The notes under the pieces were generated by a model that saw nothing but the letters and a program-made list of their open reading frames with translations, was not told where the DNA came from and searched no databases. From NCBI GenBank assembly GCA_000697665.1, contig KL197713.1, forward strand, positions 177,323 through 241,322: 64,000 bases of DNA, given 5' to 3'. The DNA comes from Jaapia argillacea MUCL 33604 (lineage: Eukaryota; Basidiomycota; Agaricomycetes; Jaapiales; Jaapiaceae). The position numbers and the translations under genes were made by a program. This document shows, in pieces, positions 1-64,000 of this stretch. Each line of letters starts with the position of its first letter. Positions within the stretch are counted from its first letter, which is position 1.

Positions 1-481
1 TCACCCTCCCACCAGTCCACTACTGACCCCATAAATACATGTTTATTCCTTCCTAAAAATTAGGATTATTTTATGACTTTTCACGATTTTTCGCGATTTA
101 AAGCATGAGGTGGTGATCATTGTGTCCCGTCGTCGTCCACGGCGTCGAGCGCGCTGAATGCACACGGCGACAGCGCGTATTTGCTCTTATTTACGTGTGG
201 CTGATTCCGCCTGCTCACCGATTGCCCGGATGGCGTCCGAATTTTGACTATTTCTTGGTTCTCTGTCACGTTTGACACCTGTCATATCTAGCCGAATGAG
301 ACCAATCGAACCTATACTCCCTCCCAGTCTGCTCGATCAAAGTATCGAGATTTTAGCACAGCCATCAGATCTCTCTGGATTTCTTCCACTGATCAGAACC
401 TTAATTCACAGAACTTCATGATCAGACGTCGCTAATCAACTCACAACACTTCACAATATGTAGATAACAAGCATCGTTACC
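1..481. other. Intergenic stretch upstream of the SDR gene
   Basis: I see no coding exon or RNA gene here. The right part is presumably the promoter and 5' leader of the plus-strand gene that begins at 482. The left part may belong to a neighbour outside the window. Confidence 0.4.
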
Positions 482-2314
482 ATGTTCACTGTCAGTGTCT
501 CCCCACATAATGTCTATCTTTCCCCCAAAGCCTACCGCCATCATCTTGGGTGATAGTGTACTTCTTGTTAACTCTCGTCATTTCTAACTGGTACAAATGG
601 CTTCCAGGAGGCCTAAATACGTACTCTCGAGCACTTGCGGCCCACCTCGTTCCGGTGCAAGGCCAGCCCCTGGTGTCTGTAAGGTCCTTTCTTGATTTTT
701 TGTACTAAATCGCTACATACCTATTCAGCACCTTCGTATAGTGGACAAGTTCTCTGTCTCCCCACCAACCTGGTAGGCACCCTTGGTACTTGCATTGTTG
801 ACTCAATGTGAACCGACATTCTATACAGCTATATCGGCGCTGAGTTCCCGAAAGTACTCACCCAGCCCATTGTCGAGTACCGACAAGCGAATCTGACTGT
901 GACGGGTGAGTCGTGGTCCATTGCTTGACTTTTACCTGGTGATCTAGCCATTGCCACTTAGCTACGGTGTCCTCTGTTTTCGACCCGCCTGCGGGTCGGG
1001 ACCAGTACTCGTACGTATTTGACTTCACAGGTGAACCTCGGCATGACCGACATGAAGATGTGAGCTTCACTTTGGGTTTTTTGGTAGCGGATGGATCGAT
1101 GTCGCTTCGACAGGTTCAAATAGCAAGCACATTGAATGTTGCGCGGCTAGTGGGTCAGGAAGCAGCCCGGCGACGGGTCAAAGCCTACGTACGGTTGCAG
1201 CTCCCATTCTATAATACCCCAGAGAAAGGCTCGCACGAAGAGAAAGAGGACATAAAGCCCGTCGGTGCTCATGGCATTTGGTGGCACGAGACCCTTCGGA
1301 CGCTCGCAGCGATAGCGAGGTGGGTATTCTCTCACCTCCCCTATAAACAAAGTCCTACTGACGTTCAATAGTTTGAATTTAGTAGTCGTCCGTGCAGGAT
1401 ATATATATGGTCCTTACCTGGATTTCGGCTTATGTACGCACACAGATTTCGTTGCTCAGACGTAGTTAACGCATTTAACTATGACTCTGTCGCAGTTCCT
1501 GCAGTGATGGCTTGCGCGGCAACCTACGGCTTTGTTAATCAACCCCTGAAAGTCCTGTAAGCTTCCCCTGTTGCTTTGTCCATTCCCTCCAACTAATACA
1601 CACAACATCCCAGTTGGTCTCCTGGAAAATTTCCTGTCAATACAGTGCACATCGATGACGTGGTAGGCAGCCTTTGGGCGTGCGCGAGCTGGATGGCGCA
1701 TTTGGGCCGAGTGCAGGCAGACAGTATTGCGGGAGAAGTAATTCACTTTCACAACGACAAATCAAGGATCAAGGACCTGGAAGGGGTGGCTCCGCATGAT
1801 TCCAAAATCGTCGCTCCCTTGTTTAACATCGTACGAGAATTTACCAGATCCCGCCGCTGGCTCTGAGGTTTATTCTCTAGGTCGACGACAGCAACACAAC
1901 ATTCATCAGTTGGGTCAACTCCGTGGCCGCCCTATTTGGGACAACCACGGAGTATTTTGATCTTATGCATCGGACCCTGGCCAAAGTAAGCAATATCCAC
2001 CACGGTCAGATACCTTGGCTAACGTCTCCTTGTAGTTTATGATGGAGGAAATTGCGGAAGAAATCAATGGAGAACACGTCGGCATTTGGACGACTATGAT
2101 CACAACCTCCGATCCTCCGGTGTCCAATACCCCCTTGTCTCCATACATCGATGCTAGGATGCTCGACAAACATGTAGTTGGGTTGAATAATGGGAAGATA
2201 AAGAGTGTCGTCGGGTATCGTCTGCAGCGACCTCAGTTTGGACAGGTTGCGTTGAGAGAAATGGTTGATAAATGGAAGGTGGAAGGGACTTGGCCCATCC
2301 AAGCCACCCTTTAA
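482..2314 (+). CDS. NAD(P)-binding short-chain dehydrogenase/reductase-like protein
   Basis: This multi-exon gene encodes an atypical or extended SDR with a Rossmann fold; its substrate is unknown. The start is ATG at 482, followed by a 9-nt coding exon (482-490), and exon 2 begins at 531. Joined exons give a glycine-containing nucleotide-binding start (AIILGGLNTYSRALAAHLV), then PTTYIGAEFPKVLTQPIVEY, then the exon at 969-1318 with VFDPPAGRDQYSYVFDFTGE and GIWWHETLRTLAAI. Later exons hold VDDVVGSLWACASWMA (1648-1803) and, after 1880, a C-terminal half ending VDKWKVEGTWP before the stop at 2314. This series of blocks matches a fungal family annotated as NAD-dependent epimerase-like proteins. 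The region around 1380-1470 (residues resembling IVVRAGYIYGPYLDFG) reads well only after splicing, so its exon edges are uncertain. It is convergent with the ARF exchange-factor gene. Confidence 0.72.
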
Positions 2315-2597
2315 GTGTATTGCGACCCTCGCCTGTAGGCTTCAAGCCTCTCCGTCAGGGTCTTTTCGCTCCCAAATTTCTATTCTTTACTATACCTATC
2401 CCTTTGTGGGTCGCCCGCTGCGAATCATTTTAATAGTATCTGTCCGATGTACATCTGCCCGTTCCTCATACATAGGTCACATTTACTCAGTCCCGGAATC
2501 TACAAATCTACAAAATGGCTGTGATGAAGAGTGGTACGAGAATCCAATGCCGCCTGCAATGTCTAACAGTCTAGACTGAGGCCACTGAAGCCATGAT

Positions 2598-5500
2598 TCA
2601 GAGTGAAGTCTCCACACTGGGATCCGGTGGAGCAGAGGGTGGATTCGGTGGTGGAATTACTTCCTCTAAGAATCTCGGGAGGAATGCTTCGATCTTTTGG
2701 TGGGTGACTTGCCAGAGTCCTTGTGGTTGTGGCTGGTTTTCATCTTCATTTGGCGAAGGTGGCGCAAGTATTCCCGTCGCGTTCATGACCAAGATCACGT
2801 TCTTCAGTGATTCAGGAATAGCCTCGTGCTAGATCGGTAGGTTAGTCAGTATTTGCATTGAGGTCCAGCGACGGTACCAACCATGGTGTCGGTTGTGTCG
2901 TCCCTCATGAACCGCTCCAGTATATCGAGGACTTGCAGCCAGACCAGTTTTAGGCCCGGTTCAGATTGTCCTTCTCGAATTTCGAAATGCATGAAAGCCT
3001 TGCAAAGAAGCACCGAAGCTCGCAGGCGAGTTTCAGGCATGCCTTGAGGATCGAGTTGGAAGACTTGTGGCTTTAGCAAAGAGTCTAGCAGAGGGAAAAT
3101 GACAACACTGAAAGTGTCTTGCGCTTCATCGTAATCGTGGAGACCGAAAGCCATGTTGGGTCCTAAGAGTATGCGTTGCAACTGGCTGATGGCATTGTGC
3201 CGGACTTCACGCGATGCGTTCGTAGACTGGCGACTGAGAGCCGTCAAGAGCGGCAAACAAATTCGCCGCCACTCTACAGGAAGGATACAATCAGCCGACG
3301 ACAAGATTGCGAAGGAAGAGCATCACCTTGACCGGGATTGGAGCTTGATTCCAATAGGCGAGGAATAGATTTATGAAGGAGCGAGAGTACTTCGATGGCT
3401 CTCCGACCGCGATCCACGACATGAGAACTGGATGGCACGCTCAACATCGGAAAAATACCGGCAGCAACTCTGACCTACTTCGATGAATTTATCATTGCAC
3501 CGCGCCGACCTTGCCTCTGTTGTCCGATGACTGTAGTCCCAGCCGCGGATGCAAATTCCTCCAAGATGTCGACAAGGCCGAGGAAGTTGTCCAAGGTGAC
3601 TTTTTGAACAGGGGCGTCGGATGCAATCCGCTCTATGAGATCGAATGATTGACCGGCTGCTTCGCCATGCTGAATGGTTTTGCGAAGGAGAGTGAAAATG
3701 AGATTCCACTCCGTTTGGGAACTGAATTGTCACCTGTAAGTCAGGCGAAGACATACGGGGAAAAGGCGTACCTAACGATATCCGGGGAATCCTGCAAGAC
3801 AAGAACGAGGCCGGAAACAATTTGCTCACCGACCGAGCCCGCGACTGCGGGTGGGAGACTGCCAAGAAGATCAAATGATACGTAAACTTGGTCTCGGAGG
3901 GAAGCCTGAATTGATTATGAGATTGGGAATGGAGAGCGTGGAATATTTGTGGGAGCCTGACCTTATGAGCCACAATACGACACAAACGTAGCAACCCAAC
4001 GACGGCTCGTTCTATCAACAGGACACTGTACTGATGGGGGACGGAAAGCAGGGAAGAAAGGTGCTCAAACAGTATAGGCCTAGGAGTAATGTTCAGTTAT
4101 TGCGATGGTAAAGGGCTTAGGACTGACCATATATCCTCGATATATTGAGGAGTGTGACTTGCGATGCTGACCATCGTTTCCAAGAGGAAGACTGAAGCGG
4201 GATCATAGGGCAAGGTGTGCCCATCTAAAGGGGGAAGAGCGGTATCGAATGCCGAGGAGACGTCATCCGATTCTTGTCGCAACCTAGCCACTGTACGCTC
4301 ATGGGCAAGGGCCTCAAGCGCACGGACCACCGCGACCAATGGTTCCAAATCGAGTTGCCTTGCGCCTCTTGTAAGCCCAAGGTAGAAGGTGTCTGCGGAA
4401 CACTCACATAATCTGGGCGTAAAGCTCATCTAGTCGACATGACGTGATACAGTCCATTGTACAGAGCGTGCTTTCAACGTCGGCATCGGTGGCGTCTGGG
4501 ATCTCCGCCTCGGAGTTGGATGAGTAAGGCGTCATGAGGTAGGACGAAAGGGTTGACAATAGACCGCCCTCGCTTCTGGCAGTCGCCCGAGGAGGTTGAG
4601 TTCCCCGCAGAGGAATCATCGATACGCCGCCAAGGAAATCCTCCATTTGCAGCATCCGGGTTGGAAGTAGAGAATTCAAGAAGAGGTTCAGAAACATTTC
4701 AAAAATCTATCCATAGTTAGTGCATAAGAAAGAAGGGTATGAGTAGAGGACTTACCTGTGTCCAGCCCTCTCGCAAAGCGTTGCCGTTGCCGTTAACTAT
4801 GTTGAACAACACAACGGCAGCCAATTGACCCTTGAAGTTGGTTCCAAACTTCACCGACAAAGATGATACCGTGACCGACTGGCCTTCTACCTCAACGACG
4901 GGATAGTTAGGAATCGGTGTCGGTAGGACCTCGGCTAGGAGGCTGGTAGCCTGAGAAAGGGAGACAACCACGTAGTCGAAAACGTCTGGTAAATGGAAAT
5001 GACCAGCGAGGGTTGCACACTGGCGAAACCCGGCAATAGCCCTCTCAATGAAGTAATCGTCGTCGAAGCTGATGAAGGCGTAGGCGATGGCAGCGATGAT
5101 GGGCTTCCAAGAGCTTTTGAACATCTCTAAGTCAAAGGCTGCGGTGTTGCAGATGAAAAACTCCCCTAGAGACGGACCAGTTAACACTCGATTCACACCA
5201 TACGGATGATTTGAAACACTCACCTGACTGTCGCGAGCGTGCAAGGAGTTCCTTCCAAGCGTATTCGAAACCAAGCTGGCCTGTGTGTTCTTCAGGCATA
5301 ATGATTTCCTGCTTGCGAATCGATTCGTAGATATTTCTCTGGCAGCAACTTGTCAGAATGTGACACGACTGCGTTGCTACCAACTCACGAGGAACTCTAC
5401 GGAGAAGTCTGAGCGGTCATTGACACCTCGGAGATTCCGTTGGTAGTCTTCTAACGACATCCTTTTCTACTTTGCATCAAAAAAGAAGGCAATGACGTCT

Positions 5501-8108
5501 TGGATTAACGCTCACCCGGATCTGGGGGTTGTGTAAGTCTGTGTTGAGCATAATCACGGAGTATGCCAGGACATAGACAGCATCTTGACTCTTGATCTCG
5601 GCTATTTGATCAAATGAAATGGGGCAATGCTTAGGTTGCAGAAAACGATGAAAGCGATAACTATCAACCTACCTGGTTGGGATGCGAAGTATATCTCAGC
5701 AAAAGTTTCGGTAATGCGAGATATCTGTTGGGATTCTCCAGGTAGTCGGAATGTTTCCAGAAGCTCTCGCATAGCATCTGCTACTTGTTTCTTTGGAGAA
5801 GGTCAGTCAACGTGCAGTAGGAATCCAGATGGTGAACTGACATTCGTGAAATCAAACAAGCCGATGAATGCCTTCAAGACATCGAGATTCTCCGGTTTAG
5901 AGATATAGTCACCGAGGAGCCGCTTGTCCAGGCGAGTACAGCTCTTCAAGAATTTGGCAAGACTGAGGGGCCGGGATACATCCGGCGATAGGTCTGCAAA
6001 TATTAATCCGTTCTCCTCCAAGAAAGATATGCCCGTTTTGGGCTTAGCATTAAAGCGAGCAGCACCCGTCATCACCAACATCTTCTGAGATTTCTTCTTC
6101 AACAAATCCTCCGGCTGAGCAAAAGTCTGGGAGAAAGTTATTGAGGGTGAATGAGCACTCCAAAGAAACGCCTTGTAAACTCACAGATGGCCATGGCTGA
6201 CTCGACTGGAGAAAGATAGAGGCTTAGTGTCGGGTAACGGAGAAGGGGAAAATACGGACACCGTCAGCTCGTGCAGCCATATGATTCACGAAGGCCAGCA
6301 GAAGATCTAAACATAGATATTGCGAGTTTTGTTGTAATGCTTCGAATCCTCCTGCGAAGGGAGACGGACGAACACCCTTGATGAAAATAGTGTCATCACT
6401 ATATATATGCGCGGATATAAATCTAAGGAGCTTACTCTGGTGAGAAAGTCTACCAGTCGCTCGAAGAGGTCTTCGCAATTGATATCACAGTCATAGTTGG
6501 TATAACAATCAACCGCAAAACTTGGATGACGAGCAATTTGGCATAGAATCTCCATCATGAGCTCTCGAGTTTCTCCTCGAGCAGGGTTTACGAAAGGCCT
6601 TGGTGGTGTCGGACTCGCCTTCTCACCCTCTCCGCCAGCCGCCGGACTCATGTAAGGCGAGGCGACGGAAGGAGTACTTGAACGAGGGGTTCCTTTCTGA
6701 CTACCTGAAGGGGGCGGAACAAGGCGATCAATCGTAAAGGCTAAGAATAACTCCTGTTGCAACTTCAGCCGTCTACGCATGGTGTTGAACATCGTGGAGA
6801 TGGTCCGCAAAGCCATGTGAAGGACACCAGGATTTTCCGAGCGGGCGAGCTGGAACATAAATTTGCACCCATCGTTGAGGACCAATGCTGCCAACGAAGG
6901 AAATTCGCCTATTCGTGGGCCCGAAACCTCGAAAGCTACGTTCAGGATGCCAAGAGCGGTGAGGCGTGTGGAATCAGTATGTAGACGATCGTTCGGATCC
7001 AGAATGTTGATGAGGACGCGGAGCAGTTCCACAATGGAAGGCAGGCCAACTGGTAAAGAGAAACAGGGTCAACACAAGAGGTATGAAAGGGTCAATAAAG
7101 CGTCACATTCTGGTTTTGGTGCGTTTGAATCTTCAGGATTGAAGCCTCCTTGATGATGTTCATCGGGGGTATTATCTGCACCTTGTGAGGAGGTACTATC
7201 GTCGACCAGTGGCAGGCTTGTCGAGACAGACATTGATAGTTCCCCTTGCGGAACATCGTCTGCGCTCTGTAGTTTTCGCTCTTCCTCCACTGGATCGAGT
7301 GCATGGAGCCTTGAGAAAATATTTCTGACGATGTCATGCATAGTGGATTCGGCGGAGCGTCGAAGGATTTCTAAGGATGATAGTAAGGACTGTGAACCAC
7401 GTTAAAAGAAGTATTAAGCCCAACCACTCAGCCGCATCTGGCAGCAAGTCGTCAAAACCGTTTCGAGCATCTCGCAAACCTCCATATCTCCCAAAGAGCC
7501 GCCAACGGGGCCACAAATACTATCTTGTATTACCATCAGGATCTTGAGTAGCACAACTTCGTCGCCCGATGAATCGCTAGCGTCGAACTTGCAATGTGAG
7601 ACGGTGCTACTAAGCTCGCCGAGTGCTTTCTCGAGGGAGGGAGAGTTGGTTGTGATGAGTCCGCAAATAAAGAAATTGTGAAGGGCTGAGAGAGCGGCGG
7701 AGGTGATAGGTCCTGTCGATAGTGGCGATCGAATGATGGCAAAGAATGGAGCGAGTAAGGTGGGGAGAGGGAGGGTCTCGATGTCTATCAAAGGAGTCAG
7801 TCTCTTCAGACAGTCATCTCCAATATATGCAACGAACCGTCAACATCTCTCACCACCCGCTTAAGATCCTGGAAGCCAGCCATCAACTCCCGCTCTCGTC
7901 CCCCTCGCTGACTGCCATGGGAGCTGGAGGACGGTACAGAAAGTCTGAGGCCGAGATTGCTTGCCAGGGTAGAGTCTCTCGCATTGAATGTATGCGCTGA
8001 TGACGCCCAACGAGAGTTCTTGCGCATCACAGAGGTGACAGATAATATCTCTGCTTCAAGTACATGCTTGAGAGTGACGGTTCCGTTTGCCGGTGAGTAC
8101 GGCAACAT
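2598..8108 (-). CDS. GEA2: GEA1/GEA2/GBF1-type ARF guanine nucleotide exchange factor (Sec7 domain)
   Basis: This large gene with many introns encodes the Golgi exchange factor that loads ARF GTPases with GTP to start COPI coat formation. From the N terminus: the DCB domain ([17 protein letters not shown]; then [20 protein letters not shown] at 7.5-7.8 kb), the HUS domain ([20 protein letters not shown], and a block ending [20 protein letters not shown] at 6.5-6.6 kb), and the Sec7 domain at 5.6-6.1 kb. The Sec7 part contains [20 protein letters not shown] and the glutamic-finger motif [10 protein letters not shown], read on the minus strand near 5730. The HDS-type C-terminal region fills the remainder and ends ...[10 protein letters not shown] before the stop at 2598. 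I chose ATG 8108 because it leads directly into the DCB block. An upstream ATG at 8233 could add a leader exon but reads out of frame without another intron. A single gene of this size fits the family (about 1,500 residues). Confidence 0.88.
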
Positions 8109-8392
8109 CTCAAATTATAGGCGAGAATGATGGGATACACCAAGGTTTGGAGCGATGCTAGCTCGTCGAACAGCGATGTAGAAGTATCAAGCTGAGCAGT
8201 ACTTGGACGCTCGATCAGACACGTCGAAGACACTCACGGATGCGTCTGCACGTGGCAACACGACGCGGTACCGTGGACCAAGTCGATTGTCATTGGGTTT
8301 GAGGCTCAAGTACTCCGCGAATATACGGGCAGGCAGGAACAGGTAGAACAACCAGACAACACAGCAAACTAACAGGACAATTTCCATTCTAA

Positions 8393-9681
8393 CTACTGTT
8401 GCCCCGATGGTTGAGCAGCCTCCGCCTCTCCCACTCTCGAGCTCATCGCAGCCTGACCCGCAGCCGTCGCAGCAAGTCTCGATCGTTTCCTCTCCGCCTC
8501 TGCAATCCTCTTCAATCAAATGATACTGAGGTGATATATGGGGGGACTCACCGGCTTCCTTCTCCCGTTCAATTTCTTGTACAATAGCCTCGATCTGCGG
8601 GAGATCCAAGTTCTACGAGAATGTCAGGCCCCACTAGTTTCAAATGGATAGAAACCGAACGTACCGTGACCTTCCCATAACTCTCCATGACACTAATCTC
8701 AATATTTTTGGCTCCGGTTTGGACAACTTCGAGTAAGCTCTTCACGGTGAGTTTGATCGTTTCGTCCCTCGTCATATCATCTTTGTGATTCTTCTCGAGG
8801 AATTCACGGACTGTCTTTGAAGATCGGCCGATTGCGTTGGCCTGAGATATCAAAGCCCAAACATCAACAAGGGAACATCACCAAGATAGTACCAACATAC
8901 CTTCCAGGCACTGTAGATGCCACTTGGTTCTGTCATGTATAACCTGGGTCGGGTATCATGAGGATCGAACCCAACAATCAGGGTGGAGATCCCGAATGGT
9001 CGGACGCCACCAGATTGTGTGTAACGCTGAAAACGAAGAGAAGAGATCTGTCTCAAGTAAATGGACGCGTAATGTTCACTTTGACTGACCTGTTGGATAC
9101 CGGCAATATGTCTCGTGATATACTCAACGGTAACAGGATCTTCAACAGTCAAACGATGACTCTGACATTCTATGCGAGCCTTGTCGATCAACACTCGTCC
9201 ATCGGCAGTAAGACCTATTAATACCAGGATCTAAGCTTCACACTAACCGGATCCAAGTAGAGTGAAGGACAATACCAGCAAAAGCGAGACAGACATGATC
9301 GTCCAACATGACGACTTTACGAACTGTCCGAGGATCTTGTAACTGAAGGACAGACTTCTTCTCCACACCCAACACGACGACGTCCTTGCCTCGTACACCA
9401 ACCTACAACCACCAATTCAGAACGAGATCCACTGGCGGAAACGTTGAGAACGGACTCACAGCACAAGTTCCCTTCCTCACCGCTTCTAGAGCGTACTCGA
9501 CCTATCAAGTTCCAACGATCCACGGTCAGAAACCCAACATGGGCGCGACGAACACCCAGCACTAACTTGGAACAAGTGGCCATCAGGAGAGAAAACAGTG
9601 AGAGCTGTGGGGGGGTGGCTTCTCAGTCTAACTCTCAGAGGAATTGGGGGAGGACATACCGCGATCGTAGGACCTAGACAT
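8393..9681 (-). CDS. PRE6: 20S proteasome subunit alpha4 (PSMA7/Pre6 type)
   Basis: This is a structural alpha subunit of the 20S proteasome outer ring. The spliced N terminus reads [34 protein letters not shown], the alpha-subunit signature in which the N-terminal segment gates the channel. Further blocks are [69 protein letters not shown] and [18 protein letters not shown]. These order and match alpha4 better than alpha3 or alpha7. Near the C terminus an intron follows EREKEA; using the acceptor TGCAG before AGGCGGAGAG gives an Ala-rich charged tail ([15 protein letters not shown]...) ending at the TAG at 8393-8395. The start is the ATG complementary to 9679-9681. It is divergent from TFB3. 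Confidence 0.92.
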
Positions 9682-9895
9682 TTCGGATACTAGCTATGTA
9701 GCAGAACGTTACAACGAGACTCAAGTCCTTCAAGCATTACGCGTCCAGGACGCGTGGTGGCTGATATTTCCTTACGTAATATTATTCCAATTGTGGATAA
9801 GCATTACCAGACTGAGTTGAATAAGCAACACCCGTTGTTAAATTACACATTTATCTGAATCCTCTAGCAGTCACAGTCAGCTCATTCCGCCCACC
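9682..9895. promoter_or_regulatory. Divergent promoter between PRE6 and TFB3 with two ACGCGT motifs
   Basis: The 214-bp gap separates two divergent start codons. Two copies of ACGCGT (9739-9744 and 9750-9755) lie 11 bp apart. ACGCGT is the Mlu cell-cycle box bound by MBF in ascomycete yeasts; whether it works so here is inference. Confidence 0.4.
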
Positions 9896-11314
9896 ATGTC
9901 CACTACAACCCGCGCCTCCAACATGGGTGGCTGGCTCCGCGGAACCACAATCCGAAAAGGCCTCTCAACATCCTCCAACCCCCACACCCGTTCCGCCTCC
10001 CCCCAAGTCCAAAGCACCTCCACAACCATCTTCGGCGGAGGCGTCAAAGATCCCTCTGGTCGCGTATCAGAATTCTACGTACGTTTCTTCCCCCTCCCCC
10101 TAAGGTTGTAGGCTAAGCTCCTGGGCTAATGTGGCGATTGGTAGAGCAAAGAGGATGTATGTCCAGTATGTAAATCCGATCGGTTCCTCAATCCAAAACT
10201 CCGTTTGTTGGTTAGCTCGTGTTATCATAAAATGTGTGTCGTACCGTCCCCACACCCTATCTCGTTCCCAGTGCCTCCGTCCTGTTGCTTCATTGTTACG
10301 GTACAGTGCTGATTCTTGACGTGTGACACAGGTGTGAATCATGTATAGACCGATTATTCACCCTAGGTCCCGCACCCTGTCCAATCTGCACCAAAACCCT
10401 CCGAAAACTAGCCTTCACACCCCAAACATTCGAAGACCTAGAAGTCGAAAAAGAAGTATCCATCCGTCGCCGAATAAACAAAGAGTACGCTTTCCCCCCA
10501 CCCTCTCTTCGCCACACCACTCCTAACTTCCCACAGATTCAACCGCCGCCGAGAAGACTTCCCCGACCTCCGTGCTTATAATGACTACCTCGAAGAACTA
10601 GAAGACATAATCTTCAACCTAATCAATAACCTCGAACCTACCCAAACCGAAGCACGTATAACAGCCCTCCGCGCACTCTCCTCCCAATCCCAAACCGAAA
10701 CCAACTTAGCGCTAGAAGCGGCCTACGCACAATCCCTCCTCGCCCAAGAAGAAGCAGAAAAACAGGAACGTCAAGCTCGTGCCCTAGCAGCCCAAAAAGA
10801 AGAGGACGAAGAGAGGGAAGAAAGAGAGAGAGACAAAGCTAGAGTTATCGAGTTGCTTGAGAGGAGTCAAGTAGGTGAAGAAGAAGCTTGGAAATTGATC
10901 GAAAAAAGTAGGAGGGAAGCAGCTGCCAAGAAGAAGAAAGCGAAACAAACAGCATCAGCACAAGCCCAAGCCCAACTCAACGCCCGTCTCCTCCGAACTC
11001 GTGCAGCCCAAAGTGCCGTTCTCCCCGACCCGCCACACGTCCCACTTTGTGACGATTATTATGTTTATGATGATATGTTTGAGATGAGGGAGAGGTATGA
11101 GGATCCTGCTAGTGATGCTGTTAGGAGGGATAGGGATGGGTTGATGAGAGCTGGGGGGTATAGAGTTGAAGAGGCTTGGGAGAGGGCGTTGAGGTGCGCT
11201 GTGGCGGGATTGGAGATTATGCCGTTGCAGGGATTGGGGAGTGAGTCCGAGAATGGTACGGCAACGCATCATAATGTTGATGAGGGCGGTGATGTAGTGA
11301 TGGCTATTGGATGA
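9896..11314 (+). CDS. TFB3: TFIIH/CAK assembly subunit Tfb3 (MAT1 homologue)
   Basis: Tfb3/MAT1 joins the CDK-activating kinase to the TFIIH core for RNA polymerase II transcription and nucleotide excision repair. Four exons (9896-10078, 10145-10233, 10332-10484, 10537-11314) give exactly 400 codons plus stop. The RING finger is split over three exons: residues SKEDVCPVCKSDRFLNPKL, then SSCYHKMCESCIDRLFTLG, then PAPCPICTKTLRKLAF, which supplies all eight C3HC4 ligands. The MAT1 signature follows (EFNRRREDFPDLRAYNDYLE), then a long charged coiled coil (about residues 185-260) and a less conserved C-terminal half. A basic, Ser/Thr-rich leader of about 60 residues precedes the RING, longer than in animals. 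The splice from AAAAT to GTGTGAATC is the one that keeps the RING cysteines in frame. Confidence 0.93.
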
Positions 11315-11476
11315 GAGCCTTCTCTCTCTACGAATTTAGCGTGTATATTCAATTGAAGGAGCACCTTCCCACTGTAACCTCGTATTCACTGTTAGATATT
11401 GTCACCCACTGTAGCATTAACATATGGACCTATTTAGACCCCACACAATGGAATAAAAAGCAAGAGCCAGATATCT

Positions 11477-12693
11477 TCAAACCCCAAACGCAACCGTGGT
11501 ACATCCGTAAACAGCCGACAAGATCTTCGCCTTCGTGCCTTCTCCATCATCTCCTGCGCCAGCAGCGACATAAATGGGCACGAAATGTTCCGCGCGGGGA
11601 TGTGCAAGATGGAACGACGGGTGTTGAGGGAGGGCAAGTAGTGCTTTGCGGCGTTCCTCCGCCTGAAAAGTGAAACATGAGTCATCATTAAAACACAACG
11701 AAAACAGCTAACTCACATCATCCACACTCAAAGCATCCAAAACAGCCTTATCAAACTCCTTATACGCCTTCCCAGCTCCATCCGGACTAAAACTCGAGAA
11801 ATCCCTCAAATTATGGATAGTCAACCCCCCACTCAACACCAACACCCCCTCCTCTCTCAATTTGTTGACGACTTGGCCGACCTTCCAGTTGGCTTGGGGT
11901 GAGAGGGAGGCGTCTATGGATACTTGGATTATAGGGATGGTGGTGAAGGTAGGAGAGAACATGAGACGGAAGGGCACGAAGACTCCGTGGTCGAGTCCTG
12001 GGCCTTGGAAACCGCGACCGTCTTGTCCACGGGATTGCGTGATTGGGGTCGTTCGCGCTAGTTGACCTGCCTATGTGCGAAGCATCGTGATTAGATTGGA
12101 GTGAGGACGATGAAGTGATGGAGGCTTACTTCTTTATATAATTCGACAATCCGTCTTGACAAGACACCATCCCCTCTACTCTTAAACTCCAACTCATACA
12201 ACTCCTTCTGAAACCCAAAGTAATCCATCAACAAAGGATTACTCTCTCCATAATCAGTCACCACCCTCTCCCCGCTCGTCTCCCAATGGGCACTAAAGAC
12301 CACGATAGCTTTGGGGTTGTATTTTTCGAGGAGGGCGGGACCGAAATCGCGGAGGAAGTTTGCGAGGGAGCCGTTGGGACCCATATGAGAGAGGATGGAG
12401 TCGAATGGAGATGAGGCGGTGGGAGGGAATGCGAGCATTGGGGAACCGTGTCCGAAGAAGAATGCAGGGATCTTCTTTGGGCTGGCAGGGAGCGATGCTA
12501 GAGCTGCTCGCCATTCCTGTTGTGTACGAGGGAGTACAGCAGCCGACGAATTAGTAGCCATTGATCTAGCTGCTGGGGAGACAGGGAACCGTCGGAGGAG
12601 GAATGCGAGAAAGATAGCTATGATAGCAGAGAGTACAACTTTGAGGGACACAGAGGACGCCAGTGTGAGTTGCCTGGTGGGAGTGAGAAGCAA
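11477..12693 (-). CDS. DODA/LigB-type extradiol ring-cleavage dioxygenase
   Basis: The protein belongs to the LigB superfamily of non-haem Fe(II) dioxygenases, whose members include plant and fungal 4,5-DOPA dioxygenase; the physiological substrate here is not known. Visible motifs are PAFFFGHGSPMLAF, IVVFSAHWETSGERV (metal-ligand histidines), GLDHGVFVPFRLMF, PIIQVSIDASL, VLVLSGGLTIHNLRDF and the C terminus AEHFVPIYVAAGAG...YGCTTVAFGV. There are three or four exons; the stop is TGA at 11477-11479. The first 43 residues contain a hydrophobic run (VVLSAIIAIFLAFLL) followed by RR, which resembles a signal anchor or a mitochondrial/secretory leader. An internal ATG near 12564 (MATNSSAAVL) would give the usual soluble form. 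It is convergent with TFB3, with 162 bp between. Confidence 0.86.
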
Positions 12694-13789
12694 TCCATTT
12701 TATAACTTGCATGGGTTGCCAATTCGAAGACGTGCTCTGCTAAGCTTACAACCTTCGTCAAATCAACGTAAGGTAAGATCATCACGTAAGCGTCAACCCT
12801 AACCTTAATTTAGCTCCCGCCTGCCTCTGGTGGGGGCAAGCAAACGGTAAATACTTAGGCATCCTCCCAGTAACTCACTCGCAGCCATTAATATTCATAT
12901 CAAATGTCACCCAAATCATGGCCGAGTTGCCGCGAAGGATTTCTTCTGGTGACCCTCATTTAACGAAAAAGGAAGCAAAAATCCCACAAGATGACAATGC
13001 ATTTCCAATGCAATGTCAGAAGAAATACCTCATGCTCACCCAGACCCAATCAGTGCCCACGAACGCAAGTGTACGATGTACCCTCAAAGTTGAGCGCCAC
13101 CCCGCTCTCCGGTCGTCCCGTCCACACAGACATTATGGTACACCATCTCCGCGATGCACTACGGGTAGAGGGATGGAACCGTCTGGCGTGATGGTCACCC
13201 AAGATTTAGTGCCTTGTCCTGGTGTAGCTTTTCGCGACGAAAACATTGACGATGGGAAATCAGGTTCAAGCCTATGCCACCCACAGCCAGCGTACTGAAT
13301 TGACCAACTACTAGACGAAAAGGAATGAATGCTTGATGGAGACCAAGGACGACAGAAGATTGTCAGTCTGATTGCAAAGTAAAATTAATTTTCATTTCCA
13401 TCACCAAGGTGTTTTGGACGGTCGCATATAGTAGAAGATAAATCCCCCGGTAACCTTGACTTCTTGACAGTTTGAAGTCTACTTCGTTCTGAACAACGCC
13501 GAAGTAAGTATATTCAGTAGCCCGCGAGCCGATGATACCCCTCACACAGTAGTTGTGACTGCAGATAATCGTCAGTATTGCTCGGAGTCTTGAATGGCCT
13601 TTGCGACCCACTGTTGCGCCATGGGAGTGTGCTGTCATCCGGAGTGTCTCGACGATAATCGACGTCAAAGCCGTTATGAAAGTCTCTGGAGATGACATAA
13701 TCGAGACCCTAACCCCGACGAGGGAGTGACGTCGATCACCTGCCTCTCCTCTCCTCCCTCCACCGTACCGAGCGTGCGTCGCTGCGAGG
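12694..13789. other. Intergenic region without a supported gene
   Basis: About 1.1 kb between two divergent genes. Open frames of 111-131 codons exist on both strands (for example 12918-13298 plus), but none shows a recognisable domain or a convincing intron pattern. Promoters of both flanking genes must lie here. Confidence 0.4.
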
Positions 13790-16259
13790 ATGGCGACGAT
13801 GAAGGGTGGCTTTCAAGACGACGAAATTGTGTTCCTCTCAGAGTCTTCCTCGTGCGTAGTCCACTTCTGATCATTCTGCTTTGGCCAACGCTGACTCCGA
13901 GACGGCGACAGAGGCCCGATGCGATGTCAGATATGCAACAAGAACCTCCAACGAGACTCTCCCGATCAAAGACAGGCTCACTACGAACATCACCTCGATG
14001 GTGACTCATATCCAACCCGTCGTTCGTCTCCCTCTCTCTCCGCCCCTTGTCCCCGCAGTTGACATGCACGCCACAGCCACCGCCTCTACATCGACTCTCT
14101 CCTCAATAAGCTCAAAGTTCAGCTCAAAATCTCCAAAATCAAAAGGAAAGTCGAGACAACTCTGGAAACCAATCACTCTCGCTTCGAAATCCGACCAGAA
14201 CGAGTTTTGGTATACATCTCTCGAGTCGCCTCCACCGTTTGCTTTCCAACCTGGTACGCCAAGTTTTCTAACGTGGGCTGTTTTGGGGGTCTAATGCGAA
14301 AGATGATGTGAAGGTCTGATACCATTACTACGGAAGGCGTTGATCAAGTCACACGACAAGGGTACGACTACACGTGCCGTTTTGTGTTATGAAAACACGG
14401 TTCTCGTCAATTCCGAGTTTTGGGATAAGGGTTGGGGATGCGGGTACGTCGTTTATCTTCCATTACTATTCTTTCTCGTACGATACCTATTCTTCCCTTC
14501 CATTCCTTGTCACAACTCTCAAGCTCTTATGTTTCCTTTCTTCGTCTACCCTATCACTCACATCGATTTACCAGGTATCGAAACTTCCTAATGTCATGTA
14601 CAGCCCTAATGTCCCAACAACTCCAACCCGATTACTTCCCTCTTCTCGACTCGCCTTCTCCTCCCGGCATCAGGAACTTGCAAAAATGGATCGAACAGGC
14701 TTGGGGACAAGGTCTGCCCGTTCCCATCTCTCCATACACTCCTTCATGTTTCCGTTCCGCGATCATTAGGGTATGACGAAGAAGGTGCTGAACAGCTTAA
14801 ACGACAGTTATTCGGGACTTCTAAATGGATTGGTACAGCTGGTTAGTCTCTTGCTCTTTCGGTTCGGTTCTTCCCGGTGTCACCTCCTCGGCGCATATCT
14901 TGAATCACATACTGATTTTACTTCACAAACGACAGAACTCCATATAGCATTCACATCCCGCTCAATCCCCTCCACCCTAGTCGATTTCAACCTCTCTTCT
15001 CACCCCTCCAAAGGTGCCCAACCAGTAATAGACTGGGTGGTCCGATATTTCTCATCACCCTCCTCATCCTCACCAACACAAGTCTCCAATCCGATCTTTC
15101 ATTCATTACCAAAGGAGGAGAGAACGGTACAAGATGCGTTGAGAGGAGCTAGTCCCGTCGAGGTTCATAACGATAAGATGCCCGTTGTTTTACAACATAA
15201 AGGACATTCGAGGACTGTTGTTGGGTTTGAAGTCGTCAAGGGTAAACCTGGGGTGGGAGGGAAATGGGGAGGGGGGGTGAATTTGTTGATTTTTGACCCT
15301 TCCAAGTGTGTTTTCTTTTTGGTTTTTTCTCGTAGTTTTTAATGGGACTTATTTTGGTTAGGAAACCGGGGAAGGACGTTAGGCTTGCTGGACTTGAGAT
15401 GTGGAAAGCTTCTCGTTCTCGATCTTTCGAGGGGGGGATGGGAGACCGTTCGTCTTCTGCTTCTACTTCGACTTCGAAACCCAAGTCCAGCGGTCAATCA
15501 AGGGCGTCAAACTCGAATTCGAATTCGAGTAGCAAGCCACGGTCGAGTGATCGGAGCTCGAGACCATCGTCTAAAGACACCACAACCTCCCAATCTTCTC
15601 AATTCAAGTCCTCCCACTCCCACTCACCCATGCGAATAATAAACGAAATCTTACACCCGCGTCAAACCATCCTTAACAAGATATCATCTGGGGATAAGAA
15701 ACGGAAATCGGCTGATGTCGATGATGAAGTTGAGTTTGTGGAGAGCGGCGGCGGCGGCGGTACTAAACGGGTGAAAGGACGGGGGGAGCCAGACAAGGAG
15801 GTATGGAGTAGGAGGCAGGAGGGAATGGGAGTGGGGAGCAAGGAGATGGAGGTGTTGGTTATTGATGATAGCGATGATGAGGTTACGAGTGGGGATGCAA
15901 GTGAATCAAGAATGAGAGTGAGAGGTGGTGGGAGGGAAGATTGGGGTCGGAAGGAGAATGGTGATGTCGATGTCGATATCGAATGGGAGGAGGAGGAAGG
16001 TGTACAAGGGAGTGGCAAAGCGGGTAAGGATGTAGATTTGATCAAGATGTTGGGTTTGTTCAGGGTTAGCGCTAAAGATCTCAAGTACGTCCCACCTCTC
16101 TCCTCGCTTTTCTTTGGCCTCTCTCATCCGTTTCGCTTACCTTTGATTTTGGGAAGGAAACATGACAAGTACCAAATACTTTATTTTCCCATGAGTGATC
16201 CACTCAGTGATAGAGAGAAGATGAAGGGGAAGGTGGTTATGAGTGAGAAGGGGTGTTGA
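13790..16259 (+). CDS. C78-family cysteine peptidase with N-terminal zinc finger (ZUP1/UFSP-like; S. pombe Mug105-like)
   Basis: C78 peptidases remove UFM1 or cleave Lys63-linked ubiquitin chains; ZUP1-type members have N-terminal zinc fingers. Nine exons (13790-13851, 13912-14000, 14059-14253, 14314-14443, 14575-14711, 14770-14841, 14936-15305, 15362-16084, 16157-16259) sum to 1,881 nt, 626 residues. Exon 2 encodes a C2HH finger (MRCQICNKNLQ...QAHYEHHLD). The catalytic core begins at LIPLLRKALIKSHDKG; the active cysteine is in DKGWGCGYRNF, the histidine in VVLQHKGHSRTVVGFE, the aspartate in NLLIFDPSK. About 190 residues of Ser-rich, then basic and acidic low-complexity sequence separate this from the last conserved block (FRVSAKDLKKHDKYQILYFP). 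The finger and the LQHKGHS context favour a ubiquitin-directed role; this is inference, and whether the organism has UFM1 cannot be seen here. Confidence 0.9.
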
Positions 16260-19181
16260 TGCCTTCTCGGGTGGTTGGACATGGGATGACTAGGCTGGAA
16301 CTTTACTTTTCATTTGACGAACATTTCTTACCATATTATATTCTCGCACCCTGCTCGCATCTTACCTTATTCCCTCCCTTATTTTTTGCATACCATTTCG
16401 CACAATGTATCATGGTCCACACACGAGCTAGTCGAACATACTTTCAATCCGTTCCGAGGATGACAAAACATCGCGGGATGTGGTTGCAACACGGTCCGAC
16501 TCTCGAATATACATGCAGGGCGAGCCACACTAAGCCATGCCGAGATCTCGTACAAAGCTTGGAGAGAGAACAATAACGAAGAAGAGAAGATCCGTTGCCT
16601 CAAGCGAGAAGATCTACAGAAGATGGCTCCAGACTCAATCAAACGTAGTCATCTTCTATTCTGTCCCGATGGCTCAACACCATCTTGCTAGGAACAGCAT
16701 GGACTCCCAAAGTCAAGTGGACAACTGTGCCATCATGGTGCAACATGTTGCGACCGCCATGTACGCATTTTAATTGATGGATTGCATTTGGGTAGGAGCG
16801 AGAGAACGGCCACGAAGAATGACCGGACCGTCGTGATGATCATGGAAGTATAAATACAATGAACACGGACGTGATATGGTCGGAAGGTAGTGCTCAGCGG
16901 GCCATGGGATCCCGGACGTAGTGCGCGAGGTACAATCAGAATATCAGATCCATAGGAATCGACGACCACACGAAGGGAATGTCATGGACGGCAACCGGAA
17001 CGGTGTGGAACGAACGCGTCGTAGCGACGGCCCACGGATGGCATAGGGAATCCTTAGGCAAGCGAACGTTGTATACGTTCACCTTCTTCGAGCATACATG
17101 GGCCTAGCAGCCACATGATGCTGCCACCGGAGCCTGCATAGCCATTGTTATATCTGGAAAATAGGGCAATGTCCGTGTGATTGTGTGAGAATGGGCTCTG
17201 GTTAGATGGACTGAATGAAGAAGCTCACGCGGTGAGTGACGATTGGAATCCATCTTGTCTAAATATGAGCAGGGAGAACCGTCATCAAACGTGCCTGGAA
17301 GCACCGTTGCAAAGACGGATGAGGATCATCGATATGAGGGCGGGATGAGCGAAGTGCGGGCATTTCGCCGTAATAAACGTTGTCCAGCTTGGCAGTTCGT
17401 GGGAATGGATGGGCATTTTAGCTGACGATTGTCGCCATACGACAGTTCCGGCGGGCTGAGAGTTGTCAGCAAGAGAGGAGCGGCTGGATGTGAAGGCTTC
17501 CCGTCTCAAAGATAGGGTATCCCGGCGTCTGTGAGACTCAGATAGGGCACAGCGGGCACAATTAGAGCCCATCGGGGCGCATATAGAGTATGTTTGAAAG
17601 GGAAGCTGAGGTGGGTCTGCAGTGGGCCAATAGAGGACTATAGCCCCTGTGAAAAGCGCTGACAAGGCACACCCAGCGAAGGACAACCTGCTATCCGCCA
17701 TCTGCAGATGTCTGACCTTCTCGAGAGGTGACTCGATCGTCATTGCGTCATACCGCATGCAAAGCAACCAAGTTTAGAGCTGCAGATTCTGTCACCGCCA
17801 CTGGATTATGGACTGGAGGTGGGAGAAAGAGATAGGGTGAGATGTCGAGCATGATAACCGGATAACATTCGCGGCCCGACATCAGGGTAGACCAACTTCG
17901 ACGTTCAGGGATGCCATGCTACGTCTGAATTCGAAGGGCAATGTGGTGCGATGGGCAACATAGAGGCAAGGGGATGGCCGACTGACAGGGCTACAAAATA
18001 CACCTGACCATAGGCAAGGAACCAAGGTACTAGTTGCCCTTCATTCCAAACGTCGGACTTCCGAGACAGATTAATATTGTCAACGGATCATTATTGGAAG
18101 GTTCAGGCGTACGTAGATCTCCCGAATCGGGGTAAATTGAGTTCTCCAGTTTCTTCGAAGATGAGTCCTGCCGAGGAAGAGCGGTCCTCGGGTCGATTGA
18201 TAACCTATCCCCAGCGTTGCAGCTAAGTACACGACTTTGCGCATGTCCATGTGCTGTCTGGGAAGCTCCCAGACACGACATCGGTTGATATGGTACGACC
18301 TCTCGGAAGATTTGCGCGGCGAGCGACTACGGGTGCTATTGTAGTATGTTCACGAGATACGCGGGACGTTGATGAATTGGAAAGTAAGTAACCTTGGAGA
18401 GCAGGTGCAATTGTTCGGTTCCACCACCTGTCGGGTCGTGAATCGTAGTGATTCCAAGCAAAGGGTCAATACTCCTAGAAGAGGGCAGAATCACCATACC
18501 AGACAGCTCCGTGTAGGCCATGACCTTGAAATAGACGGCGAAGGTATCAGATAAAGTGAGGAACCTGTCGATCACCTGTCTCCACGAGTTGGAGGCTTGT
18601 TCGGGTCAAGAACCGCTCTCACTCCATTACGAGACTACATTGCGCCGCGCATACTTATATGAGTCAAGTTTCGCCCAAGATTTGTTAGCCACCAGTATCT
18701 CCAATACGAGATCGCGGGTGCGATAGTCCGACAGAAAATAGCAGAGAAGTATAGCTGGTGAGAGTCAGAAGTCCCCTCTGACCAATTGCCATTTTCGAGC
18801 TCAACCGCGCTCTAACCGTGGCTCAGTTGCTACCCACTTCCTCCCATCACTTTTCTTGCTGTACACTGCCCAGGCGTCCTTACTCTCCTTCACTCTGCGA
18901 CACTCTCGGTAATTCTGTATTTTTCTACCAGTTTATACTGGCGCAGGCCGCTCAAGAGACCTGCTCAGACTCCTAGAAGGTTTCCGAATTGGTATGTTCG
19001 CCGACCTATCTTTTCCCGCACTTTGATTCTCAACACCATTTAGCTGAGGGGAAACGTTTCCACTGTGTTAGCCACGTCTAATTTCTAATCCCACAAGTAC
19101 AAAACTCCGCCCCAAATCCCCCGCCCGCCCATAAACTATCGATCGACCTTCCGCTAGCGCTATTCCTAGTTGTGGCGCAAG
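16260..19181. other. 2.9 kb without a recognisable gene
   Basis: No domain, RNA gene or repeat was identified. Minus-strand frames that look mildly coding are 17285-17767 (contains a possible transmembrane run, CALSALFTGAIVLYW) and 18336-18521 (MAYTELSGMVILPSS..., followed by a plausible GT donor). They could be exons of one poorly conserved minus-strand gene at about 17.1-18.6 kb, but I cannot join them convincingly. The stretch from about 18.8 kb to 19.18 kb is pyrimidine-rich and is probably the promoter and 5' leader of the PKA gene. Confidence 0.35.
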
Positions 19182-20678
19182 ATGGACCTTCCTGTCCACT
19201 CATTTCCCCGTTCTGCGTCACTCCCTATCCCATCTGGGGACCTTCGCGCCACCAATCTATTCCAACCTGTCCCTATTCGCCGCGACTCCGAGGCCATGCT
19301 TAGCGAAGGCCCAATAACTCCTCCGATGTCCCCAAAGCCGCAGTCCGAAGCCAACCGAGAGGGTGGTGCCATCGTTGTCGATGTTCAGCCGAGATTCAGT
19401 GGAGCAGGGGTGCAGAGAGAGATGTCCCCCGATCAACCAACGAGTTCAGTCCAGACGCCCATGTTATCCCACCGACAGCCGGAGAGTGGGGAAGACGAGA
19501 GACCGAGGACACCCCCCAAGCCGCCGTTGAGGTTACTTGAAAATGAGCAGTCGCATCTGAGGAAAGGGACCCTGAGGCTCACCGATTTTGAGGTTAAGGG
19601 TACTTTAGGTGAGTGGCCCAAAAAATTGTCAAGAGTATGGCTGACATTCCGGGACAGGTACTGGGACATTTGCTCGTGTCCTTTTGGTACGGATACGAGG
19701 CACATCCACTCAAGGTCCTTCTTCGCAATGCTTCGCTCTGAAGGTCTTACGAAAGACAGACATCGTCCGTCTCAGACAAGTCGAGCACGTAAATGCCGAA
19801 CGATATATCTTATCCCGAGTCCACCATCCCTTCATCGTCGATCTCTTTGCGACTTTCCAGGACAGCCTCAACGTCTATATGTTGATGTCCTACGTCCCAG
19901 GAGGAGAACTATTCACCCACCTTCGTCGAGCTGGTAGATTTACTCCCGACGTCACCCGCTTCTACCTCGCCACTATCATCCTCGCTCTCAAATACCTCCA
20001 CTCGTTCAATATCATCTATCGCGACCTCAAACCGGAGAATCTTCTCCTCGACAGTCGAGGTTACCTTCGCTTGACCGATTTTGGTTTCGCCAAAACGGTT
20101 GATGACCGTACTTGGACATTGTGTGGCACCCCAGAATACCTTGCTCCAGAGATCATCCAGTCTGATGGCCACGGAAAAGCTGCGGATTGGTGGGCTTGCG
20201 GTATTTTGGCTTACGAGATGATGGTTGGTTACCCGCCGTTCTTCGACGAAACCCAGTACGGCATCTACGAAAAGATCTTGCGTGGTCGAATTCATTGGCC
20301 CCGAGAGATTGACCCTCTTTCACGCGACCTCGTCAAAGCATTCTTGCACCCAGACAGGACCAAGAGGCTCGGAAACCTGATTGGTGGTCCCCAAGACGTC
20401 TTGGATCACCCTTGGTTCAGGGGTGTGGATTGGGAGGCTCTTGAGCGTCGCGAGATTCGGGCAAGTGACCCTTTATTACGTGCTGACTCGGTGGCTGATA
20501 CAATTGTTGTCTACAGGCGCCCATCGTCCCACATGTATCGTCCAGCGACGACACTCGGCACTATTCCCATCTTCCTCTTCCGCCACAGGATGAGATACCC
20601 GGCCTCTTTCGGGAGGAAAGGCCCCCTCCTCTGTCCCAACGGTTCGAAGCTATCGCATACCAATTCCTGGAGTTCTAA
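19182..20678 (+). CDS. PKA1: cAMP-dependent protein kinase catalytic subunit
   Basis: This AGC-family Ser/Thr kinase is the effector of cAMP signalling. Three exons (19182-19608, 19658-20460, 20517-20678) give 463 residues. A Ser/Pro-rich N-terminal extension of about 130 residues precedes the kinase domain (LTDFEVKGTLGTGTFARV glycine loop; ALKVLRK with the catalytic lysine; YRDLKPENLLLD; LTDFGFAKTVDDRTWTLCGT with DFG and the activation-loop threonine; GTPEYLAPE). The AGC C-terminal tail is present (HPWFRGVDWEALERREIR, then APIVPHVSS) and the protein ends in FEAIAYQFLEF, so the hydrophobic motif is at the very C terminus as in PKA-C. The second intron starts with GC, not GT (GCAAGT at 20461), and only this choice keeps the tail in frame. 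The long N-terminal arm is usual in fungal PKA. Confidence 0.94.
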
Positions 20679-21127
20679 TACCGTCGGCCATCTAAGCCTG
20701 CCACCCGTTGTATCCTTTCCGTTCCTTCTGTTCTACAATCTTTGCTGGCCCAAACCTCACACTCATTATCGTTTTCTTGTTACCAAAGATACTTTTTATT
20801 CGATTCGTTTACTTGCCAGCAAAGAATTGGTTCGATTGTGCTTGCGCCAAGTTGTATCACTCGCTCGTTTCACCTTGTATGATTCCTCCTTTGCAATCCA
20901 TAGCGTATCCTGTATATTTTGTTCGCACAGATTCTGTATTATGTGTCGAGCACTATTTATTCCCTTCGTACAGTGAATATATCAACTTCTTGAACCCGTC
21001 CTTGGAGAGGCTCCCTTTGCAATTTGTTGAAGTCAGTCGCGGACCCACGACTCTTACCAGATCGGGACGAGCTTCAAATTTGCCATTACCACTTGACACT
21101 GTTCACCACACCTTCGAGACTCGGAAT
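20679..21127. other. Intergenic region between PKA and SSF1 genes
   Basis: About 450 bp in tandem orientation, AT-richer than the coding regions. It should hold the PKA 3' UTR and the SSF1 promoter. No further gene was seen. Confidence 0.4.
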
Positions 21128-22610
21128 ATGGCTCGACGACGCAAAACTAGGACCCATGTCAAAGCAGACAAGGCTGCACCAACTGCTGACGGTGTACCAC
21201 GGTCATTCGTTATCAAACATGGCCAAGTTGGCGCCTCCTTGACTAGTCTTGTCAGAGATGTTCGAAAGGTGATGGAACCTAACACCGCCAGCCGACTGAA
21301 GGTCCGTTCTCATTCGCTGTGCGTGAGGTGGAGAATCTAACTTTACTGATGACTTTTTGCAAGTGAAGGAGCGTTCCCGAAACAAGTTGAAGGATTTCAT
21401 TGTGATGGCACCCGCACTCCGAGTAACACACCTGCTCGCCTTCACACTCACCGATCTTGCTCCTTCAATGCGGCTCATCCGTCTGTCATCTGGTCCTACC
21501 CTGAGCTTCAGAGTGGAGAGGTATAGCTTAATGAAGGATATCCTGAATACTTCGAAGAGAGCTCGGAGCATGGGTCTGGAGTATCTAACTCCCCCACTGG
21601 TATGTGTATCCCATCTTGCCACAAAAAATCGTCTGACGAAAGGTCGTAGTTGGTCCTCGCATCCTTTCCCCAGCCGGGTCCAACAACGCCCCCACATTTG
21701 ACACTGTTAATGAAATCTTTCCAGTCCCTTTTCCCACCTCTCTCCCCCCAAACATTGTCTCTATCAAATGCACGACGTGTCGTACTTATTGCCTACAACC
21801 CAGATCGAGGTACCGTTGATTTCCGGCACTTCCTCATCACTGTTAAACCATACGGGGTGTCAAAACGTGTACGAAAAGTCCTAGAAGGCGCCACAGCTTC
21901 AAAGGCTTCGGCCTCGTCGACGCGCGGGATGTTGGACTTGGGAAACGAGAAAGATATCGCGGACTTCTTGCTTAGGAAGAAAGGAGAGCCCGCCCCCGGA
22001 GGAGGTGATGGATACGAATCAGCGGCGTCATCCGCTTCCTCAGCTGCAGGTGACGATGCAGATGCAGTGTCACTTGCTGGCGACTACGTTGGCAGAAATA
22101 ACAAAAGAGGGTCCAAAAGAGCCGTCAGGTTGGATGAGATCGGTCCACGGCTTGAATTGCGTCTGGTTAAGATCGTGGAGGGTTTACCAGGAAAGGAGGG
22201 CAGCGTGATTTACCACGAATTCGGTAAGCGAATTTATCCAAAGAGGACTTGGCAGAAACTCATTTCCGCGATTCTTAGTGAAAAAGACCAAGGCGGAGGC
22301 CGCTGCATTAAAGGCAGCACATGCCGCAAAAGAAAAGCTCAGGAAGGAGCGCAGAGAGGAGCAGGAACGGAATGTCGAAAGAAAGAAAGCCACCGCAAAG
22401 GCGGGCGACGAGGTTGACGATGAGGACGAGAATGACGAAGCTGCCGACGAACCTTCTGAAGGAGAGGATTGGGAAGAGGGTGCTTGGGATGATGAAGAAG
22501 AGGTCAGCGATGGTGAGGAGGACGGGAGTGAAGGGGTTGAGAGCGAAAGTGAGAGCGAGCCTGAAGAACGACCCCCACCCAAGAAGGTCAAGTTCAGACA
22601 GAAACGGTGA
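21128..22610 (+). CDS. SSF1: Brix-domain ribosome biogenesis factor Ssf1 / Peter Pan
   Basis: Ssf1/PPAN acts in the nucleolus in 60S subunit assembly (27S pre-rRNA processing). Four exons (21128-21301, 21369-21599, 21650-22223, 22279-22610) sum to 436 residues. A basic nucleolar-type start (MARRRKTRTHVK) is followed by SFVIKHGQVGASLTSLVRDVR and the Brix domain: RSRNKLKDFIVMAPALRVTH, MRLIRLSSGPTLSFRVERYS, LEYLTPPL|LVLASFPQPG, RRVVLIAYNPDRGTVDFRHF and RLDEIGPRLELRLVKIVEGL (the sigma70-like motif typical of Brix proteins). The tail is a lysine-rich coil, then a long acidic stretch and a basic end (PPPKKVKFRQKR). The first intron uses the acceptor at 21368 to give SRLK|ERSRNKLK; a closer AG would create a stop. 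Confidence 0.94.
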
Positions 22611-22699
22611 TCTCTAGGAGGATTCATTGTCATACTTTTGGGATACATTTGCCAGAATTAGTGACTAAGTAAGGGTTTACAACGAACGAAAGCGAAGGA

Positions 22700-23466
22700 T
22701 TAGTGGGCGGATGATTTCGCACCAGTCGAAGGAGCTGTAGTGGATGCGCTGGGCACTATCCCGGGCGTGCCAACCCATCGTTCCCAAAATCGTTCCATCC
22801 TCATTTTAACTCCTTCCCAATTATCTAACGCAGGTCGAGTGTCAAGGAAGAACGAAGGGGCACTCGATCCAGGCGCCGGATTCCGGCCAGTGTAGAAGTC
22901 GATAATATAGCGAATACGAGTGCCGCATCGTTCCACAATCCAGTCGTGTCGATCAAAAGGCGGAGAATACCTGTGAAGCCATTAGTTGCGGAAAGACGAC
23001 GAGCATCATCCACTTACCCAATGAGCGACTTCCAGCGTGCCCTGATACTCAGCTCGCTCGGCTTTCCTTTGAAACTGACCAATTTCACCCCTCCGCATGC
23101 ATCACCACCTCTTCCTGCCTCCCATTTCATCACCTCTTCCCAAGCGCGTTCGTTTACCGCATTGTGAATTGGCACGATATATTTCATATCGGCGGCCTGA
23201 GGATCGTGGTTCTTGCGAGCCATCGCTGCAAAGAACTGTGATTCTGACGGATATACCCATTTTGCCCCATCGACTTTAGGTATAGACGATGTTTCACGGT
23301 GGTCGGAGAGTGATGATGATGGGCCGGAAGGTGTCGGCGCAGGTTGGGAGCGACCTGTCCATGAAGACGGTAGAAGTTTCGACCAATTTGAACGAGTATT
23401 ATGGTCTACGGGACACTTGTCATCAGGGAGTGTGGCAGAGCCATGGTCGACGGGGCAGGAGGCCAT
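22700..23466 (-). CDS. CYC3: Cytochrome c heme lyase (holocytochrome c synthase)
   Basis: The enzyme attaches haem to apocytochrome c in the mitochondrial intermembrane space. Two exons are joined at RWKSLIG|YSPPFDRHDW (intron about 22973-23016). Two Cys-Pro motifs near the N terminus (CPVDH twice within 25 residues) are the haem-regulatory motifs of the family. Core blocks are KWVYPSESQFFAAMARKNHD, VPIHNAVNERAWEEVMKWE, LVSFKGKPSELSIRARWKS, SPPFDRHDWIVERCGTRIRY and IIDFYTGR...DTRPALDN. The haem-binding histidine lies in the NERAWEEVMKWE neighbourhood or in the FDRHDW region in related enzymes. Length is near the family norm. It is divergent from the nitronate monooxygenase gene with 204 bp between the starts. 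Confidence 0.94.
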
Positions 23467-23670
23467 GTGCGAATCTATGTCAGTTCGGAGAGGAAGGAAC
23501 TGAGTTTAGGTTAGAAAAACTTATCCCAATATGGAGTCCGGTGGCGGGTGATGGCCAACCGGTAACTGCACCCGGAACATCGTCAAGTGCCCACCAGTAT
23601 GCTCCATGGCTACTGATCCCTCCTTGTCTCTAGCTGTCTTTTTCTTACAGCATACCAAACCAATCTAGTT

Positions 23671-25346
23671 ATGCCCTCCTCAGAACCAGTTTTCACGACA
23701 CCCCTCACGAAGCTGTTCGGGATTAACCATCCCGTCATGCTTGCAGGTATGAGTTTCGAACTCGGATAGATCGGGAGTGTCTCATAGTTCTCACTGTCCC
23801 TTAGGTATGAATGTCGCAGCAGGCCCTCGGCTTGCTGCTGCTGTTACCAATGCAGGTCAGGATCCAAATGTTCCTTCAGTCAACACTTTTCGTCTGACAG
23901 TCCCACGAGGCGGCATCGGTGTGATTGGTGGTGTGCGCCAGAGCCCGAAGATTCTTCAAGAGAATATCAATGAGCTCAAGAGCCACCTTGAGGACAAGAG
24001 CGCTCCATTTGGAGTAGACCTGTTGATTCCTCAGTTAGGAGGGCAAGCAAGAAAGACCAATGTGAGTCACAGAGGTTTGGTTTGGAGGCGTCGTAACGAA
24101 TATGATTGTAGTACGACTACAGCAAGGGGCAACTCCCAGAGTTGGTGGATGTAATTATCAAGAGCAAGGCTGCCCTATTTGTTTGTGCAGTCGGAGTACC
24201 GCCCAAAGAAATGGTCGACAAGTTGCACGCGGCTGGTATTCCTGTTATGAAGTATGTGGGCACGCTAGGTGCCGGTACCAATTTCTCACCATTTCTTTGT
24301 TCAGTATGATCGGACATCCAAAGGTACATTCTCCTTCGAAAATGTCAGACATTACGAGCTCACGGCGCACTCAAGCATGTGAAGAAAGCACTTGCGCAAG
24401 GTATATCCAAGAACTCGTCCAATTATCAGAGCTTCCTTAACCTTGAAATCTGATTAGGAGTCGATATTATCTGCGCCCAGGGAGGAGAAGGTGGAGGACA
24501 CACGGGTGATACTCCCTTCTCCATTCTCATCCCGGCCGTTGTGGATTTGTGTAAAAATTCCAAGAGTCCCCTTACTGGGGAGCCCGTCATCGTAGTTGCT
24601 GCAGGGGGTATTGCAGATGGCCGAGGATTAGCTGCTTCGCTCTCGTGAGTTTTTCTAGGTCGTCTCTTCCGTATTCGTCTGAAGAGGAGGCGGAACTCTC
24701 CAGATATGGAGCTGCCGGCGTCTGGGTTGGCACTCGATTCGTGGCAAGTGTAGAGGCAGGAGCTCCTCCAAAGCATAAGGAGCTCGTAGTATCCGCTGGT
24801 TATGACGACACAGTGCGAACCCTCATCTACTCAGGGAGACCGATGAGCGTACGAAAGACATCCTACGTGGCACAATGGTACGTTCCAATGCTTTGAACTG
24901 ATCATGCCGATAGGCTTAACGCCCGGGCGGTTTTCCAGGGAGAACAGCCGACAACAAGAAATCATCAAGTTGACTTCAGAGGGCAAGATTCCACATGAAG
25001 TTGAGCTGGAGTCACATCCGGAAAAGTCGATGGAAGGGAGGATGTGTAAGTTCCGTTCGTTTCCTGCTAGGACTCGATGTCTCACGCCCGATCTGGGATT
25101 TCAGGGCTCATGGGCAAAGTCGCTGGTTCCATTAATGTAAGTAGCCCACATTATCAACCGGGGATCTGCGTTGGGCTGATCTCTTCACGACAGGATATCA
25201 AACCCGCCAAAGAGATGTGAGTACTCCCTGCTGATCTAGATATGCATGACCACTAACCACGGTAAAGTGTCGACGAGATGGTCACAACTGCATTCAACAG
25301 CTTGAGAAACGCGAATAGTCTCATCAGTAGGACGGCGAAGTTGTAA
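23671..25346 (+). CDS. Nitronate monooxygenase (2-nitropropane dioxygenase family)
   Basis: These FMN-dependent TIM-barrel enzymes oxidise alkyl nitronates such as propionate-3-nitronate. The gene has about ten short exons from ATG 23671 (MPSSEPVFTTPLTKLFGINH, VMLAG|MNVAAGPRLAAAVTNAG|GIGVIGGV). Further blocks are INELKSHLEDKSAPFGVDLL, ALFVCAVGVPPKEMVDKLHA, AGIPVMNMIGHPKHVKKALA, DIICAQGGEGGGHTGDTPFS (the His-Thr-Gly segment near the active site), PVIVVAAGGIADGRGLAA and YGAAGVWVGTRFVAS. The C-terminal exons read TSEGKIPHEVELESHPEKSM, MGKVAGSI, DIKPAKEIVDEMVTTAFNSL and finish at TAA 25344-25346. The exact edges of several small exons near 24.06-24.42 and 25.05-25.27 kb are approximate. Confidence 0.88.
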
Positions 25347-25489
25347 GGGATCGGACATCATTCATTGTTGAGATTTATGCCGTTTTCTGCGATATAAAAG
25401 TGATACGAAGCCCAAATGTACTTACAGTTGGAAGGCTGTAAAACGACTTCAATGGAAGCCATATCCTGTCTATTTCCGATGCCTGTTCA

Positions 25490-27014
25490 TCAATCTTCAT
25501 CCATCAATTCCGCCAGCTCGCGTTCCTCTTCCTCCGTCATCGCAAACCCTCCCGACTTGGCAGGCGGAGGAGTCACAGGCTTCGGCTTCTCCGCAGGTGT
25601 CTTTGCTTGCGGCGTCAGCATCTCTGACAATCTCCACTTCCTTAGTGTACCATCCAAACTGGCACTAACGATCCAAGGCTCTACCCTCGCCTTCCCATCG
25701 TCACCCGTGGTTTTACGTACCCATAGACGCAAAGCGGTGACATCGTGCCAATGAGCGTCCATCTCGTTCAGTAAGTCTGGCTCATCCGGGGAGGAGACGT
25801 CGTAAACTCGAATAACATCGCCAGCGCCTGTGATTAGGTACGGTTCGGCCAGTTCTGTGAGTGAAAGTGCAAGGAAACATCGGACTGCCGTGGGGTGCGT
25901 TATAGGTGGGAGGGGTTTCGTAGCTGTGGCGGGAGGAGGGTACTCGATGATTTGAATAGTGTCGTCAGCGGAAGCTGGAGTCTCGTTTGTCAACAATCTG
26001 GTGCACACGGCGATAACTGGTATCACCTGTCCATAGTTGCCCATTACCATATGCCATCTCGTTTATTCTCGTGCGATGATGTGTCAATTCAGTCTTGAGA
26101 GTGCTTCGCCAACGAGGGGAAGGGCCGCCTTCGAGAGTCAACTCCCACACTTTGATGATGCCCATTGTATCTCCGGTGAAGAGAATGGCGGATGTCGATG
26201 AGGTAGGATGAGCCTCTAGTGCCTCCACCGGACGAGTGTGTGAAGAGATTGATCCAAGACCAGCTAATGGCTTCCCATCGCGAGGTTTTGACAGGTCCCT
26301 GGTTATTACACTGAGTGGCCGCACAGCTGATAGACGTAAAATGACACCAACCAGAACCTCACACTCTTGTCGGAACTCCCAGATATGAGAAGCTTCAAAG
26401 AGGGCACGACGAGCAGAGTCTTTACAAAGTCTGAGTGAGCTGGCGTGGAAGAAATCAAGTCTTTCGTCTGTAAAGCAAGATGAGAGACGGGCATCTGGCC
26501 GATAAATCAATCGGACCTGGGAGTCCCAAAGATTGATGGCCTAATCGAGAGTCATTCAACTGATACCCTTCGTCATCATTGAATCGCTCACCTTGTCCCA
26601 GGAGCCAGTGATGAGAATCTTCTGATCCTCACAGAACGCCAAACATGTCACCGGTCCACCATGTCCTCTAAAGATACGACGACTCTTGCCATTCTACAAC
26701 ACACAACGAAAAGTAAGTGGGCGATACGGATGACGAACGATCGCCCATACCTCAAGATCAACGACGCGAGCAACAGCCGTGCTTTCCGCAATCCAAGCCT
26801 CGCCACCAATGATCTCCACTCCCAAAGGTTTTCCAGGGAGCTCGATCGGTGAACCGAGAGTCTTTGTCCTTTCTGCTTTGAGTTTCCGGGCCTTTCGATG
26901 TTATAACATCAGCGCCCCAGGGATGATGGTCAAACCGTTGTTATGACACACACACTTCTTCTAGAGCTAATTCGGCTTCAGATCTCAAGAAATTAGAAGA
27001 GTCTGCGGTCTGCA
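25490..27014 (-). CDS. WD40-repeat protein of unknown function
   Basis: The product is a beta-propeller protein that presumably serves as a scaffold; I do not recognise the orthologue. The start is the ATG complementary to 27012-27014 (MQTADSSNFLRSEAELALEE, acidic helix), followed after an intron by basic residues (ARKLKAERTKTLGSPIELPG). WD repeats are visible as RIFRGHGGPVTCLAFCEDQK with ILITGSWDKAINLWDSQ, TPAHSDFVKTLLVVPSLKLL with ISGSSDKSVRFW, VEALEAHPTSSTSAILFTGD with GIIKVWEL, HHRTRINEMAYGNGQLWTGD, PYLITGAGDVIRVYDVSS, and DAHWHDVTALRLWV with WIVSASLDGTLRKWRLSE. The C-terminal tail is Pro-rich, then acidic (EEEERELAELMDED). About six introns. Confidence 0.8.
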
Positions 27015-27132
27015 TGATGGTTGGTGTGGATGAGGGTCGAACGTTCCCACATCCGATCATATCTCATCCTGCCTAAACGGGGTTCGCTTTTGCTCTTGTG
27101 CTTGTTCTGTCCGATTTGCCATCATCACATTT

Positions 27133-27994
27133 ATGAGTGGCCGTCTCGCATCCTTCCGTGGTCCTTCCACACCAACTGCATCCCCAGTCCAAAACCAACA
27201 ACCATCTTCTCCCGCCTCACCCTCCCGTACCACCGAATCAACCTACCACCGAAGAACCAGGTTACTCCTCCAGGAATTGCGAGCTTGTACTATCACCTGG
27301 GACGATCTCGTTCTCGTAGATGGACTAAAAGCCGCTAAAAGTCTAGTAGATAACCGAACGGAACTGGAGTACGTCTTCCTTCTGCTAGGTCCCGCCAGCG
27401 ATGAATGACGTTTGTACAGTAACGCGCTGGCTCTGATCCCAGCTGGGAAGCAACCGAATCATCGTCTTGTGGGACCTAGAATCTCTATCATGGAGAAACG
27501 GATATCAGAGTTGGACATAGTCGTCTCCAAACTGGTGAGCACCTCTGCCCTACCGAACCTATTTTACTCGAAGCTCAAGCAGCCTATCTACTCCAGAAGA
27601 AACAATTTCAGAGAATGAATACCCTGGTAGACACTATGGAAAGCATCTTGTACGAAGCTCAAAAAGCAAAAGGATGGCGGTGGGCACAAGAAGAGCCCCT
27701 CTGGACGACGTGGACTTTGGAGAAATTCGGTGAGGGAAACACCTTGAGTGGGTCCCATAACACTGACACTGACCCTTCGAAATAGTTTCGACCTTGCCTC
27801 AAATCCTAAAACCATACCATCGTTCCCTAACAATGCACATCGAGATAGTCAGCACCTTACGTCCCCACACCGTCTCTTTCGAAACATCCCGAGACGCACT
27901 AGAGAGATGGCAATCCCAACCTTGGTTAGAAACAGGAAGTTGGGACGAAACGTGGGAGGAAATCTGTTCCGTCGAAATCGATCGATGGGAGTGA
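27133..27994 (+). CDS. Unrecognised coiled-coil protein
   Basis: Four exons joined at standard GT-AG sites give a product of about 225 residues. A Ser/Pro-rich start (MSGRLASFRGPSTPTASPVQ) is followed by a helical region (RRTRLLLQELRACTITWDDL), a segment with ALALIPAGKQPNHRLVGPRI, a heptad-like helix (MEKRISELDIVVSKL|KKQFQRMNTLVDTMESIL) and a Trp-rich C-terminal half (AKGWRWAQEEPLWTTWTLEK, FVSTLPQILKPYHRSLTMHI, WLETGSWDETWEEICSVEID). The exon joins preserve frame at three introns, which supports a real gene. I recognise no family; size and composition would suit a small subunit of a larger complex, but that is a guess. It converges on SYF1 with about 70 bp between the stops. Confidence 0.68.
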
Positions 27995-28065
27995 CCCAAT
28001 ATACAACAAGAAAGAACGATATCATCAAGGAAACGAGGATACGACAAAAAATCGCCCGAAACACC

Positions 28066-31000
28066 CTAATCCTCTTCATCCGATATCTGAATCTCTTCCT
28101 CATTAACCTCCTGCCTAGCATCCACCACCTCCTTCACATTCGTACTCTGCTTAGCAGCCACGAAAGCCGGAGCACCTCCAGCCTTCCCATTCCCCGCCAA
28201 TTTCTCAACAACAGCCATCGGATCCTTCTCCCCTCCCTCCTCCTCCCCATCCTCCTCCTCAACCCCAGCCCCACCCTTCCTAGCAGCCATAGTCTGCGCC
28301 GCCAAATAACTAGCCTCAGTATTAAACTGCGCCTGCACACTCCTCTTAATCCTCAACATCTCCCTAAACGTATCCTCCGATCCCGTATCAATCTCAAACT
28401 GATACCACTCTTGCCAGAAATCGGGGTATAGACGAGGGTCGCAGAATTGGGAAGCGTGTGCGTAGATGGCGCGCGCGCGGTCGATTTCACCGAGTTTGCG
28501 TTCGAGAGAGGCGAAGCGGAGACACATTTGGGAGGTTTGGCGGTCTGGGAGGAGTTCGATTGCTCGTTCGTAGATGGGTCGGGTGGCTGGGAGACCGTAG
28601 TTGGCTGCGGCTTTGGCAATGTAGATTGTGAACATCTATGAATGATATTAGAATTTTCGTGGCGGGTTTGGTGGGGGAAGAGTGACTCACCTCGAACTTG
28701 TCTTCATCCATAACAACCCGAGTAGCCCGATCATAAATCGTCATGGCCCGTTTCGCAAGCCCGTGATCTTCCTCCAATTTGGCATACATCAAGAAAAGAG
28801 GTTTGCACGATTTAGGAGGGCATTTTTCTAATGCCTGTTCGAACAAATCGCGCGCTCTTTCGATTTTGGTTCCACCCTAAATCACATAAAATGAGTGTGT
28901 CGTTGGTGGAGATTAAGTGAGGAGGGGGCACGAACATAACGTTTGATGAATTTCGACAAGTAGATATTCCAAATCTCGAACGAGATTGGAAAAGTGAACA
29001 ACTCGACTCCCCTCTCGTATACCTACTCAAACAAATTCAGCATCTTCCTTCCCAAAAAGCCAAAAAGACAAGGAACGCACCTTGAAACTCTCCTCAAAAT
29101 AACTATGCTCTTCCAAAAAAGCCGCATAATTCACGATAATCTGAGCGTTCGCAATCCTCAATTCAAGGATCTTGTCATAAACCGCTTTAGTACTCTCGAC
29201 AGTCCCAAGCGATTCTTCCAAATCGACATAGAAAGACCACAATTTGAGAGACTTGAATAGACGCATTTGGACCGGGAGGGACTACCATTTCGCAGGGAGG
29301 GGATCGCGTGAGTATGGACGAAGGAGGGTAGGAGGGTAGGAGGAAACACACCTGATCATGATAACTAATCTTAGTATTCTTAGGAACAGCAGCAGCTCTC
29401 TGCATGACCCTCCCCGCCTCATCCCAATTCTCCCACCTCAACTCCATCTCAGCCCACTCACACCAAACCTCCGCCAAATCCTCTACACTCTTAAACCCAA
29501 CCTTTGTCGCTCTCTCAAACACTTTCCTCGCCGATTCGAGATCAGGTTGTTTTTGTGATGAAGCGCCGCCTTCTTCGTAGAATTTGGCAAAGGAGACGTA
29601 GAGGCGGTAGAAGTTGGGAGTGGCTTTGCGAGGGTTGATGGTGGAGAGGGCTTCGGTGTATGTTTGGATTACCTATGGGGACGAGGGGTGATGGGGGTTT
29701 AGTACGAATGGGGGAACGAGGGTGTGACAAACCTTTTCGTCGTCGGTACCCCACAAAGCGACCCTCTTTTCCCATTCCTGAACATCGTTAGGGTTCCTCC
29801 TCAACAAAACATCATTAACCAAAAAAGGTCTCCTATCCATCAACTCTTCAAACTCTTTCATCCTCCTATCCAACTCTTCCTCCAATTCTCCCTCATCCTC
29901 TCCTTCTCCCTCCTCATCATCTTCGTCACCACCCTCAGCCTTCTGCCCCAACTCCTCAACAAGCGCACTAACAAGCGCCTCCCCAAACTCGACATACGCA
30001 TCAAACACGATCCCGAAATCTCTCACACTCCCAACACTCTTCATACCCAACTCATAAACATCTCTCGCCCTATCAAACTCGCCCCTCTTTACCCAATATG
30101 CCGCTAGACCGGCCCATAAGCGACCGGATTGGTCGGGGTAGGTGGGGAGAGCGAAAGAGTGGATGATGGATTCGATGTTGATTTTGAGTGGGGATGTTGG
30201 GTCTGTTGCGCTTGAATATGGTAAGGAGGTGGAGGTGGTGGATGGTGGGCCTGCGAAACGAATCAATGGGCCTGAGAGGGAGGCTGGTTGGGGGTTGTTT
30301 GGGGAGTTGGCATCTGATTCTGCTTTTGCATTAGCTGCTTCCTCTTCGTTTGCTTTTATAGTTTCCTGCACGTCCAAACCGACCTCTTCAGGCCACTGCT
30401 CAACCACATCCAACCATTCCGTCAGCAGCTGATACGGGCTCTTTCCCTCTACACTCTCATAAGTGCCCTTACTAGCTTTAATAGCCAACCCCAGCAAGAG
30501 TTTAGCAGCTTCGAGTGGTTTGGGAGGGGATTGGTTGAGGAGGAGGTGGGAGTATGATTCGGTTAGGGAGGGATCGATGGAGAGGTAGCGGCGGTAGATT
30601 GTGTGGAGGGTGGAAGGTGGGGAGGAGGGGGAGGAGGCGAAGAGGAGGTAGCGGGACCAGATGAGGTGGTGGAGGGAGGGAGGGAGGGTGCGGAGGGCTC
30701 TGTCGTATGTGCGTCTGGCGTGGGAATGGGAGAGGAGGGGTGGGCATTTGGGGTGGTTGAATATGGAGAGGTACATTAGCCACAGTCGCGGCATCTGTGT
30801 GATGGTTATGGGTTCAATTGCATTACGAGTTCGAAGAGGGAGAAGGACGTACTTTTGGTAACCACATTAAAGCGCGTTCGAATGTAGCGACGAGGGATTT
30901 CCATTCTTCCCAACCGACGACTCCGTCCAGACCACCCTCCCAATTCTCCAAATCATGTTTTTCATCTTCCAAAGCCTCTCTCATCTCTGGAAACTTCTTC

Positions 31001-31422
31001 TTTCCACCTGCTCGTCGTCTAACGACACTCTTGCCGAGGACAAAACCCATCCTGGACTGCAAATACGCCTTCCATAGCTTGAAAGAGCCGGGAAAGTGGG
31101 AGAGGGCAGCTTCGTAGAGGTAGGCGAGGCGCTGGAGTGCGTGGCTGGCAGTGGGCGAGGCGAGGGGACCGAGGAGGGTTACGTGGGATTGGGGGATGTC
31201 GGCGAGTGATTCAGCTTTGAGGGTTTGGGAGTAGGAGTCACGTGCTGTTGAGATTGTGGACCACCAGAGACGGAAAGAGGACGGGTTGCGGAGGAGGTCT
31301 TCTTCTTTGGTTAGATCTGTTGGGGCGATGAGGGATGCGTGGGTTGCGGGAGTAGGGAGAGGGAATGTCAAAGGAAACACTGAGGTTAGGGTTGACACGC
31401 TTGTACTCGCTGAAGCAGACAT
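28066..31422 (-). CDS. SYF1: Pre-mRNA splicing factor Syf1 (XAB2 homologue)
   Basis: Syf1 is a HAT/TPR-repeat scaffold of the NineTeen complex in the spliceosome. From ATG 31422 it reads through about eight exons to the stop at 28066. Conserved blocks are DLTKEEDLLRNPSSFRLWWS, LYEAALSHFPGSFKLWKAYL, FERALMWLPKMPRLWLMYL, ARRTYDRALRTLPPSLHHLI, WSRYLLF, FDRARDVYELGMKSVGSVRD, RRPFLVNDVLLRRNPNDVQE, ARKVFERATKVGFKSVEDLA, SIKLWSFYVDLEESLGTVES and MYAKLEEDHGLAKRAMTIYD. The C-terminal tail ends NEEEIQISDEED. An acidic Glu/Asp/Gly insert and an Ala/Ser/Pro-rich insert (about 30.2-30.4 and 29.85-29.95 kb) are lineage variations. It shares a 144-bp divergent promoter with BET4. Confidence 0.95.
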
Positions 31423-31566
31423 GGAGGGAGGACGCGTTGAGGAACTCGAGGAGGAGAACTGACAGCACTTCGCATATGCGCCCTATGCAGTCACTCGTAG
31501 TATTCCCACGCTCCGGTCCGCAGTCCGCTTCACCTCCTAACCCAACCTCTCTCCCCAACCTCCACG

Positions 31567-33013
31567 ATGGTACGTCTATCCCTCGCAACCCCAACGCACC
31601 ACTAACCCATCGCAGCATGGCGTCAAACGAACCCGTCAATCCCGCGAAGCAGAAGAAGCTCGCAAACTCAAGGAACAAGCCAAGCTCAAAGATTACCTCC
31701 TCCTCACTGAAGATCTCCTCTCCAGGGTATGTCTCCCGCCCCAACTCTTTGCGTTATGTCTGATCCTACGCCATACAGAAAAAGAAAAAGGACTGGAGTA
31801 AGGAAGCGTTTGATCTCGCTACAAAATTGTTACATTCCAACCCCGAGTTCTACACAATCTGGAACTATCGACGTAACATCCTCATCAACGGCATCTTTCC
31901 CTCCAGGTACTCCCCTCCTCCCTCCCCCCCTCCCCACTCACCCCACCCCACCCAGCTCCGTAGAAGAAATAAACTCAATCCTCTCATCCGACCTCTCACT
32001 AACAACCTCAGCCCTCAAAGCCCACCCCAAAGTATATTGGATATGGAACCACAGACGTTGGTGTCTAGAGAACGTCCCTCCCGGCCCCTCCTCTCCCACC
32101 GGTGAACAAACACAAGGATGGAGGCAGAAGAACTGGGAGAGGGAGATGTACGTCGTCGAGAGGATGTTGGACGCCGATGCTCGTAATTGTTCGTCCCTCC
32201 CTCCCTTATCCTCCCTCCCTTACCATTGATACTAACTCGTTTTGCGATCGATAGTCCACGCATGGAATTACCGCCGCTACATCCTCTCCCTCTTCCCAAC
32301 CCCACCCCCACCAACCCAAGAACTCAAATACACAACCCACAAAATCGAATCCAACTTTTCTAATTTCAGCGCTTGGCATCAACGATCCAAAATTCTCCCT
32401 CTAATTTGGGAGAAAGAGGGAAAGGAAAGGGAGGAGGAGATGAGGGAACTTGGTACGTGGTTCTCGCTCTCTCTGTTGCTGCCGTTTTTGGTGAAGTGGA
32501 ATTGACGTGGTGTGGTAGAATTCGATTTAGTCAGGAATGCGCTTTATACAGACCCGAACGACCAAAGCGCGTGGTTATACCATCGATGGCTAATCGGCCC
32601 CCGTACGCGCCCCCTCCCCTTCCCTCCCCTCCCACCCCTACTAACAAACAAACCCACAAAGACCCAGACCCAATCCTCCTCACACGCGAAATCACTTCAA
32701 TCCAAGAACTCCTCTCCGAACAACCCGATTCCAAATGTCCGTTCCCTCTCCCCTCTTGCTACCTTTACAACTAACGAGAAGGACAGGGTGCATGGAATCA
32801 CTCGTCCATTATACCCTCCTCCTCATCTCACTTACCCCCGAAACGGAAAGAGAAGAGATGAAGAGCGAGTGTAGGAGGCTGCTGGCGGAATTGGCTGGTG
32901 TTGATCCTTGTAGGAAGAACAGGTATCAAGAGATTTGTGAGTCGCTTTTTTATCGCATTTTTGGGGGAGAGCTGATGAGGTGTACGTTTGTAGCTGAGAG
33001 GTTGGGAGTTTAG
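31567..33013 (+). CDS. BET4: Rab geranylgeranyltransferase alpha subunit (Bet4)
   Basis: Bet4 with Bet2 attaches geranylgeranyl groups to Rab GTPases. Nine exons sum to 1,002 nt (333 residues): 31567-31569, 31616-31726, 31779-31906, 31956-32188, 32255-32452, 32519-32602, 32662-32736, 32787-32936, 32994-33013. The first coding exon is only the ATG; the second starts [20 protein letters not shown], the expected Bet4 N terminus (MHG-). Five PPTA repeats are seen: [58 protein letters not shown] and [15 protein letters not shown]. The region from exon 3 to the 3' flank is duplicated 9.6 kb downstream as a dead copy, so exon 3 marks the left edge of the tandem duplication. No C-terminal LRR domain is present, as in other fungi. 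Confidence 0.95.
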
Positions 33014-33496
33014 GTTATTAATTTCTGCGTGTATGTGATAGATGTGAATGACGATTCAAGTTTCGCTTCCGTTTTATTTGTGAGGTTCGCAATCCTGGAG
33101 ATTTCTCTGATTGATCTGTGAGATGAGCGAGGATCCAGATATCACTTGGTGTGCAACATGATAATATCTCGTTCATCCCTTCACTGACGGCTTCGCCAAT
33201 AGGTTCATGCCGTCTTTCTATTGCCTTGTTCGTATCGCGATCCTAAGTACACAATCGAACCCCCCACGAAAACGATGAAGCTCACTCAATCATAACGACA
33301 CTCCAAACGGAAAACCCGCGCATTTCATAAAAATCTTGATAAACAAATCCATGCGCCCACCTCCCTCATCACGCCAAGTATCATTTATCAAACGCGTCAA
33401 CTCCTTTTCTTTCATATTTGGTTTTTACGGTTCATGACCGTGAGACCCTCCTCCAACTCGTGATGAAAGGAGAGAAGGAAGAAGAGAGGAGATCCA

Positions 33497-33530
33497 TGTG
33501 GGCGCCAGGAGGGCATGGGACGTTGGTAGT
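33497..33530 (-). pseudogene. Metallothionein exon-2 remnant (Met-Pro-Asp type)
   Basis: The minus strand carries CATGCCCTCCTGG, the middle of exon 2 of the Met-Pro-Asp-type metallothionein. The 3' half is missing. The matching place in unit 2 (43243-43276) keeps the full 34-nt exon 2, so a deletion removed part of it here. Confidence 0.55.
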
Positions 33531-33647
33531 AAGTAGGGACTCTTTTTTCTGTGAGGACCAGGTGAAGGGCCGTGGTGAGTAAATCGCATCCATCCACAAC
33601 TAATCCCATCGAATGCAACTTCATGACCCCCCTCTGGCCTCGTTCTC

Positions 33648-33845
33648 GTGGACAATCCATCGTCCAACCTTCACAGAACCGATATCCACAAGAAAACCTT
33701 CGTCCAATCATACAATCGTCCAATTACAGACAATCGAGTTACAGAGTTGTTCATACTTTCTCCGCTACCCTCGCGATCCTACGTCCAGAAGGAGTACGCC
33801 ATTCGTAACATCTTGGTTGATATACCCATCGACTCTGGTTTTTAA
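33648..33845 (+). other. Open frame shared by both duplication units, function unknown
   Basis: The frame reads IHKKTFVQSYNRPITDNRVT then ELFILSPLPSRSYVQKEYAI, RNILVDIPIDSGF. The unit-2 counterpart (about 43390-43572) keeps the frame with scattered amino-acid changes. Both are followed by an AG and a second shared frame (DPSQDPTWYGTEEMNFKLNI in unit 1). It may be an exon pair of a small gene or a remnant of an older element. I recognise no domain. Confidence 0.3.
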
Positions 33846-34290
33846 TGTAGGTCTCGATCGTGGACCCCTCCCAAGATCCAACATGGTATGGAACCGAAGA
33901 GATGAACTTCAAGCTCAACATTACAAAGTTCGCTGGCTATCGTATACAGGCCGCTCAAATTACCCGCCTCCTTACCCGTCGTTCAAAACGACAAACTTGG
34001 AAGCATAGTGGGGTCATGTATATCCCTTCGTTGATGCCCTCTCGGTGACAACATCGCTTCCAGTCTCCCTGACTAGAGTATTGGGAGCCATTCCAGAGAG
34101 GCGACATCCCTACGCCTGAATCATGTACCATACACCTCAAATTCTTTTTTTACATTGGTTTTTACAGTCATGATCATGAGACCCTCCTCCACCGTTCAAT
34201 ATAACAACCTCGATGGAAACTCGTGACGAAAAGACAGGTGAGGAAGATGATCGATGCGGGTGAAAGAGTGGGTTGCTGTTATGGGCTTAT

Positions 34291-34418
34291 TTAACAGTCG
34301 CAATTACCAGGAGGGCAAGGGCACCTAGGGTGGGAATGAAGATGAGCGCATCACGGTATGATGCGGTGTGGACTTGCCTGATGCTGCAAGGGCAAGAAGC
34401 AGATCCGCAGTCGGGCAT
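34291..34418 (-). CDS. Metallothionein-like Cys-rich peptide, Met-Pro-Asp type (intact)
   Basis: A tiny two-exon gene: exon 1 34378-34418 (41 nt), intron 34325-34377 (53 nt), exon 2 34291-34324 (34 nt). The product has 24 residues and seven cysteines at positions 4, 9, 11, 15, 17, 22 and 24: MPDCGSASCPCSIR then CPCPPGNCDC. The spacing C-x4-C-x-C-x3-C-x-C-x4-C-x-C is identical to that of the Met-Ala-Gly genes nearby, as are intron phase (2) and the place of the intron, just before the fourth cysteine. The intron begins with GC (GCAAGT). A GT donor three bases further in would shift the frame and lose the last four cysteines. No aromatic residue is present, as expected for a metallothionein. 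A TATA-like AAGATAAAAAGG lies upstream at about 34,600, and the leader seems to hold its own intron (GTGAGT at about 34.52 kb). Metal binding is inferred from composition only. Confidence 0.78.
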
Positions 34419-35280
34419 GGTGGATTTACAAGTGGTTGTGTGAAGGGCTACATTAAATGGACGAGCACAGGTTAAGGGTAAGTCGTGGACAATGAGTTTC
34501 ACAACGGTCAGAACTCACTGAGAGAAGATTGATGTTTAGTTGGGGAGGGATGAGTCGACGTGTGTTTCCTGGGGAGAAGGAGATGAATGTGACAGACCCT
34601 CCTTTTTATCTTCATGCCACATGCTGTTGAGGTGCGTTTGTACCGGCGCTCACACTTCATACTAGGGCGATGCTATTCCATACGAGCATGGGTCAGGTGG
34701 GCGAAATTGGAAGTTTGTTAGAGAATCGCCGAGTGGTTAGCGTGCAGCGTGCAGGTGAGTTTATCGGACGTAGCTCCAACGTCGTAGTGTCCTGGCTGGA
34801 CGACGCCTGGAGGCCAAGCTGTCGCCCATGTTTGCGGGGAAAGTGAGGTGCCAGGGCCTAGATGCGTGCTTTGCACTGACGTTCCGTTGGAGCTCGTGAA
34901 GGGTAAACCCTGTGCGTCGATATACCCAGCATCACTCGCCGCGGAAAGAGGGAGACAATGGGATCAGCGATCTTGGGCTAGTATGTTCACGTGCGTTTAC
35001 TTCGCAACCCCAGAATGCCTTTCCCTGAATACTGTGCACGCACGTTTGCAGGTCGACCCAACCGAAATGAAGGAGTTCACCTCAACTACCAAACTCTCAT
35101 GGATCAATGCTGTGAAGATAACAGACGACTGAATTGATTTTCTCAGACTTTATCTCGTACAATTCATACAATCAAAACTCCGCACTCCTCCCCTTTACCA
35201 AATTCCGCCGTGCCCAGAATCAAAACAACACCTATTGGGGAGACCTTGTGACGAGCGGTCTCGAGATAGAGCGAGCGCGT

Positions 35281-35419
35281 TCAGCACTTGCACTCATTAG
35301 GCTTGCATTGGCAACTGATGATCGCAGTGGAACGATTAGTGGGGTTTGAGGGAACAGAGAGGAGCAGCCACTCACGAAGCACCGCAGTTGCATTGAGATT
35401 CTCCGCATGCGCCGGCCAT
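35281..35419 (-). CDS. Metallothionein-like Cys-rich peptide, Met-Ala-Gly type, copy 1
   Basis: Two exons: exon 1 35376-35419 (44 nt), intron 61 nt, exon 2 35281-35314 (34 nt), total 25 codons plus stop. The peptide reads MAGACGESQCNCGAS then CQCKPNECKC, with cysteines at 5, 10, 12, 16, 18, 23 and 25. CxC pairs and the absence of aromatic residues are metallothionein hallmarks; such peptides bind Cu(I), Zn or Cd and are usually metal-induced. This spacing differs from the Neurospora-type seven-Cys metallothionein. The ATG follows CACA, and the leader has the shared CGAAACCTCTC-type sequence on the minus strand. The same peptide is encoded by copies 2, 4 and 6. It is too short for standard ORF calling, which is probably why such genes are missed. 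Confidence 0.85.
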
Positions 35420-35565
35420 TGTGTATCAAAAAAAACCTAGTCATCGAGGTCAGTGGTCAGTGGTGAACGACTCGTAGAGCAGGTTCGACTCACTGGTTGG
35501 GAGAGAGGTTGAGAGTGAAGAGTAGGTCGTTGTGGTTGCCTGGCATTCACTCGCTCCCTCAACCA

Positions 35566-35763
35566 TATTTATACCCAGCAGGCCCCCCATCCTACACTGC
35601 TGGCCCGCTATCCTGGGCCACTGTAGCCGGAACAATAGAACTAGGGTCTTTACTCAGAGACTTGTGCAGCAATGGTTCTGCTCACTGCAAGCCGGACCTC
35701 CTTCACTGCATATCCGCGCCGATGCAGAGCTTGATACTGATTTCGTATGAGCGATTTGTGCTC
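35566..35763 (-). promoter_or_regulatory. Metallothionein promoter, copy 1: TATA box and upstream box
   Basis: The TATA box (TATAAATA on the minus strand) is at 35566-35573. The 15-bp box GAGCACAAATCGCTC (minus strand) is at 35749-35763, 175 bp further upstream. The box is an inverted repeat GAGC-N7-GCTC and recurs at every Met-Ala-Gly copy. Confidence 0.6.
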
Positions 35764-35819
35764 AGAGTCCAGTGGGAACTTCCGGGTCGTCTGATTGACA
35801 GCTGAGCTTCTTAGCTTCC

Positions 35820-37440
35820 TCAGTTCTGGAGGTGCCAGTTACCGGCCCCGAAGTTCCTGCTTTTGAGAATGGGAATATCTCGTCACCTGACCACAAAGTT
35901 TGGTGGGATTGTTAGTTCTCCATGTTTCGCCTCGGCTTCATGCGTCGGTGAGTGATCTTATGGTATCTTATCTGCTCCGGTACGCCATTATGAATCGTGT
36001 CTCTGCACCACGAAGCTTGATTTAATCAAGGAGCGACACTGTGGGTGGCTCGCTCCAGCACCTCGCGTGACTCATCGTCAAATGGCTTTCACCCCTGTGA
36101 TGCAGCACCTGTCCGATGGTGGCTCGATAGAGTATCACAAGCCGCGCGAACCTTATGGAATCCATCTACCATCCTTGTCATGGGCTCCCTAAACGTGGCT
36201 TGCGTTACGAGAGCGTTGCCCGTCTCTGACTTAGCCTTAACCTTTCTAAACAAACATTCTCTCGCAGTGATTGAAACAAGATACGACCGCCTCTCCACTG
36301 CAGCGAGGCTCACCGTCGTGTGACACCAAAGGTACGATTTTTAGGAGATGGAGGCACTGATATACCATTGTTATCCTCCTCTCTTGATGTGCCACCTCAA
36401 TAGGTTGTCACCACTCATCATATGTACGTTGACGGTTTACCGCTTATACCCTTTCTCCGTGTTAGTTGACAAGCGCATTCCTCTGATTCCGAGTTGACTA
36501 TGACAGGGGATAGATGTTCAGATATACTCCCAGTGGAAGCTTACGGCCGAAACTGATGTGATTCACGATAGTCGCCGTTTGAACAGCGGCCTCCGACAAC
36601 GCAAACCTTGGAAAGTCCGTCGTCTTTTCTGATGACTCTTTCCTTGTAAACCCCAGTCGCCTGGATCGTCCCATTTCATCTCACGGTGGCATTGCCATAG
36701 CGGCACCTGCCCTGGAGGCTACTCTCTTTGGGGACGCCAAAAGGATTCTAATGACCGCTACCCGTTCCCCCATTCAACCGCGCTCCGGCCACGGTTATAC
36801 ATGCCTGTCTGGTGTGGGGATACACAACGCATCTGGGACCTTCTTCCAACCTTTTCATCCCTCGCGGACCTCACCTGGACCAAGAGTGACATTCGTCAAA
36901 CATTACCTTCTATGATTCCGCATTCAATGTACGGGGGGCTTTGAGTGTCGATCATGCGCCCCGTTGAGAGTTTGGAGGAGAGGAGGACGTTGAGCTTCTG
37001 GGGAGCTCGTTAGGATGAGTTCACGGTAGGGTACAAAGAAGACTACCTAGACGGGAGGATACTTACTGGGGGTGAGGAATGATTTTCCTCCATCGTTTCT
37101 TAACGGGTTGCGGTGTAGAACTCGGGGGTTGGAGTCTTATAATTGTGTGCTCGAATTGAAGGCCTCCTTGTTCGTGCTTCTTCCAGACAGATTCCCGTAA
37201 ATTTTGCGCGCCTTGGTGGTTGCGGAAGTGGAACGCGTATCCTGGTTAGGTAGAATCCACCATTGGAATGAATATTCAATAGATAGATATCGTACCTCAA
37301 TACCCCTCAGCGACGCCCTTTCGAAGAGAAGTTAGTGATCAGGTGACATGATCTCGGGATATAATAGCACCACGACCAGAAAGCATTAGCAACGATTTGG
37401 GAGCTGACGAATCTAGGAAGCTAGAAGCTAAGAAGCCGTT
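35820..37440. other. Inter-gene DNA of unit 1, no supported gene
   Basis: This stretch matches 45,560-47,120 of unit 2. Short frames such as 36045-36323 are not kept open in the other unit and show no domain. It probably serves as spacer and shared promoter region between the divergent copies 1 and 2. Confidence 0.4.
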
Positions 37441-37467
37441 GAACAAACGACCAGTAACTTCCCACTG

Positions 37468-37662
37468 GAGCACAAATCGCTCATTTGAAATCGGCATCAT
37501 CCCTTGCATCGACGTTGATATGGAATCAAAAAGAAGACCGGGCAGTACCACGGGGGGTCAACTTCGCATATACTCCTGGTCAAGTAACCTACCTAGATTT
37601 TAATCGAAAAGACCAGAATAATGACCGGCATGCCGATGGGAAAGGGGGAACGGGTATAAATA
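37468..37662 (+). promoter_or_regulatory. Metallothionein promoter, copy 2: upstream box and TATA box
   Basis: The box GAGCACAAATCGCTC is at 37468-37482, preceded by CCCACTG. The TATA box TATAAATA is at 37655-37662, 172 bp downstream and about 140 bp before the ATG. The leader CACTCGAAACCTCTCTC is shared with the other copies. Confidence 0.62.
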
Positions 37663-37803
37663 TGGGCGAGGGTGAGCCAGTGAATCCCAGGCAAAGTACA
37701 AAGACCTACTCTTCACTCGAAACCTCTCTCAACCAGTGGGTCGAACCTTCTCTACGTAGAGCTCACCACTCACCTCGACGACTAGATTTTCTTTTGATAC
37801 ACA

Positions 37804-37938
37804 ATGGCCGGCGCATGTGGAGAATCTCAATGCAACTGTGGTGCTTCGTGAGTGACGGCTACTACTGTTTCACTCAGACTCCATCTCACCATCTATTCTG
37901 ATAGTTGCCAATGCAAGCCTAACGAGTGCAAGTGCTGA
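37804..37938 (+). CDS. Metallothionein-like Cys-rich peptide, Met-Ala-Gly type, copy 2
   Basis: Exon 1 37804-37847, intron 57 nt with GTGAGT and ATAG ends, exon 2 37905-37938. The 25-residue product is identical to that of copy 1, with all seven cysteines. It is divergent from copy 1 and separated by 2.4 kb. Its counterpart in unit 2 is copy 5 (47487), which differs at three residues (Ser8Pro, Ala14Thr, Asn21Ser), so this pair has diverged while copies 1, 2, 4 and 6 still agree. Confidence 0.85.
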
Positions 37939-38465
37939 ACGCGCTGTGCATACATGACGATGGTTCATCAATAGGTGTTGTTTCGGAGACTGGTGGGATT
38001 TGGTCATGGAGGTAAGGGGGCAGCGATGGTTGATTGTATGAATTTTGAGATAAATTCTGAGAAAATCAGTCATTTGCGATCGTCACAATCTTGGCGATAG
38101 AAAGTCTGGTGTACCCTACACAGAACATCTACGGGCAAACCGACTGAAGTTGTGAGCTTTACTTGATCCTTGAGATTTTGAGAATCATGAGCTCCAATAG
38201 CCTGAGGTTAGGCGGGTCGTCGGGGTGGGTGGGAAAGGGTTAGGGTTCGATGGCGCTGATTGGGTAGGGAAGAGTGTCGTAGTCAAATAGATAAGATACC
38301 GCGGACTCGCCACACTCGAAACTGCGATCTTTGTGATCTGCTGACGAGATCTTCATAAAAAGCACCATCGGGGCCAGAAAGTAATAATGGCATCTTCAGA
38401 GCTGACGAAGCTAGGAAGCCAAGAAGCCAAGAAGCTGTCGAATAGATGACAATAGGTCCCCACTG
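37939..38465. other. Downstream flank of copy 2, no gene
   Basis: The first ~170 bp, starting with a GGTGTTGTTT motif and a TTGATTGTATGAATTTTGAGAT tract found after other copies in part, look like a conserved 3' flank. The rest resembles 47,850-48,120 in unit 2. No coding signal was seen. Confidence 0.4.
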
Positions 38466-38790
38466 GAGCACAAATCGCTCAATGGCACTGGGTATGAGAT
38501 CGGCACCACCCGGGCATTGCCGCTGATGTGCTATGGAGGAGGGCTGGCTTGCAGAGACTTCGACACTGCATAGGCGTCTATATGAAGAATCTAGCTTAAA
38601 TTTGGTTACGGCGGCTAGAATAGCGAGCAGGACAGGATTCGGAGAGGGCTGCTGGTTCCAACATGGGCGGGAGAGGGCTCATAAACCCCAGGCAAATCGT
38701 AGAGTTCTTCTCACTCCAAACCTCTCTCAAAATCCTCACCAGTGAGGCGAGCCGTCTCTATAGCTTGTTCATCACTCACCTCACATTATG
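38466..38790 (+). pseudogene. Metallothionein locus with promoter box kept but coding exons deleted
   Basis: The upstream box is intact (GAGCACAAATCGCTC at 38466-38480) and the transcribed leader is recognisable (CTCACTCCAAACCTCTC near 38.72 kb, CATCACTCACCTC near 38.78 kb). The TATA sequence present at 48252 in unit 2 is changed to TTCCAACA here. Directly after the leader the sequence jumps to DNA that in unit 2 lies at about 48,930, so about 530 bp containing both coding exons is missing. The intact counterpart is copy 6 at 48407. Confidence 0.65.
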
Positions 38791-39750
38791 GCACAAGAAT
38801 TTACCCCAAATGAGCTTCTTGCCCACGCTAAAACCCCACAACAAACGTGGCGCTCACATCCCTCACAATCGTTGCCCGTCACTTGCCTTTCCCCCCTGGG
38901 ATGAACTAATCAGGAAAATGTACCACACAGGTATAAGTCTGATAAACTCACCGCACCCCGATCATCCCACACAGTCTTGCGGTCGCGCGACCAACTCGAA
39001 AGGAGAGCACACTATCCACTCGGTCCGAGCGTAAATTCGGAATTCGCACAGCTGACTTGTAACGCCCAATCGATTCTGAGGGTCAGCATGTAACGCCCTC
39101 TCAGACATGTATCTCCATCTCCCAATCCATTTCACCCAAACTTGGTTTCTCCCGAGGAACGACCACCAACTGGCCCCTGCCACGATTCGATATCCACGAA
39201 AAACCGAGGTTTACTTCAAGGGTAGAGCAAGGGCATACCTTGGATGGGAAATTCTCGTGCAGTTGTTTAATCAGTGGGTTTACGAGCATCCTGATCTTCA
39301 TGAGGTTGCGAGCTGCATGGGAGTGGGTTAGCGTTGGAAGGCGCTGATTGGACGGGGAGGAAATCCTAGCGCAGCGTGGAGGAGATAAGACACCATGATA
39401 CCACTCACCAACACATGAACTGCCGAATGAGAAAATTTGTAATCAGATGATGAGACCTTGAAAGAAATAGTATCGGGATCAGAAAGCACTGGTCACATCG
39501 AGAGGAACAACAAAGCTAGGAAGCCGAGTCCCGAGAAGGTGTCGATCAGACTACCTCTCAAAGTCTCACTGGGGCACAAATCGCTCAAACGAAATGGGCA
39601 TATCCCCTGTATTGCCGCCGATATGCTTTCAGGAAGGAGGCCGAGATGTCAGAGAAAGGGCGTCCTGACTAGAAGGAACTAGTAGTATTCGGAGGGCTGA
39701 TGGAGCTACGAAGCTTGGAAGCTCAGAAGCTGTCGAACAGGCGACCACTA
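38790..39750. other. Inter-gene DNA of unit 1 with an extra variant box
   Basis: No supported gene. The stretch matches 48,930-49,600. A second, slightly changed copy of the promoter box (GGGCACAAATCGCTC, 39572-39586) lies about 190 bp before the one used by copy 3 and has no counterpart in unit 2, so part of a promoter has been duplicated. Confidence 0.45.
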
Positions 39751-39761
39751 AGTTCCCACTG

Positions 39762-39957
39762 GAGCACAAATTGCTCATACGAAATGGGTATTATCAGCGG
39801 CGATGTTGCCGCGATACAGTACGGAAGTAGGCCAGGTGGTTGCGAGTGGAGCCAACGTGCACACGTCACCTAGTAAAGACCCCAACTCGGTTTTGGTTAT
39901 GGAGGCCCAGAATACCGAGCAGTACTGCGGGGGAGGGGGGCCTGCTGGGTATAAATA
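39762..39957 (+). promoter_or_regulatory. Metallothionein promoter, copy 3: upstream box and TATA box
   Basis: The box variant GAGCACAAATTGCTC (39762-39776) retains both GAGC and GCTC arms. TATAAATA is at 39950-39957, 173 bp downstream and about 140 bp before the ATG. Confidence 0.6.
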
Positions 39958-40099
39958 AGGGTGGGGGTGAACCAGTAAATCCCAGACAAAGCAAAAGACC
40001 CACTCTTCACTCGAAACCTCTCTCACAACCAGTGAGTCCAGTCTTCTCGACGGGTTGTTCGTCACTGACCTCGACGACCAGATTTTCTTTCGATACACA

Positions 40100-40234
40100 A
40101 TGGCCGGCACCTGTGGAGAACCCCAATGCAACTGCGGTACTGCGTGAGTGGTCGTTACTATTGGTTCACTCAGACTCCATCTCACCATCCATTCTGATAG
40201 TTGCCAATGCAAGCCTAATGAATGCAAGTGCTGA
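40100..40234 (+). CDS. Metallothionein-like Cys-rich peptide, Met-Ala-Gly type, copy 3
   Basis: Exon 1 40100-40143, intron 57 nt, exon 2 40201-40234. The product is 25 residues, MAGTCGEPQCNCGTA then CQCKPNECKC, with all seven cysteines and changes only between them (Ala4Thr, Ser8Pro, Ala14Thr, Ser15Ala against copy 1). That substitutions avoid the cysteines suggests selection on the metal-binding frame. It pairs with copy 7 in unit 2. Confidence 0.84.
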
Positions 40235-40735
40235 ACGCACTCGCCACGTCTCGAGACCGCTTGTCACCAGGTCTCATCAATAGGTGTTGTTTAGTTGTTG
40301 GCATGGCGGAATTTGGTAACGGGGCGGAATACGGCATTTGATTGTAGGAATTGTATGAGATAAATCCTGAGAAAATCCAATCAGTCGTCTGTTATCTTTA
40401 CAGCATCGATGTGGCGTACCACGTTGTAGGTGGCCCTTCATCTTGATCTTATGGCTAGTCACTTCAACTTGCACACTTATGCAGGCGTTGATCAGCGGAA
40501 GAATGTTTCAGCTGAAGTAAATATCTCCCCTGTTACGATGGGTACTGGCGCCTCGCTTCCCCCCAGACGGTTGGTAATGATTGTGATGATGTTTACTAGT
40601 AGCCTTGCCCTCCCAAAGATCGCTGAACCGATTTGGTCGGAGTGCAAGTTTGACATTCATTCATACACCTTAACCGTCTTGGTCAGCATCTTGTCGAGCA
40701 GGAGAAAGTTTATATGCTGGAGGACTGTGGAATAG
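40235..40735. other. Downstream flank of copy 3 and right end of unit 1
   Basis: Matches 50,087-50,612. An open frame of about 100 codons at 40430-40735 is not preserved in unit 2. No gene supported. Confidence 0.4.
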
Positions 40736-41185
40736 TCTGGAACAGTGTGAAATGTGCGTGACGCGCAGCGGGGCGTATGTTGCGCAGTATGCAATGCAGT
40801 AGATCAGTTCAGTTCATATGTCCACTCTGCTTCATCCATTGAACCTGCTCTCGTGCAACTGAGAAATCCTTCAACATGTAATCATCCAACTGGAGGTGGA
40901 AGATAAGTTTCGAGGAAGTGCAAAGAGTCGGTGCGCGGCAGGTTCGTAGACGGGAGAAGAGCTAAAACGAAGAGGGACGTCAGCGTATGGGTCTGTTAAA
41001 ATGTCAAACCGAGGCAAAAAAGGGGGGATAAGAGAAGGAGTTATTTACAATAGAAGGCAGCAGCCAATTAGAGAAAGTAACAGTATGAGGGTGGCATGGA
41101 GGGCTCATTGAGCGTAGTAGGAGATGGAGACCGAAAGGAGAGCATGGAATTGGGAGGCGGAGAAGCGAGACGAAGCAGAACTTAG
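40736..41185. other. Unique spacer between the duplication units
   Basis: Sequence between the end of unit 1 and the retroelement remnant, with no match in the rest of the window that I could see and no coding signal. Confidence 0.35.
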
Positions 41186-41436
41186 CTAATGAAAATCAGC
41201 TTCTGGTGGAGGGGAGGCTTGATATAAGGAGAACCTCTTTGTTTCATGAATAAAAGTGAGAAAACGGTGGATGCCGCGTTCCGTGGAGAGGAGTAATGAG
41301 AGAGAGTTGGCACGTGCATGGTGGCCAAGTGAAGTTTTGAGTTTGACTCCAGACTCGGAAACGTTTGCAGTGGAAAACGAATTGCGGGATGTCTTCAGAG
41401 ACATCACAGGATGGGCAGAGATCACTGACCGGAGCT
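41186..41436 (-). mobile_element. Remnant of a non-LTR retrotransposon (LINE-like) 3' coding end
   Basis: On the minus strand a Cys/His knuckle (LCPSCDVSEDIPQFVFHCKRF, spacing C-x2-C-x11-H-x-C approximately) is followed by a block ending STERGIHRFLTFIHETKRF in a neighbouring frame. This pairing of a C-terminal zinc knuckle with a short helical tail ending in T-x-RF is typical of the end of fungal LINE ORF2 proteins. Only about 250 bp survive. It abuts the left edge of unit 2. Confidence 0.45.
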
Positions 41437-42633
41437 GATCTCACTACAAAGCTATTACATTCCAACCCCGAGTTTTACACAATCTAGAACTGTCGACGCA
41501 ACATCCTCATCAACGGCATCTTTCCCTCCAGGTACTCCCCTCCCTCCCCTTTCACCGTCCCTCCCATCCCCACTAACTCCCACCCAGCTCCCCAGGAGAA
41601 ATCAACACCCTCCTCTCCTCCGACCTCTCCATAACAACCTCAGCGCTCAAAGCTCACCCCAAAGTATACTGGATATGGGATCACAGACGTTGGTGTTTAG
41701 AAAACGACCCTCCCAGTCACTCCTCTCCCAACGGTGAACAAACCCAAGGATGGAGGCAAAAGAACTGTGAGAGGGAGATGTATGTCGCCGAAAGGATGTT
41801 GGTCACCGAATCTCGCAATTGCTCGTCCCTCCCTTCACCCCCCTCTCCTCTCCCTTGAATGTTTTGTCACTATCAATTAGTCCACGCATAGAACTACCGC
41901 CGCTACATCCTCTCCCTCTTCCCAACCCCACCGTCACCACCCAAGAACTAACCTACACAACCCACAAAATCGAATCCAACCCTTCATATTTCTGCGCTTG
42001 GCATCAACGTTCCAAAATCCTCCCTCTAATCTGGGAAAAGGAAGGGAAAGCAAAGGAGTAGGAGATGAGGGAACTTGGTAAGTTTCTCTCTTGCCGCTTT
42101 TCTTTGAGGAGAAGCTGATTTTTGACGTGGGTGGTAGAATTTAATTTGGTCAGGAATGCTTTGTATGCCGACCCGAGTGATCAAAGCGCGTGGTTATACC
42201 ACCGATGGCTAATCGGCCCACGTACGTCCCCTCCCTTCTCCCTGCCAACCCTACTAACAAAGCCAAGCCAAGCCAGACCCAGACCCACACTCCTCACCCG
42301 CGAAATCACTTCAATCCAAGAACTCCTAGCCGAGTAACCCGATTCCAAATGTCCGTCCGTCCGTCCGTCCGTCCGTCCTCCCCCTTCCTCCCTTCAAACC
42401 GAAAGTAACGAGAGCGGATAGGGTGCATGGAATCTCTCGTCCAGTACACTCTCATCCCTCTCACCCCCTCCCAAATGGAAAGAAATGAGACGAAGAGGGA
42501 ATGTAGGAGGTTGTTGGACGCTTTGGGGGGTGTTGATTCTTGTAGGAAGAAGAGGTATCAGGAGATTTGTGAGTCGGTTTTTTTTTGGGAGCTGATGAGG
42601 TGTGTGTTGGTAGCTGAGAGGTTGGGAGTTTAG
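41437..42633 (+). pseudogene. Partial, decayed copy of BET4
   Basis: Sequence matching BET4 exons 3 to 9 and their introns, lacking the ATG exon and exon 2. In-frame stops replace conserved residues, for example TGG to TAG in the IWNYRRN motif (about 41,485) and in HAWNYRR (about 41,888), and further stops near 42,058 and 42,333. The 3' end still reads AERLGV before a TAG. Stops in conserved tryptophan codons show that the copy is not under selection as a prenyltransferase subunit. Confidence 0.88.
42350..42378. repeat. GTCC tetranucleotide microsatellite
   Basis: About seven tandem GTCC units within the BET4 pseudogene intron. The intact BET4 intron has a single unit at the matching place, so the repeat expanded after duplication. 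Confidence 0.8.
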
Positions 42634-43242
42634 CTTCTTTGGCTTTGCGTGTATGTGATAGACGACGAGGGTGAACGACAATTCAAGTTCCGTTCCGTTT
42701 TATTTGTGAGATTTGGAATCCTGGAGAGTTCTCTGATTGACCTGTGAGATGAGCGAGCATCCAAATATCACCGATGGTAGTGGTGAAGGGTGCAGGTGGT
42801 GTGTGACATGGCAATCTCTCGTTCATCCCTTGAGTCACTAACGACATCGCCGTTAGGTTCATACCTTCTCTCTCTGGCCTTGTTCGTATCGGGATCCTAC
42901 ATCCAACCCCTCATACTTTTCCGAAAACGATATCTACAAAGTGAAGCTCCCTCAATTATAAAGTCGTTTACACAGTCGTTCACGCCGTCCCCACCATCCT
43001 CGTTCGTGGCAACGACGTTACAAACGGAAAAGGCACACATTTCATCAAACCTTGATTAACAATATCCATGCACCCACCTCCCTCATCACGCGAAATATCA
43101 TTTATTAGACGCGTCAACTCCTTTTCTTTCATATTGGGTTTTACAGGTCATGACCGAGACCGTGATGAAGAGGGAGAGGTAAGAAGAGAGGAGATCCATT
43201 TGGGCGGTGGTTGTCCTCGAAATAGAGGTTGATGTGATGAAT
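42634..43242. other. BET4 pseudogene 3' flank, no gene
   Basis: Matches 33,014-33,490 of unit 1. No coding signal. Confidence 0.4.
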
Positions 43243-43276
43243 TCAACTGTCGCAATTACCAGGAGGGCATGTGCAG
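43243..43276 (-). pseudogene. Metallothionein exon-2 remnant (Met-Pro-Asp type)
   Basis: A complete 34-nt exon 2 after a CCGTAG acceptor on the minus strand, reading CTCPPGNCDS. The last cysteine has become serine. No matching exon 1 was found upstream on that strand, so the locus is incomplete. Confidence 0.6.
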
Positions 43277-43389
43277 CTACGGTTGGTAGTAAGTAGGACT
43301 CCTTTTTCTGTGGGAGGGTGGTGGGCAAACCTCATTCATCCACAAATGGTCCCATCGAATGCAAGTTCACAGCGCTCCTCTAGCCTCGC

Positions 43390-43572
43390 TCTCGTACACA
43401 ACCCATCATCCAACCCTCACAAAACCAATATCCACAAGAAAACCTTCGCCCAATCATACAATCGTCAAATTACAGGCAATCGAATTCTAGAGTCGTTCAT
43501 ACTTTCTCCGCTACCCTCGCGATCCTACACCCGGAATGAGTACGCCCTTCGTAACATCTTGGCTGATATACC
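43390..43572 (+). other. Unit-2 counterpart of the shared open frame at 33648
   Basis: Reads IHKKTFAQSYNRQITGNRIL, ESFILSPLPSRSYTRNEYAL, RNILADIPIDSGF. The frame is held open over about 60 codons despite base changes against unit 1. Product unknown. Confidence 0.3.
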
Positions 43573-44062
43573 CATCGACTCTGGTTTTTATAATAGGTCT
43601 CGATCGTGGACCCGCCCCAAGATCCAATATGGTATAGAACAGAAGAGACGACCTTCAAGCTCAACATTGCAAAGTTCGCCCGCTGTCGTATACAGGCCGC
43701 TCAAATTACCGACCTCCTTACCCGTCGTTCAAAACGGGGAACTTTGAAGCATAGTAGCTCATATACATATATCCCTCGTCAATGCCCTCTGATAACATCG
43801 CTTCCAGTCTCCCTGGCTTGAGCGTTGGAAACCGTTCAAGAGAGGCGACTCCCCTACGCCTCAATCTCCAGCCCTCATCACGCAAAATAGCATGTACTAT
43901 GCGCCTCAACTCCTTTTTTTACATTGGTTTTTTCAGTCATGGCATAATCGTGAGACCCTCCTCCAATGTTCAAAACAACAACCTCAATGGAAACTCATAA
44001 CGAAAAGACAAAAGAGAGTAGATCGAGGTGCGTGAGAGAGTAGATTGATGTGATAGGCTTAT

Positions 44063-44195
44063 TTAACAGTCGCAACTACCAGGAGGGCATGGGCACCTAC
44101 GTTGTAGGAAGGAATATGAGCGCGTAACGGTACGACGTGGCAGGCGTGGACTTGTTGATGCTGTAAGGACAGGAAGCCGATCCGCAGTCGGGCAT
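44063..44195 (-). CDS. Metallothionein-like peptide, Met-Pro-Asp type, diverged copy
   Basis: Exon 2 (44063-44096) reads CPCPPGSCDC and is intact after a CGTAG acceptor. Exon 1 reads MPDCGSASCPYSI..., so the third cysteine is now tyrosine. The GC donor used by the unit-1 copy is lost through a one-base deletion and change. A GT three bases further in (donor after 44152) would restore the frame and give a 25-residue peptide with six cysteines. It may therefore be still functional with a shifted donor, or it may be decaying; the sequence alone does not decide. Confidence 0.5.
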
Positions 44196-45067
44196 GTTGG
44201 ATTTACAAGGGGTTGTCTGAAGGCTAATTGAGCGAGACAGGCCAGAGTGAGTCGTCGACAATGGGTGTCGCAGTGGTCATAAGAGAAGATTAATGGTTAG
44301 TTGGGAGGAGGCATGAGTCGACGTTCCTGGAGAGAAATGCGAGACCCTCACCTTTTTTATCTTCGTTCCCCTCGTCGTTGAGGTGAGTTTGAACTTTGCA
44401 CCTGGCGGTTGAATTTCACGCTGAGGCGATGCCTATTCAGTTCGAGTAAGTACGCAGGCGGCAGGCAGGTGAACGAGATTCGGAATTTGTTGGGGATAAT
44501 AGAGTGGTTAGCGTGGGGCGTGAAGGTGAGTTTATCGGACGTAGCTGCGTCGTTGTGTGTCCTGGTTGGATGATGCTTGGAGGCCAAGTCGCCGCCCCAG
44601 CTTGCGGGGAAAGTGTGGGTCAGGTCCGGATACATGGTTTGTACTCGCGCCCAGCTGAAGCTCGTTAATGGTAAACCCTGCGCGCCAAGATACCCAGTGC
44701 CACTCGCGGAGTGGGGGAGAGGAAGGGAAGTGTATCAGCTGACTTGGACTAGTAGGTTCACGTGCGTTTACTTCGCACCCAGAGTATCTCTCCATGAATA
44801 TGGTGCTGGCAGTGTACACGCACCTTTGTAGCCTAAATCGACGCGACGGAAATGAAGGAGTTCACTGCAGCTACCAAACGTCGAGGTCACCTCGATGCTG
44901 TGGAGATAACGGACGACTGAATTGGTTTTCTCAAACTTTATCTCGTACAATTCATACAATCAAGCACTGCATTCCTCCCCTTTACCAAACCCCGCCATGC
45001 CCAGAACAATAACAACACCTATTGGGGAGACCTTGTGACGAATGGTCTCGAGATGGGGCGAGCGCAT
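44196..45067. other. Upstream region of the Met-Pro-Asp copy, no gene
   Basis: Matches 34,419-35,280. It contains a TATA-like AAGATAAAAAAGG (minus strand, about 44,355) and a likely leader intron. The GAGC-N7-GCTC box is not seen here, so this type seems to be controlled differently. Confidence 0.4.
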
Positions 45068-45203
45068 TCAGCACTTGCACTCGTTAGGCTTGCATTGGCA
45101 ACTAATGATCGTAATTGAACGATGAGTGGGGTTTGAGGGAACCGAGAGGGGCCACTCACGAAGCGCCGCAGTTGCATTGAGATTCTCCGCATGCGCCGGC
45201 CAT
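45068..45203 (-). CDS. Metallothionein-like Cys-rich peptide, Met-Ala-Gly type, copy 4
   Basis: Exon 1 45160-45203, intron 58 nt, exon 2 45068-45101. The peptide is identical to copy 1, its counterpart in unit 1, although the introns and flanks of the pair have diverged. Protein identity against diverged introns points to purifying selection or local gene conversion. Confidence 0.85.
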
Positions 45204-45345
45204 TGTGTATCAAAAAAAATCTGGTTGTAAAGGTGAGTGGTGAACGACCTGTAGAGCAGACTCGACGCACTGGTTGAGAGAGAGGTTGAGAGTGAAGAGT
45301 AGGTCTTTGTGGTTTGCCTGGGATTCACTCGCTCTCCCTCACCCA

Positions 45346-45540
45346 TATTTATACCCACTGGTCCCTCTGCTGCACTGCTGACCCGCTGTCCTGGGTCACT
45401 GTAACCAAAAAATTGAGCTAGGGTCTTTACTCAGAGACATGTGCAGCAACGGTTCTACTCGCTGCAAGCCGAACCTCTGTCACTGCATATCCGCACTGAT
45501 ACAGAGCTTGATACCAATTTCGTATGAGCGATTTGTGCTC
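45346..45540 (-). promoter_or_regulatory. Metallothionein promoter, copy 4: TATA box and upstream box
   Basis: TATAAATA (minus strand) at 45346-45353 and the box GAGCACAAATCGCTC (minus strand) at 45526-45540, 172 bp apart. Confidence 0.6.
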
Positions 45541-45559
45541 CAGTGGGAACTTCCGAGCC

Positions 45560-47120
45560 GTCTGATCGACATCTGAGCTTCCTCAATTCTCGAGGTCTTA
45601 CTGGTCCCGATGTTACTGCTTTCAAGAATGGAATATCTCGTCACCTGATCACCAAGTTTGCTGGATCTCCATGTTTCGTCTCGGCTTCATGAGTAATCTT
45701 ATGGTATCTTATCTGCTCCGCTACGCCATGATGAATCGTGTCTGTGCGATGATTCGTGTCTCTGTACCATGAATCTTGGTTTAATCAAGGCGAAATTGTG
45801 GGCGCCCACGCCCCATGGTCTCCCTTGGTCTCCCGCACGTCGCGTGACTCATCGTCAAATGGCTTTCACCCCTGTGATGCGGTACCTGTCTGATGATGGC
45901 TTGATACAGCATCCCAAGCCGCGCAGAGCTTTATGGAATCCATCTATCATCCTTGTCATGGGCTCCCCAAACGTGTTTGCGTTACGAAAGAGTCGCCTGT
46001 CCCTGTCTTAGCCTTATCGTTTCTAGATGATTGGAACGCGATGCGATCCTCTCTCCACTGCAGCGAGGGTCGTCGTCATGCGACTCCCCAAGGGACAATT
46101 TTTTTTGGAGATGGAGGCACCGATATACCATTGATATCCTCCTCTGTTGATGTGCCACCTCGATAGATTGTCACCACTCATCGTATGCACGTCGACGGTT
46201 TACCGCTTGTATCCGTTCTCCGTATCGCTTAGCAAGCGCCTTCTTCTGATTCTGAGTTGACTATGAGATCTTCAGATACTCTCAGTGGAACTCGTACGGC
46301 CGAAACTGAATTGTGATTTGCGATAGTCGCCGTTTGAACAGTGTCCCATTTTCATCTCACGGTGGCGTTTCCATATCGGCACCTGCCCTGGTTACTCTCT
46401 GGAGACGCCAAAAGGATTCTAAGGACCGTCCCCCCGTTCCCTCATACAACCGCACTCCCGCCACGGCTTTTTGGTTTGCGGATGCAACGCACCGGGGAGT
46501 TTCCTCCAACCCTTACATTCCTCACCGCGGACCTCACTTGGACCGAGAGTGACGTTCTCCAAACACCACCCTCTATGATTCCGCATTCAATAGATGGGGT
46601 GGGCTTTGAGGGCCGATAATGCCCCCCGTTGAGTGGTCGGAGGAAAGGAGGACGTTATACTTCGGGGAGGTAGGCAGGGTGGGTTAACGACAACGACAGG
46701 TACAAAGAGGGCTACCTAGAAGGGAAGATACTGTGGGTGACGGTCGATTTTTCTCCATAGTTTCTCAATGGGGTGCTGTGTAGAACTCGGGGTTCGAGTC
46801 ACCTAATTTTGTGGTCAGACTGAAGGCCTCCTTTCTCGTGCTTCCTCTACATAGATTCCAGTGGATTTTGTGCGACTCGGACTCGGACTGGGGTGGCTGC
46901 CGAAGTGGAACAAGTACCCTGGTTAGGTAGGACCTATCATTGGAATGGATATGGAATAGATAGATACCGTATTCCAATACCCCTCACCGACGCCCTTCGA
47001 AGAGAAGTTACTGATCAGACGACAAGATCTCGAAAAAATTTGCATCGCGACCGGAAAGCATTAGTCGTATTTGGAGAGCTGACAAAGCTAGGATGCTAGA
47101 AGCTAAGAAGCTATTGAACA
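45560..47120. other. Inter-gene DNA of unit 2, no supported gene
   Basis: Counterpart of 35,820-37,440. Frames such as 46313-46619 lack recognisable domains and are not conserved between the two units. Confidence 0.4.
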
Positions 47121-47142
47121 AACGACCAGTAAGTTTCCACTG

Positions 47143-47343
47143 GAGCACAAATCGCTCATTTGAAATCGGCATCTTCCCCTGCATCGACGCTGATATGCAA
47201 TCAGGAAGAAGACCGGGCTTACCATGGGTGTGGAGTCAACGTCGCACGTGTCTCTGAGCAAAGAACCTACCTCTATTTTGATGACAAAGGCCCAGAATAA
47301 CGAGTGGAATTGTGGGAGAGGGGGGGGGGGAATGGTATAAATA
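47143..47343 (+). promoter_or_regulatory. Metallothionein promoter, copy 5: upstream box and TATA box
   Basis: Box GAGCACAAATCGCTC at 47143-47157; TATAAATA at 47336-47343, 178 bp downstream. A run of about a dozen G lies just before the TATA box (about 47,319-47,330) and accounts for the slightly wider spacing. Confidence 0.6.
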
Positions 47344-47486
47344 GGGGTGAGGGAGAGCTAGTGAGTCCCAGGCAAACCACAAAGTCCTACTCTTCACTCG
47401 AAACCTCTCTCACAACCAGTGAGTCCAATCTTCTCCACAGGTCGTTCATCACTCACCTCAACGACCAGATTTTCTTTTGATACACA

Positions 47487-47622
47487 ATGGCTGGCGCCTG
47501 CGGAGAACCCCAATGCAACTGCGGCACTTCGTGAGTAGCTATTACTCGAGGTTCACTCAAACTCCATCTCACCATTCCATTTTGATAGCTGCCAATGCAA
47601 GCCTAGCGAATGCAAGTGCTGA
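47487..47622 (+). CDS. Metallothionein-like Cys-rich peptide, Met-Ala-Gly type, copy 5
   Basis: Exon 1 47487-47530, intron 58 nt, exon 2 47589-47622. The product is MAGACGEPQCNCGTS then CQCKPSECKC, 25 residues, seven cysteines. Exon 2 begins with C in place of T, which leaves serine 15 unchanged (TCC for TCT). Confidence 0.84.
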
Positions 47623-48122
47623 ACGTGCTCGCCCGCTCGGAATGATGTCTCGTCAATAGGTGTTGTTTGCTTCGGAGCCTTGCGGAATTTGGTTATGAAG
47701 GGTAAAGGGGTGGAAGTGTTTGATTGTACGAATTTTATGAGATAAAGTCTGAGAAAATCAATTCAATCGTCTGTTATCGTCGCAATCCTGGCGCTTGAAA
47801 GTTTGGCGTACCTAGACAGAACATGCACGGGAAACCCGACTTGATTTATGGGCTTTATTTGATGCTTGAGATTTCCTGAGCTTCAGAGAGTGGGTTAGGG
47901 TTTGAGGGCGCTGATTGGGTAAGGAAGAGAGTCCATGTAGTGGAGTGGATGGGACCCACCGTCACACTCGAAACTGCGATCTTTGTGGTCTGGTGACGAG
48001 ATCTCTCGAGATCTTCATTAAAAACACCATCGGGGCCAGAAAGCAATAATAGCATGTTGAGACTGACGAAGCCAAGAAGCTACGAAGTACTCGAACAGAC
48101 CACTGGCAGTAGGTTCCCACTG

Positions 48123-48259
48123 GAGCACAAATCGCTCACTGAGCACCAAATCGGCATCATCCCGGCAATGTCCCCAGTGACTCCAGCGCTGTAATTGAAT
48201 TAGTTGCGGTGGGGATAGCGAACAGGACTGGATTCGGAGAGGCGTTACTGATATAAATA
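48123..48259 (+). promoter_or_regulatory. Metallothionein promoter, copy 6: upstream box and TATA box
   Basis: Box GAGCACAAATCGCTC at 48123-48137; TATAAATA at 48252-48259. The spacing is only 114 bp, about 60 bp shorter than in the other copies. Confidence 0.6.
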
Positions 48260-48406
48260 TGGGCGGGAGAAGGCCCGTGAACCTCAGGGATACCGCAAAG
48301 TCCTACTCATCACTCGAAACCTCTCTCACAACCCTCACCGGTGAGTCGATCCTTCCCTCTGGGTTATTCGTCACTCACCTCGACGTCGAGATTTTTTTTA
48401 TAAACA

Positions 48407-48539
48407 ATGGCCGGCGCATGCGGAGAATCTCAATGCAACTGCGGTGCTTCGTGAGTCGCTGCTACCGATGATTCACTCAATCTGCTCACCGTGCCATTAT
48501 GATAGTTGCCAATGCAAGCCCAACGAGTGCAAGTGCTGA
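48407..48539 (+). CDS. Metallothionein-like Cys-rich peptide, Met-Ala-Gly type, copy 6
   Basis: Exon 1 48407-48450, intron 55 nt, exon 2 48506-48539. The peptide is identical to copies 1, 2 and 4. Its unit-1 counterpart has lost both exons by deletion (38466-38790). It lies 0.8 kb downstream of copy 5 in the same orientation. Confidence 0.85.
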
Positions 48540-49600
48540 ACGCGCTCGCCCGTATATCGGGACCGCTTGTTACAAGGTCTCACCATTAGGTGTTGTTAGG
48601 CTTCTAGGCGCCACGGGCGTTGGTAAAGGGGCGGAATGCGGCATTTGATTGTATGAATTGTATGAGGCAAAGTCTGAGAAAATCGGTTCGGAGTCGTCTG
48701 CTATCCTCGCACTGGCAAGAATTTCGGTAGTTGAACGACGGTGACCCTTCACCCTGCAGGTTCCCATCGTTTCGATCTGTCGCTGAACTTGAATGTGCGC
48801 GTACATTAGTCAGGGAAAGTCGCAAAAGAGCATGAACCTACGAGCCGTCTGGATGCGATGGCTTGTAAAGTCGGTGGATTCAATTGCCCTCCGCAATCAC
48901 ACGCCGAGTTAGGCTCCTCGGAGCATAAGAAATGAGTTTCTCGCCGCTCCTGCTAAAACCACACAAAACCGTGGAGCTCACGCGCTCCCCGCAATCGTTG
49001 GCCGTCCCTGGCCTTTCCCCATGGGGTGACCCATTCAAGGAAACGCACCACATAGCCTACACACAGCTGTAAATCTGATAAACTCGCCTGCACTCTCGAT
49101 CATCCCACACAGTCCCGGGTCCTGCGACCAAACCGAAAGAGATGGAGGATCCGGTTGGGACCGGTCAGATCAAAGGCCCCCTCGGTCCAATCCTTGTGCT
49201 TTTTCTGGATAGATTGATGTGAATTCGGTACGAGCTACGGACAGGAAAGGCGCACCCAGGATGGAACATTCTCGTGTAGTTTCCTGATCAGTGAATTATG
49301 AGCATCCTGAGCTTCATGAGATTGCGAGCTCATTCTACGCCGTGCTGTGATGCATGCTCGGAGTGGGTTAGGGTTGGAAGGCGCTGATTGGATGAGGAGA
49401 TCCGATCCCGGTGTGGTGGAGGAGATAAGATACCGTGATACCACTCGCCAACACATAAACCGCCGAGTCGGAAATATTGTCATCAGACGACGAGACCTCC
49501 AAAGAGTTAGCATCGGGATCAGAAAGCACTGGTCGTATCGAGACCTATCGAGACAGACAACGAAGCTTCGAAGCTCAGAAGCTGTCGAACAGGCGACCAG
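48540..49600. other. Inter-gene DNA between copies 6 and 7
   Basis: The first part (48,540-48,925) is absent from unit 1, within the deletion there. The rest matches 38,800-39,720. No gene supported. Confidence 0.4.
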
Positions 49601-49613
49601 TAAGTTCTCACTG

Positions 49614-49808
49614 GAGCACAAATTGCTCATACGAAATGGGCATTATCAGCGGCGATGTTGCTGCGATATGGTATGGAAGTAGACCAGGTGGTTGCGAGTG
49701 GAGTCAACGTGTATACGCCACCGAGTAAAGACCCTCATTCGGTTTTGGTTATGGTGGCCCAGAATACCAAGCAGTACTGCGGGGAGGGGGGCCTGCTGGG
49801 TATAAATA
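49614..49808 (+). promoter_or_regulatory. Metallothionein promoter, copy 7: upstream box and TATA box
   Basis: Box variant GAGCACAAATTGCTC at 49614-49628, the same variant as in copy 3; TATAAATA at 49801-49808, 172 bp downstream. Confidence 0.6.
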
Positions 49809-49950
49809 AGGGTGGGGGTGAACAAGTAAATCCCAGACAAAGCAAAACACCCACTCTTCACTCGAAACCTCTCTCACAACCAGTGAGCCCAGTCTTCTCG
49901 ACGGGTTGTTCGTCACTGACCTCGACGACCAGATTTTCTTTTGATACACA

Positions 49951-50086
49951 ATGGCCGGCACCTGTGGAGAACCCCAATGCAACTGCGGTACTGCGTGAGT
50001 GGTCGTTACTACTGGTTCACTCAGACTTCATCTCACCATTCCATTCTGGTAGTTGCGCATGCAAGCCTAATGAGTGCAAGTGCTGA
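49951..50086 (+). CDS. Metallothionein-like Cys-rich peptide, Met-Ala-Gly type, copy 7
   Basis: Exon 1 49951-49994, intron 58 nt, exon 2 50053-50086. The product is MAGTCGEPQCNCGTA then CACKPNECKC, with seven cysteines. It differs from copy 3 only by Gln17Ala, again between cysteines. It is the last copy of the array. Confidence 0.84.
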
Positions 50087-50612
50087 ACGCACTCGCCACG
50101 TCTCGAGACCGCTCGTCATCGGGTCTCATCAATAGGTGTTGTTTAGTTCTTGGCAGGGCGAAATACGGTAACGGGGCGGGATACGGCGTACGCGTTCGAT
50201 TGTAGGAATTGTATGACATAAATTCTGAGAAAATCTATTCGGTCTTTTGTTATCTTTACAGCGTCGATGCGGCGTACCGCGTCGTAGGTGGCCCTTCATC
50301 TTGATCTTGTGGCTGGTCGCTTCGACTTGTGTACTTATGCAGGCATTGATTAGCGGAAGAACGTTTCAGCTGAAGTATTCAAGTAAATATCTCCCTTGTT
50401 ACGATGAATGACACTGGGTACTGGCGCCTCGCTTCTCCCCCAGTCGATGACGTTGGTCATGGCTTTGCCCGTGAGGACGTTTAGCCTTGCCCTCCCGAAG
50501 ATCGCTAAACCGATTTGGTGGGAGTGCAAGTTTGACATTCGTACACCTTACCCATCTTGGTCAACTTCTTGTCGAGCAGGATAAAGTTTAGATGCCGGAG
50601 CACTGTGTGGTA

Positions 50613-53370
50613 CACACACACTGCAATCGCGAGCGGAACTTCGATGAAAAGGTTGATCTCGCACTTCGCCTAGAAAACACATCGAAATTCTCTTTCAACC
50701 AATTTTCTCCCAGTCAGTACTCGATGTTGCTCGACCCACGAGGGGTTGACGACTCACCCTACCGACGCCTCGTCTTTCAACCAACCCATTGTACAGAGCT
50801 TGCTCAACGGCAGAGTGGCCCATTGCATTTGGCCAAACGCGAGTTCTTTCCATGGAGTCCTACGTGACCGCGTATTCGCTCCCATCCCATCCCCGCCAAC
50901 GTAGTGGCCGAAGTGAAGTCGATTCTTGCCAATGCTATGTGCATCACATCGCCCTCTACGCGGAGATCGCGTCATCAGAGAGTATGAACCTGTATTCGAT
51001 CGTGTCATTGAAGGGATTCATGGGATATTGCCATGCTACCTACCATCTGTGACATGACACCCATCATCGAGTCTAAGCTTAGCTTCAAAAAAGGACGGCG
51101 ATGCCTTGGTACTCGATTCATAGGTGGGAGAAATTCTTAAACAGCACTCCCCGCACCAATGCATGAACTATTAATATCATTCATACCCCTCATCTACCGC
51201 GGTTCACAAAGAGATCTCAACCCTAAACCGAGAGACGAGTCTTTCAACCTCTCTACTTCACGTACCGCATCAGTTCTCCACGAAACGGAGAAGAAGAGAA
51301 TCAACTCACAATCTCTTCACACCTCCCCTTGTCCATGGATCCCGACCAAACAGGTCTTCTAAGAACCCCCGATATTCGATGTCCAATTTATCGTATTCGG
51401 TCAGAAGGGACGAGGCGGTGTAGTTGCGCATGTGATGTAGTAAGGAAAGTACATTTGCCATCGAGTCGTTCAGCTAGGAGGACTTGGATGACTGAGATTC
51501 TCGTTTGGGGATAGCCGGGCCTGCCCTTTCGATGACGGGTTTGAGTGGCGGGATGGCATGGATGGGAGGAGGACGTACCTAATCCGATGAGCCATCAATG
51601 GTATAGCCACGCGCACCGGTCACCAGGGTCGCTTTTCAAAGTAATGGTCGCGAGAGGGAACTCTACACGCCTCCATCTCAGTCGCGTTCTACCCCAGCAA
51701 ACAAAAGGCTCACCGGTTTCCATTATCACCACTTCCTTTCAATTCCCTTCTCGTTCCTGGGCGTCGTTGAGAGGCAACATTGTTGGAGCGTTCCGTCCTC
51801 ACCCTCGAATCTCGTCAAGACCGCCACGAGGTCGTCAAAACAAACTACCTCGGCTTCAACTCCCGAGAGCGCGAACCATACGAAATCGTGCGACGAACGT
51901 GTATTCTTTCTTTATCAATGCGTTGGTGGGTTGTCGATCAGTTATTGCGAGGGGGAGGACGACAACATGGCTGATGACCAGGCCAGCATCGACCTTACGT
52001 ATGTTGCCTAACGTCAAGGGAGCAAGGTTGTCGCGACTTGGATGACTCTCGAAGACAGTGCCACCAAAGTGTACAGATCGCAATTCTACGACAGTTGTGA
52101 AAAATGAAGAACTGGTAATCAGTACCCCAGAATCAGATCGAAATCAACGCTGCAACAAGTGCGAGGTGATGCCAACAGAGATGGATGAGAATAGATCTCC
52201 AAAGCAGACTCCGCGACGTAAGAGAGATAATAGCCATCACGCAGCATGCTCCTTGTCAGCCTGGTGGGTGCGGAAGGCGACGATCCCAGGCCTCAGAGGA
52301 ATGGTCATCTCACCGTCAACAAATTGATATCGTGTTCAAGGGCTGGCGCAAGATAACTTCTCGGAGCCTGAGAAAAGAATCACCAGTCCAAAAAAAAATG
52401 GATTGACGATCTCCTCAGCCTTTCTCTCTCGAACGTGCGTTCGGTGAACGACGTGGATTGCTCAATTTCGAACAAGAGAACTCTGGTGAATTCCACCCCA
52501 GGATTCGTGGATATTGACAAGATATGGACAAGGTCGGCTTGTCCTTCTGATGGCGCATGCGCAGGACTAAAACGTACCACAAAGCCGAAAGCCAACGCAT
52601 CGCTTTACTTCGTTGTGTCGGCGAGGCAAAACCGTTGTCGACAACCTTTTGATGATATAGTCACAAAGCGTGGTATCCCCAAGAGGGGAATATGAAAGAA
52701 GAGTGCGCCTATCTGCAACGCCCCAAAGGGCTGTGAGATCAGATGAGGTAGGAATCAGCATTCGAGAATCCGATCAAATTTTATCAACGCAGTAAAGGGG
52801 AGGCGCCACGACAGGGACCAGTGAATGCATCATCACTAAGCGAGACTCAAGCGGTTGGGAGAGATAACAGCACCACGCACCAAGCTCAATCTCAGGATCG
52901 GGCGCGTGGCGACAGCGTTGTGGTCAAGGGGTGGTACCTGCAGACAAGGGCAGCGTTCCAGAGGTGTTTGATCTCAACGTAGCCCAGCAGTCACCACAGT
53001 GCGGAGGTGTGGGCGGGCAAGGAACGATCGTTGACCTTGAGAAAATAAGAGCCACGAAGGGCCTTTTGATAACCGCGATGATGCAGGGATGGAGCATGTG
53101 GAACAGAGCAACAAAATCTATCAAGCCATTGTTCCAGACATGAACAAAACGTGAGCAATCGCAGGAAAAACATGTAATAGCAGAGCGAGATATGTTGGAA
53201 GTGAACGAATAAGGGCCGTCGGAGAATGCCGTTACCCTCATGTTGACAATGAGGCGGCCTCGAGCTGAGTAACTTTTGAGTGAAGTTTCAACTCGAAGAT
53301 ATCTCTCCTCCCTTCCTCTTCCCCCGTCGCCCTGCTTTTCCGTGTTCCTCCTCGTCTGTTGTATCAGTAA
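50613..53370. other. 2.8 kb after the array, no recognisable gene
   Basis: Open frames of 60-166 codons occur on both strands, but none shows a domain. A segment near 51,781-51,900 (LTLESRQDRHEVVKTNYLGF then NSREREPYEIVRRT) looks like exon-grade coding sequence, and 52185-52406 and 52931-53143 plus are weaker candidates. The right end should contain the EDC4 promoter. I cannot assemble a gene here. Confidence 0.35.
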
Positions 53371-56300
53371 ATGGATCGGCCAGATAATAGTCTAAACTTC
53401 TTTTCCAGAGGGTCGACACCTCCGGCTTCGCAATCTCAGTACCCTTTCTTTGGGCCAAATCCTCCTCCATCCATGTCGTCCCAACAGCAACAGCAGTCCC
53501 AGGTTTCCCCTACTCTGTCACATCAGGATCCCGCACAATCGTCTTCTCCGAATCATCTTGATTCTCTATTTCATAATCTGAACTCATCGGGTGGTGCTGC
53601 TAGCGGCTCCAACTTCGGTGGTGCGCCGGCGAATCATTCCGCCCCTGCGACTCCCTTGTCGTCCATCACCGCCGCTTCAGCACCCTCTGTGAGCTCTGCT
53701 CAGGGTGTCTCAGCCGCTGATCGGCAGAGCGCCCTTTTGTCGTTGTTGGGTTCCGTTGGAGGTAGCAATCAGGCAGCAAGCAGCGGAGGGCCCCCTCCAC
53801 CTCAACAAGTTCCTACCCCTCCCGGGTCTGCGCAAAGATCGGGTCCCTCGTCAAGTAGTGAATCGCAAGGGAAGTTTCTGTTGGAGCAATTGATGGGGTG
53901 AGTCTCTCATTCTGTTTCGTCGTTTTCAATGTTCCGGTCGGGGCCTGGCAAGGGAATACTATGTTTCGGGCTGTGTTCTGCACTGGGCGATAATGCTGCA
54001 TCTCGCCCAAGTACGACCTTGTGGTATGCGGAGTCGTTTGTCACACATGCAGTGCACGCGATCTTCCACGAGGGAGCCTCATGTCGGAAGTAGGATATAA
54101 CCCTATGTCGCCTTTCGACTGTCATCATTCCTGCCTTTCCCACCTACGACGTCGCTAATAATGTTTATGCCTAGGAGTGCGGCTAGACCGAACTATGCTG
54201 AAGTTCAGCAGAGCCCGTCCTTCCCACCAGGCTCGTCCCCGCCATACGCACACTCAATCCTTGACCCGCCGTCGTCCCAACATGATAGTGATGCATACGA
54301 TAGCCATGATGCTGCATCGTCGTACCTTGTTAATCCCCATGAAGCTCCCTTACGTTCACAGCCTCTTCCCCAGCCGCCATCTCAACAACCCATACAACAA
54401 CAGCAACAACAACCACAAAGCCCTCAGCAAATTCCTCAGCCACCTTCTCCTCCTCGTAAATCAATGTTTGAATTCGTTTCTCCTTTCGACGCACTTGCAT
54501 CTTCTACGACTTCTTCCGGGGTGAAGAAGAAGCCCGTTCCTCAGAGCCAGGATCCAGCGAGCGAAGACTCCTGGACGTCCGTTTCCGTGCCCGCAGATCC
54601 CAAGCGAAAATCTGTGGAGAATCTTATGGATCAGTTAACGAGGGGACAGGCTGCCCCTCCCCCGCCTCCCCAGCAGCAGGCGCAGAATATTTACGATGTC
54701 TATAGCAGCCTGGGTTTTTCTGGCGAAGAACCCAGACAGGCAGAGCCTATCGCCTCGAGGGTTCCACCTCCTCCCCTTCCGCCGAAGCCTACTCAGGTGT
54801 CTCCATCGCCACCTCCTGCTCCTCGAGCCTCTCCGCCAAGAGTGCAGGCTCGACCTCAGCCTCAGGGTCGAATGGCTGAGTCGCCCATCGCTCCTCAAAG
54901 CGGTTACCAGGGAAGGAGGGAGAAGGAAAATTCACCTGTTCCCCGCGGGAATTGGAAGACGCAGAATTATGACGGGAAAGGGAGAGGTTCAGGTATGGGA
55001 GGCAAGAAGAGTCAATCCAGTCCTACGTATGTTCCTTCTCGGTTGTGTTACACCTTTCGCCCTCTGACACGTGTTTATCCACAGACCTCCAATGCAAAAC
55101 ATTACCTTCGACGTCTCGCAATCACTCGACGAAATTCAAGCTCCTCGCGACGCAGTCAAATCGACGGCCATCGCACTTGTTAAGGTTGATTCAACTTTCT
55201 TACCTGGGTCAACCATCGGCGCTACGCACTGGGTCGCGTATGCCATGACGAGAGGTTTGTGTTTTGTTCGAACTCATTCCTCCTAATAATGACCTTTCCT
55301 CGCCATTCCAGGACGTATCCGAGTTATCTCGCGGTCCAGCGGTGACCGTACTTTGCTGCAACTTCCTCCCACCTTCCCGCAGTCCACCGCGGTGACCGAT
55401 ATGGCGGTGTACCGTAATCGACTCGCCGGTGTCACATCTGACGGTGGATTCGTTGTCTGGGACTTACCAGATGTCATCACAGACGATGTTCCGTACGTTC
55501 GTCTTATTCCTTGTTGGAGACCTTACTGACTGTGGCTTTTCTCATTTCAATAGAGGACGTTTACTCCTCTGTGTTCAGCCATCTGGTGACGCCGATGCAC
55601 TGCATACTGTTAAATGGCACCCGAAGGAACCTGAGGTCCTCGCTGTTGCATCGGAAACCAAGATATATCTGATCAACGTCGCCGACGCTGCTCACGAGTT
55701 CGGAGGCGACCCCATCCCCCAATCTGAGCTTCATAGGATTGGACAAGTCTTCCCCATGTCATCGGTTCGTGTCTGGTTGCTCTCTTTCTTTTGACGCTGT
55801 AGCTCATGTACTCTCGCAGCCACTCATCTCTTTTGACTTCGATGTGCCTGATTATGCGCTTGCCACGATCTCGGAGGACTCGACCCTCACACTTTGGAGT
55901 ATCCGTGATAAGCTCCCCTTCTGGTCAACCAAAGTTAGGGGCGATGACATGCCCTCTTCCATCACTGTAGTCGACGGTGGCATTGTGATTGGCCGACGAA
56001 GTGGCACTGTTTTCCAGTTGCTTCCCGTCATGAGCCGAACCATTTTGTCAACCGTCAAGTTCGTGAACGGAGACAAGGAGGATCCTGACATGTTCGGTCA
56101 TGCTAATTACGACTCGAGGATCTCGACTCTCTGGGTGGCTAACAATCGCCGCGACAGCATGATTGCCTTGAAGATCAACATCGAACCGTCAGAGACTGGT
56201 GTCATCGAAGATGTTCGAGGATCTTTCGAACGCGTTCTTGAGTTTGCAGGCCCCAAGCCCACCATCCACTTCGTTATTCTTACCGCAGACGCTGATCCCC

Positions 56301-58447
56301 ATGGCGAGGAAGCCCACGCGGCATGCATCGCAGCTAAGGTTCCCCCTGGCGAGCTTGCGTTGGTCGCATTCTCCGTTCACTCAGGAGGTGTTGATCAGGT
56401 CCTGATCCGCAAGGAGTGGTACGATACTGCTGTGGTGTCGGCTCCTGCCAAACTCCCGGTGTACGTGGCTCCCATTCAGGCCGCGCCAGTTCAGATCCCA
56501 GAGTCGAGGCCGCAGAGGAACTCTTCCGAGTATCGTCAAAGTGGGGCGCAAGTTCAACAGCAGCAGCAAGGTGGCCTCAGTCTACCCCCTCGTAATCGCA
56601 GCCCTACTTCTGAAGAGGTCGACTCTTCGGAGTTGGCTCGTGATGATGGTCGGCCATCGGACAGCAAGGGCAAGAACGTCAAGGGGAAGAGTGTGGGATG
56701 GAAGGATAAAGATGATAACAAGGAGAAGGACAGGCGCGTCGGTGATCAGGGTATTGCTGGCGAGGCATCAATTGCTCCCGCCCTAACGAAAGAGATGAAG
56801 AAGATGGAGGACAATCTACACACCCGGATTGGACGCCTCATTGGCAAAGAGCTCGACAAACAACGTGAGTCGTTTTGCAGAACCTCGATTCATATTTCCT
56901 GTATACTTACATCCTGGCATCAGATCAACGACTTGAGGAAGTCCGCGTTAATGAACAAGCTGCGGACTTCGCGCGTCAGGAAAAGCTTTTGAAGCTCATC
57001 TCCACTGAGCTCACCAAGAACACCACTCGTGTCGTCGAAATGGCTGTGAAGAACGAAGTCCAGAACTCTGTCCTTCCCTCGCTTGAAAACATCACCAAGA
57101 ACGAAGTGAAGTCGATGGTGAATGGTCAAATATCGAAGGCTGTCACCGATGCTGTCAAGCAGGTCAGTTCCCTGCGTTCTCGTCTCGGTAGGATTCCTGA
57201 TCGTTTATCCTTCGCCAGACACTCCCCACCGAAATCGAGAGGATCTTGCTCCGCCCCGATGTGTCGAACCATTTCGCTCGTAACTTCTCGGCCACTGTCA
57301 CCCCCTTGATCGAGCGCCAAGTGAAAGAAACGGCTTCGAAGACTCTCATTCCCGCTTATGCTCAACAAACGTCGACCTTGCATCAGGAGATTGGTCGCGA
57401 GATTCACAGCGAAATTATGAATCTGAAGAAAGAGGTTATCTCGTGGCAGAGCGAAGCCATCAGAGGCCAGGAGGTATGGTCTCATTTCACTATGTCGTCT
57501 TCAGTTTCTGATCGCTGCCCCACCAGTCCGTCATCCGCGAGTTGGAGCAAAGCATCCGGTCACTTTCAGAGCAGGTCAAGTTGTTGATGATGAACAGCCC
57601 CCTCGCCAATCCCCAGGTCCACCAGAATCTCCAGCAGCGCGCTTCTCCCATCCCTTCCAACACGCAGCAGCTCCCCCAGCAGGGCCTTTCTCAGTATAAT
57701 CAATCTCACCTTCGACAACCGACTCATCCCGTCCAACAACAATCCAACTATCCCCCACCGTACCCCCCTCAACAGCAACAGATGCAACCGACTATGCACG
57801 GTGCTTGGTATCCTCAAAGTATAGCCGCTCCCCAGGCGTCCCACCCTGCTGCACCTCCGCCACCCCCACCGCCTCCCCCCATCGTCCGTCACACTCCACC
57901 CACAACGCAAGTTGAGGAGTGGGATGACACGTACCTTGCAGTGCTCGGTACCCAGGACGCACGGCAGCTCCGTGAGCTCTTGGCGAGATCCAATCCAGAG
58001 GTGGTGATGCCCATGAGCGGGCAGGGACCTCTCTCCCAAGCCGTTGTGTTGACACTCGTCCATCGTGTAAGTTTGCCAGTTTGCATATTTTCTTGCCAAA
58101 ATTCACTTCATTATCTAGCTTGCTGCCACTGTCGGTGAGACGCCACCTGTTGATGAATCTTTCAAGTCTTCTCTTTGGTGGCTCCAGAGGGCTTCGTCGG
58201 TGTTGAACACGAGTGTATGTCCAAAGTTTTCACTCAATCTTTATCGTTGTGCCTTCGTAGCTAATGGCTCACCTTTTAGGACCCCCTGATTTCGCCTTAT
58301 ATCGCACGAGTTTTGCCCAACGTCCAGCAAATGCTCAATACCACGAAGCAGCGACTGGCCATTCTCCCCGGCGGTTCTCCTCAGCTGATGGACACCGCCC
58401 GTACGATCTCTGACGTTCAAGACGTTCTCGGTCGCAAGCCCATGTAA
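53371..58447 (+). CDS. EDC4: Enhancer of mRNA decapping 4 homologue (EDC4/Ge-1/Varicose type)
   Basis: EDC4 is a P-body scaffold that links Dcp1/Dcp2 for decapping. From ATG 53371 about a dozen exons run to the TAA at 58445-58447. The N-terminal part is a low-complexity Ser/Gln/Pro-rich region. A WD40-type propeller follows (QNITFDVSQSLDEIQAPRDA, STIGATHWVAYAMTRGRIRV, TAVTDMAVYRNRLAGVTSDG, HTVKWHPKEPEVLAVASETK, FDVPDYALATISEDSTLTLW). Then comes a Gln/Pro- and Lys-rich linker, a long coiled-coil region (MKKMEDNLHTRIGRLIGKEL through EVISWQSEAIRGQ) and a Pro-rich stretch. The conserved alpha-helical C-terminal domain reads WDDTYLAVLGTQDARQLREL, LARSNPEVVMP, LSQAVVLTLVHRLAATVGE and SPYIARVLPNVQQMLNTTKQ. 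This domain order is that of animal Ge-1 and plant Varicose. Confidence 0.9.
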
Positions 58448-58956
58448 TCTCGCTCGGTATCCGCAAAAAAATATAAAACCCTAGCATCTATCCCTGGTTA
58501 TGGCGGTATGGTATCGCTTTTCTCTGTCCATGATTTCTGCTTTGCTGCCGAGTTGACTTGGCCATGCTGTCGATCGTTTGATTTCTGCTGTTCTTTGACC
58601 GAACAATTGCCATGATTTGTTACGATTCCAAGGCCCATTCTAGCGGCCCAATGATTTTTCTTCCTTTCATCATGACTCCTTCGTGCTCACGGTATCGCAA
58701 ACATGTCTAGTACTGTCTGTTGTAATGTCGAAATCCACAAAATATAATCTGTCGAGCAGGAATGGGGAACGTGTGATAACAGGCGCAGTCTGGGGTCACG
58801 TTGCAGGCTGCAACGCGTCAACGGTGAGGCTGTGCCGCCCATCTCACCACTTTCAAAACCAGCTTCGCTGCGGGAACAGCACCAGACGCTTCACTATTCT
58901 GTCGAATTCTGCCAACCAACTGAACCAAATTCCTATCGCTGCCCCACTAGTGAACG
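58448..58956. other. Intergenic region between EDC4 and SFT2
   Basis: About 500 bp, tandem genes. Presumed EDC4 3' UTR and SFT2 promoter. No gene seen. Confidence 0.4.
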
Positions 58957-59828
58957 ATGGCTTCTTCAAAAGGATGGTTCAATCTGGAAACGGCAGCGGG
59001 CACTATCCCCGAGACGCAATTCTTTGAAGGAGATTCTGCGTTTAGTTTCCTTGGTTTGACGAGAACACAGAGGTTGTATGGGTTTGCCGGCTGGTGCGTC
59101 TCGTCTTGTCATACACTGAAATGGGGGAAATGGATAACTTATGGGCGGTGGGTTTGGATAAAGTCTTGCGATTGGATTTGTGTTGAGTTTGTTGGGATCC
59201 ATCGTGTTGTTCATTGGTGGATTGGGGAGTTTCGCTAGTGAGTGATTTATCGAGTGAATGTGTTTCTTTAAAGGAGTACTTATGCCCTTTGGTGTAGTTC
59301 TCTATGGACTTGGAACAATCATCTCTCTTATCGGCACTGGGTTCCTGATTGGGGTGAGTGGATTGCCCCTTGCCGTTTGTGAAGTCGAGCTGATGGGAGT
59401 TGGTTGGCTAGTTCTACAAGCAGCTAAAACTCGTGAGTGGTGAATCTCGTTGACGCAAGTAACATTAGCGCTCACCCTCTACCTCCCCTCCCCTCCCTTT
59501 TCAGATGTTCAAACCTGTGCGAATTGTTGCCACGATAGTTTTCCTAGGAGCCATCGGTCTTATATTCGTTGGTGCCTTCGTCCTACGAAACGACGTGCGT
59601 CGTCCCCATCATATATCTCCCATGACCCTACGCCTAACGGATCTGGTTTCACTTAGGTCTTATGCCTGAGTAAGAGGCACACTATTATATGCTCCATTGG
59701 TTTCTCTAACATCTTGCCCGCGTCCAGTCTTCGTCATCATCGAGTACCTCGCCTACACATGGTACACGCTCTCGTATATCCCTTACGCACGAACGGCTGT
59801 CCTAAAGGTATTCGGAATGGCAACATGA
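58957..59828 (+). CDS. SFT2: Sft2-family Golgi membrane traffic protein
   Basis: Sft2 is a small four-helix membrane protein that helps endosome-derived vesicles fuse with the late Golgi. Seven exons (58957-59093, 59164-59237, 59298-59353, 59412-59432, 59505-59594, 59657-59669, 59728-59828) give exactly 163 residues. The cytosolic N terminus carries FSFLGLTRTQRLYGFAG, the family signature, followed by transmembrane helices CLAIGFVLSLLGSIVLFIGG, ILYGLGTIISLIGTGFLIG, a loop FYKQLKLMFKPVRIVA, IVFLGAIGLIFVGAFVL and VLCLIFVIIEYLAYTWYTLS with the closing YIPYAR. Exon 4 has 21 nt and exon 6 has 13 nt. All joins keep frame, so the small exons are well supported. Confidence 0.92.
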
Positions 59829-60308
59829 GTTGACGAGAAGACTGTCGGCACTGTCCCGGTATACGAAAAGATGGGGCGGAATGGGTGCGCTCATGTGCTC
59901 ATGGGACGGAGGGGAGACTGCCTGTATGATGATAATGTCTGTTCTATGATTACTCTCTGCGATGTCGTTCTGGGCTAGCGCTGCTTACTACCTTACACTG
60001 GACGCTCCTCATGTACTTCTGGCTCGAGTTTCAACCAATTCCGACTTCTCAGGCTCGGCACAAACGAATATTTGACGGCAAAACAATGAAAACTATTGAC
60101 AATACAAACTTTGCAAAGACGACAGGATCAACGTTCGACGTGCGGCGACGGTTATGCTTTGGTACAGTTACAAAAGTGTGCTGATCTTCCCAATGATCCA
60201 ATCGTAGAGCTGATTCAACGGTCTATAGCGAGGAACTTTTGATTAGTCAGTTTTGGTCGAATCGTGTTTGGCAGAGTGAGGACATACCTCACTCGGCGCC
60301 GTCACCAC
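59829..60308. other. Intergenic region between SFT2 and the glyoxalase II gene (convergent)
   Basis: 480 bp between convergent stops. No gene or RNA seen. Confidence 0.4.
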
Positions 60309-61380
60309 TCACCCCCTGAAGCTATTCTTCATATTTCTCAGTTCGTCCATGGTGGCGCTATGGGAACCACAGGTGACCTGCGTCGCGTTCCTGGAGGCAA
60401 GGGATGAGTCCTTTTGTTATAGGACAGGGCATGCGAGGAAATAAAACTGACTTGATAGCCTCGCTCTCCAACCTCATGAAAGGATTCCACTCCTTCTCGT
60501 CGCCGATGGTAGTCAAACCCGTAGTGACCTTATTCTCCTGCACCAATTTCCCCAGCCTCGCGATCGCCAGATTCTCCGGATCCACGCTCTTTGCAAAGGC
60601 CAAGTTACCAGAAGTGTATTCGTGGCCGTTGTATACGATGGTTTTGTCTGGGAGGGTGCCGAGGTAAGTGAGTGCGAGATGCATTTCTTCACCTGAGCCT
60701 TCGAAGAAACGGCCACAGCCGGCGATGAAGAGGGTGTCGCCTGTGAATACGCCGCCCGGGTGGGAGCCGTCGGTTGAAGTAACGTGGTAGCAGATGGAGT
60801 CTTGGGTGTGGCAGGGGGTTGCAAGACACCTGGATACGATGGGTATGGACGTACGTGTGATGGTATGGGGCAAGTGAAGCTTACTTGACATTTATGCTCT
60901 CGCCGATGGTGAACTGGTCGCCGTCTTTGACAAGTTTCGTCAAGGCTGATACTTGGTCGCTGCCACCATAGATAGGTGCACCAGCAAAGGTGGATGCCTG
61001 AAAGGGATGCCCCTTGGGCTCATGGATCGGAACGCATCCAAGAGTCACTCACGAATTTCTGGAAAGCAGTGACCTTGAGCAAACATGCCACCAAATTTCA
61101 CTGGAGAACTGACCTGATTCCCTCCACTATGATCATTGTGGTGATGGGTAGTGATAGCAGCAATGATCTCGACACCAGCTTTGTCAGCTGCAGCCTGTAC
61201 TTTGGCAACGTCGTATGGATCGACGGCGGCTGCTTTGTTGGTAGATTCATCTACCAAAAGGTAGGCATAGTTGTCCGAACGAACTGGGACGGGTAATACT
61301 TTCATTGTGCGGATTGAGGAGAAGGAGAAAGGTCTGGAGCACGAGGGCAGGAGGAGTGATGAGCGCCGAAGCACGAACAT
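60309..61380 (-). CDS. GLO2: Glyoxalase II (hydroxyacylglutathione hydrolase)
   Basis: The enzyme hydrolyses S-lactoylglutathione to lactate and glutathione, completing methylglyoxal detoxification. The metal-site motif THHHNDHSGGN (exon 1), then NVKCLATPCHTQDS, GVFTGDTLFIAGCGRFFEGS and IVYNGHEYTSGNLAFA mark the metallo-beta-lactamase fold. The first 25 residues (MFVLRRSSLLLPSCSRPFSF...) are basic and Ser-rich like a mitochondrial presequence. The internal MKVLPVPV start would give the cytosolic form. The 3' end needs one more intron (GTCAGT after SEAIK), giving NATQVTCGSHSATMDELRNM and a final FRG; the stop is 60309-60311. Between GGNQ and ASTFAG a 6-nt exon (61053-61058) encoding Lys-Phe gives the usual spacing to the next motif. 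Confidence 0.9.
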
Positions 61381-61655
61381 GCATCAGCCACTGCGTGAGA
61401 ATCTAATCTTATCGAGGCTGCTAACGTAAGCGCACAATGTAGAAATTTTGAAGTGCGATTGTTTCCCTAATTTGGACAGTCAAAGGCTGATCTTGACGAC
61501 GACGCCCACAGTGTCGTAAGTAAACAATCCTAACAGCGCTGGCGGTATGCGTTTTATACCCGCTGCATTGTGACCCTTCTCACTCCTTACCTCCAGCTCA
61601 TCCCCCTACGGCTACCCAGATTCACTCAGGCTGGTCTTGAGCTCGCGTTTCCCTA
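61381..61655. promoter_or_regulatory. Divergent promoter region, glyoxalase II gene and membrane-protein gene
   Basis: 275 bp between two divergent starts. No specific element identified. Confidence 0.35.
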
Positions 61656-62665
61656 ATGTCCGTCGCACCTTCGTTTCCCTCTGGCGTTTATTTCCTCAAT
61701 CCGTATCAGTTTGAGGTACGAGATCAATCCGCTCAGATATCGCCACCGTGACACTGATGGTGTTTTGCACAGTCTGGTTCGAAAAGGAAAATAGTGAGAC
61801 AGAGGCGCCATCATGGAGATTTTTGTAGAGCACATCCCGGTGAGTAACGTATCCTCACTACTCATAACCCAGACACTCACTGATCCGACCATCTACAGAA
61901 AGTGCCTTCTGCCAAAACACCTCAAACACGCCTGCGGAAGCACCGACCCCCACCATGAACTTCGTCCCTTCCAGCATGCCGGATCTTCCAATGGATTCCA
62001 CCACATCTACGATGGGAAAATTTACATCAACCGTTTTCACCATCGTATCTACTATTTCTCCAGACTCGGCCAACCCCTCGGTATCGACATCAATACCTCC
62101 AACCTTCATCTCCCAAACCACGCCCGCCGCTACCACCACTATACTCCCTTCAGACTCGACGACGTTCACCTCCACCTCCGCCACCTCCTCATCCGACTCA
62201 TCATCTCCACCATTCGCCTTCTCCACCTCCACCCCCACACCCTCAACTTCCTCCTCAGCCCAAAACAACCCCCTACCCGAAGGCGCGCTGGCAAATACAA
62301 ACGCAGGCGTAATAGCAGGATCTATAATTGGTGCCCTCGTCGCCACCCTCCTCATCTTCCTCGCCCTCCTTCTCTACATGCGTCGTCGAGATCGGAAACG
62401 AAAAGCCCGTACGGCTCCCTCTGCAGAGTTCTTGAACATGTATCGGGAGAGAGATGAAGCTTCCCCGATGCCTGGCGGGCTTGGTATGCCTCTACCTGTC
62501 AGTATTGGCAGGGTGACTACCAGGGGAATGGACGAGGAAGACCCTCCACCACCGTTCTCCAAAGGGAATTTCTCGGATCCGGTGATAGAAAAGGTCAACG
62601 CGTCAATGATGCAGAGACAGGAATACGAAAGGAGGGCTGGATCACCACGGTCGTTTCTGATGTGA
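61656..62665 (+). CDS. Single-pass membrane protein with Ser/Thr-rich domain
   Basis: Three exons (61656-61715, 61773-61839, 61899-62665) sum to 297 residues. The N terminus reads MSVAPSFPSGVYFLNPYQFE, then a basic stretch (SGSKRKIVRQRRHHGDFCRA) and a Ser/Thr/Pro-rich region of about 120 residues. One transmembrane helix follows (NAGVIAGSIIGALVATLLIF LALLLYM), then a basic stop-transfer (RRRDRKRK) and a cytosolic tail with FLNMYRERDE and DPPPPFSKGN motifs. The layout resembles fungal SKG6/Mid2-like wall-stress or polarity membrane proteins, with an O-glycosylated outer part. No clear signal peptide is seen at this start. An internal ATG at 61955 is an alternative. Family assignment is uncertain. 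Confidence 0.7.
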
Positions 62666-63075
62666 GGACTTTTCGTTTTGGGTGGATTGGTCGCTACTGG
62701 ATGTAGCATCATCACCAACTCGTTGATTGTGTTGGTGGTAACCATTCGAACATTTCTTTCCCCCTGGCTTTGGGTACCTGGATAATTTATCCCTTAATCT
62801 ACTCTTTTGCGCTGAAGGCAACTCGCGCTTTTTCTAACCGATACTTGTACCCTACATACTGATTGTTCACGCAATATCGATCTACCCTGCACTCCTTGGG
62901 CGAAACACGTTGAGTCATGGTCAATTGAAGCTCTCACAATCTGTCGGGCTTGGGACATTCGAACGGTTGGATGGAATAGCATCCATGAAATAGTTCCGCA
63001 GTCAAACAATAAAACATCAGAGTAAGAAGAACATCATCCAAGATTGCTACCATGATTTGAGGTCGGCGGACCACA
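62666..63075. other. Intergenic region between the membrane-protein and SRP receptor genes (convergent)
   Basis: About 410 bp between convergent stops. No gene or repeat seen. Confidence 0.4.
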
Positions 63076-64000
63076 TCAGTCGCTCAGGATAGCCTGTACG
63101 ACATTCGCGACCCTCAATTGCCTCAGATCGGTGTACGTCTACAAACCAACCCTTCAGCACGATCATCGCGAGAAATCGAGATACGTTACTCACCTGCCCG
63201 GTGCCGACAAAAACGATCGGCTGGCCCGTAACGTAAGTCATCGACAGGGCCGCTCCAACCTATCCAACCCTTCCTCAGCTCATCACAAATCTATACCGGC
63301 GGAAGAAGTACTGACCTTATCATCCACGGTATCCCACTTGGTCACCAACATACCATCGATGCCCCGACCTTTTCCCGCTCCGCCGCTCGCAGAAGAGAAA
63401 TCACGCAGGGCACGATCGAATTTGGTCAATTGGTCGACAGCTTCGTTACCTACGAGTGCTTCGCCCACGAAGAGGATCTTGTCTGGGTTGTTCACTGCGA
63501 CCAGCTAGGGTGTCACAATTCAATTGACGAGGCTTCAGAATGATGGGGAGGAGGGTACAAACTTTGGCAAGGGCTCGCATGAGAGGCTAGATAGGAGTTC
63601 AATACAGTGGAGAACAAATAAATGAGAGACCGTACCTCGTTATCTTGCATACGGCCAGCCGTATCGATCAAGACCACGTCAAAGTCATTGTCTTTGGCTA
63701 AGAAAATGAATTTCAGCCGAGGAAGGGCATAACCTAGTGAGGGAGGCTCACCATATGATATCGCCTCCCTAGCAATCCCCGCAGCGTCTTTCCCGTAACC
63801 CCTCTCAAACAGCTCGACCCTACCTTTACTATCCGCAGCTCCATTCATGCCCAACATACTCAAGTTCCGCACGTGCACTCGGAGTTGTTCCACCGCGCCA
63901 CTTCTACAACCCATCCACACCATCGTCAATACTGAACCAGCGTTAAATGATGCAAGGACGTACCGGAATGTATCGCAAGCGGCGATCAACACCCTCAAGC
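63076..64000 (-). CDS. SRP101: Signal recognition particle receptor alpha subunit, C-terminal part (runs off right edge)
   Basis: SR-alpha is the ER-membrane GTPase that receives SRP-ribosome complexes. Only the GTPase (NG) domain is in the window. Exons read MRVLIAACDTFRSGAVEQLR, KDAAGIAREAISYAKDNDFD, VVLIDTAGRMQDNE (G3, DTAGR), LMRALAKLVAVNNPDKILFV, GEALVGNEAVDQLTKFDRAL, IDGMLVTKWDTVDDKVGAAL (G4, TKWD, usually TKFD), then TYVTGQPIVFVGTGQ and TYTDLRQLRV up to the stop complementary to 63076-63078. The first motif and N-terminal SRX domain lie beyond the right edge. Confidence 0.92.

What the first reader, a model, noticed from the sequence alone, without database searches (positions are those of the whole stretch)
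33497..50086. An array of tiny two-exon metallothionein-like genes hidden from normal ORF calling
Seven intact genes of one type, one intact and one diverged gene of a second type, and three remnants lie within 17 kb. Each encodes only 24-25 residues with seven cysteines split by a ~55-nt intron, so each exon is 34-44 nt and no single frame exceeds 15 codons. Cysteine content, CxC pairs, lack of aromatic residues and strong copy-number growth fit metal-buffering peptides. The cysteine order differs from the Neurospora-type fungal metallothionein that I know, so the family may be undescribed.
Basis: partly seen in the sequence, partly recalled or inferred. Interest (0 to 1): 0.93.

Follow-up and report, generated by a model that had tools for sequence, protein, structure and literature searches.

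The report
Cluster of tiny fungal metallothionein genes
A stretch of what is probably a fungal chromosome carries eight intact, easily missed genes for very small cysteine-rich peptides that very likely bind metals; they fit an already described kind of mushroom metallothionein, present here as a many-copy cluster.

Summary
Between 33.5 and 50.1 kb lie seven intact genes of one type (25 aa, 7 Cys, two coding exons) and one intact gene of a second type (24 aa, 7 Cys, GC-AG intron), plus one diverged second-type copy and three remnants. Eight spliced seven-Cys motifs occur in the window, against 1 in 100 simulated windows. Pooled pN is 0.048 and pS 0.311, so the peptides look selected. All seven type-1 genes have a TATA box at about -150 and a 16-bp element at -284 to -344; its only other exact copy lies at a promoter remnant. 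All also have a predicted 5'UTR intron. The array grew by local copying and a ~9.7-kb tandem duplication; the second copy of the BET4-like neighbour has stops. The suggestion of an undescribed family is not supported: C-x4-CxC-x3-CxC-x4-CxC fits the published heptaCys hallmark of Agaricomycete metallothioneins (PMC12508003). Not in that paper's table are the minimal length and the copy number; a second paralogous type and the shared element add to this. Expression, metal and host could not be tested.

The parts
35281..35419 (-). type-1 metallothionein gene A1 (exons 35419-35376 and 35314-35281), MAGACGESQCNCGASCQCKPNECKC
37804..37938 (+). type-1 gene A2 (exons 37804-37847, 37905-37938), same peptide as A1
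40100..40234 (+). type-1 gene A4 (exons 40100-40143, 40201-40234), MAGTCGEPQCNCGTACQCKPNECKC
45068..45203 (-). type-1 gene B1 (exons 45203-45160, 45101-45068), same peptide as A1
47487..47622 (+). type-1 gene B2 (exons 47487-47530, 47589-47622), MAGACGEPQCNCGTSCQCKPSECKC
48407..48539 (+). type-1 gene B3 (exons 48407-48450, 48506-48539), same peptide as A1
49951..50086 (+). type-1 gene B4 (exons 49951-49994, 50053-50086), MAGTCGEPQCNCGTACACKPNECKC
34291..34418 (-). type-2 metallothionein gene, intact (exons 34418-34378, 34324-34291; GC-AG intron), MPDCGSASCPCSIRCPCPPGNCDC
44063..44195 (-). diverged type-2 copy (Cys to Tyr; homologous donor lost; 6 Cys)
33501..33520 (-). type-2 exon-2-like remnant
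   Evidence: sequence; lies beside the stretch 33505-36586 that aligns with 43259-46341
43243..43279 (-). type-2 exon-2-like remnant (no matching exon 1 seen by eye)
   Evidence: sequence
38461..38790 (+). type-1 promoter remnant (upstream element present; no TATAAATA; coding part lost)
37468..37483 (+). upstream element GAGCACAAATCGCTCA of A2; the other seven exact copies of GAGCACAAAT[CT]GCTCA start at 38466, 39762, 47143, 48123, 49614 (+) and 45540, 35763 (-)
37655..37662 (+). TATA box of A2; the others are at 39950, 47336, 48252, 49801 (+) and 45353, 35573 (-)
37736..37785 (+). predicted 5'UTR intron of A2 (50 nt); a counterpart is predicted in each of the 7 type-1 genes
31811..40729 (.). 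duplication unit A (extent of similarity to unit B, with gaps)
41436..50607 (.). duplication unit B (extent of similarity to unit A, with gaps)

Best explanation
This is a multigene locus of short heptaCys metallothioneins of the kind described in Agaricomycete fungi. Each type-1 gene has a TATA promoter, a shared upstream element, a predicted 5'UTR intron and two tiny coding exons. After splicing it gives a cytosolic 24-25-residue peptide that wraps soft metal ions (most likely Cu(I), also Cd(II)) with seven thiolates, and so buffers and detoxifies them. Raising gene copy number raises peptide dose. Shown here: sequence anatomy, low pN/pS, the duplication, and the fit to the published Cys spacing. 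Inferred: splicing, transcription, location, metal binding, metal identity and inducibility.
For: C-x4-CxC-x3-CxC-x4-CxC in all 8 intact genes (the 4 distinct type-1 peptides and the type-2 peptide were tested), which is the printed heptaCys motif. In Table 1 of PMC12508003 all 17 listed peptides are marked + for protecting yeast against Cd, and all 17 for Cu; one of the 17, AcMT1, departs from the motif by one residue. Pooled pN 0.048 against pS 0.311 over 21 pairs. Mean pairwise identity is 0.89 and 0.93 in exons 1 and 2, 0.74 in the intron, 0.79 in the 170 nt before ATG and 0.54-0.62 further up- and downstream. No stop or lost Cys in any of 7 type-1 copies, while copy B of the BET4-like neighbour has four stop codons where copy A reads through. 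Upstream element and TATA at 7 of 7 type-1 genes. Both types split the codon just before Cys4 in phase 2 and have a 34-nt exon 2.
Against: There are no transcript or protein data. Pfam gives no family for the three type-1 peptides scanned and only a meaningless E=1.1 match for type 2. PDB gives none for the one peptide searched. An exon-2 DNA pattern was not found in viral contigs or genome contigs, collections of viruses and prokaryotes. The peptides are shorter than the shortest tabulated relative (32 aa). Selection is clear only in pooled data and in A1/B1: for A4/B4, exon 2 (31/34) is no better than the intron (54/58), and for A2/B2, exon 1 (36/44) hardly so (45/58). The upstream element is not a proven metal element: its one-mismatch resemblance to the Cryptococcus Cuf1 site is of a kind no more frequent in the window than chance (68 matches, 69.4 expected).
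Confidence: 0.85

Rival explanations
1. The genes are real metallothionein genes but of a separate lineage that reached the heptaCys spacing by convergence.
For: Similarity to Agaricomycete MTs is established here only through the printed Cys pattern; no homologue sequence could be aligned. Metallothioneins converge readily (general knowledge).
Against: All the Cys spacings agree. AcMT2 is also described as a three-exon gene with introns of about 50 bp, the same count and size as predicted here.
Confidence: 0.15
2. The type-2 locus is not a spliced metallothionein but an intronless 43-aa ORF with a hydrophobic C-terminus.
For: The unspliced frame is open for 43 codons and ends in a hydrophobic stretch. 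The spliced model needs a GC-AG intron.
Against: The spliced product has the heptaCys spacing and shares intron position, phase and exon-2 length with type 1. In the sister copy the unspliced frame stops after 32 codons, while exon 2 is 32 of 34 identical and the intron 42 of 53. AG|GCAAGT is the usual GC-AG donor (recalled).
Confidence: 0.07
3. The array is a relic: promoters and exons persist by recent copying and gene conversion, not by function.
For: One type-2 copy and three further members are broken, so decay does happen here. Two of the three A/B gene pairs show little exon-intron contrast.
Against: Pooled synonymous positions have diverged far more than replacement positions. Copy B of the BET4-like neighbour has stops, but 7 of 7 type-1 frames have none.
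Confidence: 0.06
4. The peptides are cysteine-rich secreted or disulfide peptides (defensin- or effector-like).
For: Small size, high Cys content, multi-copy cluster.
Against: The N-terminus before the first Cys is 3-4 residues, with no room for a signal peptide. An odd number of Cys, six of seven in CxC pairs, is typical of metal clusters and not of disulfide folds (general knowledge).
Confidence: 0.02

Closest known systems
Agaricomycete heptaCys metallothioneins (AcMT2, AsMT2, PiMT1, LbMT1, CcMT1/2, ShMT1/2 and others; PMC12508003)
   Same: C-x4-CxC-x3-CxC-x4-CxC, short peptide; AcMT2 has three exons with ~50-bp introns
   Different: 24-25 aa here against 32-35 aa for the short members tabulated; eight intact genes in 17 kb against 1-3 peptides per species in the paper's Table 1
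Tremella mesenterica modular metallothionein TmMT (PMC4755600)
   Same: The type-2 core CPC-x3-CPCPPGNCDC fits CxC-x3-CxCPPGxCxC
   Different: A single module, not repeated 7-Cys units in one 257-aa protein; lone Cys on the N-terminal side instead of the C-terminal AxCP
Neurospora/Agaricus bisporus-type metallothionein (family 8; PMC4755600)
   Same: Seven Cys, similar length (26 residues)
   Different: Spacing CxC-x5-CxC-x3-CxC-x2-C is met by 0 of the 6 sequences tested
Saccharomyces CUP1 array (recalled; not compared in any call)
   Same: Metallothionein dose raised by tandem amplification
   Different: Here the copies are diverged, lie in both orientations and are spread over 17 kb

Membership tests
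Agaricomycete heptaCys metallothioneins | C-terminal C-x4-C-x-C-x2,3-C-x-C-x4-C-x-C | tested here: met
   8 of 8 intact genes; the diverged type-2 copy fails; motif as printed in PMC12508003
Agaricomycete heptaCys metallothioneins | short members up to 35 aa, long members up to 59 aa | tested here: met
   24-25 aa, within 'up to 35 AA', but below the shortest tabulated peptide, 32 aa
Agaricomycete heptaCys metallothioneins | three or four exons with ~50-bp introns (AcMT genes) | tested here: inconclusive
   three exons predicted for type 1, with introns of 55-61 nt and 50-57 nt; splicing not observed, and the intron positions of AcMT genes are not comparable from the text read
Agaricomycete heptaCys metallothioneins | sequence phylogeny with known members | not testable with these tools
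   no fungal sequence collection was on hand; the paper's alignment is a figure
Metallothionein (functional definition) | binds metal through Cys thiolates / protects metal-sensitive yeast | not testable with these tools
   needs bench work
Neurospora-type (family 8) metallothionein | CxC-x5-CxC-x3-CxC-x2-C | tested here: not met
   0 of 6 sequences: four distinct type-1 peptides, intact type 2 and the diverged type-2 copy
Tremella TmMT 7-Cys unit | CxCx3CSCPPGxCxCAxC | tested here: not met
   0 of 6 meet the full unit; the intact type-2 peptide alone (1 of 6) meets the core CxCx3CxCPPGxCxC

The most novel reading that the evidence does not exclude
The locus preserves the minimal, single-module form of the basidiomycete metallothionein, with an Agaricomycete-like type (type 1) and a Tremella-module-like type (type 2) side by side as paralogues that share one intron. 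It would thus show that the two published metallothionein styles come from one ancestral two-coding-exon gene. Type 1 would be driven as a co-regulated battery by a novel upstream dyad element, GAGC-N7-GCTC.
Probability: 0.2. Interest if true: 0.5.

Novelty: new member of a known kind. Interest (0 to 1): 0.36.

Why it matters
If the genes are expressed, a battery of eight metallothionein genes would be invisible to ORF-based annotation: the unspliced frame of each type-1 gene ends after 15 codons (7 of 7), since the donor GTGAGT brings a TGA into frame. It would be a clean natural case of dosage growth by segmental duplication in which the metal genes stay intact while a co-duplicated neighbour copy decays. 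It also offers a candidate shared regulatory element to test.

Tried and rejected
Undescribed family: rejected on the printed heptaCys motif. Neurospora-type membership: rejected on spacing. Cuf1-type copper element: AAATCGCTCA and AAATTGCTCA each match 9 of 10 positions of the C. neoformans CuRE printed in PMC7961099, but one-mismatch sites are at chance level across the window (68 against 69.4 expected), 9 of the 68 being these elements. Of the two exact CuRE matches, one lies 3' of B3 (48637, -) and one far away (58262). So this stays a lead only. PMC13343922 (passages only) was looked at for a Cuf1 consensus; none of the sequence words I searched for was in it. TTTGCTC and an ACE1-like pattern (both recalled) are not concentrated at the genes: 1 of 9 and 5 of 22 sites in 33-51 kb. 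Searching papers for six peptide words gave 0 papers. Rfam and ARAGORN gave nothing in the window. The exon-2 DNA pattern gave nothing in viral or prokaryote contigs, as expected for a fungus. No whole genome is held. PDB searches with the kinase and BET4-like ORFs did not identify the organism.
Full report
1. What is there. A scan for two-exon Cys-rich peptides with GT-AG introns over both strands found seven type-1 genes (it also printed six other, overlapping or partial models). Coordinates, peptides and introns are: exon 1 is 44 nt, the intron 55-61 nt (each starting GTGAGT and ending AG) and exon 2 is 34 nt. Four distinct peptides occur among the seven: MAGACGESQCNCGASCQCKPNECKC (A1, A2, B1, B3), MAGTCGEPQCNCGTACQCKPNECKC (A4), MAGACGEPQCNCGTSCQCKPSECKC (B2) and MAGTCGEPQCNCGTACACKPNECKC (B4). 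The intact type-2 gene, MPDCGSASCPCSIRCPCPPGNCDC, needs a GC-AG intron, so the GT-only scan missed it; the motif scan has it. The second type-2 copy has Tyr for one Cys and has lost the homologous donor; another GT nearby would still give an in-frame product with six Cys.

2. More than chance. The window holds 8 pairs of half-motifs (C-x4-CxC then CxC-x4-CxC, with GT/GC and AG between, within 200 nt). In 100 first-order Markov simulations of the window, both strands, there was 1 in all. Exon-2-type half-motifs: 9 in the window (5 on +, 4 on -) against 2 in the 100 simulations. Exon-1-type half-motifs: 19 (12 and 7) against 216 in the 100 simulations, 2.2 each. Of the 19, 17 are coding in the eight intact genes and the diverged type-2 copy, one (48492) starts in the intron of B3, and one (45463) lies outside any of these genes.

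3. Selection. Over the 21 pairs of type-1 coding sequences pooled pN is 0.048 and pS 0.311 (Nei-Gojobori counts). The pairs are not independent and each gene has only about 14 synonymous sites. Mean pairwise identity is 0.89 in exon 1, 0.93 in exon 2, 0.74 in the intron, 0.79 in the 170 nt before ATG, 0.54-0.56 further upstream and 0.62 downstream. By A/B pair: A1/B1 has exon 1 43/44, intron 51/61, exon 2 33/34. A2/B2 has 36/44, 45/58, 31/34. A4/B4 has 44/44, 54/58, 31/34. So the contrast is clear in A1/B1 and in the pooled data, weak in A2/B2 and mixed in A4/B4. The type-2 pair gives 36/41, 42/53 and 32/34, and 137/200 in the 200 nt upstream.

4. Gene anatomy beyond the coding exons. TATAAATA occurs 8 times in the window on the two strands, 7 of them 149-155 nt before the seven type-1 ATGs. 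The 16-mer GAGCACAAAT[CT]GCTCA occurs exactly 8 times in 64 kb: once before each type-1 gene at -336 to -344 (B3: -284) and once at the promoter remnant at 38466. The 21-mer CACTGGAGCACAAATYGCTCA, with up to 3 mismatches, occurs 8 times against 0 in 100 shuffles. One of these (39567) has a mismatch inside the 16-mer, and the copy at 35763 is missed because of a 6-nt insertion (alignment). The element has a GAGC...GCTC dyad. The type-2 genes lack the 16-mer; both have a GATAAAAA stretch about 190 nt upstream of the intact gene's ATG position (alignment). A 5'UTR intron is predicted in all seven type-1 genes: 50 nt in six and 57 nt in A1, donors GTGAGT (4), GTGGGT, GTGCGT and GTGAGC, ending in AG, with GAG in place of CAG or TAG in B3. 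The search expression was written after I had seen the alignment, so this is a prediction, not a test.

5. How the array grew. BLAST of the window against itself shows a direct duplication of 31.8-40.7 kb onto 41.4-50.6 kb, 76-88% identical by piece. I infer that before that event the unit already had four type-1 genes (one inverted) and two type-2 loci. Unit A then lost one type-1 gene: similarity to 48.2-48.4 kb ends at 38782 and resumes at 38808 with 48.93 kb. Unit B's type-2 gene decayed. The duplicated neighbour is BET4-like, a Rab geranylgeranyltransferase alpha subunit (Pfam PF01239, E=9e-12; PDB match 6.5e-8). In unit B it has four stop codons where copy A reads through. Whether copy A is a complete gene was not tested.

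6. What it is. The spacing was compared with printed patterns. PMC12508003 (I saw passages, section 19 and part 1 of section 22) gives C-x4-C-x-C-x2,3-C-x-C-x4-C-x-C as the hallmark of AcMT orthologues, short (up to 35 aa) and long (up to 59 aa). It tabulates 17 peptides of 32-59 aa, all marked + for protecting yeast against Cd and against Cu; AcMT1 departs from the motif by one extra residue. All eight intact genes here fit. PMC4755600 (passages and section 17 seen) prints the Neurospora/Agaricus pattern, which none of 6 tested sequences meets, and the Tremella unit CXCX3CSCPPGXCXCAXCP, whose core the type-2 peptide meets without the last Cys. So the peptides are best filed as metallothioneins of the heptaCys kind, shorter than any tabulated there. 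Types 1 and 2 interrupt the codon before Cys4 in phase 2 and have equal exon-2 length, which argues that they are paralogues.

7. How it works (inferred). The spliced peptide is cytosolic (3-4 residues before the first Cys leave no room for a signal peptide) and chelates Cu(I)/Cd(II) with seven thiolates; seven-Cys boxes of Cryptococcus are described as giving Cu5 clusters (PMC4755600). Dose is set by copy number and, perhaps, by induction. The metal, the regulator and the inducer are unknown. The Cuf1-site resemblance (9 of 10 positions; consensus from PMC7961099, passages seen) is of a kind at chance frequency over the window.

8. Limits. The host is not identified; a fungus, probably a basidiomycete, is my inference from the short introns, gene content and motif. 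No fungal sequence collection was on hand. The ten literature searches cover only open-licence PMC papers, and some of the listings were capped. I saw no report of a comparable cluster of short basidiomycete metallothionein genes in those listings, which is weak evidence of absence.

Noticed in passing
41436-42771: Second copy of the BET4-like (Rab geranylgeranyltransferase alpha) gene, with four stops relative to the copy at 31811-33145 and a short TCCG repeat near 42350-42377; looks like a pseudogene.
   Followed up: partly
34286-34418 (-): The unspliced type-2 frame is open for 43 codons and ends in a hydrophobic stretch; intron retention would give a quite different peptide.
   Followed up: partly
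28066-28635 (-) and 29673-30866 (-): Pieces of a Syf1-type splicing factor (HAT repeats, Pfam).
   Followed up: no
19645-20976 (+): Protein kinase; best PDB matches are cAMP-dependent protein kinase catalytic subunits.
   Followed up: partly
23014-23505 (-), 12091-12699 (-), 60358-60891 (-), 6307-7068 (-): Cytochrome c heme lyase, LigB-type dioxygenase, hydroxyacylglutathione hydrolase C-terminus and Mon2/Sec7-like HUS domain; ordinary neighbours.
   Followed up: no
50608-53370: About 2.8 kb past the edge of the duplication with no similarity to the unit; stop-to-stop frames up to 166 aa are listed there, none examined.
   Followed up: no
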